Shown: piece by piece, positions 1 to 64,000 of the stretch
Numbering within the stretch: position 1 is the stretch's first letter
Layout of the letters: the number at the start of each line of letters is the position of its first letter
Origin: an uncultured Croceitalea sp.
GTDB taxonomy: Bacteria > Bacteroidota > Bacteroidia > Flavobacteriales > Flavobacteriaceae
NCBI GenBank assembly: GCA_947503285.1
Contig: CANNDD010000009.1
Coordinates: 62,001 to 126,000 of the forward strand
Reading direction: 5' to 3'
DNA length: 64,000 nt
Translations under genes and position numbers: made by a program
Notes under the pieces: model-generated
Told to the model about the DNA's origin: nothing
The model's database searches: none
The model's input: the letters and a program-made list of their open reading frames with translations, nothing else

Positions 1-751
1 CGGATTAGGTTTCGGAATGAAATGGATGATGGGATGGATGCATGATACTTTAGAATATTTTAAAAAGGAACCCGTCTATAGAAAACACCATCAGAACGAC
101 TTGACCTTCAGTATGACGTATGCGTTCACTGAAAATTTCATGCTCCCATTTTCACATGATGAAGTGGTTTATGGCAAACAATCGCTGGTTTATCGTATGC
201 CTGGTGATGAGTGGCAACGATTCGCAAATTTGAGGCTTCTGTTCGGCTATATGTTCACCCACCCCGGTGCAAACCTAATTTTTATGGGGGGCGAGTTCGG
301 CCAAACAGGGGAGTGGAATTTTCAACAGAGCCTTGATTGGCATTTAACGGAATACGATTTTCATTCTGGTATACAAAAGGTGATTCAAGATTTAAACAAG
401 ATATACAAAGAACAACCTGCCTTACATGAAAAACAGTTTAGTGCTGAGGGATTTGAGTGGATAGATTACAATGACCATGAAAATTCGGTACTCTCCTATA
501 TCAGAAAAGGGCACCATATCAAAGAGGATGTCATTATTGTAGGCAATTTTACCCCGGTACCTCGTGAAAAATATAGGGTTGGTGTACCGAAAAACAAGCA
601 ATTGAAATTATTGTTCAATAGTGACGACAGCAAATATGGAGGTAGTGGCCTTGGTAAAAAAACGGTGAAGCCTTCTAACAAAACATGGAATGGAAGGGAA
701 CATTCCGTTGAACTCACAATCCCACCGTTAAGTGTACTTATTTATAAATGA
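1..751 (+). CDS. glgB: 1,4-alpha-glucan branching enzyme, C-terminal part (cut by window start)
   Basis: This is the last ~249 residues of a GH13 glycogen branching enzyme, which moves alpha-1,4-glucan segments to alpha-1,6 branch points in glycogen synthesis. The reading frame is open from base 2, so the gene begins outside the window. Visible family marks are the GLGFGMKWMMGWMHDTL segment, the conserved region IV motif FSHDEVV carrying the transition-state-stabilising Asp, and the MGGEFGQ...W segment. A beta-sandwich tail ends in PPLSVLIYK, as usual for GlgB. It lies 97 bases upstream of a GH31 alpha-glucosidase on the same strand, suggesting a glycogen/starch gene set. The family call is certain; only the N-terminal domains cannot be seen. 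Confidence 0.95.
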   Translation, partial: GLGFGMKWMMGWMHDTLEYFKKEPVYRKHHQNDLTFSMTYAFTENFMLPFSHDEVVYGKQSLVYRMPGDEWQRFANLRLLFGYMFTHPGANLIFMGGEFGQTGEWNFQQSLDWHLTEYDFHSGIQKVIQDLNKIYKEQPALHEKQFSAEGFEWIDYNDHENSVLSYIRKGHHIKEDVIIVGNFTPVPREKYRVGVPKNKQLKLLFNSDDSKYGGSGLGKKTVKPSNKTWNGREHSVELTIPPLSVLIYK

Positions 752-848
752 GAATGATACTACAACGTTATAGTTTGTAGTTAGTCTCAAGAACTTTTTT
801 TAATCTCAGACTAATGTGCTTTTTTTGTTGGTCTGAAAATCATCTATC

Positions 849-3248
849 ATGATTACGAATACTGATATTGAGAAGAGGGGTAATCTATATCCCAACCGTA
901 TTATTGAATATAAAAAAGATAACGATAAGCTTTATTTTACCACGGATAATGGTGTAATTCTAGAAATTACCGTATTAAGGGATAGCGCCATTCGATTCAG
1001 GTATGCCACGGAGCACTCTTTTGAGCCTGATTTTTCATACGCGATAAGTGATGATGTCAACACAGGTTATAACGAGTTGGAGGTAATCGAGGAAACGTCT
1101 GATTATGTAATTCAGACCTCTAAGATCAAAATCTATATCAGCAAGGGCAATATGAAAATCCAGATCGTTGATTTAGACGATTTGGTTATCAATGAAGATG
1201 AGGTCGGCTTTCATTGGGAGGAGAACTATGACTATGGCGGTAACATCGTAAAAATGACCAAGGTCACCCAATCGGGCGAAAGTTATTATGGCATGGGTGA
1301 TAAAGCATCCCATACCAACCTGAAAGGAAAAAGGGTAAACAACTGGGTAACCGATTCGTATGCCTATGGAAAAGACCAAGAGCCTTTGTATAAATCGATT
1401 CCTTTCTATGTTGGCCTTCATAACGATGCTGCCTATGGTATTTTCTTCGATAATTCATTCAGCACCTATTTTGATTTTGCCCATGAGCGGAGAAACGTAA
1501 CCAGCTTTTGGGCCGATGGGGGTGAAATGAATTATTACTTTTTCTATGGCCCAAAAATATCACAGGTAGTTGAAGCGTATACCGATTTGACCGGTGTGCC
1601 TGAATTACCACCGCTTTGGGCTCTGGGTTTTCACCAGTCGAAATGGAGTTATTATCCTGAAAAAAAAGTAAAGAAGATTGCGGCAACTTTTAGGGAATTG
1701 AAGATACCTTGCGACGCCATTTATCTGGATATTGATTATATGGAGGGTTTTAGGTGCTTTACTTGGAACAACCGCCGTTTTCCCAACCCTAAAAAAATGG
1801 TCGATGATTTATATGAAGACGGTTTCAAAACTGTGACCATGATCGATCCAGGTATCAAAATAGACCGTGATTATTGGGTCTATCAAGAAGCCATGGAGAA
1901 AGGATATTTTTGCCGAAGGGCCGATGGACCACATTTTAAGGGGAAAGTATGGCCCGGAGAATGTAAATTCCCTGATTTTACCAATCCTGAAGTCCGTGAG
2001 TGGTGGGCAGGTCTTTACAAAGAGATGATAGCCGAAATGGGGGTCCATGGCGTTTGGAATGATATGAACGAGCCTGCCGTAATGGAAGTGCCCACAAAAA
2101 CGGCCAATTTAGATGTACGTCATGATTATGACGGGCATCCCTGTAGTCATAGAAAAGCCCATAATGTGTATGGTATGCAAATGGTCAGGGCAACCTATGA
2201 TGGAATTAAAAAATATACTTTTCCTAAACGTCCATTTGTATTGACCAGGGCGGCCTACTCAGGTACACAGCGCTATGCTTCGACCTGGACGGGTGATAAT
2301 GTCGCTACTTGGGAACATCTTTGGATTGCCAATGTGCAAATGCAAAGAATGTGTATGAGTGGTTACTCCTTCGTTGGATCTGATATAGGCGGTTTTGCCG
2401 AGCAACCCAATGGGGAATTATTTGCAAGGTGGATCCAAATGGGAATTTTCCATCCCTTTTGCAGGGTACATTCCAGCGGAGATCACGGGGATCAAGAACC
2501 TTGGTCATTTGGTGATGAGATAACGGATATTGTCAGAAAGTATATCGAATTGCGCTATCAATTATTACCGTACCTCTATACGATGTTTTACAGATACGTA
2601 AAAGAAGGTATACCCATGTTGCAGTCATTGGTCTATTACGATCAAGGGGATACCCAGACCCATTTTAGGACGGATGAGTTCTTGTTTGGCGAACAAATAT
2701 TGGTTTGTCCGGTTCAAGAGCCCAATGCACAAGGGCGTCGCATGTACGTACCCAAGGGAAAATGGTATAATTACTGGACCGAAGAGGTTATTGAAGGCGG
2801 TGTCGAGAAATGGGTTTCAGCAGCGATTGATAAAATACCCTTGTTCATTAAAGAGGGTGCTATGATTCCCAAATACCCGATCCAACAATATGTTGGTGAA
2901 AAAGATATTACGGAACTTAAAATAGATGCGTATTATAAGAAAGGCGTTGAAACGTCGGTGGTGTACGAAGACCAACAAGAGGGGTATGACTATAAAAAAG
3001 GTCGTTATAGCCTTCGAAAATTTAGATTGAGGGGTAAAGAGAATGAATTGATCATGCAGCAATTTAAAGACGGTAGCTTTATCACGTCATACAATACGTT
3101 TAAACTACAGTTTCATGGATTGCCTTTTAAAATAAAGAGCATTGAGGTCGATAACGAGATCGTCGATTTGAAAACCGTCAAGTTCAATGGTAACAATTGT
3201 ATTGAGGTAAGTAAGGATTTTACAGAGCTACATATTTTTGGAGCGTAG
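849..3248 (+). CDS. GH31 family alpha-glucosidase
   Basis: This 799-residue glycoside hydrolase family 31 enzyme should remove terminal alpha-linked glucose from oligosaccharides. The catalytic nucleophile is D405 in the motif WNDMNEP, and the acid/base is D483 in WTGDN. The N-terminal ~220 residues form the beta-sandwich, followed by the TIM barrel (PPLWALGFHQSKWSY start) and C-terminal beta domains. No signal peptide is visible, so a cytoplasmic site is likely. It follows glgB, so breakdown of maltodextrin or glycogen branches is the natural role. Exact linkage preference (alpha-1,4 against alpha-1,6 or xylosidase) cannot be read from sequence alone. Confidence 0.9.
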   Translation: MITNTDIEKRGNLYPNRIIEYKKDNDKLYFTTDNGVILEITVLRDSAIRFRYATEHSFEPDFSYAISDDVNTGYNELEVIEETSDYVIQTSKIKIYISKGNMKIQIVDLDDLVINEDEVGFHWEENYDYGGNIVKMTKVTQSGESYYGMGDKASHTNLKGKRVNNWVTDSYAYGKDQEPLYKSIPFYVGLHNDAAYGIFFDNSFSTYFDFAHERRNVTSFWADGGEMNYYFFYGPKISQVVEAYTDLTGVPELPPLWALGFHQSKWSYYPEKKVKKIAATFRELKIPCDAIYLDIDYMEGFRCFTWNNRRFPNPKKMVDDLYEDGFKTVTMIDPGIKIDRDYWVYQEAMEKGYFCRRADGPHFKGKVWPGECKFPDFTNPEVREWWAGLYKEMIAEMGVHGVWNDMNEPAVMEVPTKTANLDVRHDYDGHPCSHRKAHNVYGMQMVRATYDGIKKYTFPKRPFVLTRAAYSGTQRYASTWTGDNVATWEHLWIANVQMQRMCMSGYSFVGSDIGGFAEQPNGELFARWIQMGIFHPFCRVHSSGDHGDQEPWSFGDEITDIVRKYIELRYQLLPYLYTMFYRYVKEGIPMLQSLVYYDQGDTQTHFRTDEFLFGEQILVCPVQEPNAQGRRMYVPKGKWYNYWTEEVIEGGVEKWVSAAIDKIPLFIKEGAMIPKYPIQQYVGEKDITELKIDAYYKKGVETSVVYEDQQEGYDYKKGRYSLRKFRLRGKENELIMQQFKDGSFITSYNTFKLQFHGLPFKIKSIEVDNEIVDLKTVKFNGNNCIEVSKDFTELHIFGA

Positions 3249-3285
3249 TTTTTTTTCGTACTTTAATCTATAAACACGATACATA

Positions 3286-4095
3286 ATGAAAAAAATACTA
3301 TTGACAGTAACCGTATTTTTAGCGGTTACGGCTTGCAAAACAAATCCTTTTACAGGTAAGAAAATGTTGAATTTTTATGGTAATCAGCAGCTCTTTCCTA
3401 CGGCCTTTGCGCAATATGATCAATTTTTGACCGAAAACAAGGTCGTGACGGGTACCAAAGAGGCCCAAATGATTACTACAGTAGGGCAAAGAATAGCCAA
3501 AGCCGCCGAAACCTGGTTGAATGCGAACGGATATCCAGGCTACCTTAAGGATTATCAATGGGAGTACAATTTGGTCAATGACAAAACGGTGAATGCATGG
3601 TGTATGCCTGGTGGAAAAATTGTTTTCTATACCGGAATTCTACCAATTTGTCAAGACGAGACGGGGGTTGCCGTGGTCATGGGCCACGAGGTGGCACATG
3701 CCTTGGCGGATCATGGGGCACAACGGATGAGCGCCGGTACCTTGCAACAGTTGGGTGCCGTGGCAGGTAATGTTGCCATAAAGGATGAGAGTACCAGAAA
3801 CATGTTCAATCAAGCTTATGGCGTGGGGTCAAGTTTAGGGGTGATGTTACCTTTTAGCAGGAGCCATGAGACCGAGGCAGATAGAATAGGGATACAGATA
3901 ATGGCCATAGCGGGATACAACCCAGATGAGGCAGCCCGACTTTGGCAAAGAATGAAGGCCAATAGCGGCGGTCAAGCACCACCTGAATTTTTGAGCACAC
4001 ACCCTTCAAACGACACAAGGATCAACAATTTGACCGCTTGGGCACCAGCGGCGAAGCAAGAAGCAGCTAAATTCGGGGTAACGTCATTTAAATAG
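3286..4095 (+). CDS. M48 family zinc metallopeptidase, lipoprotein
   Basis: This 269-residue protein has a lipoprotein signal peptide ending in LAVTAC, so it is probably anchored in the outer or inner membrane facing the periplasm. The zinc site is the HEVAH motif (H134, E135, H138), with the third ligand E197 in SHETEAD. That is the M48 peptidase arrangement seen in BepA/LoiP-like periplasmic proteases that clear misfolded outer-membrane proteins. The C-terminal FLSTHPSNDTRI segment is also typical of that group. It stands as its own unit, with a terminator directly downstream. Confidence 0.9.
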   Translation: MKKILLTVTVFLAVTACKTNPFTGKKMLNFYGNQQLFPTAFAQYDQFLTENKVVTGTKEAQMITTVGQRIAKAAETWLNANGYPGYLKDYQWEYNLVNDKTVNAWCMPGGKIVFYTGILPICQDETGVAVVMGHEVAHALADHGAQRMSAGTLQQLGAVAGNVAIKDESTRNMFNQAYGVGSSLGVMLPFSRSHETEADRIGIQIMAIAGYNPDEAARLWQRMKANSGGQAPPEFLSTHPSNDTRINNLTAWAPAAKQEAAKFGVTSFK

Positions 4096-4123
4096 TGTGA
4101 CCGTTATTTTAAAAGATTTGATG

Positions 4124-4151
4124 AAGCTGCCCGCCTATGGGCAGCTTTTTT
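4124..4151 (+). terminator. Rho-independent terminator after the M48 peptidase gene
   Basis: A perfect 9-bp stem (AAGCTGCCC / GGGCAGCTT) with a 6-nt loop is followed by a run of T. It starts 28 bases after the stop codon of the M48 gene and ends just before the MFS gene. Confidence 0.8.
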
Positions 4152-4163
4152 TATTTTTAAGAC

Positions 4164-5492
4164 ATGACAAAAATATTGGCCCTTAAGGGGGAGAAGAAAT
4201 TACTGAATGCCTGGGCATTTTATGACTGGGCGAATTCGGTGTATAGCCTAGTGATTTCCTCAGCGGTGTTTCCCATATTCTATGGGGCCTTGTTCCGTGT
4301 TGCAGAAATAGAAAAAGTCACCGTTTTTGGTGGGGAAATAGCACGGGCGCCCTTGATAAGCTATGTGACCTCGGCAGCTTTCGTATTTATCGCTATCGTT
4401 ACCCCTTTAGTATCCGGTATTGCCGACTATTTAGGGAATAAAAAGATATTTTTAAAATTTTTCTGCTATTTGGGGGCGGCATCCTGCATTGGGCTATATT
4501 GGTTCTCATTGGAGCATATTTATTTTGGCCTCATTTGCTATTTCTTCGGATTGGTAGGGTTTTGGGTCAGCTTTGCCATAAACAACTCGTACCTGCCTGA
4601 TATCGCATATCCTGAACAACAAGACGGTGTTAGTGCCAAAGGCTTTTCCCTTGGATATATCGGCAGCGTGATCTTACTGCTTTTTAATCTTGCCATGGTC
4701 ATGAAACCAGATGTTTTTGGTATTACCAATGAAGGAGGAGAGGTCGCTGAAATAAAGGCTATGAAGTATTCTTTTGTGACCGTGGGAATCTGGTGGGTCC
4801 TTTTTAGTCAATACACCTTTGCCCATTTGCCAAAAGGATATAAGCGCGATGGGGAACGTAAAAACATCATTTTAAATGGGTTTAAAGAATTGAAAAGTGT
4901 TTGGGCACAACTTGGTAGTCAAATACGGCTAAAACGCTATTTAGGGGCGTTTTTCGTATACAGCATGGCGGTACAGACCATCATGTTGATAGCTACTTAT
5001 TTTGGTGAGGAAGAAATAAACTGGGGTACTGACAATCAACGTACAACGGGTCTGATCGTAAGTATTTTGGTCATTCAAGTCGTTGCCATTCTTGGCGCCA
5101 CCGTCACGGCACGCGCCTCTAAGGTATTTGGTAATATCAAAACCCTGATCGTGGTGAACGTGTTTTGGATATTGCTTTGTGTCTATGCCTATTTTTTACA
5201 GACGCCAACTGATTTTTATATAGCTGCCGGATTGGTTGGAATAGTTATGGGTGGTATTCAGGCCTTATCCCGCTCAACCTATTCGAAGTTTCTTCCTGAC
5301 ACTACGGATACGACATCCTTTTTTAGCTTCTACGACGTCGCTGAAAAAATCGGTATTATTATCGGGACCCTAATGTACGGTATCATTGCACAACTTACGG
5401 GGAGCATGCGAAATAGCACGATTTTTTTGGGACTCTTCTTTTTAGTCGGTGCATTTCTATTGACCAGGGTGAATAAAAAACCCCGACCATAG
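4164..5492 (+). CDS. MFS transporter of the UMF1/Atg22 family
   Basis: This is a 442-residue polytopic membrane protein with about 12 hydrophobic segments. The N-terminal motif AWAFYDWANSVYSLVISSAVFPIFY is the hallmark of the Atg22-like (UMF1) major facilitator family. The GGIQALSRSTYSKFLPDTTDT..FFSFYDVAEKIG segment in the second half is also typical. Fungal Atg22 exports amino acids from the vacuole; bacterial substrates are not known. The gene's stop codon lies inside the downstream terminator hairpin. Confidence 0.87.
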   Translation: MTKILALKGEKKLLNAWAFYDWANSVYSLVISSAVFPIFYGALFRVAEIEKVTVFGGEIARAPLISYVTSAAFVFIAIVTPLVSGIADYLGNKKIFLKFFCYLGAASCIGLYWFSLEHIYFGLICYFFGLVGFWVSFAINNSYLPDIAYPEQQDGVSAKGFSLGYIGSVILLLFNLAMVMKPDVFGITNEGGEVAEIKAMKYSFVTVGIWWVLFSQYTFAHLPKGYKRDGERKNIILNGFKELKSVWAQLGSQIRLKRYLGAFFVYSMAVQTIMLIATYFGEEEINWGTDNQRTTGLIVSILVIQVVAILGATVTARASKVFGNIKTLIVVNVFWILLCVYAYFLQTPTDFYIAAGLVGIVMGGIQALSRSTYSKFLPDTTDTTSFFSFYDVAEKIGIIIGTLMYGIIAQLTGSMRNSTIFLGLFFLVGAFLLTRVNKKPRP

Positions 5493-5505
5493 GTCAGGGT
5501 TTTTT
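5474..5505 (+). terminator. Terminator overlapping the MFS stop codon
   Basis: An A-run and CCCCGACC pair with GGTCAGGG and a T-run around a 3-nt loop. The TAG stop codon (5490-5492) lies in the loop/right-arm area. With A and T tracts on both sides it may also work for the convergent minus-strand gene ending at 5552. Confidence 0.7.
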
Positions 5506-5551
5506 CGTGTTTATCGATTGATGGGCCGTTTTTGATTGGTTGTTTTAATAT

Positions 5552-6274
5552 TCAGTAGCCTGTAATATCACCTGAACCTGAGGTTTTGGTATCGATTTTT
5601 TTAGGATTTCCCTTGTAGCTGATATCACCTGAACCCGACACCCTTGCTTTTATCATTTCTGTCGCGGTTACCTTTATATCGGCAGAACCAGAGACTTGGG
5701 CTGTCACATTCTCTGCTTTTAGGTCATAGGCCTTGATATCACCTGAACCAGAAATTGAAACATCAAAATCACGTGCAGAACCTGATAAGTTGATATCCCC
5801 TGATCCAGACATGGATGCATCTACAGTACCAGCCTCAATAGCTAAGGTTAAATCACCCGAACCCGATAATGAGGTTTTGAACCGGTCTGATTTTAAGGTT
5901 GTCTTGCCTACAATGTCTCCAGACCCTGAAAGGGAGACCATATCAACGGTCTCGACAGGTACGGTAACATAAATTCCCGAATTCCAATTCGAGGGTTTAA
6001 GGTTGACACCTTTTTTTACCTTAATGACCAATTTACCATCATTTACCTCGGTCTTGATGTATTCCAAAAGGTTTTCTTCACCTTTCAAGGTCAGTTCGCC
6101 TTCATTTCCATCTACCAGATGAACGTCAAACCAACCGGCAACTGCTACGGCGTCATAGTCTCCAACAGAACGCTCGATAGTTACCGTTTTACCGTTTCCT
6201 TTTATTCTCTTTCCCCATTGCGCACTTGTTATGACTGTGCAAAAGGCTAAACTCAGTGTTATTATTTTTTTCAT
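5552..6274 (-). CDS. GIN-domain (DUF2807) secreted protein with SGSGDI repeats
   Basis: This 240-residue protein has an N-terminal signal peptide (MKKIITLSLAFCTVITSA) and a head GIN domain (DUF2807), predicted as a right-handed beta solenoid. The motif SGSGDI or a close variant recurs about seven times, spaced roughly 18-25 residues, one per solenoid turn. The likely site is the periplasm or cell surface. No enzymatic residue is evident. It is the last gene of a minus-strand set led by an ECF sigma factor, suggesting envelope-stress or surface-related regulation. The function of the family is not established. Confidence 0.82.
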   Translation of the reverse strand: MKKIITLSLAFCTVITSAQWGKRIKGNGKTVTIERSVGDYDAVAVAGWFDVHLVDGNEGELTLKGEENLLEYIKTEVNDGKLVIKVKKGVNLKPSNWNSGIYVTVPVETVDMVSLSGSGDIVGKTTLKSDRFKTSLSGSGDLTLAIEAGTVDASMSGSGDINLSGSARDFDVSISGSGDIKAYDLKAENVTAQVSGSADIKVTATEMIKARVSGSGDISYKGNPKKIDTKTSGSGDITGY

Positions 6275-6335
6275 GATCGTGTTTTTAATACCCAGTCTGA
6301 CCGGGATACCTGTTATTAATTTGATTGTTACTTAA

Positions 6336-7439
6336 TTATTCGTTTTTGTAAAATGTTATTCCGCCATAATCACTGGTAATATTCACCATATTTTCAGAGT
6401 TCTCACTGCCATAATAACCTTTGTAATACTTGTCACTTGATTTTTCTTTGCTGATATTGATGGTGAAATCACCTTTGCCACTTACTCCCGCATATTCCGC
6501 TGAAATTTCAAAGTTGAAGTGGTAATCGGGATCATATCCAATTTTGATACCGGTATAATCAGACTTTATTTCCATATTACCGGCTTCGGCGGTCATCTTC
6601 TCGACTTTAACGGAACCATAATCCGCCGTTACGCTTAAATTACCGTATACCCTTCCTAATTTTAAGCCAAAGTAGTCTCCATTACCTGAAATGTTCTGTA
6701 CACTGCCAACTTCCATGGAACCATAGTCAGAGGTGTAGGAAAGGCTACCCATTTCTTTGATTACCGCATTGGTGTAGTCTGCATTTATTTTTAGGTCCCC
6801 GGCTTTTTCAATGGTAAAACCAGAGTAGTCGGCGGTAATCTCCGCACTGTTTATAAATTCAAACGTTGAACGTGAGGTGTAGTCAAATCGCAGGTCATTG
6901 TTTCTACCACGTAACTCGCCTATTTCCATTTTTCCATAGTCACAGTTTATTTTGGCATGACCATCAACCCGGTCTAAATAGATATTACCGTAATCATTAC
7001 TGAGGTTTACACTGTTCTTTACCGGTAATTTAATGGTGTAGTTCACTTTGACACTGACATTGTTGCGCTTGCCCCATTTCCAACCCCAATTTCTATTTCT
7101 TTCACCGAATCGGGTCATTGCAGCGACCATGCTGTTGCTATTTTCAAAGTCAACATCGATTTCGTTTAACCTGTCCTGTACTTTTTCTTCGTTATTACCA
7201 TTGGTTTTGATAGTGACCTCGATAACGACCCTGTTTTCGTTCCATGAGGTAATGTTTAGGTTGCCATAACTGTTTTTGACTTTTAACAGTGCATCGGCGT
7301 TCACATTAAATTCTTTTTTTATGGTCTTTTCTTTGGTATACTTACCCTTCATTCCGCCACCCTCGACAGCAGCCGTGGCACCGAACGAAATGAATAATAG
7401 GGTTACACCTATAAATTTAAATAGTAAAGTTCGCATCAT
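6336..7439 (-). CDS. DUF4097-like secreted repeat protein with DYG/DYT motifs
   Basis: This 367-residue protein has a signal peptide (FKFIGVTLLFISFGATA). Its body is a beta-rich repeat with a D-Y-[GST] motif returning about ten times, roughly one per solenoid turn. The pattern parallels the SGSGDI repeats of the next gene, so both may fold as related beta solenoids of the DUF4097/DUF2807 kind. The first 23 bases overlap the end of the upstream gene, so the two are translationally coupled. No catalytic signature is visible. The product belongs in the periplasm or on the surface; its function is unknown. Confidence 0.72.
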   Translation of the reverse strand: MMRTLLFKFIGVTLLFISFGATAAVEGGGMKGKYTKEKTIKKEFNVNADALLKVKNSYGNLNITSWNENRVVIEVTIKTNGNNEEKVQDRLNEIDVDFENSNSMVAAMTRFGERNRNWGWKWGKRNNVSVKVNYTIKLPVKNSVNLSNDYGNIYLDRVDGHAKINCDYGKMEIGELRGRNNDLRFDYTSRSTFEFINSAEITADYSGFTIEKAGDLKINADYTNAVIKEMGSLSYTSDYGSMEVGSVQNISGNGDYFGLKLGRVYGNLSVTADYGSVKVEKMTAEAGNMEIKSDYTGIKIGYDPDYHFNFEISAEYAGVSGKGDFTINISKEKSSDKYYKGYYGSENSENMVNITSDYGGITFYKNE

Positions 7440-7977
7440 TTTGATATTTTAAGTTTTTTATAGATTCAATTGTGGTCAGTACTTCTTTTAATAAATCAAT
7501 TCTAGTTTGAAAATTATTGATCATTGCATTCAGCAATAGCTTACTATCACCGCCATTTACAAGTTCTTGCTCAAGGTTCTTGTAATCGATTTCCAGTCTT
7601 TCGAGCTGAAAAAGGGTGTCATCAACAAGTTGTTCGGTTTCTGGGGATTTTTCATCACGAAGTTGTTGTACTTGTTCTTCGATAAGACCCGCAAAATAGA
7701 ATTCAGTCTGTGATACCTCTGGCGAGATCTCAACTACTTGTTCTTTAATACTTTGCTTATTGGTGAACACTTGTAACGATAAGGCACACACAATAGCTAT
7801 AGATGCCGCAATCGTCAAGGGTTTCCACCAGTTTTGTTTCTTTTTTTGTAAGCTCACAACACCGTTCGATCGGTTCAGTTTCGCTAAAAACCTTTCTTGA
7901 TGCCCCTCTTTCGGATTTTCACAATCAAAATCATCATGTAAGCGTTCAAAAAGTAGTTTTATATCATCCTCTTTCAT
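7417..7977 (-). CDS. Membrane-anchored probable anti-sigma partner
   Basis: This 186-residue protein begins with an acidic, soluble segment (~45 residues, MKEDDIKLLFERLHDDFDCENP). One transmembrane helix follows (about residues 50-67, PLTIAASIAIVCALSLQVF), then an extracytoplasmic part rich in coiled-coil-like Glu/Leu heptads. This layout, directly after an ECF sigma gene and 2 bases from its stop, is that of an anti-sigma factor. The classic zinc-binding HxxxCxxC motif is absent, so the assignment rests on topology and context. It overlaps the next gene by 23 bases. Confidence 0.6.
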   Translation of the reverse strand: MKEDDIKLLFERLHDDFDCENPKEGHQERFLAKLNRSNGVVSLQKKKQNWWKPLTIAASIAIVCALSLQVFTNKQSIKEQVVEISPEVSQTEFYFAGLIEEQVQQLRDEKSPETEQLVDDTLFQLERLEIDYKNLEQELVNGGDSKLLLNAMINNFQTRIDLLKEVLTTIESIKNLKYQNDANFTI

Positions 7978-7979
7978 AA

Positions 7980-8537
7980 TTAAGCATTTACGGTCAACTT
8001 TTTTCTTAAACTTTCTTTAGCCCTTGAGATCGTTGTTCTACAATTGGCATAACTAATATTCATTATGGCACTTATTTCCTCATAATCATATCCTTCGATT
8101 AAATGTAAGGTCAAAGAAACTCTGTAATTGTCTTTCAAACTTTTCATGGTATCCATCACTTTTTGAGCCTTCAGTTCTAAACATCCATTTTGGTCCGGTA
8201 CAACCCCATCATTATCTTCGACCTTGTACATTACATCATCTAAATACACAGTACTGCTTTTTTGCTGTTTTCTGTAGTGATAGATACTGTTGTTGATTAC
8301 AATTCTTTTCAACCATGCCCCAAAGGTTACCTCGCCTTTGAAAGTATGCAGTTTCGTAAACGCGTTCAAGAACGATTCTTGCATAATATCCTCGGCTTCG
8401 GCAGTATGTTTTACAATTCGTAGCGCCGTGTTGTACATTGCCTTATAGTACTTATTGTAAATTGCTAACTGTGCGCTTTGCTTTCCTTCAAGACACCACT
8501 GTATCAAGGTATCAATATGTTCAATTTGTTGGCTCAA
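7980..8537 (-). CDS. ECF-family RNA polymerase sigma factor
   Basis: This sigma-70 ECF factor directs RNA polymerase to a small regulon. Region 2 is seen in AEDIMQESFLNAFTKLHTFKGEVTFGAWLKRIVINNSI, and region 4 in LIEGYDYEEISAIMNISYANCRTTISRAKESLRKKL. I chose the TTG start at 8537 (LSQQIEHIDTLIQWCLEGKQ), because homologs usually begin a few residues before this point. The frame stays open to an ATG at 8630, but those 31 extra residues look unlike protein. It heads an operon with a membrane partner and two repeat proteins, and probably controls that operon itself. The start codon is the main uncertainty. Confidence 0.87.
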   Translation of the reverse strand: MSQQIEHIDTLIQWCLEGKQSAQLAIYNKYYKAMYNTALRIVKHTAEAEDIMQESFLNAFTKLHTFKGEVTFGAWLKRIVINNSIYHYRKQQKSSTVYLDDVMYKVEDNDGVVPDQNGCLELKAQKVMDTMKSLKDNYRVSLTLHLIEGYDYEEISAIMNISYANCRTTISRAKESLRKKLTVNA

Positions 8538-8739
8538 AAAGTTGATTGATTTGTAGTATAGATGAACCAATTTACAATTTGTTACAGTTTTTGATATTTT
8601 TTTGGTCAAACCATGGCATGCGTATTGCATAGCTTGTATGAAAATGTGCCAATTTTCTTTTCAAGGGCTCTAACAAACAAGGAGTTAAAGAAAATAGTTA
8701 TAGAACAACAATTCAAGAATACTGTCTTTTGATGACAGA

Positions 8740-11208
8740 ATGACCGATATAAAGATTATGGGAGAAGTAAAATTCACAAATTTTGACAATATGTCTTTGC
8801 AGGGAATCGATGAGGAAGCAGAATTGATCCCATTATTGACACCTGAGGATGAGGAGGAAATGAATAAGGAACATCTTCCAGAGACACTTCCTATTTTGCC
8901 CCTTCGAAATACCGTTTTATTCCCCGGAGTGGTTATTCCGATAACCGCCGGACGCGATAAGTCCATAAACCTTATTAAAGATGCCAACGGGGGTAATAAG
9001 ACCATAGGGGTGGTGTCACAAAAAGATGAGGAAACCGAAAATCCTGAGGTAAAGGATATTAATACACTGGGTACCGTGGCCCGTATTCTCAGGGTGCTTC
9101 AAATGCCCGATGGTAATACAACGGTAATCATACAGGGTAAGAAACGGTTTGAAATAGCCGAAGTGCTTACTGAAAATCCTTATATGACCGCGACTATCGG
9201 CGAGGCCCAAGAAACAAGACCTGATAAGGACGATAAAGAATTCTTGGCCATAATCGATTCCATTAAGGAACTGGCTTATAAGATTATCAAAGACAATCCG
9301 AACATTCCTAGTGAGGCGACCTTTGCTATCAAGAATATTCAAAGCAATTCGTTTTTGATCAACTTCGTTTCTTCAAACCTGAACTTGGGTATGGTCGAAA
9401 AGCAGCATTTGCTCGAGATTTCTGATTTACAGGAGCGTGCTTTGGCGACATTGAAGTATATGAACCTCGAGCTTCAAAAGTTAGAGTTGAAAAAAGACAT
9501 TCAATCCAAGGTCCGTTCAGATATGGACCAACAACAACGGGAATACTTTTTGCATCAACAAATGAAGACCATTCAAGAAGAATTGGGGGGCTTGTCTTAT
9601 GAAGAGGAAGTTGATGAAATGTCTGAAAAAGCCAAGAAAAAGAAATGGGGTAAAAAAGTGGCAGCGCATTTTGAGAGGGAATTGGCCAAAATGCGGCGTA
9701 TGAATCCGCAGGTGGCAGAGTATTCCATTCAAAGAAATTATCTTGATTTGTTTTTAGAGTTGCCTTGGAACGAATTTTCAAAGGATAAGTTCGATTTAAA
9801 AAGAGCGGAGAAAGTATTGGATAGGGACCACTATGGACTAGAGGATGTAAAGCGAAGGATTATCGAATATCTGGCTGTTTTGAAACTTAGAAATGACATG
9901 AAATCACCTATTCTTTGCCTGTATGGACCTCCTGGTGTCGGTAAAACATCGTTGGGCAAATCGGTTGCCGAGGCATTGGGTAGGGAATACGTGCGTATGT
10001 CATTGGGCGGTCTACGCGACGAAGCTGAAATTAGGGGACATCGAAAGACCTATATAGGTGCCATGCCTGGCAGGATCATTCAAAGTGTGAAAAAAGCGGG
10101 CACTTCAAATCCTGTCTTTATTTTAGATGAGATTGACAAACTTTCTTCAAGTCATCAAGGCGATCCATCGTCAGCAATGCTTGAAGTTTTGGATCCAGAA
10201 CAAAACGGGGAGTTTTATGACAACTTTTTAGAAATGGGCTACGACCTCTCAAAGGTCATGTTCATAGCTACCGCAAACAATTTGGGTACCATTCAACCTG
10301 CTTTACGGGATCGTATGGAAATTATAAACGTTACTGGGTATACGATAGAGGAAAAAGTGGAAATTGCCAAAAGGCATCTACTGCCAAAGCAATTGAAAGA
10401 ACATGGTCTGGCGGCGAAAGATCTAAAAATCGGGAAACCCCAAATGGAAAAGATCGTTGAGGGATACACCAGGGAATCCGGAGTAAGATCTTTAGAAAAG
10501 CAAATTGCAAAAATGGTTCGCTATGCGGCCAAGAACATTGCTATCGAAGACGAATACAATGTTAAGGTAACTAATGAAGATATTGAGAAAATTCTTGGTC
10601 CCGCACGGTTAGAACGTGATAAATATGAGAATAACGATGTCGCCGGGGTAGTCACCGGCTTGGCGTGGACAAGTGTGGGTGGTGACATCCTATTTATAGA
10701 ATCCATACTCTCAAAAGGTAAGGGCACTTTGAACATTACGGGTAATTTGGGTAAAGTAATGAAAGAGTCTGCCACGATTGCCATGGAATATATAAAGTCA
10801 AATGCTGAAGTGTTTGGGATAAGCCCCGAAGTATTTGGCAATTATAACGTGCATATACACGTACCCGAAGGGGCAACACCTAAAGACGGCCCAAGTGCGG
10901 GTATCACTATGTTGACATCATTAGTCTCTTTATTCACGCAACGTAAAGTAAAGAAAAGTGTTGCAATGACCGGAGAGATTACACTTAGGGGTAAAGTGCT
11001 TCCGGTCGGGGGTATCAAAGAAAAAATACTTGCAGCAAAAAGGGCACGGATCAAAGAAATCATTCTTTGTGAAGATAACCGAAAAGACATTCAAGAAATA
11101 AAAGCGGATTATCTCAAAGGATTGACCTTTCATTATGTCTCTGATATGAGCGAGGTCATTGCCATTGCCGTGACGAATCAAAAAGTAAAGAACGCAAAAA
11201 AGTTATAG
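8740..11208 (+). CDS. lon: ATP-dependent protease Lon
   Basis: This 822-residue cytosolic AAA+ serine protease degrades damaged and regulatory proteins. Its order is the LAN substrate-binding domain (~50-250), a coiled-coil linker, the AAA+ module with Walker [10 protein letters not shown] and Walker B FILDEIDK, and the Lon protease domain. The catalytic dyad is S719 in PKDGPSAG and K760 in VGGIKEK. The length is normal for the family. A second ATG six codons in (MGEVKF) could also be the start. It stands 34 bases before cmk on the same strand, so read-through is possible. Confidence 0.97.
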
Positions 11209-11242
11209 TATTTAAGAACATAATTTCTAGGTATTTTTAGAC

Positions 11243-11932
11243 ATGCGAAAAATTACCGTTGCAGTTGATGGTTTTTCCTCAACCGGAAAAAGCACTATCG
11301 CCAAACAATTGGCAAAAGCATTAGGCTACATTTATGTAGACACGGGCGCTATGTATCGAGCGGTCACTTTTTATGCCATGAACCATGGTTTCGTTTCAGA
11401 TGAACGATTCGATGAATTGGCAGTAGTCAAGTCATTGCCAAAAATTCAATTGAAGTTTGTTTTGAGTGGTGAAGCAGGCCAATCGGATATTACATTGAAT
11501 GGTGAAAATGTGGAACGTAAAATCAGGACCTTGGAAGTCTCACGTCAGGTAAGCAAAATAGCTACTATAAAAGCCGTACGTGACAAGTTGGTTGCTATGC
11601 AACAACAAATGGGCAAGGAAAAGGGTATTGTAATGGATGGTCGCGATATTGGTACCGTTGTTTTTCCTGATGCGGAGCTTAAGATATTCATGACCGCCTC
11701 TGCCGCGGCAAGGGCGCAGCGACGCTATAAAGAGCTATTGGATAGAGGGGATAAGGTAACCTATGGGGAAGTGCTTAAAAATGTTGAAGAGCGTGATGCC
11801 ATCGATTCCAATAGAAAGGTATCCCCGCTTCGAAAAGCAGACGATGCCATCGTTTTTGACAATAGTGATATGGGCCTTGAAGAGCAGTTTGAACGCATAC
11901 ACAACTTCGCCTTAAGGGTAATCAATCAATGA
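11243..11932 (+). CDS. cmk: Cytidylate kinase
   Basis: This 229-residue NMP kinase turns CMP and dCMP into the diphosphates. The P-loop is GFSSTGKSTIAK near the start, followed by VDTGAMYRAVTFYA, MDGRDIGTVVFPDA and the C-terminal ERDAIDSNRKVSPLRKADDAIVFDNS, all family hallmarks. The length is standard for the single-domain enzyme. It sits close after lon and is closed by a bidirectional terminator. Confidence 0.96.
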   Translation: MRKITVAVDGFSSTGKSTIAKQLAKALGYIYVDTGAMYRAVTFYAMNHGFVSDERFDELAVVKSLPKIQLKFVLSGEAGQSDITLNGENVERKIRTLEVSRQVSKIATIKAVRDKLVAMQQQMGKEKGIVMDGRDIGTVVFPDAELKIFMTASAAARAQRRYKELLDRGDKVTYGEVLKNVEERDAIDSNRKVSPLRKADDAIVFDNSDMGLEEQFERIHNFALRVINQ

Positions 11933-11993
11933 ATTCCAAAGACAAATCCGACCGGCTATAAAGGTCTTCAACCTTAAGATTGGAAAAATAAAA

Positions 11994-12023
11994 AAATCCC
12001 GTTGCGATAACAACGGGATTTTC
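11994..12023. terminator. Bidirectional terminator between cmk and the LysM gene
   Basis: AATCCCGTTG and CAACGGGATT form a perfect stem around a 6-nt loop, with A and T runs outside. It lies between convergent genes and can serve both. Confidence 0.85.
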
Positions 12024-12049
12024 TTGTCTTTAAAATCTAGGTAGCAGGC

Positions 12050-12430
12050 CTAGATGTTCGGAATGACCAAAACTTGATCGGGGTGAATCAAATCAGGATT
12101 CTTTAAGATGTTGGTATTGGCATCAAAAATCTTATTATATTTCATGGCATCGCCATAGTAATGTTTCGCGATTTTGCTTAAAGATTCTCCGCTGGCAACC
12201 GTATGCCTGTGATAAACAGAGTCATCACTAACCGTGATATTCGCTTTTACATCAGAAGCATTTTCGCCACCTAATTGTTTGATTTTATCCCACAATAAAT
12301 CCTTTTCGTAAGGTGTGTTTGCCTCACCTTTTATCTTTAATACGCCACCTTCTTCTGAAACGTCCCCATTTTTGATCCCGAGTTGTTGACCTAAATCGAG
12401 AACACCTTGATATTTTGCTTTAACACTCAT
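12050..12430 (-). CDS. LysM domain protein, Kbp/YgaU-like
   Basis: This 126-residue protein has a BON-like N-terminal part (about residues 1-65) and a C-terminal LysM domain (YHRHTVASGESLSKIAKHYYGDAMKYNKIFDAN...HPDQVLVIP). The pair resembles E. coli Kbp (YgaU), a soluble potassium-binding protein. There is no signal peptide, so it is probably cytoplasmic like Kbp rather than peptidoglycan-bound. It is a single-gene unit. Family membership is good; potassium binding is inferred. Confidence 0.85.
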   Translation of the reverse strand: MSVKAKYQGVLDLGQQLGIKNGDVSEEGGVLKIKGEANTPYEKDLLWDKIKQLGGENASDVKANITVSDDSVYHRHTVASGESLSKIAKHYYGDAMKYNKIFDANTNILKNPDLIHPDQVLVIPNI

Positions 12431-12550
12431 AATGTCTTAATTATTTTAATGGTTATCTTACTTGTAAGAACCAAGATAACCATAAAAGTCACATTTTTAA
12501 TGAAATTCGGGTTATTTGTTGGCGCTTTTTTTTATGAATATGGGTAGTAC

Positions 12551-12581
12551 TTTGTATAACTGGGAATTAATTGTATTTTTG
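12551..12581 (+). promoter_or_regulatory. Bacteroidota sigma-A promoter of rpsA
   Basis: A -33 TTTG (12551-12554) is followed after exactly 19 nt by TATTTTTG (12574-12581), matching the phylum consensus TAnnTTTG. Transcription should start near 12587, leaving a leader of about 105 nt before rpsA. Such a leader could hold S1 autoregulation, but I see no clear structure in it. Confidence 0.75.
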
Positions 12582-12693
12582 CACTCCTTTTTAACGAAAC
12601 ACAAGGGAAAAAAGGGATCGAAAAAAGAATAACGACTTCTACAGTAATCGTTTAACCCTTGTAAATCTGTAGAATACAAATAGTAATCAGCAA

Positions 12694-14556
12694 ATGGCTG
12701 AAGAGCAAAAAACAGTAGAAGCCACTGAAGCTTCGCAAGCAGCTACCGAAACACTTCAAGAGGTAGTAGAGACAAAAAAACAGGAAACACCGAAACAAGA
12801 CCCACAAGAATTTCTTGAAACCTTTGATTGGGACAAGTATGAAGAGGGAATTGAGCGTGTTGATGATACAAAGCTAAAAGAGTTTGAATCTTTAGTAGAG
12901 GAGAACTTCGTAGATACCGCAGATGCCGAAGTGGTTGAGGGTAAGGTCGTGCACATGACCGACCGCGAGGCCATTATTGATATCAACGCAAAATCTGAAG
13001 GGGTTATCTCATTAAACGAGTTCCGATACAATCCTGATTTGAAGGTTGGGGATAAAGTAGAGGTACTTATCGATATCAGGGAAGATAAAACAGGTCAATT
13101 GGTTTTATCGCATAGAAAGGCCAGAACTATTATGGCTTGGGATCGCGTTAATGCTGCCCACGATAAAGAAGAGATCGTCACCGGTTTTGTAAAGTGTAGA
13201 ACCAAAGGTGGTATGATCGTCGATGTTTTTGGTATCGAAGCATTCTTACCCGGTTCTCAAATTGATGTGAAACCAATTCGTGACTACGATCAGTACGTTG
13301 GTAAAACAATGGAATTCAAGGTGGTGAAAATCAACCATGAGTTCAAAAATGTCGTAGTATCACATAAAGCACTTATCGAGGCTGATATTGAAGAGCAGAA
13401 AAAAGAGATTATCGGTCAGCTTGAAAAAGGTCAGGTATTGGAAGGTGTCGTCAAAAACATCACATCATATGGTGTCTTTATTGACCTTGGCGGTGTCGAC
13501 GGACTTGTACATATCACAGATCTTTCTTGGAGCAGGATCAACCATCCAAACGAGGTTGTTGAACTGGATCAAAAACTAAATGTGGTAATCCTTGATTTTG
13601 ATGATAACAAATCAAGAATACAACTAGGTCTTAAGCAATTGGAGAAACATCCATGGGATGCCTTAGGTGATGAAATGAAAATAGGTGACAAGGTAAAAGG
13701 TAAAGTGGTAGTTATTGCAGACTACGGTGCGTTTATTGAAGTTGCTGAAGGTGTTGAGGGATTGATTCACGTATCAGAAATGTCATGGTCTACACACTTA
13801 CGATCTGCCCAAGATTTCGTAAAAGTAGGTGATGAGGTCGAGGCAGTAGTACTTACCCTTGATAGGGAAGATAGAAAAATGTCTTTAGGAATCAAACAAT
13901 TGACTCCAGACCCATGGACGGACATTACTTCAAAATACCCCGTTGGCTCAAGGCATAAAGGTATTGTGAGGAACTTTACCAATTTCGGTGTCTTTGTTGA
14001 AATGGAAGAGGGAATCGATGGGTTGATCTATATTTCCGATTTGTCATGGACCAAGAAAATCAAGCATCCTTCCGAGTTTGTAAACGTAGGTGACACTTTA
14101 GAGGTTGAGGTTCTTGAATTGGATGTTGAAGGCAGAAAACTAAGTTTGGGCCACAAACAGACTACAGAAAATCCTTGGGACAAGTATGAAACTGAATTCG
14201 CCGAAGGAACTGTGCACAAAGCAGCTGTAAGTGATATTGTTGATAAAGGCGCAACAGTTGTTTTCAATGACGATATTACCGGTTTTATCCCTTCTCGACA
14301 TATGGAGAAAGAAGACGGTAAAAAAATCACCAAGGGTGAAGAGGTTGAATTCAAGATTATCGAGTTCAATAAAGACTTCAAACGAGTGGTTGCCAGTCAT
14401 ACTGCCCTGTTTAGGGAACAAGAAGAGCGAAATGTAAAAGCGGCCAAAAAGAAAATGGCAGCTGCTGCCGATGAAGCTGCACCTACCCTAGGTGATGCCA
14501 ATTCACAGTTACAGGCGCTGAAAGAGAAGATGGAAGCTGACGCCAAGAAGAAATAA
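12694..14556 (+). CDS. rpsA: 30S ribosomal protein S1
   Basis: This 620-residue protein helps the 30S subunit bind and unfold mRNA. An acidic, Gln/Glu-rich N-terminal extension (~50 residues) comes before six S1 RNA-binding repeats. They are seen by recurring motifs such as GVFIDLGGVDGLVHITDLSW, GAFIEVAEGVEGLIHVSEMSW and GVFVEMEEGIDGLIYISDLSW. The C-terminus is Lys/Ala-rich. The long N-terminal extension is common in this phylum. It has a consensus promoter upstream and a strong terminator downstream, so it is a single-gene unit. Confidence 0.97.
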   Translation: MAEEQKTVEATEASQAATETLQEVVETKKQETPKQDPQEFLETFDWDKYEEGIERVDDTKLKEFESLVEENFVDTADAEVVEGKVVHMTDREAIIDINAKSEGVISLNEFRYNPDLKVGDKVEVLIDIREDKTGQLVLSHRKARTIMAWDRVNAAHDKEEIVTGFVKCRTKGGMIVDVFGIEAFLPGSQIDVKPIRDYDQYVGKTMEFKVVKINHEFKNVVVSHKALIEADIEEQKKEIIGQLEKGQVLEGVVKNITSYGVFIDLGGVDGLVHITDLSWSRINHPNEVVELDQKLNVVILDFDDNKSRIQLGLKQLEKHPWDALGDEMKIGDKVKGKVVVIADYGAFIEVAEGVEGLIHVSEMSWSTHLRSAQDFVKVGDEVEAVVLTLDREDRKMSLGIKQLTPDPWTDITSKYPVGSRHKGIVRNFTNFGVFVEMEEGIDGLIYISDLSWTKKIKHPSEFVNVGDTLEVEVLELDVEGRKLSLGHKQTTENPWDKYETEFAEGTVHKAAVSDIVDKGATVVFNDDITGFIPSRHMEKEDGKKITKGEEVEFKIIEFNKDFKRVVASHTALFREQEERNVKAAKKKMAAAADEAAPTLGDANSQLQALKEKMEADAKKK

Positions 14557-14574
14557 GCGTTGACGCCCAATCTT

Positions 14575-14610
14575 GAAAAGCCCTTGATGAATATTCATCA
14601 AGGGCTTTTC
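14575..14610 (+). terminator. Strong rpsA terminator, perfect 36-bp palindrome
   Basis: GAAAAGCCCTTGATGAAT is followed directly by its exact reverse complement and a T-rich tract. It begins 18 bases after the rpsA stop and insulates pyrR. Confidence 0.9.
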
Positions 14611-14617
14611 TTTTATA

Positions 14618-14647
14618 TTGACTTACCTTTAGAATTGCTTACTTTTG
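14618..14647 (+). promoter_or_regulatory. Promoter of pyrR-pyrB
   Basis: TTG (14618-14620), a 19-nt spacer and TACTTTTG (14640-14647) fit the Bacteroidota promoter pattern. The leader to the pyrR ATG at 14676 would be only about 20-25 nt, too short for an attenuator. Confidence 0.65.
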
Positions 14648-14675
14648 TAATTCAAATGCATTGGTTGTATAGCCT

Positions 14676-15215
14676 ATGAGCCAAAAACGACTCCTTTCTG
14701 ACACAGAAATCCATATCATTCTTCATCGTTTAGCTTGCCAGCTTTTAGAAAACCATCTTGATTTTTCAAATACCGTTTTAATCGGTATTCAACCTCGGGG
14801 CATTTATTTGGCGAACCGCTTGGCAAAACTTCTACAGCAAGATTATAAGGTACATGACATAAAATTGGGTTCCCTTGATATCACTTTCTATCGTGACGAT
14901 TTTAGGCGTGGTGATAAGATTCTTGCCGCAAATCAGACAAAAATTGACTTTTTGGTGGAAAATAAAAAAGTTGTTTTCGTAGACGATGTGCTATACACCG
15001 GTCGAAGTATTCGGGCTGCACTGACCGCGGTTCAATCTTTTGGCAGGCCGAAAGAAATCGAACTACTCACCTTAATAGATAGAAGGTTTAGTAGGCATTT
15101 GCCCATACAACCGAATTATAGGGGGCGCCAAGTAGATGCAATCAATGAAGAAAAGGTAAAAGTAATGTGGAAGGAAAATGACGGGGAAGATGCGGTTTAT
15201 TTAGTAAGTAGATAG
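14676..15215 (+). CDS. pyrR: PyrR: uracil phosphoribosyltransferase / pyrimidine regulator
   Basis: This 179-residue type I phosphoribosyltransferase has the PRPP loop VVFVDDVLYTGRSIRAAL. Its IGIQPRGIYLA and ELLTLIDRRFSRHLPIQPNYRGRQVD segments are distinctive for PyrR. In Bacillus the protein binds pyr mRNA to cause attenuation and also makes UMP from uracil. Here it is 3 bases upstream of pyrB, so the pathway link is clear. The very short leader leaves no room for a classic PyrR-controlled terminator, so the enzyme role may dominate. Confidence 0.93.
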   Translation: MSQKRLLSDTEIHIILHRLACQLLENHLDFSNTVLIGIQPRGIYLANRLAKLLQQDYKVHDIKLGSLDITFYRDDFRRGDKILAANQTKIDFLVENKKVVFVDDVLYTGRSIRAALTAVQSFGRPKEIELLTLIDRRFSRHLPIQPNYRGRQVDAINEEKVKVMWKENDGEDAVYLVSR

Positions 15216-15218
15216 ATT

Positions 15219-16145
15219 ATGGGTGAATTGAGTGTTAACCATTTATTGGGAATAAAGTATCTGAACCAAAAGGATATACAACTCATTTTTGAAACGGCCG
15301 ATCATTTTAAAGAGGTCATTAATCGTTCCATTAAAAAAGTGCCTACGCTCAGGGATATCACCATAGCCAATATTTTTTTTGAAAACAGTACAAGAACGAA
15401 GCTTTCCTTTGAACTTGCAGAGAAAAGATTATCGGCCGATGTGATAAATTTCTCAGCGGCCCAATCCTCAGTCAAAAAAGGGGAGACTTTAATAGATACC
15501 GTCAACAATATCCTATCCATGAAAGTTGATATGGTAGTGATGCGCCATCCTAACCCTGGTGCCGGTATATTTCTTTCAAAGCATGTCAACGCTGCCATTG
15601 TAAATGCAGGTGATGGGGCTCATGAACACCCGACCCAAGCACTTTTAGACTCGTATTCCATTAAAGAGGAATTAGGGGAGGTTGCTGGAAAGAATGTGGT
15701 GATCGTTGGCGATATTTTACATTCAAGAGTGGCATTGTCAAATATTTTTGCCCTGAAGTTACAAGGTGCAAATGTAAAGGTGTGCGGACCAAAGACCTTG
15801 ATTCCGAAACATATAGGATCATTGGGTGTTGGTGTGGAAACGAATCTTAAAGATGCCCTTGAATGGTGTGATGTTGCCAATATGTTACGTGTTCAAAATG
15901 AACGAATGGACATTAGCTATTTTCCGACGACAAGGGAATATACCCAACAATATGGAGTGGATAAAAAATTATTGGACAGTCTTGAAAAGAAGATTGTCAT
16001 CATGCATCCCGGACCAATAAATAGGGGAGTGGAAATTACGAGTGATGTGGCGGATTCAGATCAATCGGTTATTTTAAACCAAGTTGAAAACGGGGTTGCA
16101 ATCCGTATGGCCGTAATCTATCTTTTGGCCTCTAAAATTAAATAA
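15219..16145 (+). CDS. pyrB: Aspartate carbamoyltransferase, catalytic subunit
   Basis: This 308-residue enzyme joins carbamoyl phosphate and aspartate in the first committed step of pyrimidine synthesis. The carbamoyl-phosphate motif ENSTRTKLSFELA, the HPTQALLD motif and the aspartate-loop region MHPGPINRGVEI are all present. The length is normal. It is cotranscribed with pyrR. No pyrI regulatory subunit lies next to it, so a trimeric enzyme without the PyrI chain is likely, at least from this locus. Confidence 0.96.
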   Translation: MGELSVNHLLGIKYLNQKDIQLIFETADHFKEVINRSIKKVPTLRDITIANIFFENSTRTKLSFELAEKRLSADVINFSAAQSSVKKGETLIDTVNNILSMKVDMVVMRHPNPGAGIFLSKHVNAAIVNAGDGAHEHPTQALLDSYSIKEELGEVAGKNVVIVGDILHSRVALSNIFALKLQGANVKVCGPKTLIPKHIGSLGVGVETNLKDALEWCDVANMLRVQNERMDISYFPTTREYTQQYGVDKKLLDSLEKKIVIMHPGPINRGVEITSDVADSDQSVILNQVENGVAIRMAVIYLLASKIK

Positions 16146-16150
16146 CGACC

Positions 16151-16483
16151 ATGATTTTTGATAAACAAGGAACGACAACAACGGTTTTTCAAGAAAACAC
16201 CTCTTTAGAAACTTTTTTGAAAAATTTAAAAAAAGGATACGACGATCTTAAACATGATCATATCATTGTCAACTTATTCAGCTTTGAACATTTGAGTGCT
16301 GGTGATATCCTCGAATTTTTAGAACTATCGAACACCCACCGCAGTTTAAAAAAATCCTTTATTTTGGTTACAGAGAAGGTGTCCTATGATGAAGTTCCTG
16401 AAGAAATATGTGTAGTACCTACCATTCAAGAAGCTAGGGATATTATAGAAATGGAAGAGATAGAACGCGACCTTGATTTATGA
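16151..16483 (+). CDS. Small STAS-like protein coupled to ribonuclease Z
   Basis: This 110-residue protein has an alternating beta/alpha pattern (HIIVNLFSFEHLSAGDILEFLELSNTHR..KKSFILVTE) that resembles a STAS/anti-sigma-antagonist fold. It has no clear phosphorylatable Ser in the usual DLS motif; the matching place reads HLSAGD. Its TGA overlaps the ATG of rnz by four bases, so the two are translationally coupled. Annotations of relatives as ribonuclease Z appear to come from the neighbour and not from sequence. The function is unknown. Confidence 0.75.
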   Translation: MIFDKQGTTTTVFQENTSLETFLKNLKKGYDDLKHDHIIVNLFSFEHLSAGDILEFLELSNTHRSLKKSFILVTEKVSYDEVPEEICVVPTIQEARDIIEMEEIERDLDL

Positions 16484-17385
16484 AGTTAACTATATTAGGG
16501 TGTTATTCAGCCACTCCGAGAAACCTAAATAACCCTACTGCACAAGTCTTAGAAATAAAAAACCACTTGTTTTTGATAGATTGTGGTGAAGGTACGCAGT
16601 TGCAGCTCCGCAAAATGAAAATCAAGTTTTCAAGAATCAAGCATATTTTCATCTCACATCTGCATGGTGATCATTTTTTTGGGTTACCAGGATTGGTTTC
16701 GACCTTTAGGTTATTGGGTAGGGAACAAGAGTTACACATTTACGGGCCAAAAGGAATCAAGGAAGCAATTACCCTACTTTTAAAACTTGGGGATTCTTGG
16801 ACAAATTATCCCCTTATTTTTCATGAGTTGACCGGTACCACAAGCCAAACGATTTTTGAGGATGATAAGGTGTCGGTAAAAACAATTCCGCTACATCATA
16901 GGGTTTATACAAACGGTTTTTTGTTTCAAGAAAAGTCATCAGAGCGGACTTTGAATATTGAGGCTGTTTCAAAATTGCAAATCGATAAAAATCAGTATAA
17001 CAAAATCAAGAAAGGCCAAGCCGTTACCCTTGAAAATGGAACTGTCATCCCTAATGAGAAGATAACCTTTGACCCAGCAAAACCAAAAAGCTATGCCTTT
17101 TGCAGTGATACTGCATACAAAGAGGAAATTGTTTCCATAATAGCTGGAACGGATTTGTTATACCATGAGTCCACTTTTTTGGAAACAGAAAAACATCTTT
17201 GCGCAAAAACAAAACATGCCACGGCCAAAGAAGCCGCAACAATTGCAAAAAAGGCCAATGTGGGCAAACTGATCTTGGGGCATTATTCTACAAGGTATAA
17301 ATCATTGGAGCTTTTTAGGGAAGAGGCAAAGACGATTTTTGAAAATGTTGAACTTGCCGAAGACGGAAAATCATTTTTAGCTTAG
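16480..17385 (+). CDS. rnz: Ribonuclease Z
   Basis: This 301-residue metallo-beta-lactamase fold endonuclease matures tRNA 3' ends. The zinc motif is HLHGDH (within IFISHLHGDHFFGLPGL), with later ligands in CSDTAY, HEST and ILGHYSTRY. It is a full-length short-form RNase Z, and the GTQLQLRK segment is typical. Its start overlaps the upstream STAS-like gene. Confidence 0.95.
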   Translation: MKLTILGCYSATPRNLNNPTAQVLEIKNHLFLIDCGEGTQLQLRKMKIKFSRIKHIFISHLHGDHFFGLPGLVSTFRLLGREQELHIYGPKGIKEAITLLLKLGDSWTNYPLIFHELTGTTSQTIFEDDKVSVKTIPLHHRVYTNGFLFQEKSSERTLNIEAVSKLQIDKNQYNKIKKGQAVTLENGTVIPNEKITFDPAKPKSYAFCSDTAYKEEIVSIIAGTDLLYHESTFLETEKHLCAKTKHATAKEAATIAKKANVGKLILGHYSTRYKSLELFREEAKTIFENVELAEDGKSFLA

Positions 17386-17445
17386 TTAGAACAAAACCTG
17401 TTGATATTTTAACTTCTCCCATCTTTTGCAGAACTTTGAAGAACT

Positions 17446-18093
17446 ATGCAAAAAGACCTTAGCAATTACAGAAAATCTTACGAAAAGAGTGCTTTAATAG
17501 AAGATGCCATACTTGAAACCCCCCTAGAGCAGTTTCAACGGTGGTTTTATGAGATTGAGGCCTCGGATGGGGTAGACGAACCCAACGCGATGACCATTTC
17601 GACCATAGGACTGGATGGCTTTCCGAAGAGTAGGGTAGTACTTATGAAAAAATACACTTTTGAAGGCTTTATTTTTTACACCAATTATGATAGTGAAAAA
17701 GGAAGGGCAATAGCGGAAAACCCATCGGTGTGTCTATCTTTTTTTTGGCCTAACCTTGAAAGACAGGTCATCATAAAAGGGAATGCAGGGAAAATAGCGG
17801 AAAATCTCTCTGATGGTTATTTTGAGTCCCGTCCGGTCGGTAGTCAGTTGGGCGCCATTGCCTCTGAACAAAGTAGGGTAGTTGCATCGCGTAAGGTTTT
17901 GGAAGAGCGGTTACAAAAGTTGGAAAAAGAATATGAAAATAAAGAAGTGGAAAGACCTGAGAACTGGGGAGGGTATTTGGTAAAGCCAGTTTCCATAGAG
18001 TTTTGGCAAGGTCGCCCAAACCGATTGCATGATAGAATTCGATATACCCTTCAAGATGATCACGATTGGAAAATCGAACGCTTGCAACCCTAG
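17446..18093 (+). CDS. pdxH: Pyridoxamine 5'-phosphate oxidase
   Basis: This 215-residue FMN enzyme oxidises pyridoxamine- or pyridoxine-5'-phosphate to pyridoxal phosphate. The split-barrel FMN-binding core shows PNAMTISTIGLDGFPKSRVVLMKK, YTNYDSEKGRAI and the C-terminal dimerisation and substrate segment EFWQGRPNRLHDRIRY...W.IERLQP. The length and the end at ERLQP are exactly as expected. Confidence 0.96.
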   Translation: MQKDLSNYRKSYEKSALIEDAILETPLEQFQRWFYEIEASDGVDEPNAMTISTIGLDGFPKSRVVLMKKYTFEGFIFYTNYDSEKGRAIAENPSVCLSFFWPNLERQVIIKGNAGKIAENLSDGYFESRPVGSQLGAIASEQSRVVASRKVLEERLQKLEKEYENKEVERPENWGGYLVKPVSIEFWQGRPNRLHDRIRYTLQDDHDWKIERLQP

Positions 18094-18146
18094 TTTTGAA
18101 TATATGATAAAGGGATTTCAAATAATAATACCAAAAACCGAACCAT

Positions 18147-18632
18147 ATGAAAACAGTAGTATTTGTTAGGCATGGTAAATCATCATGGTCGTACAATGCA
18201 GATGATAAAGACAGGCCATTAAAGGAACGAGGTATCAATGACGCTCATTTGGTCGCCCGAGAATTCAAGAAAAGGGATAAGAAATTGGATTTTGTTTATT
18301 CCAGTCACGCCATAAGGGCCCTTCATACCGCGGTAATTTTTGTAAGAAACCTTAATGTCGGTTTTAAAAAATTTGCAATTTCAGATAGGCTCTATGACTT
18401 TTCTGGTGAGTCGGTTTTGAATTTTTTAAAGGGGTTGCCCGAAGCTTGTGATAGCGTAATGGTATTTGGGCACAATTACGCATTTACTTCTCTTGTAAAT
18501 GAGCTTGGAGATACCTATATTGACAATGTGCCTACCTCAGGGTTGACTGAAATTCAATTCGATGTAAATCAGTGGAGTGAGTTGAAAAATGGTACTACAA
18601 TTGAAACAATTTTTCCCAAAAACCTAAGATGA
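18147..18632 (+). CDS. Histidine phosphatase family protein, SixA-like
   Basis: This 161-residue single-domain phosphatase has the N-terminal motif VFVRHGKSSW (RHG catalytic His) and the second His in VFGHNYAFT. Short size and an N-terminal start at the RHG motif are typical of SixA, which dephosphorylates histidine phosphotransfer domains. It is followed 3 bases later by ppk1, a pairing that may point to phosphate or polyphosphate physiology. Its substrate is not known. Confidence 0.87.
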   Translation: MKTVVFVRHGKSSWSYNADDKDRPLKERGINDAHLVAREFKKRDKKLDFVYSSHAIRALHTAVIFVRNLNVGFKKFAISDRLYDFSGESVLNFLKGLPEACDSVMVFGHNYAFTSLVNELGDTYIDNVPTSGLTEIQFDVNQWSELKNGTTIETIFPKNLR

Positions 18633-18635
18633 CAA

Positions 18636-20717
18636 ATGACTGTTAAGCCTAAAAATGAGTACATAAACAGAGAAATAAGTTGGTTGCATTTTAACGAAAG
18701 GGTTTTGCAAGAAAGCGCCGATAAAGATGTGCCTTTGATCGAACGCCTTCGTTTCTTGGGTATTTTCAGTAATAATTTAGATGAGTTCTTTAAAGTGCGC
18801 TACGCCACGGTCAAACGAATCGTTGAAGCCGGTAAATCGGGGAAAAGCGTTTTAGGTGGTGAAGTGGCCAAGGACCTTTTGGAGGAAATCACTACAAACG
18901 TTATCCGATTACAATCCAAAAGCGGAAAAATTCTACAGCAAATCGAACGGGAACTGGCAACCGAGCAGATATTTTTGATAGATGAGACCGAGGTCAGTGA
19001 ATCCCAAGCGGTGTTTATTCGAAATTACTTCCTGAAGGAGGTGAATCCTGAATTGATTACCATTATTCTGAATAACCTAGCTGAATTTCCAAATTTAAAG
19101 GATACGGCGGCCTATTTGGCGGTGCGGATAGTACTGAAAGGGGATTCAAAGTTAGAAAGCATAAGGGCAGGCGTTCAATATGCTTTGATCGAGATTCCTA
19201 AAACATTAAAGCGTTTCGTGGTGCTTCCTGAAGAGAATGGCAAAAATTACATCATGATGGTCGATGATGTCATCCGCTTTTGCATGGGTAAGATTTTCAC
19301 CATGTTCGAATACGAAGAGATAGCTGCGCATATGATCAAGATCACTAGGGATGCCGAACTTGATATGGATAATGATCTCAGTAAGAGTTTCATCGAAAAG
19401 ATATCCTCAAGTGTCGAGCACAGAAAGATCAGCGATCCGGTCCGTTTTGTCTATGACAAGAAAATCAAAATGGACACGCTACGATTTCTTAAGGAAAAAA
19501 TGAATATCGAGGAAACCGATAGTGTTATTCCCGGTGGTAAATACCATAACAGGCGTGACTATATGGGTTTTCCAAGTTTGGGAAGAACAGACTTGCTGTA
19601 CAAGAAGATTGACGCCTTGCCGGTTAAAGGTTTTCACCTCGAAGGCAGTATCCTCGAACAAATCGCCTTGCGCGATTATATGATCTATACCCCCTATCAA
19701 GATTATTCGTATGTCATCAATTTTTTAAAAGAGGCCGCCTTGGATCCACAGGTGCGTCGTATTAAATTGACGGTTTACCGTTTGGCCAACAACTCTCAAG
19801 TGGCTGCAGCCCTTATAAATGCTGCAAAAAACGGAAAAGAGGTCACCGTACAAATAGAACTTCAGGCACGATTTGACGAGCAGGCAAATATTCAATATGC
19901 CAACCAATTTCAAGAAGAGGGTATTAAATTGATTTTTGGTATACCAGGGCTCAAAGTACATACCAAAGTGTGTTTTGTAGAACGTGAAGAAGAGAACGGT
20001 ATCAAAAGGTATGGCTTTATCAGTACGGGTAACTTCAATGAGTCTACTGCGAAGATATATACTGATTTTACGTTGTTTACAAGTCATGATGCGATTTTAA
20101 AAGAAGTGAATCGGGTCTTTGATTTCTTTGAGGTTCCCTATAAGATTAACAAGTACAAACACTTGATCGTATCCCCACATTATACCAAAAGTGTTTTCAG
20201 TAGGTTGATAGATGGCGAAATCGAAAATGCACGGGCAGGAAAGGATGCATTCATTAAGATAAAGATGAACAGTTTTACCTCTTATAAAATGGTTGACAAA
20301 TTATATGAGGCGAGTAGGGCAGGAGTGAAGATACAATTGATCATACGAGGGGTGAATTGTTTGATACCTGGTGTTGCGGGAATGAGTGGGAATATTGAGG
20401 CCATCAGTGTGGTGGATAAATTTTTAGAGCACCCAAGGGTGTTTATCTTTGGCAATAATAATGACCCGAAAGTATATATCTCTTCGGCGGATTGGATGAC
20501 ACGAAACATAGATTATCGCGTGGAGGTCGGCTGCCCTATTTATGATGAGGATATCAAACAAGAGTTATTGGATACTTTCGAGATATCTTGGAATGATAAT
20601 ATAAAGGGACGGGTTTTCTCTCAAAAGCATGATAATGCCTATCGCGATGATGACAAACCTAAAGTACGCTCACAGTTCGCAATCTATGATTATTATAAAA
20701 AGAAGTTGGAAAACTAA
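18636..20717 (+). CDS. ppk1: Polyphosphate kinase 1
   Basis: This 693-residue enzyme makes polyphosphate from ATP. The N, H, C1 and C2 domains are in order, from the opening INREISWLHFNERVLQE to the C2 end VEVGCPIYDEDI. The autophosphorylated histidine is H442 in LKVHTKVC. The second conserved histidine of the family, 19 residues further on (E. coli H454 in AHIGTGN), is replaced here by F461 in GFISTGN, a notable change. The C1 motif STGNFNESTAKIYTD is otherwise intact. It follows a SixA-like phosphatase by 3 bases and converges on miaE. Confidence 0.94.
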   Translation: MTVKPKNEYINREISWLHFNERVLQESADKDVPLIERLRFLGIFSNNLDEFFKVRYATVKRIVEAGKSGKSVLGGEVAKDLLEEITTNVIRLQSKSGKILQQIERELATEQIFLIDETEVSESQAVFIRNYFLKEVNPELITIILNNLAEFPNLKDTAAYLAVRIVLKGDSKLESIRAGVQYALIEIPKTLKRFVVLPEENGKNYIMMVDDVIRFCMGKIFTMFEYEEIAAHMIKITRDAELDMDNDLSKSFIEKISSSVEHRKISDPVRFVYDKKIKMDTLRFLKEKMNIEETDSVIPGGKYHNRRDYMGFPSLGRTDLLYKKIDALPVKGFHLEGSILEQIALRDYMIYTPYQDYSYVINFLKEAALDPQVRRIKLTVYRLANNSQVAAALINAAKNGKEVTVQIELQARFDEQANIQYANQFQEEGIKLIFGIPGLKVHTKVCFVEREEENGIKRYGFISTGNFNESTAKIYTDFTLFTSHDAILKEVNRVFDFFEVPYKINKYKHLIVSPHYTKSVFSRLIDGEIENARAGKDAFIKIKMNSFTSYKMVDKLYEASRAGVKIQLIIRGVNCLIPGVAGMSGNIEAISVVDKFLEHPRVFIFGNNNDPKVYISSADWMTRNIDYRVEVGCPIYDEDIKQELLDTFEISWNDNIKGRVFSQKHDNAYRDDDKPKVRSQFAIYDYYKKKLEN

Positions 20718-20719
20718 GG

Positions 20720-21301
20720 TCAACCGTGAATGGTTTCCTTGTTACCTAGGTTTTTCATGATGTTTGCCTCATAATCGAGAAGGTTTCGCCACTTTTCATC
20801 TACTTCTTCCCGGTCTCCGTACTGACGTGCAAATTGTAAAAACATGGTATAATGTCCTGCCTCACTGATCATCAGTTTTCTATAGAATTCTGACAGTTCC
20901 TTATCTTCCAATTCTTCTGAAAGCAACCTGAAACGTTCACAGCTTCTTGCCTCTATCAAAGCGGCATACAGCAATCGATGCACCAATTGGGTTGTTCTAC
21001 TCCCACCTTTTGGGAAGAATTTTAAAAGTTCGACAACATAGTCATCCTTTCGATCTCGCCCTAAAGTACCACCGCGCGCGAGGATTAGATCATGGACCAT
21101 TTTAAAGTGCCCCATCTCTTCACGTGATAACGCGATCATTTCTTGGATCAACTCGGTGTACTCAGGAAAGGAAACGATTAAGGAAATAGCCGTGCTTGCT
21201 GCCTTTTGTTCACAATATGCATGATCGGTCAGTATCTCATCGATATTTTTCTCAACGATGTTCACCCATCTGGGATCGGTAGGTAATTTGAGTCCTAACA
21301 T
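20720..21301 (-). CDS. miaE: tRNA-(ms2io6A37)-hydroxylase, MiaE-like
   Basis: This diiron ferritin-like protein of 193 residues hydroxylates the isopentenyl side chain of A37 in tRNA. Metal ligands are visible in EQKAAS, EEMGHF and EARSCERF...ISEAGHYTMF. I chose the start at 21301 (MLGLKLPTDPRWV), the usual beginning of the family; the frame also opens 32 codons upstream but that stretch covers the intergenic promoter region. The gene is convergent with ppk1, with only two bases between stop codons, and divergent from the ebo cluster. Confidence 0.9.
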   Translation of the reverse strand: MLGLKLPTDPRWVNIVEKNIDEILTDHAYCEQKAASTAISLIVSFPEYTELIQEMIALSREEMGHFKMVHDLILARGGTLGRDRKDDYVVELLKFFPKGGSRTTQLVHRLLYAALIEARSCERFRLLSEELEDKELSEFYRKLMISEAGHYTMFLQFARQYGDREEVDEKWRNLLDYEANIMKNLGNKETIHG

Positions 21302-21381
21302 AACTGTTTTCTTGAGCTTAAAGACTTCAAAGATAACCGTTATTGTGGTTTCCGATAAGAACATATCCGCACAAGTATGAT

Positions 21382-21389
21382 TATATTTG
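21382..21389 (+). promoter_or_regulatory. Candidate -7 element for the ebo cluster
   Basis: TATATTTG matches TAnnTTTG 46 bases before the eboA ATG. No good -33 TTTG lies 19 nt upstream, so this is only a candidate. Confidence 0.35.
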
Positions 21390-21435
21390 TGTATCACTTT
21401 TTTAAGTAATAATCTACTAAATCCAATCTAGCGAA

Positions 21436-22293
21436 ATGCCTTATTCGAATTCGGGTGATATACTGTCTGAAATACTTGAAAAAAATGGTTCTAAAGAAGA
21501 AAAACAGTGGATATTCGATAAAATCGATTTAATCGTTCAAGAGCTATCCGTCAAAAAATTCTACATGGCCTATACGCGCTGCGCCTCAAAAGTTGAAAAA
21601 CGGGTGCTTGATTTCAAGGGTTTTGATGAAAATAAGACTGTTGCCTATTTAAAAGAAAAGGGTGCAAATACCTTGGAGTTGGCACGCACCTTTATGCTTG
21701 TTAGGATATTGGAATCGAATTTTGATTTTTTTGAGGATAAAGTACGCAACATTATCGGGATAGCCGATACCTCTGAATTGGAGACACTATTGAAATACTT
21801 GGTTTTATTGCCAAATGCCGGGAATTTTAAATTTGCCGCTGTCGAGGCACTTCGCACCAATATTGCCACGATTTTTGATGCCATCGCAATGAACAACCCA
21901 TATCCCGCTCTTTATTTCAATACACAACAATGGAATCAAATGTATTTGAAAGCGGCCTTTATGCAACGCGATTTGTCACAAATCGTGGCTGTAGATAAAA
22001 TGGCTAATAAGGAATTGGCACGGATTATCTCAGATTATGCCCATGAGCGCTGGGCGGCATCACGAACCATAGACCCTGAATTTTGGAGGCCCGTTTCAAA
22101 TTTTTTGGAAGGTCAAACGTTAGAGGATATGATACGACTTTTTGAAAGCGATAATCCAATTGAAAGAAATGCTGCGGCTCTGGTCTGTTACCATTCAGAT
22201 AAGAGTAAGGCAAAAGAATTATTGGATGGTTATCCATCCCTAAGAAACGAAATAGAAAAGGAATCCCTCACCTGGAAAACTTTGAAACGATAA
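21436..22293 (+). CDS. eboA: EboA domain protein
   Basis: This 285-residue, mostly helical soluble protein has no signal peptide. It matches the EboA family in having the helical N-terminal half and a C-terminal HEAT-like end (WAASRTIDPEFWRPVSNFLE...ERNAAALVCYHSD). It is the first gene of a complete ebo cluster, with 2 bases to eboB. The molecular role of EboA is not known. In cyanobacteria the ebo genes are needed to move the scytonemin monomer to the periplasm. Confidence 0.85.
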   Translation: MPYSNSGDILSEILEKNGSKEEKQWIFDKIDLIVQELSVKKFYMAYTRCASKVEKRVLDFKGFDENKTVAYLKEKGANTLELARTFMLVRILESNFDFFEDKVRNIIGIADTSELETLLKYLVLLPNAGNFKFAAVEALRTNIATIFDAIAMNNPYPALYFNTQQWNQMYLKAAFMQRDLSQIVAVDKMANKELARIISDYAHERWAASRTIDPEFWRPVSNFLEGQTLEDMIRLFESDNPIERNAAALVCYHSDKSKAKELLDGYPSLRNEIEKESLTWKTLKR

Positions 22294-22295
22294 CA

Positions 22296-23204
22296 ATGGA
22301 AGAGAAATTACATTTTATTGACCCCCATATTCATATGACATCACGAACAACCGATGATTATGAGGCGATGGCAAAGGCTGGTATAGTGGCCATTATCGAA
22401 CCTTCTTTTTGGTTAGGACAACCCCGGACCCAAGTGGGTTCGTTTCAAGATTATTTTAGTAGTCTCGTAGGCTGGGAGGCCTTTAGGGCCAGTCAGTTCG
22501 GTATTAAACATTACTGCACCATAGGGCTCAATTCAAAAGAGGCGAATAACGAGGCGTTGGCGGAGCAGGTAATGGAATTGCTTCCACTTTACCTCCAAAA
22601 AGAAAATGTGGTCGCAGTGGGTGAGATAGGTTATGATGACCAAACCCCAGCAGAGGATAAATACTTTAGGGAACAGCTTGAGCTCGCCAAGGAATTCAAT
22701 ATGATGGTTCAAGTGCATACCCCACATCGCGATAAAAAGGCAGGCACCTTAAGAAGTATGGAAGTCTGTTTAGAACATGGTCTTGACCCAAGTAATGTGG
22801 TCATAGACCATAACAATGAAGAAACCGTTCAAGATGTTCTGGACAAAGGTTTTATAGCGGCCTTCACCATTTACCCGAAAACAAAAATGGGAAATGAGCG
22901 TATGGTCGAGGTGGTCAGAAGGTTCGGTAGTGCCAACATCATTGTCGATAGCTCCGCTGATTGGGGCGTGAGTGATCCCTTAGCGGTACCCAAAACGGCA
23001 AATCTGATGCTTCAAAGGGGAATTGCGAAAGAAGATGTTGTCAAAACCTGTTACCTAAATGCATTGGATACTTTTGGCAAGTCCGGTAAAATGAAAGAAG
23101 CGCACTGGTTGACCCCAGAGGCAATCGATCAAAGAAAGCTATTTCATGACAACAGCGTTTTAAGGGGTCAAGAACCTAAGGTAGAGCGCGACAAAATCGT
23201 TTGA
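22296..23204 (+). CDS. eboB: EboB, TatD-family metal-dependent hydrolase
   Basis: This 302-residue amidohydrolase-fold protein has the N-terminal metal motif FIDPHIHMTSRT, then VAVGEIGYDD, a His pair in VQVHTPHRDK and VIVDSSADWG near the C-terminus. That gives the TatD-like TIM barrel with its metal ligands in place. The last four bases overlap eboC, so translation is coupled. The position between eboA and a UbiA-type protein fixes it as EboB rather than a housekeeping TatD DNase. The substrate is unknown. Confidence 0.87.
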   Translation: MEEKLHFIDPHIHMTSRTTDDYEAMAKAGIVAIIEPSFWLGQPRTQVGSFQDYFSSLVGWEAFRASQFGIKHYCTIGLNSKEANNEALAEQVMELLPLYLQKENVVAVGEIGYDDQTPAEDKYFREQLELAKEFNMMVQVHTPHRDKKAGTLRSMEVCLEHGLDPSNVVIDHNNEETVQDVLDKGFIAAFTIYPKTKMGNERMVEVVRRFGSANIIVDSSADWGVSDPLAVPKTANLMLQRGIAKEDVVKTCYLNALDTFGKSGKMKEAHWLTPEAIDQRKLFHDNSVLRGQEPKVERDKIV

Positions 23205-24088
23205 TGGGTCAAAAAACGAAAGCTTTTTTGCAGTTATGCCGACCGGCAAATTTACCCACATCGGCTGCTGATATTTTGGCAGGCCTCGCGTTGGCAGGTT
23301 TTTTTGATCACTTCACAATTGAGTTGGGCCCATTGGGTGGGCTACTGGTCCTTTCCTCTATTTTTTTATATGCTGGCGGTGTCGTTTTGAATGATGTTTT
23401 TGATATTGAATTGGATAAGGTAGAGCGACCTGAAAGACCGCTCCCCAAAGGAGTAATCAAAATTGGGGAAGCTCGAATTTTTGGATTCGGCTTGTTGGTC
23501 ATTGGATTGGCACTTGCTTTTTTAGTTACCACTATGAGTGGGATAATAGCGGCAATTTTGGTGTTTTTTATTTTGACCTATGATAGTTACTCAAAGAATA
23601 GAAAAGTATTGGGCCCCTTGAATATGGGTATTTGCAGAGGAATGAATTTGCTATTAGGAATGTCTGTTTTTGCAGAATTGGTGCATTTTAAATACGCTAT
23701 AATCCCAATAATTTATATCGCTGCGATTACCATGATAAGTCAAGGAGAGGTGAATGGAAATAACAAAAAGAACATTGTTTTTGCAGGTATCTTATATCTG
23801 ATTGTAGTTGTAATCGTATTATACTTCAATACCGATTTTGTTTCAAATCTTGGTGTAAGTCATATATTCGTACTCGTTTTTATACTTTCTATCGGTATTC
23901 CTTTAACAAAAGCGTACCTTAAGAATACACCATCAAATATTAAAAAGGCTGTAAAGGCGGGCGTGATTTCAATTATTCTTTTAGATTCTGTAATTGCCGT
24001 TGCACATTCCAATTTCGCAATTGGCCTTGTAATATTGGCTTTGTTGCCGGTATCGATTGTATTATCAAAAGCTTTTGCGGTAACTTAG
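23201..24088 (+). CDS. eboC: EboC, UbiA-type prenyltransferase
   Basis: This 295-residue membrane protein has about nine hydrophobic helices. The first Asp-rich UbiA motif is in VLNDVFDIELDKVERPERPLPKG, and the second region reads FILTYDSYSKNRKVLGPLNMGICRGMNLLLG. UbiA enzymes attach a prenyl chain to an aromatic acceptor at the inner membrane. Both catalytic motifs look intact, so an active prenyltransferase is plausible. The acceptor is unknown. It starts with an ATG overlapping the eboB stop. Confidence 0.9.
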   Translation: MMGQKTKAFLQLCRPANLPTSAADILAGLALAGFFDHFTIELGPLGGLLVLSSIFLYAGGVVLNDVFDIELDKVERPERPLPKGVIKIGEARIFGFGLLVIGLALAFLVTTMSGIIAAILVFFILTYDSYSKNRKVLGPLNMGICRGMNLLLGMSVFAELVHFKYAIIPIIYIAAITMISQGEVNGNNKKNIVFAGILYLIVVVIVLYFNTDFVSNLGVSHIFVLVFILSIGIPLTKAYLKNTPSNIKKAVKAGVISIILLDSVIAVAHSNFAIGLVILALLPVSIVLSKAFAVT

Positions 24089-24097
24089 TTTGATTTT

Positions 24098-25261
24098 ATG
24101 AAACTTCCTTCCATATCACAGTCATTTACGGTCAATTACGACTATAAACTATACTTTACGACAGGGCTATTTGATACTTCAAACGCCCTATTCGTAAATC
24201 TTATCGGTAATTATCAAACTGAGGGGCAGGTTAAATGTGTTTTTATACTGGATAAAGGGGTTGTAGATGCCAACAACCAGCTTTTAGGGCTAATTGAGGA
24301 GTACTGTTCATTTTACAGGTCTAAAATCGATGTAAAAGGGATAATTACGATACCCGGAGGTGAGGAAAGTAAGAATAATCAAGACAACGTCACCAAAATT
24401 TGGAACGCAATCAACGAAAAAAGTATTTGTAGACATTCTTTTGTTGTGGCTATAGGTGGTGGTGCCCTAATTGATATGGTCGGTTATGCAGCTACCACGG
24501 CTCATAGGGGCGTAAAATTAATTCGAATACCAACAACCGTCTTAGCACAAAATGATGCGGCAGTAGGTGTGAAAAATAGTATCAACGCATTCGACAAGAA
24601 AAACTTCATTGGCACATTTGCGATTCCTTATGCTATTATAAATGACTTTGATTTTTTGAAGACCCTTGAACAACGTGACTGGATTTCGGGAGTTGCCGAA
24701 GGTTTAAAGGTCGCTTTGATAAAAGATGAACCCTTTTTTAACTTTATTGAAACCAATGCACATAACTTGGCGAATAGGGAGCTAGAAGCGATGGGACCTT
24801 TAATACATCGCTGTGCTGAAATTCATATGCAACACATCGGGCAAGGTGGAGATCCCTTCGAAAATGGATCTTCTAGGCCCTTGGATTTTGGACACTGGGC
24901 AGCCCATAAGTTGGAACAGATGACCGGTTATAAGCTAAGGCATGGGGAGGCGGTGGCCAAAGGCATAGCTTTAGATGTAACTTATGCATATTTAATAGGT
25001 CTTGTAGAACTAGCGACATTGAATCGAATTTTAAAGGTGTTCAGGGAGATAGGTTTTGACCTGACACTGCCCGTTGAAGGGGAAAAGGCTGTTAACGAAC
25101 TGCTTAAAGGCATTGAAGAGTTTAGGGAACACCTAGGGGGGCAATTGACTATTACGTTGATTTCCGGAATCGGTTCCAAACATGATGTACATGTAATGGA
25201 TAGGGATAAAATGGTGGAAGCGATTGCCATGAGAACCATCGAAAAACACGAATCGAATTAG
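24098..25261 (+). CDS. eboD: EboD, sugar-phosphate cyclase (dehydroquinate synthase superfamily)
   Basis: This 387-residue enzyme has the NAD-binding glycine loop VVAIGGGALIDMVGYAA and metal ligands in GVAEGLKVALIKDE, RPLDFGHWAAHKLE and LRHGEAVAKG. These are the marks of the dehydroquinate synthase superfamily. The GGDPFE...RPLDFGHW.AHKLE segment differs from ordinary AroB (usually LNFGHTFGHAIE). It recalls sugar-phosphate cyclases that use other C7 substrates, so the product may be a cyclitol and not dehydroquinate. The stop codon is adjacent to the eboE start. The ebo assignment is strong; the reaction is inferred. Confidence 0.87.
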   Translation: MKLPSISQSFTVNYDYKLYFTTGLFDTSNALFVNLIGNYQTEGQVKCVFILDKGVVDANNQLLGLIEEYCSFYRSKIDVKGIITIPGGEESKNNQDNVTKIWNAINEKSICRHSFVVAIGGGALIDMVGYAATTAHRGVKLIRIPTTVLAQNDAAVGVKNSINAFDKKNFIGTFAIPYAIINDFDFLKTLEQRDWISGVAEGLKVALIKDEPFFNFIETNAHNLANRELEAMGPLIHRCAEIHMQHIGQGGDPFENGSSRPLDFGHWAAHKLEQMTGYKLRHGEAVAKGIALDVTYAYLIGLVELATLNRILKVFREIGFDLTLPVEGEKAVNELLKGIEEFREHLGGQLTITLISGIGSKHDVHVMDRDKMVEAIAMRTIEKHESN

Positions 25262-26455
25262 ATGTTAGTATCAAATTTTTACCATACCACCTATTGTACT
25301 AATATTCACCCTGGTGAAGACTGGAAAACTACATTCGATAGTTTAAAAAATTATGTTCCCCTTATCAAGTCCCAGGTTTCTAAAACCCAGGAATTCGGTT
25401 TGGGGTTACGATTGTCTAATAAAGCAAGCGAAGAACTAGGGTTCGGATCAAAATTACAGGAGTTTAAAGATTGGTTGACCGCCCATCAAATCTATATATT
25501 CACAATGAATGGATTTCCTTATGGAAATTTTCATGGTGAGGCCGTAAAAGATAAGGTGCACCGGCCAGATTGGACGACCCAAGAAAGGGTTGACTATACG
25601 ATACGATTGTTTAAACAGCTTAATTTTCTATTGCCAGAAGGTATTTCTGGGGGCATTTCAACTTCCCCCATTTCATACAAGCATTGGTATTCCAGTGAAG
25701 AAGAACTTGACCATGCAAAAAAAGTTGGTGCCCAAGGTATGATAGCAGTGGCCTTGCGATTGTATCAAACTGAAAAGGAAACGGGAAACTATTTGCATCT
25801 TGATATCGAACCGGAACCTGATGGAATTCTTGAGAATAGTGATGAGGTGATTTCTTTTTTCAAGGAGTACCTTATTCCCATTGGAGTGGATAGATTTAAA
25901 AAGGAATTCGGTATTCCTAATGACAATGCGGAACGTATTATCAAAAGGCATCTTACGATATGTTATGACATTTGCCATTTTTCACTGGCGTATGAAGAGC
26001 CAGAACATACGTTTCAAAAGTTCTTGGGAAATGACATTAAAATTGGAAAAATTCAGGTCAGTGCTGCTTTAAAAGTACTTTTCAACGAAACCGATAATCA
26101 GCACATTTGGGAGAGCCTTTCGAAATTTAACGAACCGACCTATCTACATCAGGTCACGGAACTTAGTGACGAAGGGGTGAAAACACATGCTGATTTACCT
26201 GAACTACTAGAGAAAAAAGGGCATAGGGCGCAACTAAGGGCACATTTTCATGTACCCATATTTCTTCAAAAGTTTCCGCCTTTGTATTCCACTCAGGATC
26301 ATATACTAAAGGTCATCGACTATCTTAAGAAGAACAAGATATGTGACCATCTCGAGATTGAGACCTATACTTGGGATGTACTTCCCATTGACTTAAAAAC
26401 AGCACTTTCCGATTCGATTATACGTGAAATCAACTGGTTGAAAGAAAGATTGTAA
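25262..26455 (+). CDS. eboE: EboE, xylose isomerase-like TIM barrel protein
   Basis: This 397-residue protein opens with the typical YHTTYCTNIHPGEDW segment. It has TIM-barrel features, including LHLDIEPEPDG, ICYDICHFSLAYEEP, QVSAAL and the final HLEIETYTWDVLP, with metal-ligand-like Glu, Asp and His on successive strands. It is the EboE metabolite traffic protein of database naming, related to sugar-phosphate isomerases/epimerases. Its start directly follows the eboD stop. An enzymatic role on a sugar-like intermediate is plausible but unproven. Confidence 0.88.
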   Translation: MLVSNFYHTTYCTNIHPGEDWKTTFDSLKNYVPLIKSQVSKTQEFGLGLRLSNKASEELGFGSKLQEFKDWLTAHQIYIFTMNGFPYGNFHGEAVKDKVHRPDWTTQERVDYTIRLFKQLNFLLPEGISGGISTSPISYKHWYSSEEELDHAKKVGAQGMIAVALRLYQTEKETGNYLHLDIEPEPDGILENSDEVISFFKEYLIPIGVDRFKKEFGIPNDNAERIIKRHLTICYDICHFSLAYEEPEHTFQKFLGNDIKIGKIQVSAALKVLFNETDNQHIWESLSKFNEPTYLHQVTELSDEGVKTHADLPELLEKKGHRAQLRAHFHVPIFLQKFPPLYSTQDHILKVIDYLKKNKICDHLEIETYTWDVLPIDLKTALSDSIIREINWLKERL

Positions 26456-26456
26456 C

Positions 26457-27836
26457 ATGAAAAAAACGGTAGTCATCAATGTGGTGGGCCTGACCAAACG
26501 CTTGATTGGGGAGCACACCCCGTTCTTAAGGTCTTTTCTAGCGTCTGGCCATAGTGGTTTTGTAAAACCCGTACTGCCTGCCGTTACCTGTACGGCGCAG
26601 TCGACGTACCTTACGGGTAAATGGCCCTCGCAACATGGGATAGTGGGTAACGGTTGGTACTTTAAAGAGGAATGTGAAGTAAAATTTTGGAGGCAGTCGA
26701 ATAAGCTGGTTCAGGCACCTAAACTTTGGGAGAAGTTGAAGGAAGAACATAGCGATTTTAGTTGCGCGAACATGTTTTGGTGGTACAATATGTATTCAAC
26801 CGTTGATTACAGTGTTACCCCAAGGCCTAATTATTTGGCCGATGGTCGCAAGATTCCTGATGTATATTCCCATCCTTCCCAACTTAGGGACACACTTCAG
26901 GATAAATTGGGTACATTTCCACTATTTCATTTTTGGGGACCAAAAACGTCCATAAAATCGAGTCAATGGATTGCTGATGCTACTGTGGAGATGGATAAAT
27001 TACATGATCCCACGCTAACCTTGGTGTACCTACCGCATTTAGATTACAATCTACAACGCTTTGGGCATGACTTTAAAATCATTTCAAAAGACCTACGAGA
27101 GATTGACCATGTAGTTGAAGGTTTGGTCGATTATTATCAAAAAAGGGATGCCAATATCGTCATCTTGTCAGAATATGGAATTACTGATGTAAACCATCCC
27201 ATTCATCTAAATAGGGTATTGCGTCAAAATAACCTTATCGCCATTCGTGAAGAACGCGGATTGGAATTGTTTGATGCTGGGGCAAGTGCAGCTTTTGCCG
27301 TCGCAGACCATCAAGTCTGCCATATTTATGTGAAAGACAAATCGAAAGTAGAAGAGGTAAAAGAACTGATTGAAAATGTTGAGGGTGTAGAAAAGGTTTT
27401 TTCCAAAACAGAATCATCACAGATTAAATTAGACCATGAACGTTCTGGGGATTTAATTGCAGTTGCCGATAAAGACTCATGGTTCACGTATTATTTTTGG
27501 AATGATGATAAAAAAGCACCTGATTTTGCCAGAATGGTCGATATTCATAAAAAACCGGGGTATGACCCCGTTGAGATGCTTACCGACCCCAACGACAATT
27601 TGGTAATGCTAAAGGTGTTATGGAAGCTTCTAAAGAAGAAAATCGGCTTTAGAAGCGTATTGGATATTATACCTTTGAATGCCGATTTAATCAAAGGATC
27701 GCATGGCAGGTTACCTGAAAGCACCCTTGATTATCCCATTTTAATCTCAAATGCTAAAGATATAGTTGTTAAAGAAGAGCTGGAAGCTATTGAAGTTTTT
27801 GATATTTTAGAGCAACATATAAAACAACCAACATGA
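26457..27836 (+). CDS. eboF: EboF, nucleotide pyrophosphatase/phosphodiesterase family
   Basis: This 459-residue alkaline-phosphatase-superfamily enzyme has the nucleophile region PAVTCTAQSTYLTGKWPSQHGIVGNGWYF, the metal-ligand region VYLPHLDYNLQRFGHD, then ILSEYGITDVNHPI and a late GSHGRLP. These are the NPP-type two-metal motifs. No signal peptide is seen, so it probably acts in the cytoplasm, unlike many NPPs. It closes the ebo cluster; a membrane-protein gene overlaps its stop by four bases. A diphosphate or phosphodiester intermediate of the ebo product is a likely substrate. Confidence 0.87.
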   Translation: MKKTVVINVVGLTKRLIGEHTPFLRSFLASGHSGFVKPVLPAVTCTAQSTYLTGKWPSQHGIVGNGWYFKEECEVKFWRQSNKLVQAPKLWEKLKEEHSDFSCANMFWWYNMYSTVDYSVTPRPNYLADGRKIPDVYSHPSQLRDTLQDKLGTFPLFHFWGPKTSIKSSQWIADATVEMDKLHDPTLTLVYLPHLDYNLQRFGHDFKIISKDLREIDHVVEGLVDYYQKRDANIVILSEYGITDVNHPIHLNRVLRQNNLIAIREERGLELFDAGASAAFAVADHQVCHIYVKDKSKVEEVKELIENVEGVEKVFSKTESSQIKLDHERSGDLIAVADKDSWFTYYFWNDDKKAPDFARMVDIHKKPGYDPVEMLTDPNDNLVMLKVLWKLLKKKIGFRSVLDIIPLNADLIKGSHGRLPESTLDYPILISNAKDIVVKEELEAIEVFDILEQHIKQPT

Positions 27837-28183
27837 ACAAGTTCTTAAAAATTCTGGCTTTTGTCTTTATGGCACTTTTTAGTTATGCCGCGGTTGTACA
27901 ACACAATGATCCCGATGCGGTTAAGTGGTATGCCATATACGGCATGGCGGCTTTTGCTTCACTACTATTTGCCCTTGGCAACCTTCGTCTTTTTTGGGCA
28001 TTGCTATTGGCAATCTTTTATTTTGGTCTCGCCATATACACTTGGCCTGAAAAATTTGAGGGAGTGACTATAGGTGAAGGTGATATCGTAAATATCGAGC
28101 GGGGTAGGGAGGCGTTAGGTCTGCTTATTGCAGGCATCGCAATGTCAATTTATGTCATTGCCAATCGCACGCGTAGTAACTGA
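27833..28183 (+). CDS. TMEM220-type small membrane protein linked to ebo
   Basis: This 116-residue protein has about four transmembrane helices (LKILAFVFMALFSYAAVVQ; WYAIYGMAAFASLLFAL; FWALLLAIFYFGLAIYTW; LGLLIAGIAMSIYVIA). The VQHNDPDAVKW segment is the hallmark of the transmembrane 220 family. Its ATG overlaps the eboF stop (ATGA), so it is translated with the ebo cluster. It faces dnaX tail to tail with no gap. The role is unknown. Confidence 0.82.
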   Translation: MNKFLKILAFVFMALFSYAAVVQHNDPDAVKWYAIYGMAAFASLLFALGNLRLFWALLLAIFYFGLAIYTWPEKFEGVTIGEGDIVNIERGREALGLLIAGIAMSIYVIANRTRSN

Positions 28184-29932
28184 CTATAAATCTAAATCGA
28201 ATTCTTTTCTCAGCAAGTCGAGTGCTGGATTTTTTTCCCGCAATTTTTCGTATTTCTCCTCAGGGGTAAATGCGAATTTTTTGGCCGCTTCTTCATTGAC
28301 GGTAATCGAAAGGGTAATGAAGTGGTTGTTTAGTTCGTCTTTTAGAAAATTGAGCATTAGGCTTTGTTCGCGCTCAACTTCTTTTTTCATGGTAGAATTG
28401 GGTAGTTCAATCCATATGGTATAATCCTCCTTCAATTTCGGAACATCGGCCTGCAAGTTTGCAGCCAATATCTTCTTTCCCTGATCTTCCAGTTTTTCAA
28501 CAAATGTTGCCCAAAGGCTTTGCATGTTAGCTTCTTCAAAAGGTTCTTTGGGCAAGTCAACCATTTTGGTGTGGTCAACCTTTGAATTTTGATGCTCTTT
28601 TTTGGCCTTAAGGCTAGATATGGATAGGCCAGAGACCCTATTCGGCAAATTTTTAAGTTCTATTTTTTTAGCTACCGGCTTGGGCGGGGTGTCGGAAGGT
28701 TGAATTTCTTTTTTGACGGGTATTTCGGTAGTTTGAATTACTTCCTCTGTATTTTTTTCGATATGCGGGGCAGTAACTGTAGACTCATCTGAGATAGTGT
28801 ATGATGATGCCTTTTGAAAGGGTTGCCCCTTAAAATAAGTAGCTGGAATTATAAATTCAGGCTTTTTTTTTTCAGCGTCAAAGTCGATGGAGGCCAATTT
28901 CATCAAGGTAAGTTCAACCAATAAACGTTGATTTTTACTTGTCTTGTATTTCAGATCACAGTCATTGGCCAAATCCAGCGCTTTTAGATAGAAATCCTTT
29001 TTGGCTTTTTTGGCTTGTTCAAAATAAAGGGTTTTGGTACCCTCACTTACCTCTAATAGACTTAGGGTCTCTTGATGCTGGCACACGATTAAATCCCTAA
29101 AGTGTGACGCAAGGCCAATAATGAAGTGATGTGCGTCAAAACCAAGGGCCAGTGTACTGTTTAAAAGCAACAACAGTTCTGGTATCTTATTTTCAAGAAT
29201 AAAATCCGTGGTCTTAAAGTAGACCTCGTAGTCCAATACATTTAGATTTTCGGTAACGGCCTTTCTCGTTAAGTTCTTCCCAGAAAAACTGACCACCCTA
29301 TCAAAAATGGATAAGGCATCACGCATGGCACCATCCGCTTTTTGCGCAATGATATGCAAAGCATCCTCTTCGGCATCAATTCCCTGTTCCTTTGCGATAT
29401 ACTGCAAGTAATTTGCGGCATCTTTGACTGTAATCCGTTTAAAATCAAATATTTGACAACGTGATAATATGGTTGGTATAATTTTATGCTTCTCCGTTGT
29501 CGCTAAAATGAAGATAGCGTGTTTTGGAGGCTCTTCAAGGGTTTTCAAAAATGCATTGAACGCAGATTGCGATAACATATGTACCTCATCAATGATGTAG
29601 ACCTTATAGTTGCCCACCTGAGGTGGAATTCGAACCTGATCGGTAAGGTTTCTGATATCATCAACGGAATTATTCGAGGCGGCATCCAATTCAAAAATGT
29701 TGAAAGCGTAATCCTCATCGGTACCTTCAGAACCCTCTTCATTGATTTTCTTTGCCAAGATACGCGCACAGGTTGTCTTGCCAACACCTCTTGGGCCACA
29801 GAAAAGAAGTGCTTGTGCCAAGTGATTATGGGCAATGGCATTTTCAAGTGTATCGGTAATGGCTTGTTGTCCGACAACATCTTTAAAGGTTTGCGGACGG
29901 TATTTTCTTGCCGATACTACAAAGGGTTCCAA
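28184..29932 (-). CDS. dnaX: DNA polymerase III subunit gamma/tau
   Basis: This 582-residue clamp-loader ATPase opens with VSARKYRPQTFKDVVGQ, then Walker A GPRGVGKTTCARILAKKIN, Walker B IDEVHMLS and the SRC segment (TILSRCQIFDFKRI). The C-terminal tau-like region includes a Pro/Lys-rich linker. The four-cysteine zinc module normally between Walker A and the DAASNN motif is absent; the stretch reads NEEGSEGTDEDYAFNIFELDAASNNSV. No slippery A-run with frameshift is needed for a tau-length product. Confidence 0.95.
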   Translation of the reverse strand: MEPFVVSARKYRPQTFKDVVGQQAITDTLENAIAHNHLAQALLFCGPRGVGKTTCARILAKKINEEGSEGTDEDYAFNIFELDAASNNSVDDIRNLTDQVRIPPQVGNYKVYIIDEVHMLSQSAFNAFLKTLEEPPKHAIFILATTEKHKIIPTILSRCQIFDFKRITVKDAANYLQYIAKEQGIDAEEDALHIIAQKADGAMRDALSIFDRVVSFSGKNLTRKAVTENLNVLDYEVYFKTTDFILENKIPELLLLLNSTLALGFDAHHFIIGLASHFRDLIVCQHQETLSLLEVSEGTKTLYFEQAKKAKKDFYLKALDLANDCDLKYKTSKNQRLLVELTLMKLASIDFDAEKKKPEFIIPATYFKGQPFQKASSYTISDESTVTAPHIEKNTEEVIQTTEIPVKKEIQPSDTPPKPVAKKIELKNLPNRVSGLSISSLKAKKEHQNSKVDHTKMVDLPKEPFEEANMQSLWATFVEKLEDQGKKILAANLQADVPKLKEDYTIWIELPNSTMKKEVEREQSLMLNFLKDELNNHFITLSITVNEEAAKKFAFTPEEKYEKLREKNPALDLLRKEFDLDL

Positions 29933-30027
29933 ATACTGTGATTTTGATTACCTACAAATATAAAAATAGCTGATAGTATTCTATCCGCTTGAGGTATTAG
30001 GTAACCGTTTTTTATTAACAATTGATG

Positions 30028-30035
30028 TACCTTTG
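30028..30035 (+). promoter_or_regulatory. Likely -7 element of rnpB
   Basis: TACCTTTG fits TAnnTTTG and lies 5 bases before the predicted 5' end of the RNase P RNA. The -33 region has no clear TTTG. Confidence 0.5.
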
Positions 30036-30037
30036 TA

Positions 30038-30404
30038 CGGCAGGCTACCTTATCGCTCCGTTACGAACTTGTTGACTTACTAAAGTTGAGGTTTCAATTT
30101 TTTTAAAATACGATGGTTTTTATAAACGGGGAGGAAAGTCCGGACACCGTAGTGCGGCATAGCGGGTAACACCCGTCACCTTGGCTTAAGGTCAAGGGCG
30201 GACAAGTGCAACAGAAAGCAAGTACAGTTCGGCTGTAGTGAAATCAGGTAAACTCTATGTGGTGAAACGTCATGTAAACCAGTGTTTGAAAGCGGCACGC
30301 TTGAGCTGGAGGGTAGGCGGTTTGAGCTTTTGGGTAACCAAAAGTCTAGATAAATGATAAGGGTTCGCGTGAAGTGATAACAGAATCCGGCTTACGGCCT
30401 GTTT
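30038..30404 (+). ncRNA. rnpB: RNase P RNA (class A)
   Basis: The RNA subunit of RNase P removes 5' leaders from tRNA precursors. The core signature GAGGAAAGTCCGGACACC lies at about 30130-30147. The ACAGAAA motif of the P4-region core follows at about 30211, and the 3' core segment GATAACAGAATCCGGCTTACGGCC closes the gene. The end helix P1 is given by CAGGC (30041-30045) with GCCTG (30397-30401). The length of ~365 nt is normal. A terminator hairpin follows 10 bases later. The ends may be off by a few bases. Confidence 0.93.
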
Positions 30405-30412
30405 TAAAAAAG

Positions 30413-30440
30413 AAAAGCCGAACAATACGTTCGGCTTTTT
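30413..30440 (+). terminator. rnpB terminator
   Basis: AAAAGCCGAAC and GTTCGGCTTTT form a perfect stem with a short loop and a T-run. It may serve the convergent lipoprotein gene on the minus strand too. Confidence 0.85.
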
Positions 30441-30457
30441 TATACGCTACTTTTTAA

Positions 30458-31021
30458 TCATTGTCTGGTAAACTGAATATCGGATTCAAAGACAAACGCA
30501 ACGGATACACCTTCCTCTTCAGTTACGGTATCGACATCTTGCGACAAGGTGAGGTTTTGACCATTATTGGTAAAGGAAACGGTCAATTGCTCTAGGCCAG
30601 GGTCATCAATTTCAAAGTCCGTATTATCTTCGATCAACACACCGTTCTGAAATTCGATCGTATTATTGTTCAGGGTATACGAACCACTTTCATTCATAAA
30701 TTCTAAAGATTCGGTTTCCGTACTCACATCTTCCCCGTTCAAGGTGCCAACAGTAACTACATCATAGGTTCCGTTCACCGTATACTCGGTTTCCGTAAAT
30801 GTTATCGTAAAATCAATATTTTCTCCAGTGCTAATGCCCCCTATGGTAACTTCCGATCCCTCAAGGGTCGTTGTAAGCGCTAATACGCTTGCCAAAGAAG
30901 TCATATCCCAAGTACCAATTAATGTAGTTGCATCAATGGGTTGGTCTGCCTCGTCATCATCACTACAAGAAATAATGCTGAAGGGCACTACGAATAAAAA
31001 TAAAAGCTTGAGGTATTTCAT
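30458..31021 (-). CDS. Lipocalin-like lipoprotein
   Basis: This protein of about 187 residues has a lipoprotein signal peptide (MKYLKLLFLFVVPFSIISC) followed by SDDDEAD, an acidic stretch of the kind that marks surface export of Bacteroidota lipoproteins. The body LIGTWDMTSL...TITFTETEYTVNGTYD...GSYTLNNNTIEF is the beta-barrel pattern of lipocalin-like domains. I chose the start at 31021; 13 more codons are open upstream but precede the signal peptide. The ligand is unknown. It is a single gene. Confidence 0.8.
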   Translation of the reverse strand: MKYLKLLFLFVVPFSIISCSDDDEADQPIDATTLIGTWDMTSLASVLALTTTLEGSEVTIGGISTGENIDFTITFTETEYTVNGTYDVVTVGTLNGEDVSTETESLEFMNESGSYTLNNNTIEFQNGVLIEDNTDFEIDDPGLEQLTVSFTNNGQNLTLSQDVDTVTEEEGVSVAFVFESDIQFTRQ

Positions 31022-31085
31022 AAAATAAATCGTTTTTTTCAGAACGTTTATAGACCCCAATTAGTATGTGGGTTTAGCAACAAGT

Positions 31086-31625
31086 TCAATCGGAAACGAA
31101 AAAACTAAAAACACTACTCCCGTATTTTCTGCTTTCTGAAAATTTGGGTGATTCACTCAAATCAGTTTGATCGGAATGCTCTACAATCAGCACTCCTTCA
31201 TTTTCAAGAATGTTGTTCTCAAAAACCAAATCCACAAGTTCCATGAATTGGTTGGTCTTAAGATGGTAAGGGGGATCGGCAAAAATAATATCCCATGTTG
31301 AAGTCTCGTTTTTTAAATGACGATACACGTCATTTTTAATGACGCTAATAGCAAAATCAAGTTCTTTTGCCGTTCTATTGATAAACCTCGTACAATTAGC
31401 GTTTTCATCTACAGCGGTGATGGTTTCCACACCCCTTGAAGCAAATTCAAAACTTATATTTCCTGTTCCCGAGAATAAATCCAAAACCTTTAAGTCCTCA
31501 AAATGATAGCGATTGTTTAGAATATTGAACAATGCTTCCTTGGCCATATCGGTTGTGGGTCTTACGGGTAATTTTTTAGGGGCAAGAAGGCGTTTCCCTT
31601 TATAACGTCCAGCAATAATCCGCAT
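31086..31625 (-). CDS. rsmD: 16S rRNA (guanine966-N2)-methyltransferase
   Basis: This 179-residue SAM-dependent methyltransferase opens with MRIIAGRYKGKRLLAPKKLPVRPTTDMAKEALFNIL. The SAM-binding loop is LDLFSGTGNISFEFASRG, and the catalytic motif IIFADPPYHL stands where most N2/N6 enzymes have [DN]PPY. It modifies G966 of 16S rRNA. Its start shares a base with the upstream DUF3822 gene's stop, so they are coupled. Confidence 0.93.
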   Translation of the reverse strand: MRIIAGRYKGKRLLAPKKLPVRPTTDMAKEALFNILNNRYHFEDLKVLDLFSGTGNISFEFASRGVETITAVDENANCTRFINRTAKELDFAISVIKNDVYRHLKNETSTWDIIFADPPYHLKTNQFMELVDLVFENNILENEGVLIVEHSDQTDLSESPKFSESRKYGSSVFSFFVSD

Positions 31626-32458
31626 TAGAATGAGCTTAATAACGTCAAGTCTATGGAATCTTGTTGGTCAAAGTTCAGCGGAACCGTTGTTTTTGGCTCA
31701 AATACGACTACTTTTTTGATATAATCATAACATATGTTATACAATTCATCCCCTTCTTCAATCGCCCCAAATAGTTTTAATTTAATCGATTCGGTACTCA
31801 GCTGTAATTGCTCATATGTAAAGAGGATATAATATAAAAAGTCTTCTTTGGTATTGTATTCGAATTGGTTGTAGAACAGCATTTTTTTCTGGTCAAATAC
31901 CGCTAGTTCAAAAAAGCCATCAGATACATGGGCATAGCAGACTTTTTTCATGCTTGGCTTTTGATTGAATAAGGTCTGTAAGACTACCGTAGTAAGGTGT
32001 TTGTACTCGAACTCACCAAAAAGCTCGAACAATAGATTGTTGATATTGGTAAATGGTACGTAAACACAGACCAATCCCTGATTCTTTAGTTCATCATAAA
32101 CCACCTCATCATTGGCCAATAACTTGGTATTGAATTTCAAATAGTTAGCGAGTTCTCCAACTTCAAATAGCGGTTTGGGTACGAGTGTGAATAAACTATT
32201 TTGATGGATAACCGATACCTCAGAAAACAACGAGGGCTTTAACCGATACTTTTCGATGGCCTCTTTGAGCGATTTCTGCAAAAGGTAGGGCGTAGCGGTA
32301 TCGCTCAGTACAATCTTATCGGCCAATAGCACCGTATTGGTCAAGGTATCCAAAACAAAAAAAGAAAGTCCATTCAAACCGATTTGAATGGACAACTTTT
32401 TAAATGAATTACTATCAGTATGTTGTGACGCTATGCTATTGGTCGCCTTTTCTATCAT
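31625..32458 (-). CDS. DUF3822 family protein, actin-like fold suspected
   Basis: This 277-residue soluble protein matches DUF3822, commonly found beside rsmD in Flavobacteria. It has a repeated beta/alpha pattern (LSIQIGLNGLSFFVLDTLTN...; VCYAHVSDGFFELAVFDQKKMLFYNQFEYNTKEDFLYYILF) suggesting two ASKHA-like subdomains as in PilM or GspL. No clear phosphate-binding DxG loop is seen, so nucleotide binding is doubtful. It overlaps the upstream membrane protein by 23 bases. The function is unknown. Confidence 0.75.
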   Translation of the reverse strand: MIEKATNSIASQHTDSNSFKKLSIQIGLNGLSFFVLDTLTNTVLLADKIVLSDTATPYLLQKSLKEAIEKYRLKPSLFSEVSVIHQNSLFTLVPKPLFEVGELANYLKFNTKLLANDEVVYDELKNQGLVCVYVPFTNINNLLFELFGEFEYKHLTTVVLQTLFNQKPSMKKVCYAHVSDGFFELAVFDQKKMLFYNQFEYNTKEDFLYYILFTYEQLQLSTESIKLKLFGAIEEGDELYNICYDYIKKVVVFEPKTTVPLNFDQQDSIDLTLLSSF

Positions 32459-33086
32459 ATATCGGTGGCCAGTTACCGTTGGTACTTACATCAGTAAGTG
32501 AACCGACTTTTAATTCTGTTCCATTTACCTCTTCGACACTAACATGGGCATTTTCCCTTGCTAATAGGTCACCGGGCTGATCATAGAGAACGACACTCTT
32601 CTTGACCTTCGCCTCGAATACCGGGGCACGGTATCCACTTTTTTCAATGATATCGGCCTTCAGCTCAAACTTTTCACCATTTTGGGCATAAGGTACTTCC
32701 ATCATACTCTTGTAACGGTCGTCATTTTTAAATAAGGAATCCTTGACCTTAACAAAACCCAAGGTGTCTATGATAACGGTATCTTTTTGCAATTCAATTT
32801 GGTACACTTTGTCAAACTTCATGAATGAAGAATCCCTCTGCTGGGTAATGGTGTAATTGCCCGTATCGACAAACTTGACAAGGCTATTGAAATTACCTGC
32901 ATACTTACCGTTCACCGATTTGTATGCCTCTTGGGAATCCCTGATATCTTTCAGTTTGGCAATCACCGCTGAAAAACGTTCTTTTCGAACTTTGTTGAAC
33001 TCTATCGGGGCATTGACGGACTGATAGATCAAATAACCTAAAAGTATACAAACAACCCAGAGTACAATTTGTAAGATGGTCTTCAT
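32436..33086 (-). CDS. Membrane-anchored pseudopilin-like protein
   Basis: This 216-residue protein has an N-terminal hydrophobic helix (TILQIVLWVVCILLGYLIYQSV). A long amphipathic stretch follows (EFNKVRKERFSAVIAKLKDIRDSQEAYKSVNGKYAGNFNSLV) that recalls the region after the pilin helix in GspG-like pseudopilins. The usual prepilin peptidase site (G before a Phe/Glu) is not present. The rest is beta-rich and acidic. It is the first gene of a three-gene minus-strand unit with DUF3822 and rsmD. The resemblance is by pattern only; the function is unknown. Confidence 0.6.
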   Translation of the reverse strand: MKTILQIVLWVVCILLGYLIYQSVNAPIEFNKVRKERFSAVIAKLKDIRDSQEAYKSVNGKYAGNFNSLVKFVDTGNYTITQQRDSSFMKFDKVYQIELQKDTVIIDTLGFVKVKDSLFKNDDRYKSMMEVPYAQNGEKFELKADIIEKSGYRAPVFEAKVKKSVVLYDQPGDLLARENAHVSVEEVNGTELKVGSLTDVSTNGNWPPIYDRKGDQ

Positions 33087-33188
33087 TTTATAAGTGTTAA
33101 TTAGATTTAGTGGTTATTCACAAATCTACAATTTTTTTTTAATCACAAAAGTTTTTGTCCTAAAAATGATGACTATATTTGAAGGCTT

Positions 33189-34628
33189 ATGACCTACTTG
33201 AAAAGTCAAGATTTTTACAAACTTTTACTGGAAAATTTTCCGCATAAAGCGACGATTTTGCAGGAGGTCACGCTTCAAAAATTAGCGGATTTTGCACTTG
33301 CCAATGAAAAGGAACGGCTGTTTCTATTGAAAGGGTATGCCGGTACCGGAAAAACAACGATTACGGGTAGTTTGGTCAAGAACTTATGGCGTGCCAAGAT
33401 GAAGGCCATTTTGTTGGCCCCGACCGGTAGGGCGGCAAAGGTGATGTCGAACTATGCGAAGGCGCAGGCCTATACCATCCATAAAAAAATATACTTTCCG
33501 AAAAAGCAATCCGGTGGTGGCGTGCAATTTGTTTTGGCACCGAACAAACATAGGGACACTATTTTCATAGTTGATGAGGCCTCAATGATACCTGATGCCC
33601 CATCGGATTCCAAATTATTCGAAAATGGCTCCCTATTGGATGATTTGATCTATTTTGTTTACTCTGGCCATCGCTGTAAGCTGATTCTGATCGGCGACAC
33701 GGCCCAACTTCCCCCCGTAAAATTGGATTTGAGTCCGGCACTCGATGAAAACAGGTTGTCGCTAAATTATAACAAAGAAGTGACTAAAGTAGAGCTAGAC
33801 GAAGTGATGCGACAAGCTTCGGAATCGGGCATTCTATTCAATGCCACCAACCTTAGGGAACAACTTCAAAATGATTTTTTTGAGGAATTTATGTTTCGAA
33901 CCTCTGGGTTTACCGATATCGTGCGGTTGATAGACGGTCATGAAATACAGGAAGCCATTGACAATTCGTACGCAGAACAAGGTAAAGAAGAAACCGCGAT
34001 AATCGTAAGGTCCAATAAAAGGGCCAACTTGTACAATGAAAATATTCGCCAGCGTATTCTTTTTTTGGAAAACGAGATTTCCGTCGGTGATTATATGATG
34101 GTCGTCAAAAACAATTATTTCTGGTTAAAACCTAGCTCAGAAGCCGGTTTCATTGCCAATGGCGATATTATTGAGGTTTTAGAGCTGTTCGCCATAAAAG
34201 AGCTGTACGGGTTCAAATTTGCCGAGGTCAAGGTACAAATGGTCGATTATCCGAATCAGAAACCTTTTGAAACGGTTCTTTTGTTGGATACCATAAAGGC
34301 CGAGACCCCATCTTTATCGTATGAAGAGGGCAACCGCTTGTATCAAGAAGTCTCAAAGGATTATGCCCATGAAAAATCAAAATACAAACGATTTTTGGGG
34401 GTCAAGAACAACAAATACTTTAATGGCCTTCAAGTAAAGTTTTCATACGCCATTACTTGCCATAAATCGCAAGGGGGACAATGGAATACCGTTTTTGTAG
34501 AACAACCCTATTTGCCGAATGGGGTGGACAAAGAATATTTGAGATGGTTGTATACCGCGGTAACAAGGGCAAAAGAGAAACTGTATCTTATCGGATTCAA
34601 AGATGATTTTTTTGTTGATGGTGAATAA
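33189..34628 (+). CDS. RecD-like superfamily 1 DNA helicase
   Basis: This 479-residue AAA ATPase has Walker A FLLKGYAGTGKTTITGSLV, motif Ia LLAPTGRAAKVM, Walker B TIFIVDEASMIPD, motif III LILIGDTAQLPPV and the C-terminal VI motif YAITCHKSQGGQWNTVFVEQ..LRWLYTAVTRAKEKLYLIG. This is a short RecD2-type helicase without the N-terminal extension of full RecD2, and it probably works in repair or recombination alone. A -7 element TATATTTG (33174-33181) ends 7 bases before the ATG, so the message may be nearly leaderless. Confidence 0.88.
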   Translation: MTYLKSQDFYKLLLENFPHKATILQEVTLQKLADFALANEKERLFLLKGYAGTGKTTITGSLVKNLWRAKMKAILLAPTGRAAKVMSNYAKAQAYTIHKKIYFPKKQSGGGVQFVLAPNKHRDTIFIVDEASMIPDAPSDSKLFENGSLLDDLIYFVYSGHRCKLILIGDTAQLPPVKLDLSPALDENRLSLNYNKEVTKVELDEVMRQASESGILFNATNLREQLQNDFFEEFMFRTSGFTDIVRLIDGHEIQEAIDNSYAEQGKEETAIIVRSNKRANLYNENIRQRILFLENEISVGDYMMVVKNNYFWLKPSSEAGFIANGDIIEVLELFAIKELYGFKFAEVKVQMVDYPNQKPFETVLLLDTIKAETPSLSYEEGNRLYQEVSKDYAHEKSKYKRFLGVKNNKYFNGLQVKFSYAITCHKSQGGQWNTVFVEQPYLPNGVDKEYLRWLYTAVTRAKEKLYLIGFKDDFFVDGE

Positions 34629-34652
34629 CTTAATTTTAACAAAATCGAAGTA

Positions 34653-35219
34653 ATGACCTCTGAGACCATTATTAGTTTGTTTTTGGGTATCGGTCTTGCA
34701 GCCTCTGCAGGGTTCAGGGTATTTCTTCCTTTATTCGCCCTTAGCCTTGCGGCTTATTTTGGTGTGTGGGACCTAAATGACAATTGGACTTGGATTGGAA
34801 GTCTGGCAGCGGTAATGACATTGGGTATTGCCACTTTGGCCGAAGTTTTCGCATATTTCATTCCTTGGGTAGACAATGCCCTTGATAGTATTGCAGTACC
34901 CCTTGCGGCAATAGCAGGAACTGCCGTAATGGTATCTACGGTGGTCAATTTAGATCCCGTGGTAACATGGTCTTTGGCTATTATTGCCGGTGGGGGAACG
35001 GCATCGGCCATTAAAGGTGCGAATGCCGCGGGTAGGCTTACCTCAACCGCTACAACGGGGGGCGTAGCCAATCCTATCGTTTCAACCGTTGAAACAGGCA
35101 CTGCAGTAGCGGTATCGACAGCATCGATCTTAGTACCACCTTTGGCCATCATTTTGGTAATTATCATCTTAGTGGTCATATTTAGAATTTATAGAAAATT
35201 AAGACCAAGACGAAAATAA
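34653..35219 (+). CDS. DUF4126 membrane protein
   Basis: This 188-residue hydrophobic protein has five or so membrane segments rich in small residues ([32 protein letters not shown] and [35 protein letters not shown]). The [14 protein letters not shown] segment is the DUF4126 hallmark. The C-terminus is basic and cytoplasmic. It lies 16 bases before kdsB and 24 after the helicase, so it could belong to either unit. The function is unknown. Confidence 0.82.
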
Positions 35220-35235
35220 AACCCAATCCCGTACC

Positions 35236-35964
35236 GTGAGAATAATTTCAATGATACCGGCCCGCTACCAAGCCTCTAGATTTCCTGCAAAGCTGATGCA
35301 AGATCTACAGGGTAAACCGGTTATTTTAAGAACGTACGAAGCCGTTCTGGCCACCAACCTGTTTGACGATGTAGTAGTGGTGACCGATAGCGAGGTTATC
35401 CATGCCCTTATTAAAGAGAATGGAGGTAATGTGATGATGAGCAAGGGCACGCATGAGAGCGGTAGTGATCGTATTGCCGAAGCCGTAGCATCCCTAGATG
35501 TTGATATTGCCATAAATGTTCAAGGTGATGAACCCTTTATTGATAAGGTGAGTTTAGAACGTATTATTGCCGTCTTCAAAAATGATAAGGACAAAGAAAT
35601 CGATTTGGCCTCACTAATGACACCCATAACCGATTGGGATGAAATATCGAATCCGAACACCGTAAAGGTCATTGTGGACGATAATAATTTTGCCCTGTAT
35701 TTTTCAAGGGCCCCAATCCCATATCCAAGGGATAAGAATGCAGGAGCGACCTATTACAAGCATAAAGGGATCTATGCTTTTCGAAAAAGGGCATTGGCGG
35801 ATTTTCAGAAACTACCGATGTTGCCCTTGGAAGCTACTGAGAAAATTGAAGCCATCCGCTTTTTGGAATATGGTCGGAAAATAAAAATGGTGGAAACCCA
35901 TGTTACCGGTATTGAAATTGACACCCCAGAAGATTTAGAACGCGCAAAAAAGGCATGGAAATAG
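35236..35964 (+). CDS. kdsB: CMP-Kdo synthetase (possibly CMP-Kdo8N)
   Basis: This 242-residue cytidylyltransferase activates Kdo, or its 8-amino form, with CTP for LPS core synthesis. It has [25 protein letters not shown], the DEP motif VQGDEPFI, and RAPIPYPRD with ...[13 protein letters not shown] chose the GTG start at 35236 ([10 protein letters not shown]), because family members keep three or four residues before MIPARY. It overlaps the HAD gene by ten bases. The kdnB gene two positions on suggests Kdo8N as the substrate. Confidence 0.93.
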
Positions 35965-36659
35965 ATTTTTCAAACATAAAAGTAATTGGTTTTGATGCCG
36001 ATGACACCCTTTGGGTGAATGAAACCTACTTTAGGGAAACCGAAGCGCGTTTTGCCGAGCTTTTAGAGCATTATGAAACCAAGAATAAGATAGATCAAGA
36101 GCTTTTTAAGGTAGAGATGAAGAATCTTGAACTGTATGGGTATGGTATCAAGGGGTTCATGCTTTCGATGGTAGAAGCTGCTCTGGATTTGTCCAATAAA
36201 CAGGTAAGCGCTGATACGTTAGAAAAAATAGTGCAACTTGGTAAAGACATGATAACACATCCGGTTGAGGTTTTGGATGGTGTGGAAGCAGTTTTGGCGC
36301 AATTGGAAAAGAAATATCGATTGATCGTGTTGACAAAGGGTGATTTATTGGACCAAGAGCGAAAGCTTGAAAAATCAGGCCTATCCAATTATTTTCATCA
36401 TGTAGAGGTTTTGAGTGATAAAAAAGAACGGAACTATAAAAACCTTTTGAATCATCTCGGGATAGCTGTCAATGAATTTTTAATGGTAGGGAATTCCCTG
36501 AAGTCAGATGTTATACCTATATTAAACATTGGTGCAAAAGCGGTGCATGTACCTTTTCACACGACTTGGGCACATGAAATGGTTTCAGACGAGGAGGAAC
36601 AGGCCAACAATCATTTAAAATTATCCTCGATTAGGGATATTTTGAAGTATTTGAATTGA
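35955..36659 (+). CDS. HAD family phosphatase, YjjG-like
   Basis: This 234-residue haloacid dehalogenase-fold hydrolase has motif [11 protein letters not shown], motif II VLTKGD, the lysine in [10 protein letters not shown] and motif [20 protein letters not shown] helical cap lies between motifs I and II (C1 type). It differs from the capless KdsC (Kdo8P phosphatase), so its substrate is uncertain despite the kdsB neighbour. It overlaps kdsB by ten bases and is one base from the kdnB start. Confidence 0.85.
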
Positions 36660-36660
36660 G

Positions 36661-37788
36661 ATGGAGTTGAAGAATAGAACAGAAAAACAAAGCGCAACGC
36701 TGAACACAAAAAATAAATACAAGAACTTTCCCATGGTGCCCCGTGTGGTATTTGGTAGGGGTAGTTTTGACCAATTAGAGCAGATACTACTACCAAAAAG
36801 AAGAAATTCAGATGCACCATTTATCTATTTGGTCGATGATTTTTTTGAAGGAAAACAATTGGAGCAAAGGATTCCTTGGTTGTTCAATGATCAGGTCATA
36901 TTCATATCGGCCGATGAGGAACCGAAAACGGGCCAAGTAGATGCCTTAGTTGAAAAAATCAACAATGATTTTGATGAACTGCCTTCGGGAATAGTTGGTA
37001 TTGGTGGTGGCACTTTGCTTGATTTAGCTAAAGCGGTCGCCATAATGATGGCGAACAAGGGTTCTTCTAAAGACTATCAAGGATGGGACCTAGTTACCAG
37101 ACCGGCATTATACCATGTGGGCATTCCGACGATTAGTGGAACAGGGGCGGAAGTGTCTCGTACCGCAGTATTATTGGGTCCTGAAAAGAAGTTGGGTATC
37201 AATTCGGATTATACTACCTACGATCAAGTACTTTTAGATCCCGATCTATTGCGTACTGTACCCCAAGAACAATGGTTTTATACGGGTATGGATTGCTTTA
37301 TCCATTGTGTGGAATCTTTAAAGGGTACCTATCTGAATGCCTTTAGCCAGAGTTATGGAGAAAAGGCGTTCGAATTATGTAAAGAGGTATTTCTCGGTGA
37401 TTTATCACAAGATTCTGCGGAAGAAAAACTGATGATGGCTTCATGGCATGGCGGTATGAGCATCGCCTATTCACAAGTTGGCGTGGCGCATGCCATGAGT
37501 TATGGGCTGTCTTACCTGCTAGGTATTAGGCATGGTTTGGGCAATTGCTTGGTATTTCAACATTTAGGGGAATTTTACCCCGAAGGGGTGGCCCTATTTA
37601 AAACGATGTGCGAAAGGCACACTATCACTTTACCCAAGAACATCTGCGCCAATTTAAGCGAATCGGAAATGGACACCATGGTTGCCGTGGCCTATTCCAT
37701 GGATGCCCTTTGGGAAAATGCATTGGGGAAAGATTGGAAAGAACTGATTTCGAAAGAAGGAATACGTGCCATCTATCGCAACATATAA
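36661..37788 (+). CDS. kdnB: KdnB-like Fe-dependent Kdo 8-oxidase
   Basis: This 375-residue type III alcohol dehydrogenase has the start FPMVPRVVFGRGSFDQLEQIL, the NAD loop GIVGIGGGTLLDLAKAV, and metal ligands in MDCFIHCVESL, AHAMSYGLSYLLG and GIRHGLGNCL. The start and the SGTGAEVSRTAVLLGPEKKLGINSDYTTYDQVLLDPDL block closely recall KdnB of Shewanella. That enzyme oxidises Kdo at C8 before amination to Kdo8N. The kdsB gene nearby fits this role. The matching aminotransferase KdnA is not in the window. The extra ~25-residue N-terminal stretch could be shorter if a later ATG is used. Confidence 0.83.
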   Translation: MELKNRTEKQSATLNTKNKYKNFPMVPRVVFGRGSFDQLEQILLPKRRNSDAPFIYLVDDFFEGKQLEQRIPWLFNDQVIFISADEEPKTGQVDALVEKINNDFDELPSGIVGIGGGTLLDLAKAVAIMMANKGSSKDYQGWDLVTRPALYHVGIPTISGTGAEVSRTAVLLGPEKKLGINSDYTTYDQVLLDPDLLRTVPQEQWFYTGMDCFIHCVESLKGTYLNAFSQSYGEKAFELCKEVFLGDLSQDSAEEKLMMASWHGGMSIAYSQVGVAHAMSYGLSYLLGIRHGLGNCLVFQHLGEFYPEGVALFKTMCERHTITLPKNICANLSESEMDTMVAVAYSMDALWENALGKDWKELISKEGIRAIYRNI

Positions 37789-37823
37789 GATTCTTTTTTG
37801 AACAACTGTACTAAATCAAGAAC

Positions 37824-38372
37824 ATGATGCACCGTTTGGCCAAGTTCATCTATTTTAGGCTAATGGGCTGGAAATTGGTGGGTTCCTTTCCTGATTTGAA
37901 CAAGTACTTGGTCATTGTGATTCCGCATACCCATTGGATGGATTTTATCATTGGTATTTTGGTTCGTGCCATTTCTAGGCAAGAAATCAACTATGTCGGT
38001 AAAAAGAGTTTGTTCAGACCCCCTTTTGGCTGGTTTTTTAGAATGACCGGTGGGGCACCCGTAGACCGTGAGAAACATTCTAATATGGTAGAGAGTGTAG
38101 CCGGCATCTATCAAGAGCGAGAAGTGTTTCGGCTGTGTCTGGCCCCCGAGGGAACACGTAAGAAAGTAACGGCCTTAAAAACAGGCTTTTATTATATTGC
38201 GAAATCGGCCGAGGTACCCATCGTTATGGTCGCCTTTGATTTTGCTAAAAAAACCGTTACTATCGCAGAACCCCTATATGTTACGGATAACATTAATTTG
38301 GATTTCAGAAAAATCAGGACCTTTTTTAAAGGCGTAAAAGGGAAAATCGCTGTAAATAGTTTTGGGGATTGA
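37824..38372 (+). CDS. PlsC-like acyltransferase
   Basis: This 182-residue glycerophosphate acyltransferase-family protein has the catalytic HX4D motif in VIPHTHWMDFIIG. FxxxGG-like and glycerol-phosphate contacts are seen in FRMTGGAPVDRE, and LCLAPEGTRKKV is motif III (EGTR). It is short with no clear transmembrane helix. The position after kdnB suggests a role in lipid A or another membrane lipid, but lysophosphatidate acylation is also possible. Confidence 0.85.
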   Translation: MMHRLAKFIYFRLMGWKLVGSFPDLNKYLVIVIPHTHWMDFIIGILVRAISRQEINYVGKKSLFRPPFGWFFRMTGGAPVDREKHSNMVESVAGIYQEREVFRLCLAPEGTRKKVTALKTGFYYIAKSAEVPIVMVAFDFAKKTVTIAEPLYVTDNINLDFRKIRTFFKGVKGKIAVNSFGD

Positions 38373-38386
38373 CCCCAAGGGTCACA

Positions 38387-38881
38387 TTAAAATTTCTTCA
38401 AGATTTTCTCCTCGGCGTTTTTTGGTTTTTGCGAATTACCGGGAAATATGAGATTGGTACTGGAATAAGTGCTTCCAAAGGTGATTGCAGCCGTATGAAC
38501 CTGATTGATAGCATCGATTAGTTGCCCTTCTGATAACTCTTTGAGCGGATGGATAAAAACGGACCAAACGATTTCATCGCTTAGCGCATATTTCACATCC
38601 AAAGCAGAGTGAAAATTGGCAACTAATGAATTTAACAACTGTTCCTCCTCGAGTTTTTCAAGTGCTACAATGGGGGAGATGATGCGCATGCGGTTCGCAT
38701 TTTCATCAAAAATACAAACAAGCATCGCCTCTTTGAATACAAACTGAACGGAGTTTCCTTTAACATCAACGGTATCTGCTTGCTTTTCGATGATTTCGAT
38801 GAGCCCTGCAGCGGTCATATTTTGGGAACTAGCATTAAGGCTAAAAAGAATGCTTAAGACTATGAAAAAAAGGGTGCGCAT
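38387..38881 (-). CDS. Secreted hypothetical protein, YbjN-like fold suspected
   Basis: This protein of about 164 residues has a signal peptide (MRTLFFIVLSILFSLNASSQ). The mature part alternates helix and strand (VQFVFKEAMLVCIFDENANRMRIISPIVALEKLEEEQLLNSLVANFHSALDVKYAL), a pattern like YbjN/type III chaperone-like proteins. I chose the start at 38881, 12 codons after the first ATG, where the signal peptide begins. It is convergent with the acyltransferase. The function is unknown. Confidence 0.7.
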   Translation of the reverse strand: MRTLFFIVLSILFSLNASSQNMTAAGLIEIIEKQADTVDVKGNSVQFVFKEAMLVCIFDENANRMRIISPIVALEKLEEEQLLNSLVANFHSALDVKYALSDEIVWSVFIHPLKELSEGQLIDAINQVHTAAITFGSTYSSTNLIFPGNSQKPKNAEEKILKKF

Positions 38882-39179
38882 GATGGAATTTTTTAGTAAG
38901 TCGATCAAATGGTACAATCTTTACAAGAAGGATTGAAAATTGATGGGAACAGCCTGTACACTTTTGAAATCTAGTATATCACTCGATTTATCGAGATTTA
39001 AAAAACAAAAACAAAGATTCATACCATTGTCCCATATTTTCTTCCCTTATCAAAGACTGGTTGTAGTGAGGGTGTTTTTTATGTCATATTAAAAACAAAG
39101 ACTTTAGCGGTATTTTTGATAAGCCCCCATGCTACCGCCAGTTTGCAACTGGTGGCCACAACAGTAAATGAACAGATAG
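38882..39179. other. Intergenic stretch at the left edge of the island
   Basis: About 300 AT-rich bases with no gene. They hold the upstream region of the minus-strand secreted protein and, near the right end, the first REP palindrome (39131-39157). Nothing else is recognisable. Confidence 0.6.
39131..39157 (-). repeat. REP palindrome 1, downstream of the RAYT gene
   Basis: A 15-base hairpin core (CCAGTT-TGC-AACTGG) sits within a 27-base unit, with CCCCC three bases to its left. On the minus strand it reads in the same order as REP 2 (GGCCAC...GCGGTAGC then GGGGG), so the two lie inverted on either side of the transposase. Confidence 0.8.
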
Positions 39180-39737
39180 CTAACTCAAAAAACCAATATC
39201 ATCTATTTCCAAAACCGTATGATCTTCGGCAAAGTTCCTGGCACTGCTATACTTCCGTTGTGTTGGTTCAGTAACAAAACCGTATTCTACTGGGTTATTG
39301 TGAATATATTCCAGTTTTTGTTTTATGACCTTTGTACTCCACAGTTCGATAGGTTTGTTATGATGTTGCCAAAATTGATACTTTGAAACATTGCCTTTCT
39401 TTTTACCGGCTTTTTCGAACATCCACATTAACAATTCCTTCCTGCTCTCCTGTTGATTGTTTTGAATCGCCTTCAAGATTTTCTTTGAAGTATATTTTTT
39501 AAAATCGCGCAAAACTCCCGACGGATCTTCATTGGCTGACCGAAATATAAAATGGATATGGCTTGGCATAAAACAATAGGCGTAGACCTCCATACCTTTT
39601 TCTTTTCTGCAATAGTTCAGACTTTCTTCAAGGATACCCAAATATACTTGTCTTGTAAAGACATCTATCCAATATACCGTTGCGAAAGAAACAAAATAAG
39701 CTCCTACTTTGTTATGAAACCTGTAATTTCTGCTCAT
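39180..39737 (-). CDS. REP-associated tyrosine transposase (RAYT, IS200-like)
   Basis: This protein of about 185 residues is of the Y1 transposase family. The HUH metal motif is HIHF (in CFMPSHIHFIFR), and the probable catalytic tyrosine is in DFKKYTSKKI. The beginning MSRNYRFHNKVGAYFVSFATVYW is typical of RAYTs. The start is taken at 39737, two codons after the first ATG. It lies between two inverted REP palindromes, the layout of domesticated RAYT/REP units that spread REPs but are not mobile IS elements. The gene looks intact. Confidence 0.88.
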   Translation of the reverse strand: MSRNYRFHNKVGAYFVSFATVYWIDVFTRQVYLGILEESLNYCRKEKGMEVYAYCFMPSHIHFIFRSANEDPSGVLRDFKKYTSKKILKAIQNNQQESRKELLMWMFEKAGKKKGNVSKYQFWQHHNKPIELWSTKVIKQKLEYIHNNPVEYGFVTEPTQRKYSSARNFAEDHTVLEIDDIGFLS

Positions 39738-39805
39738 AGTCAAAAATACAAAAGCATAGGATTTAAGTTATGGCTTCTCTAAGTTCTTACCTATATGTCC
39801 ATGCT

Positions 39806-39832
39806 GGCCACGAGTTGCAAACTCGCGGTAGC
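39806..39832 (+). repeat. REP palindrome 2, upstream of the RAYT gene
   Basis: GGCCACGAG-TTGCAAACTC-GCGGTAGC is followed by TGGGGG. Compared with REP 1 one stem pair is exchanged (C:G to G:C), so the hairpin is kept. It is inverted with respect to REP 1. Confidence 0.8.
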
Positions 39833-39912
39833 TGGGGGTATCTACAGGACACAAAGTAATACAAGCTTGAAATAGCTGAAAATTTAGAATCTTTTTATAG
39901 GGCTTTAAGTAA

Positions 39913-39938
39913 AAACCACAACATTTCTGCTGTGGTTT
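39913..39938 (+). repeat. Hairpin A
   Basis: AAACCACA and TGTGGTTT pair around a 10-nt loop, followed by a CCCTTTTT stretch. It resembles the hairpins at 40044 and 40444 and could be a terminator. Confidence 0.55.
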
Positions 39939-39966
39939 CTCCCTTTTTACTTCTTACTCTGGCTCG

Positions 39967-39991
39967 CCACTGATCAAAGACTAGCGGTAGC
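39967..39991 (+). repeat. Degenerate REP
   Basis: CCAC, 13 bases, GCGGTAGC gives the same spacing as REP 2. The inner stem is weakened (TGATC-AAA-GACTA). Probably an old copy. Confidence 0.45.
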
Positions 39992-40043
39992 GGTGAGGCT
40001 TCGTATTTCAAAAGAACTTACAAAATTAACTCGCATAAAAAAA

Positions 40044-40063
40044 CTATAGCTTTTAAACTGTAG
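40044..40063 (+). repeat. Hairpin B
   Basis: CTATAG, loop CTTTTAAA, CTGTAG. The loop is the same as in the hairpin at 40444, and the stem bases differ mostly by paired changes. Confidence 0.5.
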
Positions 40064-40087
40064 CTTCTTTGTATTTCTGACTCTTAC

Positions 40088-40114
40088 CGCTACCAGTTGC
40101 AAACTGGCAGTAGC
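40088..40114 (+). repeat. REP palindrome 3 at the broken end of the XRE gene
   Basis: The core CCAGTTGCAAACTGG (40093-40107) is followed by CAGTAGC. It is in the same orientation as REP 2. It lies just before the first XRE-like codons and seems to have replaced the 5' end of that gene. Confidence 0.75.
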
Positions 40115-40139
40115 GCTCACTCTTGCGGGAGCGGGGGAC

Positions 40140-40436
40140 AGGAACATCTCCCGTGAGGACTTGGCCAAGCAGATAGGCACTTCCGCCGCCATCATCGGCC
40201 GTTATGAGCGCAACGAGCGCACACCGTCCATAGACATTGCCAAGAACATCGCACAGGCATTGAACGTTTCCCTTGATTTCTTGGCGGGCGATACCTCGGT
40301 TCTTGTCAAGGACAAAGAGGTGTTGCAAAGGATTGAGGATATTTCCAACCTGTCGGAGGAACGTAAAAAGTACATCTTTGACTTTATCGATATGTGCCTT
40401 AGGGATTATAAGGCCAAGAAGGCGTACGCTTCTTAA
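40140..40436 (+). pseudogene. 5'-truncated XRE-family regulator
   Basis: The frame codes for NISREDLAKQIGTSAAIIG and a following RYERNERTPSID, the later part of a helix-turn-helix XRE domain, then an oligomerisation tail ending in AYAS. The first helix and any ATG are missing: upstream in frame there is only non-homologous sequence derived from REP 3. A TTG at 40161 could start translation but would leave half the DNA-binding domain. The neighbouring frame reads RSLLRERG (40114-40137), which may be the lost helix 1 after a frameshift. The base composition is clearly more GC-rich than the surroundings, a sign of transfer. Confidence 0.65.
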
Positions 40437-40443
40437 AGCAAAA

Positions 40444-40467
40444 AGCCACAGCTTTTAAACTGTGGCT
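40444..40467 (+). terminator. Hairpin C after the XRE remnant
   Basis: AGCCACAG, loop CTTTTAAA, CTGTGGCT is a perfect stem. It starts 8 bases after the XRE stop, but no T-run follows on the plus strand; a preceding A-run could make it work on the minus strand. Confidence 0.5.
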
Positions 40468-40506
40468 AGTATCTTGGGCTATATCACCTATTAATCTGAG
40501 GTACCA

Positions 40507-41082
40507 TCATCCTTTAGGGATATGAAATTGAGTTACTTTAAGCAAAGTCATATACATCACTGGAATCCTAAAAGCCAGATAGTTAAAACTTTCAGATGGT
40601 GTAGCTGCAAAAAGTTTATCTACACTTTCTTTATCACCATAACTGGTTTCCAATACATTCCGCATGATTTCCAATTGTTGTGATAAAACATCATTTTTTT
40701 CTTTCTCCAGAATAAGCGATGGGCAATACAGCAAAACAAAATCTGGGTTGAATACAATCTTCGTATCAAGATATTGATCATGATTATAAACATGGTCATA
40801 AATGTCCTTATATTTCCCTGGACTTGCTATGACATCGTCAACAAACCTTCTGTAATCCTGTTTTGAGGAAGAAAAAATATACCCTTTGGTTAAAAGATAT
40901 TTTTCAAAATTGCTAAAAGTATCTACCGTATATTGATTTATAGGGTAACCAAACAATTCTCTTTTCGGTTTCACACCTTCATCTATACAATTGACTATCT
41001 TCTCTGATACCGAAGCCTCATTAACTTTGCATGAAGTGATAATTGTTCCTGTAAAAATTGTAATAAAAATTATTTTTCTCAT
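40507..41082 (-). CDS. Lipoprotein, candidate immunity protein 2
   Basis: This 191-residue protein has a lipoprotein signal (MRKIIFITIFTGTIITSC). The mature part is soluble and mixed alpha/beta with no family I recognise. Its ATG overlaps the stop codon of an orphan RHS-type C-terminal fragment (ATGA at 41082-41079), so it once followed a toxin tip in the same transcript. That position, and the lipoprotein form shared with the gene at 41286, suggest an immunity protein to a periplasm-acting toxin. This is inferred from context only. Confidence 0.62.
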   Translation of the reverse strand: MRKIIFITIFTGTIITSCKVNEASVSEKIVNCIDEGVKPKRELFGYPINQYTVDTFSNFEKYLLTKGYIFSSSKQDYRRFVDDVIASPGKYKDIYDHVYNHDQYLDTKIVFNPDFVLLYCPSLILEKEKNDVLSQQLEIMRNVLETSYGDKESVDKLFAATPSESFNYLAFRIPVMYMTLLKVTQFHIPKG

Positions 41083-41279
41083 TGTTGCCTTCTATCAAGT
41101 CTTCTATTAAGTAAAGGTCCATAGTCACCCAAAGCACCTACTTCACTGGGTGCACTAGGACGATTAAATCCGTTTCTATCCTTAAAGGTTCTAAATTGAA
41201 AGAGCGTAGTAGGCTTCGTGTTACTCAAAAAGTTGAACTGTTTCTTTGCTTTGTAATCTTTATGGTCTGCGCCTTTACG
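41079..41279 (-). pseudogene. Orphan C-terminal toxin-tip fragment
   Basis: The frame is open for 66 codons right after two in-frame stops (TAA 41282-41280 and the stop of the upstream gene), with no ATG or GTG. The translation, starting RKGADHKDYKAKKQ and ending LGDYGPLLNRRLDRRQQ, is protein-like with no frameshift. Its stop overlaps the start of the lipoprotein gene at 41082. This is what is left when a polymorphic toxin gains a new C-terminus and the old tip is pushed downstream with its immunity gene. The toxin family is not recognised. Confidence 0.55.
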
Positions 41280-41285
41280 TTATAA

Positions 41286-41750
41286 TTATTGCTGGGTAAG
41301 TTCGACTTGAACCGCTTTATCGTTAACCTCTCTAAGGATAAAATCTGTTTTTTTTACTTCAAACCTATTGCTTTTCAATCTTGCAAAAGAAAATTGTTCT
41401 CTCTTAATAGGCAAACATTTCTTTATGTTGCCCTTCTCCATGGAAATAATGAGATAAACACCTTCGGCTACATCAATATAATCACTATTTACTCTCTCTT
41501 CATAATAGAATGTCTCGGAGAAACCATCTATTTCTTCTTTTATATTGACCAAGGGATAATACGGAGGAAAAATATAAAATACATCATCTCCTTTAAATAA
41601 TTTGTCAGCCGAAACCGATTCTTCCATTGAGTTTAATAACTCATTCTTAAAGGATTTCTCATCTTCTATATTTCTATTAAAACTTTTTTTATTGGTACAG
41701 TTAACTGCCAACAAAAGTATTATCATCAGTTTTATCTTTTTAATTATCAT
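41286..41750 (-). CDS. Lipoprotein, candidate immunity protein 1
   Basis: This protein of about 154 residues has a lipoprotein-type signal (MIIKKIKLMIILLLAVNC) and an acidic, Lys-rich mature part. I chose the ATG at 41750, which lies inside the end of the large RHS gene and overlaps its TAA by 11 bases; an ATG at 41780 is also open but puts ten residues before the signal. This tight coupling to the RHS toxin end is the usual position of the cognate immunity gene. No family is recognised. Confidence 0.65.
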   Translation of the reverse strand: MIIKKIKLMIILLLAVNCTNKKSFNRNIEDEKSFKNELLNSMEESVSADKLFKGDDVFYIFPPYYPLVNIKEEIDGFSETFYYEERVNSDYIDVAEGVYLIISMEKGNIKKCLPIKREQFSFARLKSNRFEVKKTDFILREVNDKAVQVELTQQ

Positions 41751-44700
41751 CGTCATATCCGTCTGTATCACCATCTTCATATAGTTGTTCCGTTTTATTT
41801 TTAGCCTTTTCAGTTCTATTTTGTTTTAAAGAAGATTCTTCTAGTTTCCCTGTATTTGGATTAATTACCATAAGTTCTCCGTTAGCAATCATGTCAATTA
41901 TCAAAAGCATTAGTTCTTTTGGGTCTGCATCAGGATTGTCAAGTCCAAGTTGTATACCAACTTCATTGTTGAATAAATCCATTGCTCTTTGATTTTCTCC
42001 AAAATCATTGCCTTCTTCATGAGCTTGGCCTATACCTCTTGCAAATTCTTCTCCTGAAGTTTGGGTATTCAATGCCGACCACAATGCATGTCTTGCCGCA
42101 TCAACACCATCATTATTATTTGGATTATTTATATCCGTTGGCACCCCAGAGTTAGAAGCAAATCGACTTGCAATTTTATCATTATTACGAGCCTTGAAAG
42201 AAACCATTTCATTTCTTCCAATAAATTTCGCTTCAGCAACCGACAAGTTTCCATTTGCAACCTCATTTTGTAGACGGCTGTTCACAAAAACGTTACTAGA
42301 AAATGCACTTCTATTTTTATTTTTTTCTGTGGCCAAACTTATTCTAACCGGTTCTAAACCTTCCAATTCGACTGCATCTATCAGTCTATTTCCACTAAAA
42401 ACATAGGGCCCCCAATCCATATAATCTTCGGTTAGCGGATCCACTTGCCAGAACCTTCCAATTGCAGGGTCGCTCACACGGTACCGCCACTCATGGGTGT
42501 TAAGCCCCAAGTCTTCAGTGAATTCCTGATCTTGATAGGTCTTCAGATCGTTTTTTACGCCATTGAGAGCGGAATTGTATCCCTTATGCTCCAATCCAAA
42601 GGGGAAATAATTCTGCTCCCTTCGTATCTCGTTTGATGGGTCGATGTTCCCATCCGAATTGTCATCCGCAAAAGTAATCCGCACATTGTTCTGATGGTCT
42701 TTTAAATAGTACACGTACTGCCATGAACTACTATTGGGTTCGATAAAACCTTCTGGATGACTTATCTGTTTAAGAGTTCCACCCTCGTACACGAAATTAC
42801 CTGCGTAATCCGTGGTCGTGCCATTACTGTTCATCTTCCTGACCTTAGCTCCTGTGGCATCGTAGATATAATCCAACGTACCTGCATTTGAACCCGTTAC
42901 CGTTACCTTGGTCGGCATGTTCAGGTGGTTGTACTCCACAGAGGTTATCTTCTTGTTATCATCACGTACCATGTTCCCGTTCTGGTCAAATTGATACTCA
43001 GTGGCGTTCTCTGCTCCCTCAATAAAGCCCGTTACCGCACTTGCCGCCGTCGCATCATCAATAGATTTCAACTGGTTGCCCGTGTATTGATAGGTAAGAT
43101 CATCCATTAGGCCAAAGGTCGATGCGTTCATGTTCCTGTGGCCGTTCCTTTTTAATTTGGTGATATTTCCCCCCAGATCGTATTGTACGTCCAAAAGACT
43201 GTACCTCTGATCGGCGGTGTTGTCGATGGCGGAAACAATCCTGTCCATCGCATCATGGCTGTATCTGTACCATCGCAACTGGTTGTCGTTGGCCGTTTTC
43301 CATTCCGTCTCCGCAATGTTCCCATTGTAGAGCGCGGTGCCTCCGTGGGTCGGATTGTTATAATTTATGCTAAACGCAAAGAGGTCGTTCCCAAGATTAG
43401 AGGGATCGTTAATGGATTTGATCCATCCCCTTACATTATAATTGTAATCTACCGTTTGTAAGCCGGTAGTATTCACATAGCTGTTACTTGGGGTACCGCC
43501 GACTATTTTGGCCTGCAATTGCCCCAGTTCGTCGTAATCGTTATAAACGATGAGTTCGCTACCCGTATTGCCACTGCCCCCGGTTGCATTGGGGTCAACA
43601 CGAAGGGTCGCGGTGCCACTGATGGTAGTAACCGGGCGGGTCGTGATGCTGTTGGTTGCGACACGTTCGTTGGTCACGGTCTCATTTTCAATGAATATAT
43701 CTGCCGGTACACCGTTTGTGGGGCAACTGTCGCCCAAACTCCCGTCACCGATACATTGGGTCTGGGCCAACAAACGTCCTATATGGTCATAGGTAAAGTT
43801 GTCAATGGTGACGATAGTGTTTCCATCTCGGGTATGGGTCGTTTTTACCTTGGTGGGCCTGCCTATAAAATCCAATTGTGATGCTACAATATCCACCGTA
43901 TTAAGATAATCATTTTTACTATGGGAGTAAATGGGCCGTGCCTTATCGTCATAATAAACAGCAGTCGTGATAAAATCGTTGGTACCCAAGACCTTCACGA
44001 GGTTCACCGTTGAAAGGCCCTGCACCTTTGTGGTACTGGCCAAACCAAATGCACTAGCGGTCACGGGCATACCATCACGTACCGTATTGTACGTATCGTA
44101 ATAATTAACGGTATGCAATTCTTTATAGCCGCTGGCGGGGTAGCCATCATTAGAGTAATATACATTGGTATTGTCGATGACCACAAAAGAATCGTCTCGG
44201 GCATCTACCCAAGTTTGCACCACGCTGTTGTTCACATCATTTTGCAAACCTATACGTGATCCATTGTTTTCGAGCATGCCCGTATAAGCGACCCTGCCAA
44301 AAGGGTCGTATTTGGTAAAGAGCCATTCATCGCTAGTGAGATTGGTATTGTTCACTGCACGCATATTGGCATCTTGGGTCAATATGGGCTGATCCAAACT
44401 ATTGTAAACGATATATTCTTCCCCTTTACCCGGCAGTTGTTTAACGACCAAACGGTTACGGTTGTCATAGGTGTATTGGTAGCATAGCGCCGCCAACTCT
44501 TCAGTAGATACACCATCATCAATATCGACTTTTGGGGGCAATACATAGGTAAGGTTGCCATAGTCATCATAAACGTAATAGGTATCGTGGGGCACCTCAG
44601 ATGCACCATCCATATCGGCATAGGTGCGTTTTAAGACCACTTGCCCGTTTTTATCCGTAAACTCTTCAATAGTATGGTTTTTGCCCGAGGTGTGGTTCTC

Positions 44701-47700
44701 GTCAAAGGTCACATTTTTGTACAGCTCTCCAGCCGGGTATTCCGCGTTTTCTTCCAGTGTAGGGGTATAGGTGATTACAGAGGCCGTTGTCTGGGGGCTG
44801 GTGGTCACATAAAAGAGCTTGACACCGTCGGCGATGGTATTGGTCTCATACCCAAACCCAATTTCATGCCCTTGCCCTAAGGCCCAATCATTGCCCGGTG
44901 CCGCTTGCTGCTCTACGCGGTTAAGCGGTGAGGCCTCAAAACCTTTTTCTGAAAATGGGTTAAGGGTATTTTCATATTTAGGGGCGTTGTAATACTCCTC
45001 TACGGTATTTTCGATACCTAAGCGTAGGGTACCCAAATTACCATCGGTAGTTGGTACTGGCAGCCATTCTTTTGGCATACGCCCAAAATCGTCATAGGCC
45101 ATATGTGAAACAATGTCGTTCTTATTGGGGCTGTGGTCCATACCAATCTGCTGTATCGCCCGGCCCAAACCATCAAAATAAGTGATGCTTTGAATGAGGC
45201 TATCATTTTCGGTAAAGAAGCCCGGGTCTATTTGCGTATTGCTGGGTTCTTGATATGTTCTTGAATAGACATAGTTGTCTCCGGTAAGAATATCACTTTC
45301 AAAAGTTTCACCACACGGATAGTTGGAACAGAAATTAGCACTATCACCTGGGCACGGGTCATCGTTATTATCGACCCAATTTCGACCATCATTTGGTGGT
45401 TGACAACCGACGTCGGTATCCCCGTCTGGCTCTCCCAGATCATCCCCATCTGCATCTACATACCATTTGATTGCCGTGATCGTTGGGTCGGTATCATCAC
45501 AATCAACTACCGCATACGGTTGGGATTTCCATTTCGCCTCATCTGGGGTGCCCAAACCGGGATTTTGGCAATCGGGTCGAAACGAACCTTCTAAGGGAAA
45601 GTCATCGTTATCGCCATCGAACCACCAGTTTTGCGCCCCTAAAATACTGGGGTCGGTATCATCACAATCATTAGGGCGTGCCTCTGGGTTTTCTTCAATA
45701 ATCAATGTATAATCGTCATAGTTATCGTTGGGGGGGGTACAACCTACTTGGTATCCATTCGGACCCTTATAAGTATCATCGTCTTCATCATGCATCCATA
45801 ACGAATCGGGGTTAATGTGAATATCATCGTCATCGCAATCCCCTAAAGGAAGCACATTGGCCGTATACCCTGGACCAGGATTAGAACAACTTTCTAAAAT
45901 GGAAATTGCAAAACCATCATTGTCAGCATCTAAATAAAATGGTATTTGAGCAGTTACGGTAATTGGAAAATCTGCATCTTTTGTCTGGCAACCATTATTG
46001 ACGGTTACCTGTATAGTTGCGGGGCCAGAATAGGTAGCATTCCACTCCAAATCACCTGTATTGGCATCAATAGTAGAAACTGCGTTAGGGGGATCGACCG
46101 ACCAATTACTATAGGTTAAATTGTCAAATTCATTGGCATTGCTGACCGTAGCGCCATAGTCATAGCCTCCGGCCCCTTCGCATCGCGAGGTGGGGCCAAT
46201 TAAGGTGATGGTACCTATGGCCTCCATGGCACGCAGGGTAACTTGTGCCGGTTGCGTTATTCCGCAGAGATCTTCTGCCTCTACCGTAACTACTTGTGAA
46301 CTGCCGGCTGATAGGGTCACACTGGTCGTAGTACCGGTATCACCGGTGCTCCATACCGCGTTTGAACCATTTGTGGCCAATGTGAATGCTTGACCCGGAC
46401 AAATATTCTCGATTATGGGTGAGCCGTCACCAATGCGAACTTCACCACCTGATTTTGTGCCTATATTCAAGACCCCGGCCATTGGTATGGAACTACAGAT
46501 TCCATTCGAAGCTTCCACACGATAAGTACTTCCACTATTGATGTTGCTCCAAGTAAGTACCTCTCCAGTGCCCTGTTGTACTGGAATCCCAGTGGTTGAA
46601 TTGTCTTTATACAATTGATAGTCGACCTCTGGTTCTGAATCTGATAGTGTAATGCTATCGGTGAGGTTGGCGCATATTTCAGTTGGCCCGTTCAAAGTGT
46701 ATATTTGAGGGGGATCCACTATTTCAATATCAAATGTCCTGGTTTTTTCTGTTCCGCAACTTCCTATTGCAGTGACTTCTATGGTCGCCGTTCCTGAAAA
46801 GGAATTGTTCCAGTTAACCGTACCAGTACTGGTATTGATGGTTCCGGCACCAGGGGTGACCATCCTCCAGCTATAACCTGAGGCATTGCTTGTAGATGCG
46901 TTGTAATCGGTATTCGGCGGGTTTACGCATAGTTCCCCTTCATACGGATCGATAGAAATCGTACCCAGTGCAGGAAGTACGGTCAGATTGATGGTCTTGT
47001 CCTTAATTTCATCGCAATCGTCATAGGCCCTTAAGGTGTAGGTGGTCGTACCTCCAGCTGGCGGGCTTACATTTTGGCTTGTTGAACTGCCCAGGGTATT
47101 CCCGTTTTCATCCAACCATTCAATAATGCCCAGTGGTCCGAAATCTTGGGCAAAAAGGGTAATAAGACCTTGATCTGGGCAAATTGCATTATAATTGGTT
47201 GGTGAGGTAGTAATTCTTAACGGTTTCGCAGATTTGGTAATCACGGTTATCGAATTGGTGTTGACCGGGGTGCAGCTTCCATCCGCATAATAGGCCTCTA
47301 CATAATACGTTCCCGCTGAAATATTGGTGCCCCAAATAATATCCGGGCCATTTGAGGTTCTAAAAGAACCAATTTCTTGCGCACCCTTTTTTAACTGATA
47401 GCGAACACCTGATTGCGAGCCCACCATGGTAATTTGGCCAGATTGGTTCACACAGGTTCCTTCTGCCGGGGTGGTCAATGTTCGTTGGTCAATACCCGGG
47501 GTGACGGTAACCGTGACCGTTCTTTTGGCACTTTCACATCCATTTACCGTTGCAGAAACCCTGTAGGTATAGTTACCTGGGCTATTTAATGTTCCCGTAC
47601 CATAGGTGGCTCCTGTGCCTAATAGGCCGTTGCTGCTGTTGTACCACTTGTAAATGGGATTGCCGCTTACCCCTGAAGCCGTTAAAAATGTACTTCCACC

Positions 47701-48411
47701 TTCACATATGGTCTTATTTGATGCCGAAGGGGTAGAAGTGCTGTTGTTTATGGTAACCGTTACCGAGCCCAGTCCGCTGCTCCATACACCCGTTGAAGTA
47801 TTTCGTGCCCTAATATAGTAGGTACCCGTGCCTTCATTTGCTAGAAAAGTACTTCCATATCCTTTGTTGGTTATAAATCCGTTTGAAGTTTTACCCTGCC
47901 AATACCAACGAACCCCGCTAGGTGGGTTACCGGACCTCGATAAAGTAGCTTGGCCACATGATTGCGCAGAAACCGTTGGATTGTTCGGATTGCTAGGAGG
48001 AGGGTTTGAAACGATTACTTGAAACTCTTGGGTTGTATTGTTATTGTTTACTGTAGCTTGAATGGCGTAAATACCCGCGTTATAAAATTCGATGGATGTT
48101 TGATTACCGTTAGGGGTAGCGATACTAGGGTTCTGTGCACCATTGGGCTTACTTTTAACATACCAACTGACCGAACTTACGCTGCCCCCGTTTATAAAAT
48201 AGATACCGCTGCCATTTCCGTTGGAACCGAGGGTGACATTACCGCTTCCGCCAATGTAAAATTGGGCGCTCAACGAAAATGCCATGAAGAAAAGAAGTAT
48301 GGACAATAAGGTAGTATTTGGTCTAGATACGTTTATTGAAGTAGTATTCCTTAAAATATACCTTGAGAAAAAATAGGTATGCCTAGTGTTATCGATATTG
48401 TGGTTTTTCAT
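41740..48411 (-). CDS. Giant RHS/YD-repeat protein with C-terminal toxin-like domain
   Basis: This 2223-residue secreted protein has a signal-like helix (LLSILLFFMAFSLSAQ). Ig/PKD-like adhesion repeats span about residues 60-820. A MopE-like block of Asp-rich metal-binding motifs lies near 827-1030 (YLDADNDGF, DCDDTDP). A DUF6443/RHS segment with many YD repeats follows (about 1035-2020), ending in the hyperconserved RFWQVDPLTEDY...NRLIDAVELEGLEP. The last ~200 residues form a separate tip with a RHALW ... AHE ... MDLFNNEVG pattern, which I recall from DUF6973 toxin tips. The immunity-like lipoprotein gene overlaps its end. Some start uncertainty remains, as ~35 residues precede the signal helix. 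Confidence 0.87.
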   Translation of the reverse strand: MKNHNIDNTRHTYFFSRYILRNTTSINVSRPNTTLLSILLFFMAFSLSAQFYIGGSGNVTLGSNGNGSGIYFINGGSVSSVSWYVKSKPNGAQNPSIATPNGNQTSIEFYNAGIYAIQATVNNNNTTQEFQVIVSNPPPSNPNNPTVSAQSCGQATLSRSGNPPSGVRWYWQGKTSNGFITNKGYGSTFLANEGTGTYYIRARNTSTGVWSSGLGSVTVTINNSTSTPSASNKTICEGGSTFLTASGVSGNPIYKWYNSSNGLLGTGATYGTGTLNSPGNYTYRVSATVNGCESAKRTVTVTVTPGIDQRTLTTPAEGTCVNQSGQITMVGSQSGVRYQLKKGAQEIGSFRTSNGPDIIWGTNISAGTYYVEAYYADGSCTPVNTNSITVITKSAKPLRITTSPTNYNAICPDQGLITLFAQDFGPLGIIEWLDENGNTLGSSTSQNVSPPAGGTTTYTLRAYDDCDEIKDKTINLTVLPALGTISIDPYEGELCVNPPNTDYNASTSNASGYSWRMVTPGAGTINTSTGTVNWNNSFSGTATIEVTAIGSCGTEKTRTFDIEIVDPPQIYTLNGPTEICANLTDSITLSDSEPEVDYQLYKDNSTTGIPVQQGTGEVLTWSNINSGSTYRVEASNGICSSIPMAGVLNIGTKSGGEVRIGDGSPIIENICPGQAFTLATNGSNAVWSTGDTGTTTSVTLSAGSSQVVTVEAEDLCGITQPAQVTLRAMEAIGTITLIGPTSRCEGAGGYDYGATVSNANEFDNLTYSNWSVDPPNAVSTIDANTGDLEWNATYSGPATIQVTVNNGCQTKDADFPITVTAQIPFYLDADNDGFAISILESCSNPGPGYTANVLPLGDCDDDDIHINPDSLWMHDEDDDTYKGPNGYQVGCTPPNDNYDDYTLIIEENPEARPNDCDDTDPSILGAQNWWFDGDNDDFPLEGSFRPDCQNPGLGTPDEAKWKSQPYAVVDCDDTDPTITAIKWYVDADGDDLGEPDGDTDVGCQPPNDGRNWVDNNDDPCPGDSANFCSNYPCGETFESDILTGDNYVYSRTYQEPSNTQIDPGFFTENDSLIQSITYFDGLGRAIQQIGMDHSPNKNDIVSHMAYDDFGRMPKEWLPVPTTDGNLGTLRLGIENTVEEYYNAPKYENTLNPFSEKGFEASPLNRVEQQAAPGNDWALGQGHEIGFGYETNTIADGVKLFYVTTSPQTTASVITYTPTLEENAEYPAGELYKNVTFDENHTSGKNHTIEEFTDKNGQVVLKRTYADMDGASEVPHDTYYVYDDYGNLTYVLPPKVDIDDGVSTEELAALCYQYTYDNRNRLVVKQLPGKGEEYIVYNSLDQPILTQDANMRAVNNTNLTSDEWLFTKYDPFGRVAYTGMLENNGSRIGLQNDVNNSVVQTWVDARDDSFVVIDNTNVYYSNDGYPASGYKELHTVNYYDTYNTVRDGMPVTASAFGLASTTKVQGLSTVNLVKVLGTNDFITTAVYYDDKARPIYSHSKNDYLNTVDIVASQLDFIGRPTKVKTTHTRDGNTIVTIDNFTYDHIGRLLAQTQCIGDGSLGDSCPTNGVPADIFIENETVTNERVATNSITTRPVTTISGTATLRVDPNATGGSGNTGSELIVYNDYDELGQLQAKIVGGTPSNSYVNTTGLQTVDYNYNVRGWIKSINDPSNLGNDLFAFSINYNNPTHGGTALYNGNIAETEWKTANDNQLRWYRYSHDAMDRIVSAIDNTADQRYSLLDVQYDLGGNITKLKRNGHRNMNASTFGLMDDLTYQYTGNQLKSIDDATAASAVTGFIEGAENATEYQFDQNGNMVRDDNKKITSVEYNHLNMPTKVTVTGSNAGTLDYIYDATGAKVRKMNSNGTTTDYAGNFVYEGGTLKQISHPEGFIEPNSSSWQYVYYLKDHQNNVRITFADDNSDGNIDPSNEIRREQNYFPFGLEHKGYNSALNGVKNDLKTYQDQEFTEDLGLNTHEWRYRVSDPAIGRFWQVDPLTEDYMDWGPYVFSGNRLIDAVELEGLEPVRISLATEKNKNRSAFSSNVFVNSRLQNEVANGNLSVAEAKFIGRNEMVSFKARNNDKIASRFASNSGVPTDINNPNNNDGVDAARHALWSALNTQTSGEEFARGIGQAHEEGNDFGENQRAMDLFNNEVGIQLGLDNPDADPKELMLLIIDMIANGELMVINPNTGKLEESSLKQNRTEKAKNKTEQLYEDGDTDGYDDDN

Positions 48412-48429
48412 GCTGAAATGGACTTTAGT

Positions 48430-51400
48430 TTAGTTGGAAATGGCAGAAATAAAATCATATTGATAATCAGTGACCAAATTATTTTGGTCATCCCTCACTT
48501 CTTTCAACCTATTATTGTTATCGTAAATGTACTTGGTAGTATATCCTCGGGGATCAGTGACATGGGACACCCCGACCAAAGGTTTATAGGCTACGGTAGT
48601 CACCATGGCTTGAGATAACCCGTTTCTCAGATTAGTTTCTTGGGTTTCACTCAGGCCAGATTGCCCAAGGTCAAAACTTGACCCGAGAACTGATTCTATA
48701 TTTGCATAACTGGCATTCTCAATCTTGGCCACCACGTATTGGTGGTTGTAACCGTAAATAAATGAGACTTGAATTCCACTCTCCGCGCGATACTGCAATA
48801 GATTACCATAGTTATCATATAACTCATAGCGCTGTCTCGTTTCTTCGGGGCCTTCTATTTCTTCACCTTTACGTGTTTTTACCTCGTACGGTAGCACAAT
48901 TCCGTTTGTATTTAGGGTATCACTAAAAGTATTTCGTTGTGATGCAATTTTTTTGTCCTCAGGATTCAGTTCGGTACCCCTGTAAACCTCACTTTTGACC
49001 CTTATTCTAGTTCTATTGGAATCCACCATTTTATTCATGAGGGGTTCACCCAATAAATCTTGTGGATAAAAAGCTTTTGTAACCTGTACCTCGCCTTTGC
49101 TATTGATGGCTTCGACCCTTACCAATTGATTATGGGGTCCATATTCATAATCCACAGTGTTTTCAATATTTTCTGAACCAAAATACTGGGTGGTCTTTGA
49201 TTGGCTTAACCGAAATTCTTTATTTACGCCAAACGTATTACCATCGACTACTTGATAAGGGAACCCTATTGGAAAGTACTGGGCCGAACCGGTTTGATAC
49301 CAATTCATTAGAGCGAAATGCGGGGCGGTACTACCCAGTCTAACTACTTCTTCATAGCTATTCAGTGTTTTCGCAACGATGTCATCATTATTGTTATAGA
49401 CAAATTCTGAAGTGACCTTGCCGTTTTCATGGGCAAAGGTCTTTTGTGTCAACGACATCACGTATACCGGGCCTGATTCCAGTTTTATGTGGTCACGGTC
49501 TAAATCGTTGTAATCACTACAGACATTAATGTCAATGTAATCTAGACAATCGTAGTTGCCTTGGCAATTTGAACTCTGTCCTCCCGCTGTTATAAATTGT
49601 GGGGTGCAGGGTATATCCCTGACAATGGGTATATTGGCCTTATTGACATATTTGTTGACCATTCTGCCGTTTGCATTGCCTTCTTTGTCCAAGGTTCTTT
49701 CAGTTACCCTAGTGTAACCAATATGGCTACCTGCCGCGGCCATAGAGGTTCGAAGCATATTGTCGGAGTAAAGCGTGACCGAATTATTATCACTATAATT
49801 TTCAGGGGTATTCTCCCATATACTGCCGATACCCTTTGAGTGAAATACCAAATCATCCATCAATCTACCGCTTGTGTAAAAGCCACCATTGTTAGATTCT
49901 TCATATTCGTAAGTACGCGTTAAAAGTGGTGTTCCATCATAGTCTTTATCGATTACCTGGGCTACTCTTAGGCCACCAACTTCAAATTCTTCAACATGGC
50001 GATTTGGGAAATCATTATTATTTATATAATCATAAAGCGAATAAGCTGTACTATCTTGGAGTTTTAAGTACTGATATCTAAAATTATAGTCTGCAGAGCC
50101 TCTAAGGCTTACTCGCTTCCCACCTTGATAATATGTATTTGTTGAATTGCCGTATATTAGGCTATAGTCAGTATTGTTTTTATACTCTATTCTGTCCAAT
50201 GCGACGGAATTTCCTTCGTAGCGATATTCGGTAATCCCTTTTGTGGGGTAGCGCACCTTGTTGAGCAAACCATGTTTTGCATAGTTTGAATTGCTACCCC
50301 TATCGACGGTAGATGAGAATTTGTAGAACTGGTCATGCCCAATACCCGGATTATTATAATAAGGAGGTGAGAAAAAAAAGCGGTTGAAACTGGGAATACG
50401 ATGGGAATTGGAATTGGCTCCGTTGTAAAAGCCCCAAAAATCAATTGCCTTACTGTCTTTTGCAGGCAATGAGTTGCATTCGAGATACGAAAACGCATAT
50501 TCTTGGTCGTTGACCAAAACTTTATCAAGCTTTAAACGCAAATAACGTTCCTTGACTGTTTGGCCTATTTGATTGTCATTAAAATACCCATATTCAAAAC
50601 TGGCCGTACGTATGGTATCGCCCAAATGGTTTAAAACGTCAATTGAATTCAATCTTCTTGCTTCAAAACTGGTAGGTGCATTGATCAGGGGAACCCATGC
50701 AACATTGTCCGTCAAAGCGTAATAAGCGTCTACGGAAAACAAGTCAAGACGCTCATTGCCCAAATTGAAAACCACCTCACCAAAATCCCCTGAAATTTTC
50801 TTTAAATAAAAATTATGAAACGCATTCATGGAAGCACTGACCGTGTTCGGTCCGCCAAAATTGACTTCGGTGGGTTGGTACCATCCTTGATCTTGTACTG
50901 CATTGGAAAAAACCTGTCTGGAGTAGGTTTCTTGAAAACTTGGGAATGAAAAATGGTGCCCTGACTCATATTCGAATACCAATTCACGACCCATCGGAGA
51001 CCTGATTTTACTGGGTTTCCATGCCGTAATCATATATTTGGTCTGGTTTGTTGGCCAAGCAGCCATGGCTCTTAATGCATCATTATCATTGGCCCAGGTC
51101 TCCCAAGTTCGAAACCCCGTGGATAACTCTGTATAATCAAATTGATATACATAGCCGTCTGGATCGGTAACGGTAAAGCTAAAGTCATCTGTATTGTAAA
51201 CCACCTTAAAATTCACATTGTTCGCCACTTGGGCTTCCATCAAATTTGAAGCACCTTTCTTGGGCAAGTAAAAAGAGCAAGATCCATTGGGGGTGTTAAG
51301 GGTGAACAAATCAGGCTGTAAATCCCAAGGATTGTTGTTTTGCCAGTTATTGTTATCCATATTGTTCAGATCTTGCGCACTAATTCGATAGTTTTCAATA

Positions 51401-51897
51401 CTGTTGTCGTAATAAAGGACGTCGGCCGGACTATAGATCCAGCCCAGATTGTCCTTGCCACTATCACCAGGTACTATTTTTCCAGTATACCCAGAATTCC
51501 TAAGATCATCGTAGCCATTGATTTCTCGGGTAATCGTTATACCAGTTGACATGTTCCATCCTAATCCTACCCAAGTAGCATCTTGATTTACCCTGTTACC
51601 ACCTGTGTTGTACAATACCGTCAGTGGTATGCGAAGGTCGTCAAGACCGACTGTATGAATGGGAACATTGATATTGGCGGTGCCATTATATTTATTTATG
51701 GGTTGATTACCATAATTGCCCAAACTTGCTACCTCTGGTGCTGGTGGAATTTTTTGCACTTCATAAGAAGACGGTCCGATAGAATTTGCATTGGCATCTT
51801 GGGCTAGTGTGCCCTGCTGTGCAACAATAAAATTTGTTCCTAGCGTTAATATTAGAACACTTAATATTGCTTGAAAAGTTATTTTGTTTACTTTCAT
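48430..51897 (-). CDS. RHS/YD-repeat secreted protein
   Basis: This 1155-residue protein has a signal peptide (FQAILSVLILTLGTNFIVAQ). The early segment PPAPEVASLGNYGNQPINKYNGTANINVPIHTV and the following LRIPLTVLYNTGGNRVNQDATWVGLGWNM are typical of RHS proteins that start with a SpvB/TcB-like part. YD-type repeats follow to the end, which reads YIYDNNNRLKEVRDDQNNLVTDYQYDFISAISN with no toxin domain. It is 18 bases upstream of the larger RHS gene and overlaps the preceding Fn3 gene by 4 bases. It could form part of one shell with the next protein, but this is not known. Confidence 0.87.
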   Translation of the reverse strand: MKVNKITFQAILSVLILTLGTNFIVAQQGTLAQDANANSIGPSSYEVQKIPPAPEVASLGNYGNQPINKYNGTANINVPIHTVGLDDLRIPLTVLYNTGGNRVNQDATWVGLGWNMSTGITITREINGYDDLRNSGYTGKIVPGDSGKDNLGWIYSPADVLYYDNSIENYRISAQDLNNMDNNNWQNNNPWDLQPDLFTLNTPNGSCSFYLPKKGASNLMEAQVANNVNFKVVYNTDDFSFTVTDPDGYVYQFDYTELSTGFRTWETWANDNDALRAMAAWPTNQTKYMITAWKPSKIRSPMGRELVFEYESGHHFSFPSFQETYSRQVFSNAVQDQGWYQPTEVNFGGPNTVSASMNAFHNFYLKKISGDFGEVVFNLGNERLDLFSVDAYYALTDNVAWVPLINAPTSFEARRLNSIDVLNHLGDTIRTASFEYGYFNDNQIGQTVKERYLRLKLDKVLVNDQEYAFSYLECNSLPAKDSKAIDFWGFYNGANSNSHRIPSFNRFFFSPPYYNNPGIGHDQFYKFSSTVDRGSNSNYAKHGLLNKVRYPTKGITEYRYEGNSVALDRIEYKNNTDYSLIYGNSTNTYYQGGKRVSLRGSADYNFRYQYLKLQDSTAYSLYDYINNNDFPNRHVEEFEVGGLRVAQVIDKDYDGTPLLTRTYEYEESNNGGFYTSGRLMDDLVFHSKGIGSIWENTPENYSDNNSVTLYSDNMLRTSMAAAGSHIGYTRVTERTLDKEGNANGRMVNKYVNKANIPIVRDIPCTPQFITAGGQSSNCQGNYDCLDYIDINVCSDYNDLDRDHIKLESGPVYVMSLTQKTFAHENGKVTSEFVYNNNDDIVAKTLNSYEEVVRLGSTAPHFALMNWYQTGSAQYFPIGFPYQVVDGNTFGVNKEFRLSQSKTTQYFGSENIENTVDYEYGPHNQLVRVEAINSKGEVQVTKAFYPQDLLGEPLMNKMVDSNRTRIRVKSEVYRGTELNPEDKKIASQRNTFSDTLNTNGIVLPYEVKTRKGEEIEGPEETRQRYELYDNYGNLLQYRAESGIQVSFIYGYNHQYVVAKIENASYANIESVLGSSFDLGQSGLSETQETNLRNGLSQAMVTTVAYKPLVGVSHVTDPRGYTTKYIYDNNNRLKEVRDDQNNLVTDYQYDFISAISN

Positions 51898-53024
51898 TTT
51901 TTAGCTTTTTTCTCTAATTTTTGAATTCTATTTTCTTGTTGAATAATATAGAGGGTCAGCTCTTCAATTTTCTCGAGTAAGAGCCTATTCATTTCGCCCA
52001 GTTGTACGCCGTTGGCCTCAACTTCTTTTGCAGAGGGGATATTGGGCAAATGCCCTTTTTCGTTGATGTGTTCTTGTATTTCTTTTAAAGTGGGCAGGTC
52101 ATACTCCTTTGAAAAGACATAGTCGGGCCATGATTCTTGGTCTACACGAACTTCACGGGCCCTAATGAATCCTTCAACGGCCAATTTATAACCATTGGGT
52201 ACCGTTGCACGACCAATAGCAACCTTACCGTTATAACTTGCCGTGGTATTGACCTCTGACCAAACACTCGTTCCACCTCCGCCCGTGCTTTCGGAATTTG
52301 TTGTAACCGTTATACTGTTACTGTCAACACTGTCATTGCCTGCAGCATCTGAGGCCCGAACCTTGAAATCATAAGAAATAGCTGGTGATAAACCGTTAAC
52401 ATTGTAGGTAGTGCCAGCCCAGTTCGTGGCTATTTCAACATTGTCTTGATAAACCTTATATCCCGTGACCCCTACATTATCCGTTGCTGCATTCCAGCTA
52501 AGGGCAACGGTAGTTGTCGAACTTGCCGTGCCGGTCAATGATGTTGGGGCTGAAGGCGATGAGTTGTCTGGGGTAGGTTTTGTAAAGGTTATGGTAAAGA
52601 TATCATCGCCCAAAAGTGTCCCTCCCGCACCATTCTGGCTCCAATATTGTATAGTAAAAGTGATAGGGACATCTAAATAGTTTGGAAGGGTGATCCAACT
52701 ATAGAAATTGCCACTGACATCTTTTTTGTAGGCATAGGGGGCAACACTTTCTATATTGTCTTCATTGATACTGGTGAGAAATCGAACACTCTCTTCCGTT
52801 GCACCACTAGGTGGTATTGCCACAATGTTTAGACTATCTCCTACCACATTTAAATCGTAGGTGTCCCCAGGCATTATATTCAAAATTGGTTGATCGGTCA
52901 GCGAGTTGATTAACTGGGGTGTTCCGTAATCAATTTGCGCATTGACAAGATTGCACTGTGATAAAATACTGATTAGGATAACTATTATTCGATGGTGTGA
53001 TACTTTAATTACATTTGGCTTCAT
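51894..53024 (-). CDS. Secreted Fn3 protein with shared C-terminal module (copy 3)
   Basis: This 376-residue protein has a signal peptide (IIVILISILSQCNLVNAQ), a beta-rich N-terminal domain, one fibronectin type III domain (about 162-245) and a C-terminal module of ~115 residues. That module reads VWSEVNTTASYNGKVAIGRATVPNGYKLAVEGFIRAREVRVD...KGHLPNIPSAKEV and ends in a Leu/Ile coiled coil. It resembles endosialidase/tail-fiber chaperone ends. The same module closes the two genes upstream. It overlaps both neighbours by 1-4 bases. The role in the RHS operon is unknown; adhesion or anchoring is plausible. Confidence 0.8.
   Translation of the reverse strand: MKPNVIKVSHHRIIVILISILSQCNLVNAQIDYGTPQLINSLTDQPILNIMPGDTYDLNVVGDSLNIVAIPPSGATEESVRFLTSINEDNIESVAPYAYKKDVSGNFYSWITLPNYLDVPITFTIQYWSQNGAGGTLLGDDIFTITFTKPTPDNSSPSAPTSLTGTASSTTTVALSWNAATDNVGVTGYKVYQDNVEIATNWAGTTYNVNGLSPAISYDFKVRASDAAGNDSVDSNSITVTTNSESTGGGGTSVWSEVNTTASYNGKVAIGRATVPNGYKLAVEGFIRAREVRVDQESWPDYVFSKEYDLPTLKEIQEHINEKGHLPNIPSAKEVEANGVQLGEMNRLLLEKIEELTLYIIQQENRIQKLEKKAKK
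52384..52557 (-). repeat. 174-bp Fn3 repeat, copy 1 of 2
   Basis: This stretch of the Fn3 domain is nearly identical in DNA (roughly 95% by eye) to 53526-53699 in the neighbouring gene. Confidence 0.75.
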
Positions 53025-54235
53025 TATTTTTTGATTTTGATAATTTCTTTTTTAAGTGAATTTATTTCAGATTGCTGTTGAAGTATATACAGCGTCAGCT
53101 CTTCAATTTTCTCAAGCAAAAGTCTGTTCATTTCACCCAATTGCACACCATTTGCCTCGACTTCCGTAGCAGAAGGGATATTGGGCAGGTGCCCTTTTTC
53201 TTTGATGTGTTTTTGAATTTCTGCCAAAGTGGGCAGGTCATAACCTTCTTTGAACACGTAATCAGGCCAAGATTCTTGGTCCACACGGACTTCGCGAGCA
53301 CGGACGTGACCTTCAATTGCCAGTTTATAGCCGCCTGGCACTGTAGAACGACCAATGGCTACTTCACCATTATAGCTTGCCGTTGTATTGGATTCGGTCC
53401 ACACCGAAGTACCACTGCTTCCTCCACCTGAACTTGCGTCGGTGGTGACCTTCAAGGTATTGCTATAGGCACTTTCATTACCTGCGGCATCTACTGCCTG
53501 AACCTGAAAATCATAGGAAGTGGCCGGTGATAAACCGTTGACATCGTAGGTAGTGCCAGCCCAGTTCGTGGCTATTTCAACATTGTCTTGATAAACCTTA
53601 TATCCCGTAACCCCTATATTATCCGTTGCTGCATTCCAGCTAAGGGCAACGGTAGTGGTTGAACTGGCTGTGCCGGTCAATGATGTTGGGGCCGAGGGTA
53701 CTTGTGTATCAGGTGTAGTGTCTATGAAAGTAATACTGAACGAATCAGAGACGATTACGTTGAGGTCCGTGTCCAAATATTCCACCAAGAAATCCAGGGT
53801 CCCTACAGTAGGCTGCCAACCGTAGTAAGTGTTGTTGGCTTCTCCGTAATCTCCAAAATAATCACCGTAATAAGCGAATGGAATTGCTCCTTCCGTATGG
53901 GTACGTTCCGATGTAGTGAACCTGACCTTACTTGCTTCTGAGTAGTTATCCAAATCAGAAATGACATTCAGACCACTTGCATCGTTCAAGTTCCATGTAA
54001 TATCCTCATTGAATGAAGAAATTAAAACAGCATCATTATCGGCATCGATCAAGGAATAGGTGTAGGTGTTCTGGGCGTTTAGGCTTTTTGAAAAAGAGAA
54101 CAGTATTACAATTGCTATAATAACACCCTTCCATTTGTCAAATTTTAGATTTGATTTAAGGTCGAGAAAATAATTTAGCGGACCTCGGCCAACGATGAAT
54201 GTTCGACTTGTTGTTTTTTTAATGGTCATGATCAT
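53024..54235 (-). CDS. Secreted Fn3 protein with shared C-terminal module (copy 2)
   Basis: This 403-residue paralog of the gene at 51894 has a signal-like helix (GVIIAIVILFSFSKSLNAQ) starting near residue 38; the real start may therefore lie further in. Its Fn3 domain is almost the same as in copy 3, and the C-terminal module (VWTESNTTASYNGEVAIGRSTVPGGYKLAIEGHVRAREVRVD) matches closely. The N-terminal domain is different in sequence. The stop shares a base with the next start. The function is unknown; surface adhesion is inferred. Confidence 0.78.
   Translation of the reverse strand: MIMTIKKTTSRTFIVGRGPLNYFLDLKSNLKFDKWKGVIIAIVILFSFSKSLNAQNTYTYSLIDADNDAVLISSFNEDITWNLNDASGLNVISDLDNYSEASKVRFTTSERTHTEGAIPFAYYGDYFGDYGEANNTYYGWQPTVGTLDFLVEYLDTDLNVIVSDSFSITFIDTTPDTQVPSAPTSLTGTASSTTTVALSWNAATDNIGVTGYKVYQDNVEIATNWAGTTYDVNGLSPATSYDFQVQAVDAAGNESAYSNTLKVTTDASSGGGSSGTSVWTESNTTASYNGEVAIGRSTVPGGYKLAIEGHVRAREVRVDQESWPDYVFKEGYDLPTLAEIQKHIKEKGHLPNIPSATEVEANGVQLGEMNRLLLEKIEELTLYILQQQSEINSLKKEIIKIKK
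53526..53699 (-). repeat. 174-bp Fn3 repeat, copy 2 of 2
   Basis: Partner of 52384-52557. The high DNA identity against diverged flanks points to recent duplication or gene conversion. Confidence 0.75.
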
Positions 54236-54262
54236 TTTTATTTATTAGGTCCTTGATTGGTT

Positions 54263-55564
54263 TTATTGTTTCGATTTTAGATATTCAATTTCGTTCTTAA
54301 GCTGTAGTACATGCAGTGTCAATTCTTCAATTTTTTCAAGGAGTAGCCTGTTCATTTCACCCAATTCAATTCCGTTTGCCATCACTTCGTTAGCAGAAGG
54401 TATATTAGGCAAATGCCCTTTTTCGTCGATGTGTTCTTGAATCTCTTCTAAAGTGGGCAGGTCATAACCTTCTTTGAATACATAATCGGGCCATGTTTCT
54501 TGGTCTACACGTACTTCACGGGCACGGACGTGGCCTTCAATTGCCAGTTTATAGCCGTTTGGTACCGTTGCACGGCCGATAGCGACTTCGCCAGAGTAAC
54601 TTGCAGTGGTATTGACCTCTGACCAAATAGATGATCCATTTGATGTACTGCCGCCAGAGCTTAAAGTGGTAAAATTGATTGTAGGAGCACTCACTGAACT
54701 GATATTTACAGGACTTGCATTATCATAAGCTGCTACTGAAATATTGTATTGTGTTTGTTCATTTAACCCTGCTATTGTAGTGGTGGTCGTGATAACGTCC
54801 TTAATTTCTATTCCGTTATTGTAAACTTTATAACCCGCTACATTTCCTCCCCCATTATCCGATGAAGCGGACCAGGCAATATCAGCCGAATTTTCAGTGA
54901 TATTTGTAACTACCAAGTTGGTAGGAATAGTAGGAGCCTGATTATCCCCACCATTTTCTATCCTAAATAGTTCTATGGCATTGACTAAGGCATCATTATC
55001 TTGATTTGTGAACTTAATGACCAAACTACCCCCACTAATATTGACTACCCTATTAATTTTTGCAACCTTCTTGGCCCCGTCCATAGGGTTTGTACTTGGT
55101 AATGCTGCCTCTGTCATAATGTTATAATCATCAAAAACATATTGTCCATTATTGATGTCTATATCAAAGATTCGGGTATTCCAATTAGTGTTGATTACCC
55201 CGTGGTAAGGTTCCGCAAAATGAAGGATAATTCGGTATTGGTGCATATCAGATAAGTTGTTAAAGGTGTAATTGAAATCGATTTCGCCATGATTGCCATT
55301 TCTATTCAAAAGTCTAGACTTTAAATAGGGCTCACTTAGCTCAGGAGATACATAACTGAGATGTGTCAAACTACTGGAAAAAGAACTGAACGAAACATCC
55401 GAATTAGAAGTATCGGCATCATAAACCAGACCATCAGCACCTGTTACTTGATTTCCGCCGCAGTTTATTCTTTTGATTAAGGTCTCTTGTTGACCATAAC
55501 TACAGGTCAAGGAAAGGATAAGAATAAGGAGTGTTGTAAAAAGGGATGCTTTCATTTTGAACAA
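54263..55564 (-). CDS. Secreted malectin-Fn3 protein with shared C-terminal module (copy 1)
   Basis: This 433-residue protein has a signal peptide (ASLFTTLLILILSLTCSYGQ). A malectin-type carbohydrate-binding domain covers about residues 28-195 (RINCGGNQVTGADGLVYDAD ... YRIILHFAEPYHG). An Fn3 domain (about 205-300) and the shared C-terminal module with coiled coil follow. It is the first gene of the minus-strand RHS operon, 27 bases from copy 2. A sugar-binding surface protein is likely. Whether it helps present the RHS proteins is not known. Confidence 0.82.
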   Translation of the reverse strand: MFKMKASLFTTLLILILSLTCSYGQQETLIKRINCGGNQVTGADGLVYDADTSNSDVSFSSFSSSLTHLSYVSPELSEPYLKSRLLNRNGNHGEIDFNYTFNNLSDMHQYRIILHFAEPYHGVINTNWNTRIFDIDINNGQYVFDDYNIMTEAALPSTNPMDGAKKVAKINRVVNISGGSLVIKFTNQDNDALVNAIELFRIENGGDNQAPTIPTNLVVTNITENSADIAWSASSDNGGGNVAGYKVYNNGIEIKDVITTTTTIAGLNEQTQYNISVAAYDNASPVNISSVSAPTINFTTLSSGGSTSNGSSIWSEVNTTASYSGEVAIGRATVPNGYKLAIEGHVRAREVRVDQETWPDYVFKEGYDLPTLEEIQEHIDEKGHLPNIPSANEVMANGIELGEMNRLLLEKIEELTLHVLQLKNEIEYLKSKQ

Positions 55565-56021
55565 TAGATTTTAGTTAGAACCAATCAAAGGATTCTATCA
55601 AAATACTATCGTAATAGAAATTTACTTGAGGCGACTTTTTGAAAGTGACAAGTTGATTGGTTGTTGGCCTAAAGCTAAGAGATCTATGTTTCAGCGAATT
55701 GCATAAAAACCATAGAATATATATGGGTTTTATATGGTCTAATTTTGGGTTTATGGAATAGATTGGATTTCAATAGATTACGATTTTCTGAACTTTGTAA
55801 ACCGATTACGAATTGGAAGATTTAACTTTTTTTTAATACATAAAATCCTTGTAAAGAAATCTTGCCCTCTTCAGAAATCGGTTTTTTTGCTTCACCTGCA
55901 ATGAAGAGGAATCATCATTTTCTATGAGTGATAATCCATAGGTAAATTCGCTCAATTGATGCGATCAAACCAAAAAAGGCGCCACTTGGACGCCCTTTTA
56001 TCTTCAAAAGAAAATCATTTT
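55565..56021. other. Intergenic stretch upstream of the RHS operon
   Basis: These 457 AT-rich bases should carry the promoter of the minus-strand RHS operon, though no full TTTG-19-TAnnTTTG match was found on that strand. Near the right end is the yebC terminator. Nothing else is recognised. Confidence 0.55.
55973..56000 (-). terminator. yebC terminator
   Basis: On the minus strand AAAAGGGCG pairs with CGCCTTTTTT around a small loop with one bulge. It starts 22 bases after the yebC stop. Confidence 0.7.
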
Positions 56022-56732
56022 CTATTCCTTCATCGTATGATACACGTTCTGCACATCATCATCTTCCTCAATTTTTTCCAATAGCTTTTCCACATCCGCT
56101 ATCTGTTCTTCGTTCAGTTCCTTGGTCACTTGCGGAATGCGTTCAAAACCTGAGGATAATATTTCAATTTCACGTGCTTCCAATTCTTTCTGGATATCGC
56201 CAAAACTTTCAAATGGCGCGTAGATCAAGATGCCATCATCATCAACAAAAACCTCTTCCGCCCCAAAATCAATAAGCTCCAATTCGAGTTCTTCAGGGTC
56301 TAGCCCTTCGCCATTGATCCTAAAATTACAGGTATGGTCAAACATGAACTCCACGGAACCTGAAGTGCCTAAACTACCATTACACTTATTAAAGTAACTG
56401 CGAACATTTGCCACGGTTCGCGTATTATTGTCCGTTGCAGTTTCAATCAATATGGCAATACCATGTGGGGCATAACCTTCAAACAATACTTCTTTGTAAT
56501 CGCCCTGGCTCTTATCAGAAGCCCGTTTAATGGCCCTTTCAATATTGTCTTTGGGCATATTGACGGCCTTGGCGTTCTGTATGACCGCCCTTAAACGGGA
56601 ATTGCCATCTGGATCAGGACCACCTTCTTTTACCGCCATGACAATGTCTTTGCCAATTCTTGTAAAGGCTTTCGACATGGCTGCCCAGCGTTTCATTTTA
56701 CGTGCTTTTCTAAACTCAAAAGCTCTACCCAT
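56022..56732 (-). CDS. yebC: YebC/PmpR family protein
   Basis: This 236-residue protein is of the YebC/TACO1 family, first described as transcription regulators and more recently tied to translation through stall-prone sequences. The beginning MGRAFEFRKARKMKRWAAMSKAFTRIGKDI and the segment NARLRAVIQNAKA-like GNSRLRAVIQNAKAVNMPKDNIERAIK are diagnostic, as is the acidic C-terminal end. The length is normal. It has its own consensus promoter and terminator. Confidence 0.95.
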   Translation of the reverse strand: MGRAFEFRKARKMKRWAAMSKAFTRIGKDIVMAVKEGGPDPDGNSRLRAVIQNAKAVNMPKDNIERAIKRASDKSQGDYKEVLFEGYAPHGIAILIETATDNNTRTVANVRSYFNKCNGSLGTSGSVEFMFDHTCNFRINGEGLDPEELELELIDFGAEEVFVDDDGILIYAPFESFGDIQKELEAREIEILSSGFERIPQVTKELNEEQIADVEKLLEKIEEDDDVQNVYHTMKE

Positions 56733-56759
56733 AACGTCTATTGATTAAAATGAGAACAA

Positions 56760-56790
56760 CAAATGTACTAAAACACATAGCACTGACAAA
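56760..56790 (-). promoter_or_regulatory. Consensus promoter of yebC
   Basis: On the minus strand TTTG (56790-56787), a 19-nt spacer and TACATTTG (56767-56760) match the Bacteroidota promoter exactly. The leader to the ATG at 56732 is about 20-25 nt. Confidence 0.7.
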
Positions 56791-56805
56791 TACCGATTTC
56801 TGTCT

Positions 56806-57090
56806 TTACGAGGTCATCAAAAACTCGATTTTTTTAGCCAGATCGATGTCTTTTTGGGTTACCCCACCCGCATCATGGGTATTCAACTTAATAGTCAACG
56901 AATTATAGACGTTTTCCCATTCTGGATGATGGTTTTGCGCCTCACACTCAAATGCTATTCTTGTCATTGAGGCAAAAGCTTCTTTAAAGTCCTTGAACTT
57001 ATACGATTTTGTAATGAAGCCCTTTTTATATTCCCAACCTCTCAATTCTAAAAGTAGTTCCGTAATCTGTGACTCGTTTAATTTATCCAT
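56806..57090 (-). CDS. phhB: 4a-hydroxytetrahydrobiopterin dehydratase
   Basis: This 94-residue pterin-4-alpha-carbinolamine dehydratase (PCD/DCoH) has the active-site motif NHHPEWENVYNSLTIKLNTHDAGG, with the catalytic His set visible. It recycles the pterin cofactor of aromatic amino acid hydroxylases. No hydroxylase gene is in the window. It lies 11 bases downstream of an SDR gene and may belong to that operon. Confidence 0.94.
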   Translation of the reverse strand: MDKLNESQITELLLELRGWEYKKGFITKSYKFKDFKEAFASMTRIAFECEAQNHHPEWENVYNSLTIKLNTHDAGGVTQKDIDLAKKIEFLMTS

Positions 57091-57101
57091 ATTCTTGTTT
57101 T

Positions 57102-57923
57102 TTATTCTACTGCCAAATGATGGTCGATAACTTCTTGATAGGTGATGCGAAGATTTTTGGGCAATCGATTTTCTTTTGGCAGTGCGGCCAAGTACCTATC
57201 TTCATTGGTAGTATACACTTTTTTCAACAGCGGGTGATAATTGCCCAAACGTTTGATGACTTCTTTGATAAAATCTTCATGATGCACCAAATCCATACTG
57301 CCTAAATGAAAAATACCATATTTATCGCGATTTATCAAATAGTGCACTTGCTGGGTCAGCCGATCATCATTGGTGACATTGATGATGAGGTTCGGAAATA
57401 CTTCTATGGGTTCATTGGCGGTAAGTTGTGATTTTAGATCCCGTACCCGAGGTGATGTATTTCCAAAAACCATGGGTACCCTTAAGATCCCCATTTTCTT
57501 TTTCGACATACGCATCATCATATTCTCAATACGAATTTTCAACCTTCCGTAAACACTTTCTGAAAGTGTTTTGTCATTCTCGTAAGAAGGATACTTACTG
57601 TAAGCATCGAAAACATTGGCCGAAGAGATGAAGTATAGCTTGCATTCACGCTTTGATACATATTCCATTAAATGGATATGGGCTTGAACCTGGGCCGTAA
57701 AGTCACCCCGTAAAGCCGATATGACGTAATCTGGCCTTACGGCTTCCAAAACGTCAAAAATATCATCTTCTTGAAGGTCATACTCGTAGAATTGTCTGTT
57801 GTCTTGAAATGAGGAATTGTTGAAATAGGTACCATAGGTGTCATAATAATTGCACAACTCCCTATAAAGAGCATGGCCAATGAAACCGCTACCACCGAGT
57901 ATGAGGATTTTCTTTTTCTTCAA
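57102..57923 (-). CDS. NAD-dependent epimerase/dehydratase, RmlD-like
   Basis: This 273-residue extended-SDR protein has the Rossmann start KILILGGSGFIGHALYREL and the YxxxK pair in ESVYGRLKIRIENMM. The substrate-binding half is short, as in dTDP-4-dehydrorhamnose reductases. The second catalytic residue Ser lies in YFISSANVF. Its exact substrate is not known. It is adjacent to glsA with no spacer. Confidence 0.85.
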   Translation of the reverse strand: MKKKKILILGGSGFIGHALYRELCNYYDTYGTYFNNSSFQDNRQFYEYDLQEDDIFDVLEAVRPDYVISALRGDFTAQVQAHIHLMEYVSKRECKLYFISSANVFDAYSKYPSYENDKTLSESVYGRLKIRIENMMMRMSKKKMGILRVPMVFGNTSPRVRDLKSQLTANEPIEVFPNLIINVTNDDRLTQQVHYLINRDKYGIFHLGSMDLVHHEDFIKEVIKRLGNYHPLLKKVYTTNEDRYLAALPKENRLPKNLRITYQEVIDHHLAVE

Positions 57924-58838
57924 TTAAAATATGGATAAGCCCGTTTTTGTGGTCAACTTTTCTAGGGCGCGCATTCCTAGCTTTGAATTTCCTTTGTCGT
58001 TCAATCCCGGCGACCATGTCGCAACACAAAATTCATTGGGTAAAAGTGCTACGATACCCCCACCTACGCCGCTTTTACCCGGTAAACCAACTTCAAAGGC
58101 AAATTCACCCGCCTCATCGTAGAATCCACAGGTAAGCATAATGGCATTAATCCGTTTTATCTGATATATTTTTAAATAGTGTTGATTTCTAAGGCATTTG
58201 CCATGGTTCATAAAAATATAAAACACTTTGACCAATTGTTCGCAAGAAAGTGTTAACGAACACATATAAAAATAAAGATCTAATACGGTTTCCACATCAT
58301 TGGTAAGGTTTCCGTAAGACTTTATAAGGTATGCCGCGGCATAATTCTTAAATCCCGTCTTTTTCTCAGATTGGGCGACCGCTTCGTCATAAGTAATGGT
58401 CGGGTCATCTGCGATTTGTTGTACAAACGTCAAAAAATCTTGTTTAGGCGCATTCAGTTTTGAAACCAAAATATCACAAATAACAATGGCCCCGGCATTA
58501 ATCAAGGGGTTTCGAGGGATACCGTTTTCCATTTCCAATAAAGAAAGATGGTTAAAGGGATCTCCCGAAGGTTCGACGCCCACTCGTTGCCATAGGTGGT
58601 CTCCTTCCAAATCAAACGCTTTGGCCAAGGCCAGTACTTTAGAGATACTTTGAATGGAAAATCGCTCATTTGAATCACCCGCCGAAAAACTGTTCCCATC
58701 TGCATCCAACAAAGTAATACCAAACTTTTTGGCACTTACCTTTGACAACTCAGGAATATAAGAAGCCACTTTTCCCCTTTCTTCTGCAGTATTTGCCTCT
58801 TTGGCAATGGTATCAATGATGTGTTGAAAATCTATCAT
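57924..58838 (-). CDS. glsA: Glutaminase A
   Basis: This 304-residue serine-dependent beta-lactamase-fold enzyme hydrolyses glutamine to glutamate and ammonia. The SxxK motif is in [15 protein letters not shown]. Other family parts are [29 protein letters not shown] and the late [16 protein letters not shown]. Full length. It overlaps gcvT by four bases. Confidence 0.95.
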
Positions 58839-59923
58839 TGACCTTTATAAAATGGTAGCTTGACAATTGTTGCGGGCACTGATTTTTTTCGTATTTGGAT
58901 ATGGATTTTCTCACCTTGTCTTGAAAAGGGTTTGCTTACATAACCCAATCCGATTCCAATGCCCAACGAAGGTGCCATGGTACCCGAGGTCACCTGACCT
59001 ATTGCATTTTGTTCGGTGTCGGTGATAGTGTACCCATGTCTCGGTATGGCCTTTTGATCCATTTCAAAAGCGACCAGCTTTCTGGTCACACCTGCCTCCT
59101 TTTGTTCGGCCAAAGCTTCATGGTTGACGAAATCTTTAGTGAATTTGGTGACCCATCCGAGTCCGGCCTCCAGTGGCGAAGTGGTGTCATCGATATCGTT
59201 TCCATATAGGCAATATCCCATTTCCAACCTTAAGGTGTCCCTAGCGGCCAGTCCGATTGGCTTAATTCCAAAATCCTTTCCAGCCTCCAAAACCTTATCC
59301 CAGACTTGTTTCACTTCCGAGTTTTTACAATAGATCTCAAATCCGCCAGAACCCGTATAGCCTGTAGCGGAGATGATTACATGTTCAACGCCTGCAAAAT
59401 CACCGACCACGAAATTGTAGAACTTAATTTCCGATAAATCATAGGAGGATAATGATTGCATAGCTTCAACAGCTTTTGGCCCTTGTATGGCAAGCAAGGA
59501 ATACTCGTCGGATAAGTTTCGCATTGTTGCCCCGATAGAAGTGTTATATGTTGAGATATGCTGCCAGTCTTTTTCGATATTGGAAGCATTAACCACGAGT
59601 AGAAACGTTTCTTCCTTTATCTGATAGATGATCAAATCATCAACAATACCACCCGTTTCATTTGGTAGACAACTGTATTGTGCTTTTCCTACGGTAAGTT
59701 TTGTCGCATCGTTAGAACTTACTTTTTGTATGAGATTTAGTGCATTTGGACCTTCGATCAAAAATTCCCCCATGTGTGAAACATCAAAAACGCCAACAGC
59801 TTTTCTAACCGTTTCATGTTCAAGGGTTACCCCTTCATAGGAAACAGGCATGGTAAAACCTGCAAAGGGCACCATTTTTGCCCCTAAATCGATATGGGTT
59901 TGCGTAAGTGCGGTATTTTTCAT
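58835..59923 (-). CDS. gcvT: Glycine cleavage system T protein (aminomethyltransferase)
   Basis: This 362-residue protein transfers the methylene group from the H protein to tetrahydrofolate. It has the start [40 protein letters not shown], the folate region [12 protein letters not shown] and a C-terminal barrel with [19 protein letters not shown] chose the ATG at 59923 ([10 protein letters not shown]); the frame stays open to 60025, but those 34 residues are not protein-like and cover promoter sequence. The other gcv genes are not in the window. Confidence 0.95.
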
Positions 59924-60106
59924 CTGTTGATAGTTATTGTATTTTATTTGACCAACTTGATCTGCAATCAAATACTGAAGTGGATTTGAAAAAATCGTAT
60001 CTACCCAGTCCATTGGTCTTCGCAAAAATATTGAAATAATGGTGTGGGATTCCTACCAAACCATTTGTTTTATAAAAAAAAGGGATTCCTTTTTTGAAAA
60101 AAAGCC

Positions 60107-61399
60107 TCAACTATCCTTTAAAATAGATTTTAATTCACCATAAGTTGCTATTTGTGTGGCCACTTTCTCCTTACCCATTATCGATTTTATCCGTGGTGGA
60201 ATTTCAAGGGTTATGTCAAGGTTGTTCTCAACAACATCCAAAAACTTTATGGGATGGGCGGTCTCTAAAAAGATGCCGTATGTATTGGCATGTGTTTCTT
60301 GATATTTTTTCAACCCCAAATAGCCAACCGCCCCATGGGGGTCCATGACATAACCAGTTTTCTTATAAACCGATTTCATTGCTTGCTTTGTGGTATCATC
60401 GTCAAAGGCATATGAAGAGAGGTTTTTGGCCAGCAACTCAAAATCATTGTGGTACAAATGTCGAATACGAATAAAATTACTTGGGTCACCGACATCCATT
60501 GCATTTGAAATGGTAACTGAAGAGGGTTTTGGTCGATATGAACCGGAGGCCATAAATTGCGGAACGGTATCATTGATATTGGTTGCGGCAATGAAATGGT
60601 TCACGGGCATACCCAATCGTTGGGCTACCATACCCGCGCATATATTACCGAAATTACCTGATGGTATTGAAAATACGATTTCTTTATGTTGCATCTTGGC
60701 TTGCTTGTAGGCAAATAGGAAATAGAACAGCTGCGGCAACCATCTCGCCACATTGATACTATTGGCAGAGGTCAGTTTTTTTGAGGTGGTGATGTCCTTA
60801 TCCAAAAACGCCGTTTTGACCATAGTCTGGCAATCATCAAAAGTACCATCCACTTCGATGGCCTTGATATTTCGACCTAAAGTGGTCAGTTGCTTTTCTT
60901 GTATTTCACTCACTTTTCCACTCGGATATAGAATAACGACTTTAACCCCCTCTACACCTAAGAATCCGTTTGCCACTGCCCCTCCCGTGTCGCCGGAAGT
61001 AGCCACTAACACGGTAACTTCTTCTCCTTCTTTTGAAAAACAACCTAAGCAATTGGCCATAAAACGGGCGCCTACATCTTTAAAGGCCATTGTCGGACCG
61101 TGAAAAAGTTCGAGCGTACCAACGTTATCTTCGATGTCAACTACGGGAAAGTCAAAATCTAAAACCCGCTCTAGTATTGACTGAAGTTGTGTATCGGTAA
61201 TATCTTCTGAGACAAATTGGTGTATCGCTTTAAATGCGATCCCTTGATTTGATAGGGATGCGATGTTTTCAAAAAAGGAGGTGGGTAGGGGAGTAATGTG
61301 TTCAGGAAAGTACAATCCTTTATCGGGTGCAATGCCTGCTACCACTGCATCTTTGAATGAAACCTTCTCAGTAGGGTTATTTAAGCTATGGAACTTCAT
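60107..61399 (-). CDS. thrC: Threonine synthase
   Basis: This 430-residue PLP enzyme makes threonine from O-phosphohomoserine. The opening MKFHSLNNPTEKVSFKDAVVAGIAPDKGLYFPE is standard. The PLP lysine is in GPTMAFKDVGARF, and the phosphate-binding loop is in TSGDTGGAVANGF. It is the last gene of the thrA-thrB-thrC set, 4 bases from thrB. Confidence 0.96.
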   Translation of the reverse strand: MKFHSLNNPTEKVSFKDAVVAGIAPDKGLYFPEHITPLPTSFFENIASLSNQGIAFKAIHQFVSEDITDTQLQSILERVLDFDFPVVDIEDNVGTLELFHGPTMAFKDVGARFMANCLGCFSKEGEEVTVLVATSGDTGGAVANGFLGVEGVKVVILYPSGKVSEIQEKQLTTLGRNIKAIEVDGTFDDCQTMVKTAFLDKDITTSKKLTSANSINVARWLPQLFYFLFAYKQAKMQHKEIVFSIPSGNFGNICAGMVAQRLGMPVNHFIAATNINDTVPQFMASGSYRPKPSSVTISNAMDVGDPSNFIRIRHLYHNDFELLAKNLSSYAFDDDTTKQAMKSVYKKTGYVMDPHGAVGYLGLKKYQETHANTYGIFLETAHPIKFLDVVENNLDITLEIPPRIKSIMGKEKVATQIATYGELKSILKDS

Positions 61400-61403
61400 T
61401 TGG

Positions 61404-62327
61404 TCAGTTTATTTGTTTTATCCCTTGGGGGCAAATACTAGAGACATGTGTTTCATAATTCAATCCAATCCCGTGATAGACGGCGGCCATATTGCTTGCT
61501 ACTTTTTGTGCCGTAGCTTCACCTTTGCTCAACGCAAAAATAGAAGGCCCTGAGCCAGAAATTCCACATCCTAAAGCTCCCGCTTCCAATGATCTTGATT
61601 TTATTTCATCAAAACCAGGAATCAAAATGGAACGGATCGGCTCAATGACGTGATCTTCCAACGACCGACCGATTAGATCATAGTCTTCAGTGAATAGCCC
61701 GGCAATCAAACCTCCAAGGTTTCCCCATTGTTTTATTCCTTTTTCAAGGGATATGTTGGCTTTTAAAACTTTTCTTGAATCGGATGTCTTAATTTCAATT
61801 TGTGGATGTATGACCGTTGCAAACAACGCCTTAGGTGTATGAACAGAGACAATATCCAAGGGGTCGTAGCTTCTGACCAGTGTAAAACCGCCATAAATTG
61901 CTGGCGCGACATTATCTGCATGGGCAACGTTACTGGCCAGTTTTTCCCCTTGCATGGCAAACGTGACCAATTCTTGTTTTGAAAAAGGTCTTTTTAAAAG
62001 CTCATTTATGGCCCAAACTACCCCGGCAGCACTCGCAGCACTACTACCGATACCACTGCCAGGTTTTATCCTTTTATAAATCTCAATTTCAAAACCGCCT
62101 TCATAGTTGCTTTTTTCCAACAAAGCGGACGCTGCTACTCCCGCAACATTTTTATTGGTTTCCATAGGAAGTTGCTGCCCTTCGATTTTTGAAATCCTGA
62201 TTTCAGGGGACTTCGTTTTTCGAACCACCATTTCATCGCCTACGCTTTCAAGTGCCAGGCCGAGTACATCGAATCCGCAGGAGACATTGGCTATAGTAGC
62301 GGGACAAAATATTTTGATCTCATTCAT
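61404..62327 (-). CDS. thrB: Homoserine kinase
   Basis: This 307-residue GHMP kinase phosphorylates homoserine. It has the N-terminal IFCPATIANVSCGFDVLGLALE, the ATP loop RIKPGSGIGSSAASAAGVVWA and the C-terminal GALGCGISGSGPSIFAL. All GHMP motifs are in place. It lies between thrA (2 bases) and thrC (4 bases). Confidence 0.96.
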   Translation of the reverse strand: MNEIKIFCPATIANVSCGFDVLGLALESVGDEMVVRKTKSPEIRISKIEGQQLPMETNKNVAGVAASALLEKSNYEGGFEIEIYKRIKPGSGIGSSAASAAGVVWAINELLKRPFSKQELVTFAMQGEKLASNVAHADNVAPAIYGGFTLVRSYDPLDIVSVHTPKALFATVIHPQIEIKTSDSRKVLKANISLEKGIKQWGNLGGLIAGLFTEDYDLIGRSLEDHVIEPIRSILIPGFDEIKSRSLEAGALGCGISGSGPSIFALSKGEATAQKVASNMAAVYHGIGLNYETHVSSICPQGIKQIN

Positions 62328-62329
62328 AA

Positions 62330-64000
62330 CTAGAAATTACCAATTCTTATGATATCGGCAAAAATACCAGATGCCGTAACGTCGGCTCCGGCCCCGGCCC
62401 CTTTAATGATGAGTGGTTGGTCAGGGTATCTTTCCGTAAAGAAAAGTACGATATTGTCGCTCCCCTCCAAATTATAAAAATCATGTCCTGCCGGAATTTC
62501 CCGCAAACCTACTTTGGCCTTTCCATTTTCAAGTTCTGCCACGTATTTGAGCTTGCAATCTTTCTTAGTTGCCCTTTGGTAACGCTTTTGAAAATCGGCC
62601 TCGTATTTTTTAAGCGAGCTGAAAAATGCATCTTTTGAGTCGGCCCTTAAGCTTTCCTCCGGTAAAAATGATTCATTTTCGATATCGGAAAGTTCCATGT
62701 GATAGCCACTCTCACGGGCAAGAATCAATATTTTTCGCATGACGTCAATACCGCTGAGATCTATAGTGGGATCTGGTTCGGTATACCCTTTTTCCATCGC
62801 TTCCATGACTACATCGTGAAAGCTGGTGTTGTCATTGAAATTATTAAAGACAAAATTGAGGCTTCCAGAAAGTACGGCCTGTATTTTATGTACCTTATCC
62901 CCTGAAACGATAAGGTGTTTTAAAGTGTCTATAATGGGTAAGCCTGCGCCGACATTGGTCTCAAATAAAAAGGGGGCATCGTATTTTTTTGCCAATTGTT
63001 TTAGATTGTGATAGTCTTCATATGCTGAAGAACACGCTATTTTGTTACAGGTAACCACTGAGATACTATTGGCCAAATAAGAGGTGTAACTATCAGAAAC
63101 GGCCTTACTTGTGGTGTTGTCAACAAAAATACTATTACGAAAGTTCAGTTTTTTAACCGTTTCAAAGAACTTGATGGTATCTGCCTGCTGCCCTTGTTCC
63201 AATTCGTTTTGCCAAGCATCTAGGGCGATACCATTTTCATCAAAGACCATTCTTTTTGAATTTGAAAGCCCAATTACCCTAATCGCTAATTGAAGTTCTT
63301 TTTTGAGGTACCCTTGTTGTTGTTCGATTTGATTTAAAAATCGACCACCCACATTGCCGACCCCCATTACAAAAAGGTTGAGTTGTTTTATGTTTTCTTC
63401 AAAAAATTCCTCATGTAATGAATTCAATGCTTTTTTAACATCCTCTTTTCCGATTACGGCCGAAATATTTCGCTCAGAAGCCCCTTGGGCTATCGCCCTG
63501 ATATTGACATTGTTTTTTCCTAATGTGCTGAACATTTTTCCGCTGAGACCTTGATGGCTTTTCATGTTGTCACCTACCAAGGCAATAATCGCGAGGTCGT
63601 TTTCAATAACTACGGGTTTGATTTTCTTTGAGGCCATTTCATATTCAAAGGCCGTATTGACGGCATTTAGGGCACGTTGGGCATCATCATCTGAAATGCC
63701 GATACATATTGAATGTTCAGATGATGCCTGTGTGATCATGACCACACTTATATGCTCTTGTGAAAGTGTCTCGAAAAAACGTTTTGAAATACCGGGAATA
63801 CCGATCATACCAGGCCCTTCTAGTGCCAATACCGTAATTTCACCTATATGGCTGATGCCTCTAACGGTCTTATCCGCTCCGTTCGTATTTTTGGTAATCA
63901 GGGTGCCTTCATCGTCAGGAAAAAAGGTATTTTTAATGGCAATCGGAATACCTTGGGCCAATACGGGTTGAATTGTGGGTGGATATAATACCTTGGCCCC
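62330..64000 (-). CDS. thrA: Bifunctional aspartokinase/homoserine dehydrogenase, partial
   Basis: The gene runs off the window's right edge; about 556 C-terminal residues are visible. They begin in the last part of the aspartokinase domain (GAKVLYPPTIQPVLAQGIPIAIKNTF). Two ACT regulatory domains follow (about 50-200 of the visible part), then the homoserine dehydrogenase Rossmann start LFVMGVGNVGGRFLNQI and the catalytic region VLSGSLNFVFNNF...EPDPTIDLSGIDVMRK. It makes homoserine from aspartate in two steps. No leader or attenuator can be seen, as it lies outside. Confidence 0.95.
   Translation of the reverse strand, partial: GAKVLYPPTIQPVLAQGIPIAIKNTFFPDDEGTLITKNTNGADKTVRGISHIGEITVLALEGPGMIGIPGISKRFFETLSQEHISVVMITQASSEHSICIGISDDDAQRALNAVNTAFEYEMASKKIKPVVIENDLAIIALVGDNMKSHQGLSGKMFSTLGKNNVNIRAIAQGASERNISAVIGKEDVKKALNSLHEEFFEENIKQLNLFVMGVGNVGGRFLNQIEQQQGYLKKELQLAIRVIGLSNSKRMVFDENGIALDAWQNELEQGQQADTIKFFETVKKLNFRNSIFVDNTTSKAVSDSYTSYLANSISVVTCNKIACSSAYEDYHNLKQLAKKYDAPFLFETNVGAGLPIIDTLKHLIVSGDKVHKIQAVLSGSLNFVFNNFNDNTSFHDVVMEAMEKGYTEPDPTIDLSGIDVMRKILILARESGYHMELSDIENESFLPEESLRADSKDAFFSSLKKYEADFQKRYQRATKKDCKLKYVAELENGKAKVGLREIPAGHDFYNLEGSDNIVLFFTERYPDQPLIIKGAGAGADVTASGIFADIIRIGNF

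Follow-up and report, generated by a model that had tools for sequence, protein, structure and literature searches.

Six open reading frames on the forward strand fill exactly positions 21436-27836 of the window (the whole 64,000-nucleotide stretch analysed), and they correspond to eboABCDEF. They form an ebo operon by content, orientation and spacing: eboA to eboF run in one direction, with intergenic gaps, in order, of 2, −4, 9, 0 and 1 bases. Six tight eboA-F genes with gaps of −4 to 9 had been reported here by the first-pass annotation, and coordinates, gaps and family matches all agree with it. Families were assigned with Pfam and NCBIfam models and their cut-offs, for 16 proteins of the window. 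The cluster and its neighbours are as follows.

20720-21397, reverse strand: MiaE-like gene, divergent left border
21436-22293, forward strand: eboA, all-helical protein, probable alpha-solenoid scaffold
22296-23204, forward strand: eboB, metal-dependent hydrolase of a family near TatD, distinct from TatD
23201 (TTG) or 23204 (ATG) to 24088, forward strand: eboC, UbiA-type membrane prenyltransferase
24098-25261, forward strand: eboD, DHQ-synthase superfamily member, sugar-phosphate cyclase
25262-26455, forward strand: eboE, xylose-isomerase-like TIM-barrel protein
26457-27836, forward strand: eboF, NPP/alkaline-phosphatase-type phosphohydrolase
27833-28183, forward strand: TMEM220 gene, overlapping eboF by 4 bases

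Of 36 Bacteroidota loci, 20 (the window among them) have the order ABCDEF along one strand, which excludes a chance arrangement; split, divergent, reordered or incomplete sets were found in the other 16 within the stretch examined. The window cluster is an ordinary member of the known ebo operon and not a new one, since the operon received its name, and its interpretation as an isoprenoid-cyclitol pathway, in 2016, and assays of EboC from marine Bacteroidota followed in 2022. The prenyl-cyclitol reading goes back to Yurchenko et al. 2016 (PMC5133447), who describe the same six families in the same order in Bacteroidota and eustigmatophyte plastids, and call this order ancestral in Bacteroidota. 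The cluster occurs across many phyla and also in plastids of algae. The first-pass statement that the product in Flavobacteria is unknown still holds, but it overlooked the EboC farnesylation assays described in PMC9235831.

EboA scored 145 bits with the NCBIfam EboA domain model (NF035938, cut-off 50), the family-level test, and 164 bits with the narrower EboA_family model (NF035937), under a cut-off of 320 that is a naming threshold. Fold comparison matched it to many helical-repeat chains, none standing out as decisive. EboB was over the cut-off of Pfam TatD_DNase (63.6 bits), and the true TatD of the same genome reached 22 bits with the EboB profile. The likely start of eboC is the ATG at 23204, in a TGATG shared with the eboB stop. 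EboC gave 349 bits with NCBIfam prenyl_rel_EboC (cut-off 250), exceeded the cut-off of Pfam UbiA as well, and contains the motifs NDxxDxxxD and ERPERPxPxG. UbiA prenyltransferases have a second Asp-rich motif; the first is present in EboC as NDVFDIELD, and the second may correspond to the loop GEVNGN, where relatives keep E and G, not D, in a region of uncertain alignment. EboE matched NCBIfam TIM_EboE (476 bits, cut-off 250) and, under the cut-off, Pfam AP_endonuc_2; only chance-level matches resulted when its profile was compared by sequence with solved structures. EboF matched Pfam Phosphodiest with 220 bits, over the cut-off. By Pfam and NCBIfam, five of the six Ebo families are enzyme families, and none of the six proteins matches a transporter family.

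EboD was over the cut-off of Pfam DHQ_synthase (127 bits), its best NCBIfam match being PRK06203 (537 bits, cut-off 333). Metal ligands in the sugar-phosphate cyclase superfamily are Glu, His and His, and the predicted ones, E201, H266 and H282, are present and invariant in 8 EboD. In DHQ synthase structures, a carboxylate-binding Arg and an Asn stand ahead of the metal His. Both are absent from EboD, which reads SRPLDFGH (R to S, N to D) where the genome's own AroB reads RKALNFGH; the D is invariant in the 8 EboD. Judging from these residues, EboD is probably other than the shikimate enzyme. The same genome encodes, apart from ebo, a second DHQ synthase, a true TatD and three other UbiA proteins. 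The first-pass annotation had taken the absence of any other aroB or tatD as the sign of separate housekeeping roles, and the ebo genes are not the sole copies.

That annotation also ended the cluster at eboF. Its six genes stand, but it stopped one gene early, at the overlap with the TMEM220 gene (Pfam TMEM220, 78 bits). TMEM220 adjoins eboF or eboA in 21 of the 30 loci examined (35 genomes with a match), and we regard it as a candidate seventh ebo member in same-family relatives; the window differs in this gene from the operon of PMC5133447, a paper in which the word TMEM220 does not occur. MiaE, TMEM220 and dnaX are adjacent without ebo in 4 of the 30 loci, and the MiaE-like gene of the left border (Pfam MiaE, 149 bits) was placed outside the cluster. 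A pair made of a hypothetical and a ferritin-like gene adjoins ebo in only a few loci.

Elsewhere, the place of EboD is filled by an unrelated cyclase, myo-inositol-1-phosphate synthase (MIPS), together with a xylose-isomerase-like protein, SPI. Ebo or ebo-like clusters with MIPS and SPI and no EboD were found in most of the Actinomycetota cases seen, in one gemmatimonad and on haloarchaeal plasmids. Among 80 actinobacterial loci fetched, 61 had 6 kb or more on each side of eboE; these full-flank loci contained MIPS in 57 cases, SPI in 59 and EboD in none. An even draw of Actinomycetota gave 14 clusters, of which 13 were full-flank; among these, 11 had MIPS and, again, none had EboD. Conversely, EboD was present in 33 of 34 full-flank Bacteroidota loci (35 of 36 over all loci), MIPS in none, and all 6 proteobacterial plasmid loci had EboD. 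Planctomycetes and Leeuwenhoekiella sp. MAR_2009_132 are reported to lack eboD (PMC5133447). A profile search did not find SPI in the EboD-type loci covered, among them one locus without EboD; in Ketogulonicigenium, an annotated sugar phosphate isomerase adjoins the cluster, and the SPI profile gave no match to that protein. Most MIPS cases belong to one phylum.

Streptomyces MIPS / SCO3242-type clusters share EboA, EboB, an EboC-like protein, EboE and EboF with the window, and have MIPS and SPI where it has EboD; PMC3610822 lists both SCO3242 and SCO3243 under the CDA region. The EboB motifs DPHxHM, GEIG, HTPH, DH and SADW are common to EboD-type and MIPS-type clusters, as are long conserved blocks of EboB and EboF. 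Exchange of EboD for MIPS and SPI, with EboB, EboC and EboF retained, is the new comparative contribution of this analysis: it was not found in the ebo literature searched, and it is absent from PMC5133447, where the word inositol does not occur.

The MIPS of the clusters is a type of its own, scoring 479-576 bits where the remaining MIPS of these genomes score 45-68 bits, and was found in 5 of the 6 genomes examined for MIPS type. The aligned cluster MIPS L012 keeps lysines that are alanine in chains 3qvw and 3qvx. For the 4 of 61 actinobacterial clusters lacking MIPS, cluster-type MIPS lies elsewhere in three of the genomes, not in one. No cyclase family was detected with Pfam among the frames checked for the genes in the MIPS place of L055, L056, L057 and L064. 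EboC was unmatched in the stretches of L132, L141, L147, L150, L152 and L157; its loss from these genomes was rejected, as each has EboC over the cut-off elsewhere, which together with genome G178, the seventh, makes 7 of 7 genomes searched. EboA and EboB were likewise missing from the L132 and L141 stretches, to which that search was limited.

The gemmatimonad Gemmatirosa has MIPS and SPI without EboD, and its EboF groups with those of EboD-type Proteobacteria (100/98). A single clade for all MIPS-type EboF was rejected (p-AU 0.006, 32 rows), so that the EboF tree implies more than one cyclase exchange. In the EboC tree, Gemmatirosa falls outside both the EboD-type rows and the haloarchaeal ones instead of within the EboD type, and its cluster may thus be a mosaic. 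Relatives of EboB, EboC and EboF with two SPI occur in 4 of 4 haloarchaeal plasmid loci, MIPS in 3 of 4, and no matches to EboA or EboE were found in these loci. A fifth plasmid locus, L176, taken as control, has a UbiA of the geranylgeranylglycerol-phosphate type, and none of its annotated neighbours is ebo-like.

UbiA enzymes mostly prenylate aromatic rings, which counts against a cyclitol acceptor. We nevertheless consider it fairly probable that EboD makes a cyclitol in the role of inositol phosphate, and that EboC prenylates it to give a membrane-bound prenyl-cyclitol. EboD would cyclise a sugar phosphate to a cyclitol, a six-membered ring bearing hydroxyl groups, a step taken over in other lineages by MIPS with the help of the small SPI; EboE and EboB would then reshape the ring, the membrane enzyme EboC attach an isoprenoid and EboF remove or cleave phosphate, while EboA probably holds the proteins together. 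The anchored product may assist the passage of other small molecules through the membrane, or their completion there, a transport role resting on published Nostoc genetics. Support for the cyclitol step is fairly good, and replacement of the cyclase by an inositol-making enzyme suggests that the product bears an inositol-like ring; we infer the prenylation of that cyclitol, the order of steps and the role in export. The prenylated cyclitol put forward by the first-pass annotation thus keeps its gene identities and gains support for its cyclitol half, its prenylation being presumed. More tentatively, and with chances somewhat short of even, ebo could be a widespread bacterial route, with a haloarchaeal variant, to a prenylated inositol-like membrane lipid, EboD and MIPS (with SPI) having been swapped more than once at the entry step and the EboD ring being inositol-like rather than the sedoheptulose-derived ring of 2016. 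If MIPS, an established enzyme whose product is known, stands in for EboD, ebo chemistry becomes testable at once.

Alternatively, the two types of cluster may produce distinct molecules, with EboB, EboC and EboF, present in both, accepting different ring head groups, in which case the exchange is uninformative on the exact EboD product. MIPS keeps the phosphate. Sugar-phosphate cyclases lose it (PMC5133447), so that the EboD and MIPS products cannot be identical; SPI moreover accompanies MIPS and, the annotated isomerase of Ketogulonicigenium aside, was unfound in the EboD-type loci scanned, and the haloarchaeal loci are without EboA and EboE matches. Against this stand the blocks of EboB and EboF conserved across both types and the repeated exchange implied by the EboF tree, and we judge this alternative unlikely, though the most serious.

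A farnesylated quinoline pathway, in which EboC would prenylate 8-hydroxyquinoline-2-carboxylic acid or a similar aromatic fed by EboD, appears improbable. Three EboC homologues, from Maribacter, Zobellia and Algoriphagus, do farnesylate this acid in vitro (PMC9235831); they are the UbiA-297 of that study, ebo-cluster EboC by its own account, a likeness by description and not by sequence. EboC alone was assayed there, with aromatic acceptors and in membrane fractions, 6 of 14 acceptors were used, and replacing the conserved Arg145 left product levels similar (PMC9235831). MIPS in the place of EboD is also ill-suited to a quinoline.

Slightly less credible still is a reading of the Ebo proteins as transporters in their own right, carrying a metabolite over the membrane without synthesising any dedicated product. 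Klicki et al. 2018 (PMC6282210) found that in Nostoc punctiforme, which has the same gene families and for which a lipid carrier has been suggested, the scytonemin monomer stays cytoplasmic in every ebo deletion studied, a set that does not include eboD. That cluster serves scytonemin. The EDB cluster of Pseudomonas fluorescens, likened here by description, contains ebo genes and is needed against nematode grazing (PMC6282210). The enzyme families with their conserved motifs kept, the lack of a transporter match among the six and the swap for an unrelated cyclase, which implies that cyclase chemistry matters, all argue against a pure transport machine. Finally, an accidental cluster of housekeeping enzymes (shikimate enzyme, TatD nuclease), as database names would have it, is rejected as barely conceivable, given the separate AroB, TatD and three UbiA proteins and an EboD without the AroB R and N.

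It is plausible that the ebo cluster is self-contained. A motif count, made with no control in the 80 actinobacterial loci, detected an NRPS adenylation motif in 1 and a ketosynthase-like motif in 7; a constant cargo pathway beside ebo was rejected, no constant partner appearing in this uncontrolled count.

Bacteroidota genome G178 holds the one locus of the 36 without eboD, and its sole match to the EboD profile is AroB-like. MIPS and SPI are adjacent to each other in this genome, away from the ebo cluster, which speaks for the exchange; they may, however, serve another pathway, because G195 has MIPS and SPI without EboE. Strong SPI matches were found in 2 of 392 Bacteroidota genomes and in 1 of 395 Bacteroidia genomes. 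MIPS beside an EboD is seen in two further genomes of the 35 with ebo.

Six ORFs on the + strand fill window positions 21436 to 27836, with intergenic gaps of 2, -4, 9, 0 and 1 bases. Together with Pfam and NCBIfam matches they confirm the first-pass annotation, which had reported six ebo genes in tight order at this place. EboC and EboE exceed the curated NCBIfam cut-offs, EboB is TatD-like, EboD DHQ-synthase-like and EboF NPP-like by Pfam and NCBIfam, and EboA scores over the broad NCBIfam domain model and under the narrower family model. EboC (window 23201-24088) probably starts at ATG 23204, within a TGATG shared with the eboB stop; the loop that is the possible site of its second Asp-rich motif has the sequence GEVNGN, in which E and G are conserved among relatives. 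The cluster and the genes following it are:

21436-27836, + strand: eboA to eboF
27833-28183: TMEM220 gene, overlapping eboF by 4 bases
28184-29932, - strand: dnaX (named by eye), the next gene past TMEM220

The absence of any other aroB or tatD in the genome had been named as a result that would speak against the ebo reading. A search of the host genome (4.34 Mb, 29 contigs) found, apart from the ebo proteins, another DHQ synthase (148.9 bits), a TatD proper (244.9 bits) and three more UbiA proteins. With profiles that have the window proteins among their seeds, the genomic TatD scored 22 bits against 532 for the window EboB, and the genomic AroB 133 bits against 643 for the window EboD. We conclude that the ebo copies are not the housekeeping ones.

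The window cluster is one more case of the ebo kind already published. The operon owes its name to Yurchenko et al. 2016 (PMC5133447), who regarded ABCDEF as the ancestral gene order of Bacteroidota. They proposed that its product is an isoprenoid-cyclitol and that EboD is likely to act on sedoheptulose 7-phosphate. In each Nostoc ebo mutant studied by Klicki et al. 2018 (PMC6282210), the scytonemin monomer stays in the cytoplasm; the authors suggested a prenyl-cyclitol lipid carrier. Moghaddam et al. 2022 (PMC9235831) report farnesylation of 8-hydroxyquinoline-2-carboxylic acid by the EboC of Maribacter, Zobellia and Algoriphagus. Among 392 evenly drawn Bacteroidota genomes, EboE was present in 35, and was not found in the sole other listed genome of the window's genus. 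ABCDEF runs along one strand in 20 of the 36 Bacteroidota loci read; in others, the A-B-C and D-E-F blocks face away from each other or are separated.

Plasmid clusters of Streptomyces were found to encode an inositol-3-phosphate synthase, an EboC-like SCO3242 prenyltransferase, a sugar-phosphate isomerase-like protein (SPI), EboA, EboB, EboE and EboF, and no EboD. Loci were scanned with profiles built in this analysis. The sets were the best 80 of at least 578 loci retrieved with a Streptomyces EboE, which is biased towards near kin; 14 clusters from 13 genomes among 246 Actinomycetota genomes drawn evenly, the cluster of the centre genome being left out; 36 loci of Bacteroidota, one of them that of the window; and plasmid loci. 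Where at least 6 kb of sequence lay on either side of eboE, myo-inositol-1-phosphate synthase (MIPS) was present in 57 and EboD in none of 61 actinobacterial loci from the best 80 of at least 578, and the even draw gave MIPS in 11 and EboD in 0 of 13. Bacteroidota loci with such flanks had EboD in 33/34 and MIPS in 0/34, and EboD was also found in 6/6 proteobacterial loci and in the one Deinococcus locus. Fisher's test on 68/74 against 0/34 for MIPS gives 3e-22, a figure made generous by the relatedness of the loci. Whatever the flanks, MIPS was found in 62/80 (best 80 of at least 578) and 12/14 actinobacterial loci, and EboD in 35/36 Bacteroidota loci.

There were exceptions. No MIPS lies in the stretches scanned of the actinobacterial loci L055, L056, L057 and L064; all four genomes have some MIPS, which is of the cluster type (479-483 bits) for L055, L056 and L064, and of the other type only for L057. 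In the even draw, L198 shares its genome with another cluster, L199, in which MIPS is present; L211 is a cluster with a broken EboE. We found no mention of the exchange of EboD for MIPS in the open-licence papers searched, among them the 40 listed of 349 ebo papers from 2017 on, and it may be in print elsewhere. A term look-up in PMC5133447, PMC6282210 and PMC9235831 gave no occurrence of "inositol" in any of them; PMC3610822 lists SCO3242 and SCO3243 (myo-inositol phosphate synthase) in the CDA antibiotic region of S. coelicolor.

Sequence comparison marks the MIPS of the clusters as a dedicated enzyme. Each of six actinobacterial genomes has a MIPS scoring 45-68 bits with the cluster-MIPS profile, five of them also have one or two scoring 479-576 bits, and the two types are fully apart on the tree (100/100). 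The cluster MIPS of the Streptomyces locus L012 best matches archaeal Ino1 1u1i (233 bits); it keeps lysines at two places where chains 3qvw and 3qvx, which we read as active-site mutants, have alanine.

The exchange appears in other lineages too, and the EboF tree suggests that it took place more than once. The Gemmatirosa cluster has EboG, EboB, EboC, EboE, EboF, MIPS and SPI, and lacks EboD. Its EboF groups with that of EboD-type Proteobacteria (100/98), and its EboB, on long branches, with that of EboD-type Deinococcus (100/100). Its EboC does not fit so simple a history: it falls outside both the EboD-type and the haloarchaeal rows, so that this cluster may be a mosaic. A single clade of all MIPS-type EboF was rejected (p-AU 0.006, 32 of 43 EboF rows), the group tested being defined by cyclase type but chosen after the tree was seen. 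All four haloarchaeal plasmid loci (L173, L174, L175, L212) have relatives of EboB, EboC and EboF with two SPI, and three have MIPS, none being present in the stretch read of the fourth; the profile scan gave no match for EboA or EboE in the four. Close to this set, L173, L174 and L175 also carry genes for sugar or BMP-type transport, and L174 and L175 carry PQQ-dependent sugar dehydrogenase genes.

Within Bacteroidota, the cluster of genome G178 reads eboA-B-C-E-F, eboC and eboE being some 135 bases apart, and the EboD profile finds just one protein in this genome, an AroB-like one (152 bits). It is one of three among the 35 ebo genomes with a MIPS, and this lies 16 bases from an SPI that a profile built from two Streptomyces SPI matches at 268 bits. 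Strong SPI matches occurred in 2 of the 392 genomes, G178 (492 bits by construction, its own SPI being in the profile) and G195 (380 bits), the next scoring 74; an overlapping draw of 395 Bacteroidia genomes gave G178 alone. The chance that the sole ebo genome lacking EboD would fall among the two SPI genomes is about 2 in 392, for a search prompted by the hypothesis. The G178 EboF is placed among those of Bacteroidota. The MIPS of G178 and G195 group together (99/93) and are separate from actinobacterial, gemmatimonad and haloarchaeal MIPS. In G195, however, some 5 kb separate MIPS from SPI, the stretch read holds no ebo gene and the genome has no EboE, so these enzymes can serve other pathways, which counts against the G178 case. 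By eye, the stretch with the G195 pair (L247 6000-16400) also seems to encode a glycosyltransferase, an oxidoreductase and a deacetylase of the PIG-L type, a set reminiscent of mycothiol-type synthesis.

Six residues do not vary among eight EboD: E201, H266, H282, D153, K159 and K204. EboD has Ser and Asp in place of the Arg and Asn that come just before the metal His in AroB and that contact the carboxylate of DAHP in DHQ synthase; because of this replacement, EboD should be a cyclase that does not use DAHP. The MIPS exchange makes a C6 sugar phosphate, rather than C7, a more attractive candidate substrate than before. Since long conserved blocks of EboB and EboF are common to EboD-type and MIPS-type clusters, their substrates should be alike in both. 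EboA is modelled with moderate confidence as an all-helical solenoid, from an alignment of 39 rows in which the other sequences share 18-25% identity with the window EboA; structure comparison gave no decisive match. The exchange supports a first step in which EboD, or MIPS with SPI, would make a ring. For the later steps, we infer that EboE and EboB would alter the ring, EboC attach an isoprenoid at the membrane and EboF act on a phosphate, with EboA or EboG as a possible scaffold. Going by the Nostoc work, the product may aid export.

Of 149 genomes in the family to which the window belongs, 35 have TMEM220, a candidate accessory gene. Among the 30 TMEM220 loci given, 18 adjoin eboF and 3 adjoin eboA, and 5 have no ebo within 1.5 kb. 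Four of the 30 (L254, L258, L265, L276) have MiaE, TMEM220 and dnaX together without ebo; these look like an empty or emptied site marking a position of cluster presence or absence. Other neighbours were a gene with ScyD/ScyE family annotation adjoining a Streptomyces cluster (L012 3993-5192), and a hypothetical plus "ferritin-like" gene pair adjoining ebo in L009, L015 and L137 (Aureibacter, Mycetohabitans and one Bacteroidota genome). Elsewhere in the window, 41740-51897 encodes two neighbouring proteins, one of 2223 aa in which DUF6443, Ig-like and DUF6973 domains occur and one of 1155 aa with an RHS repeat.
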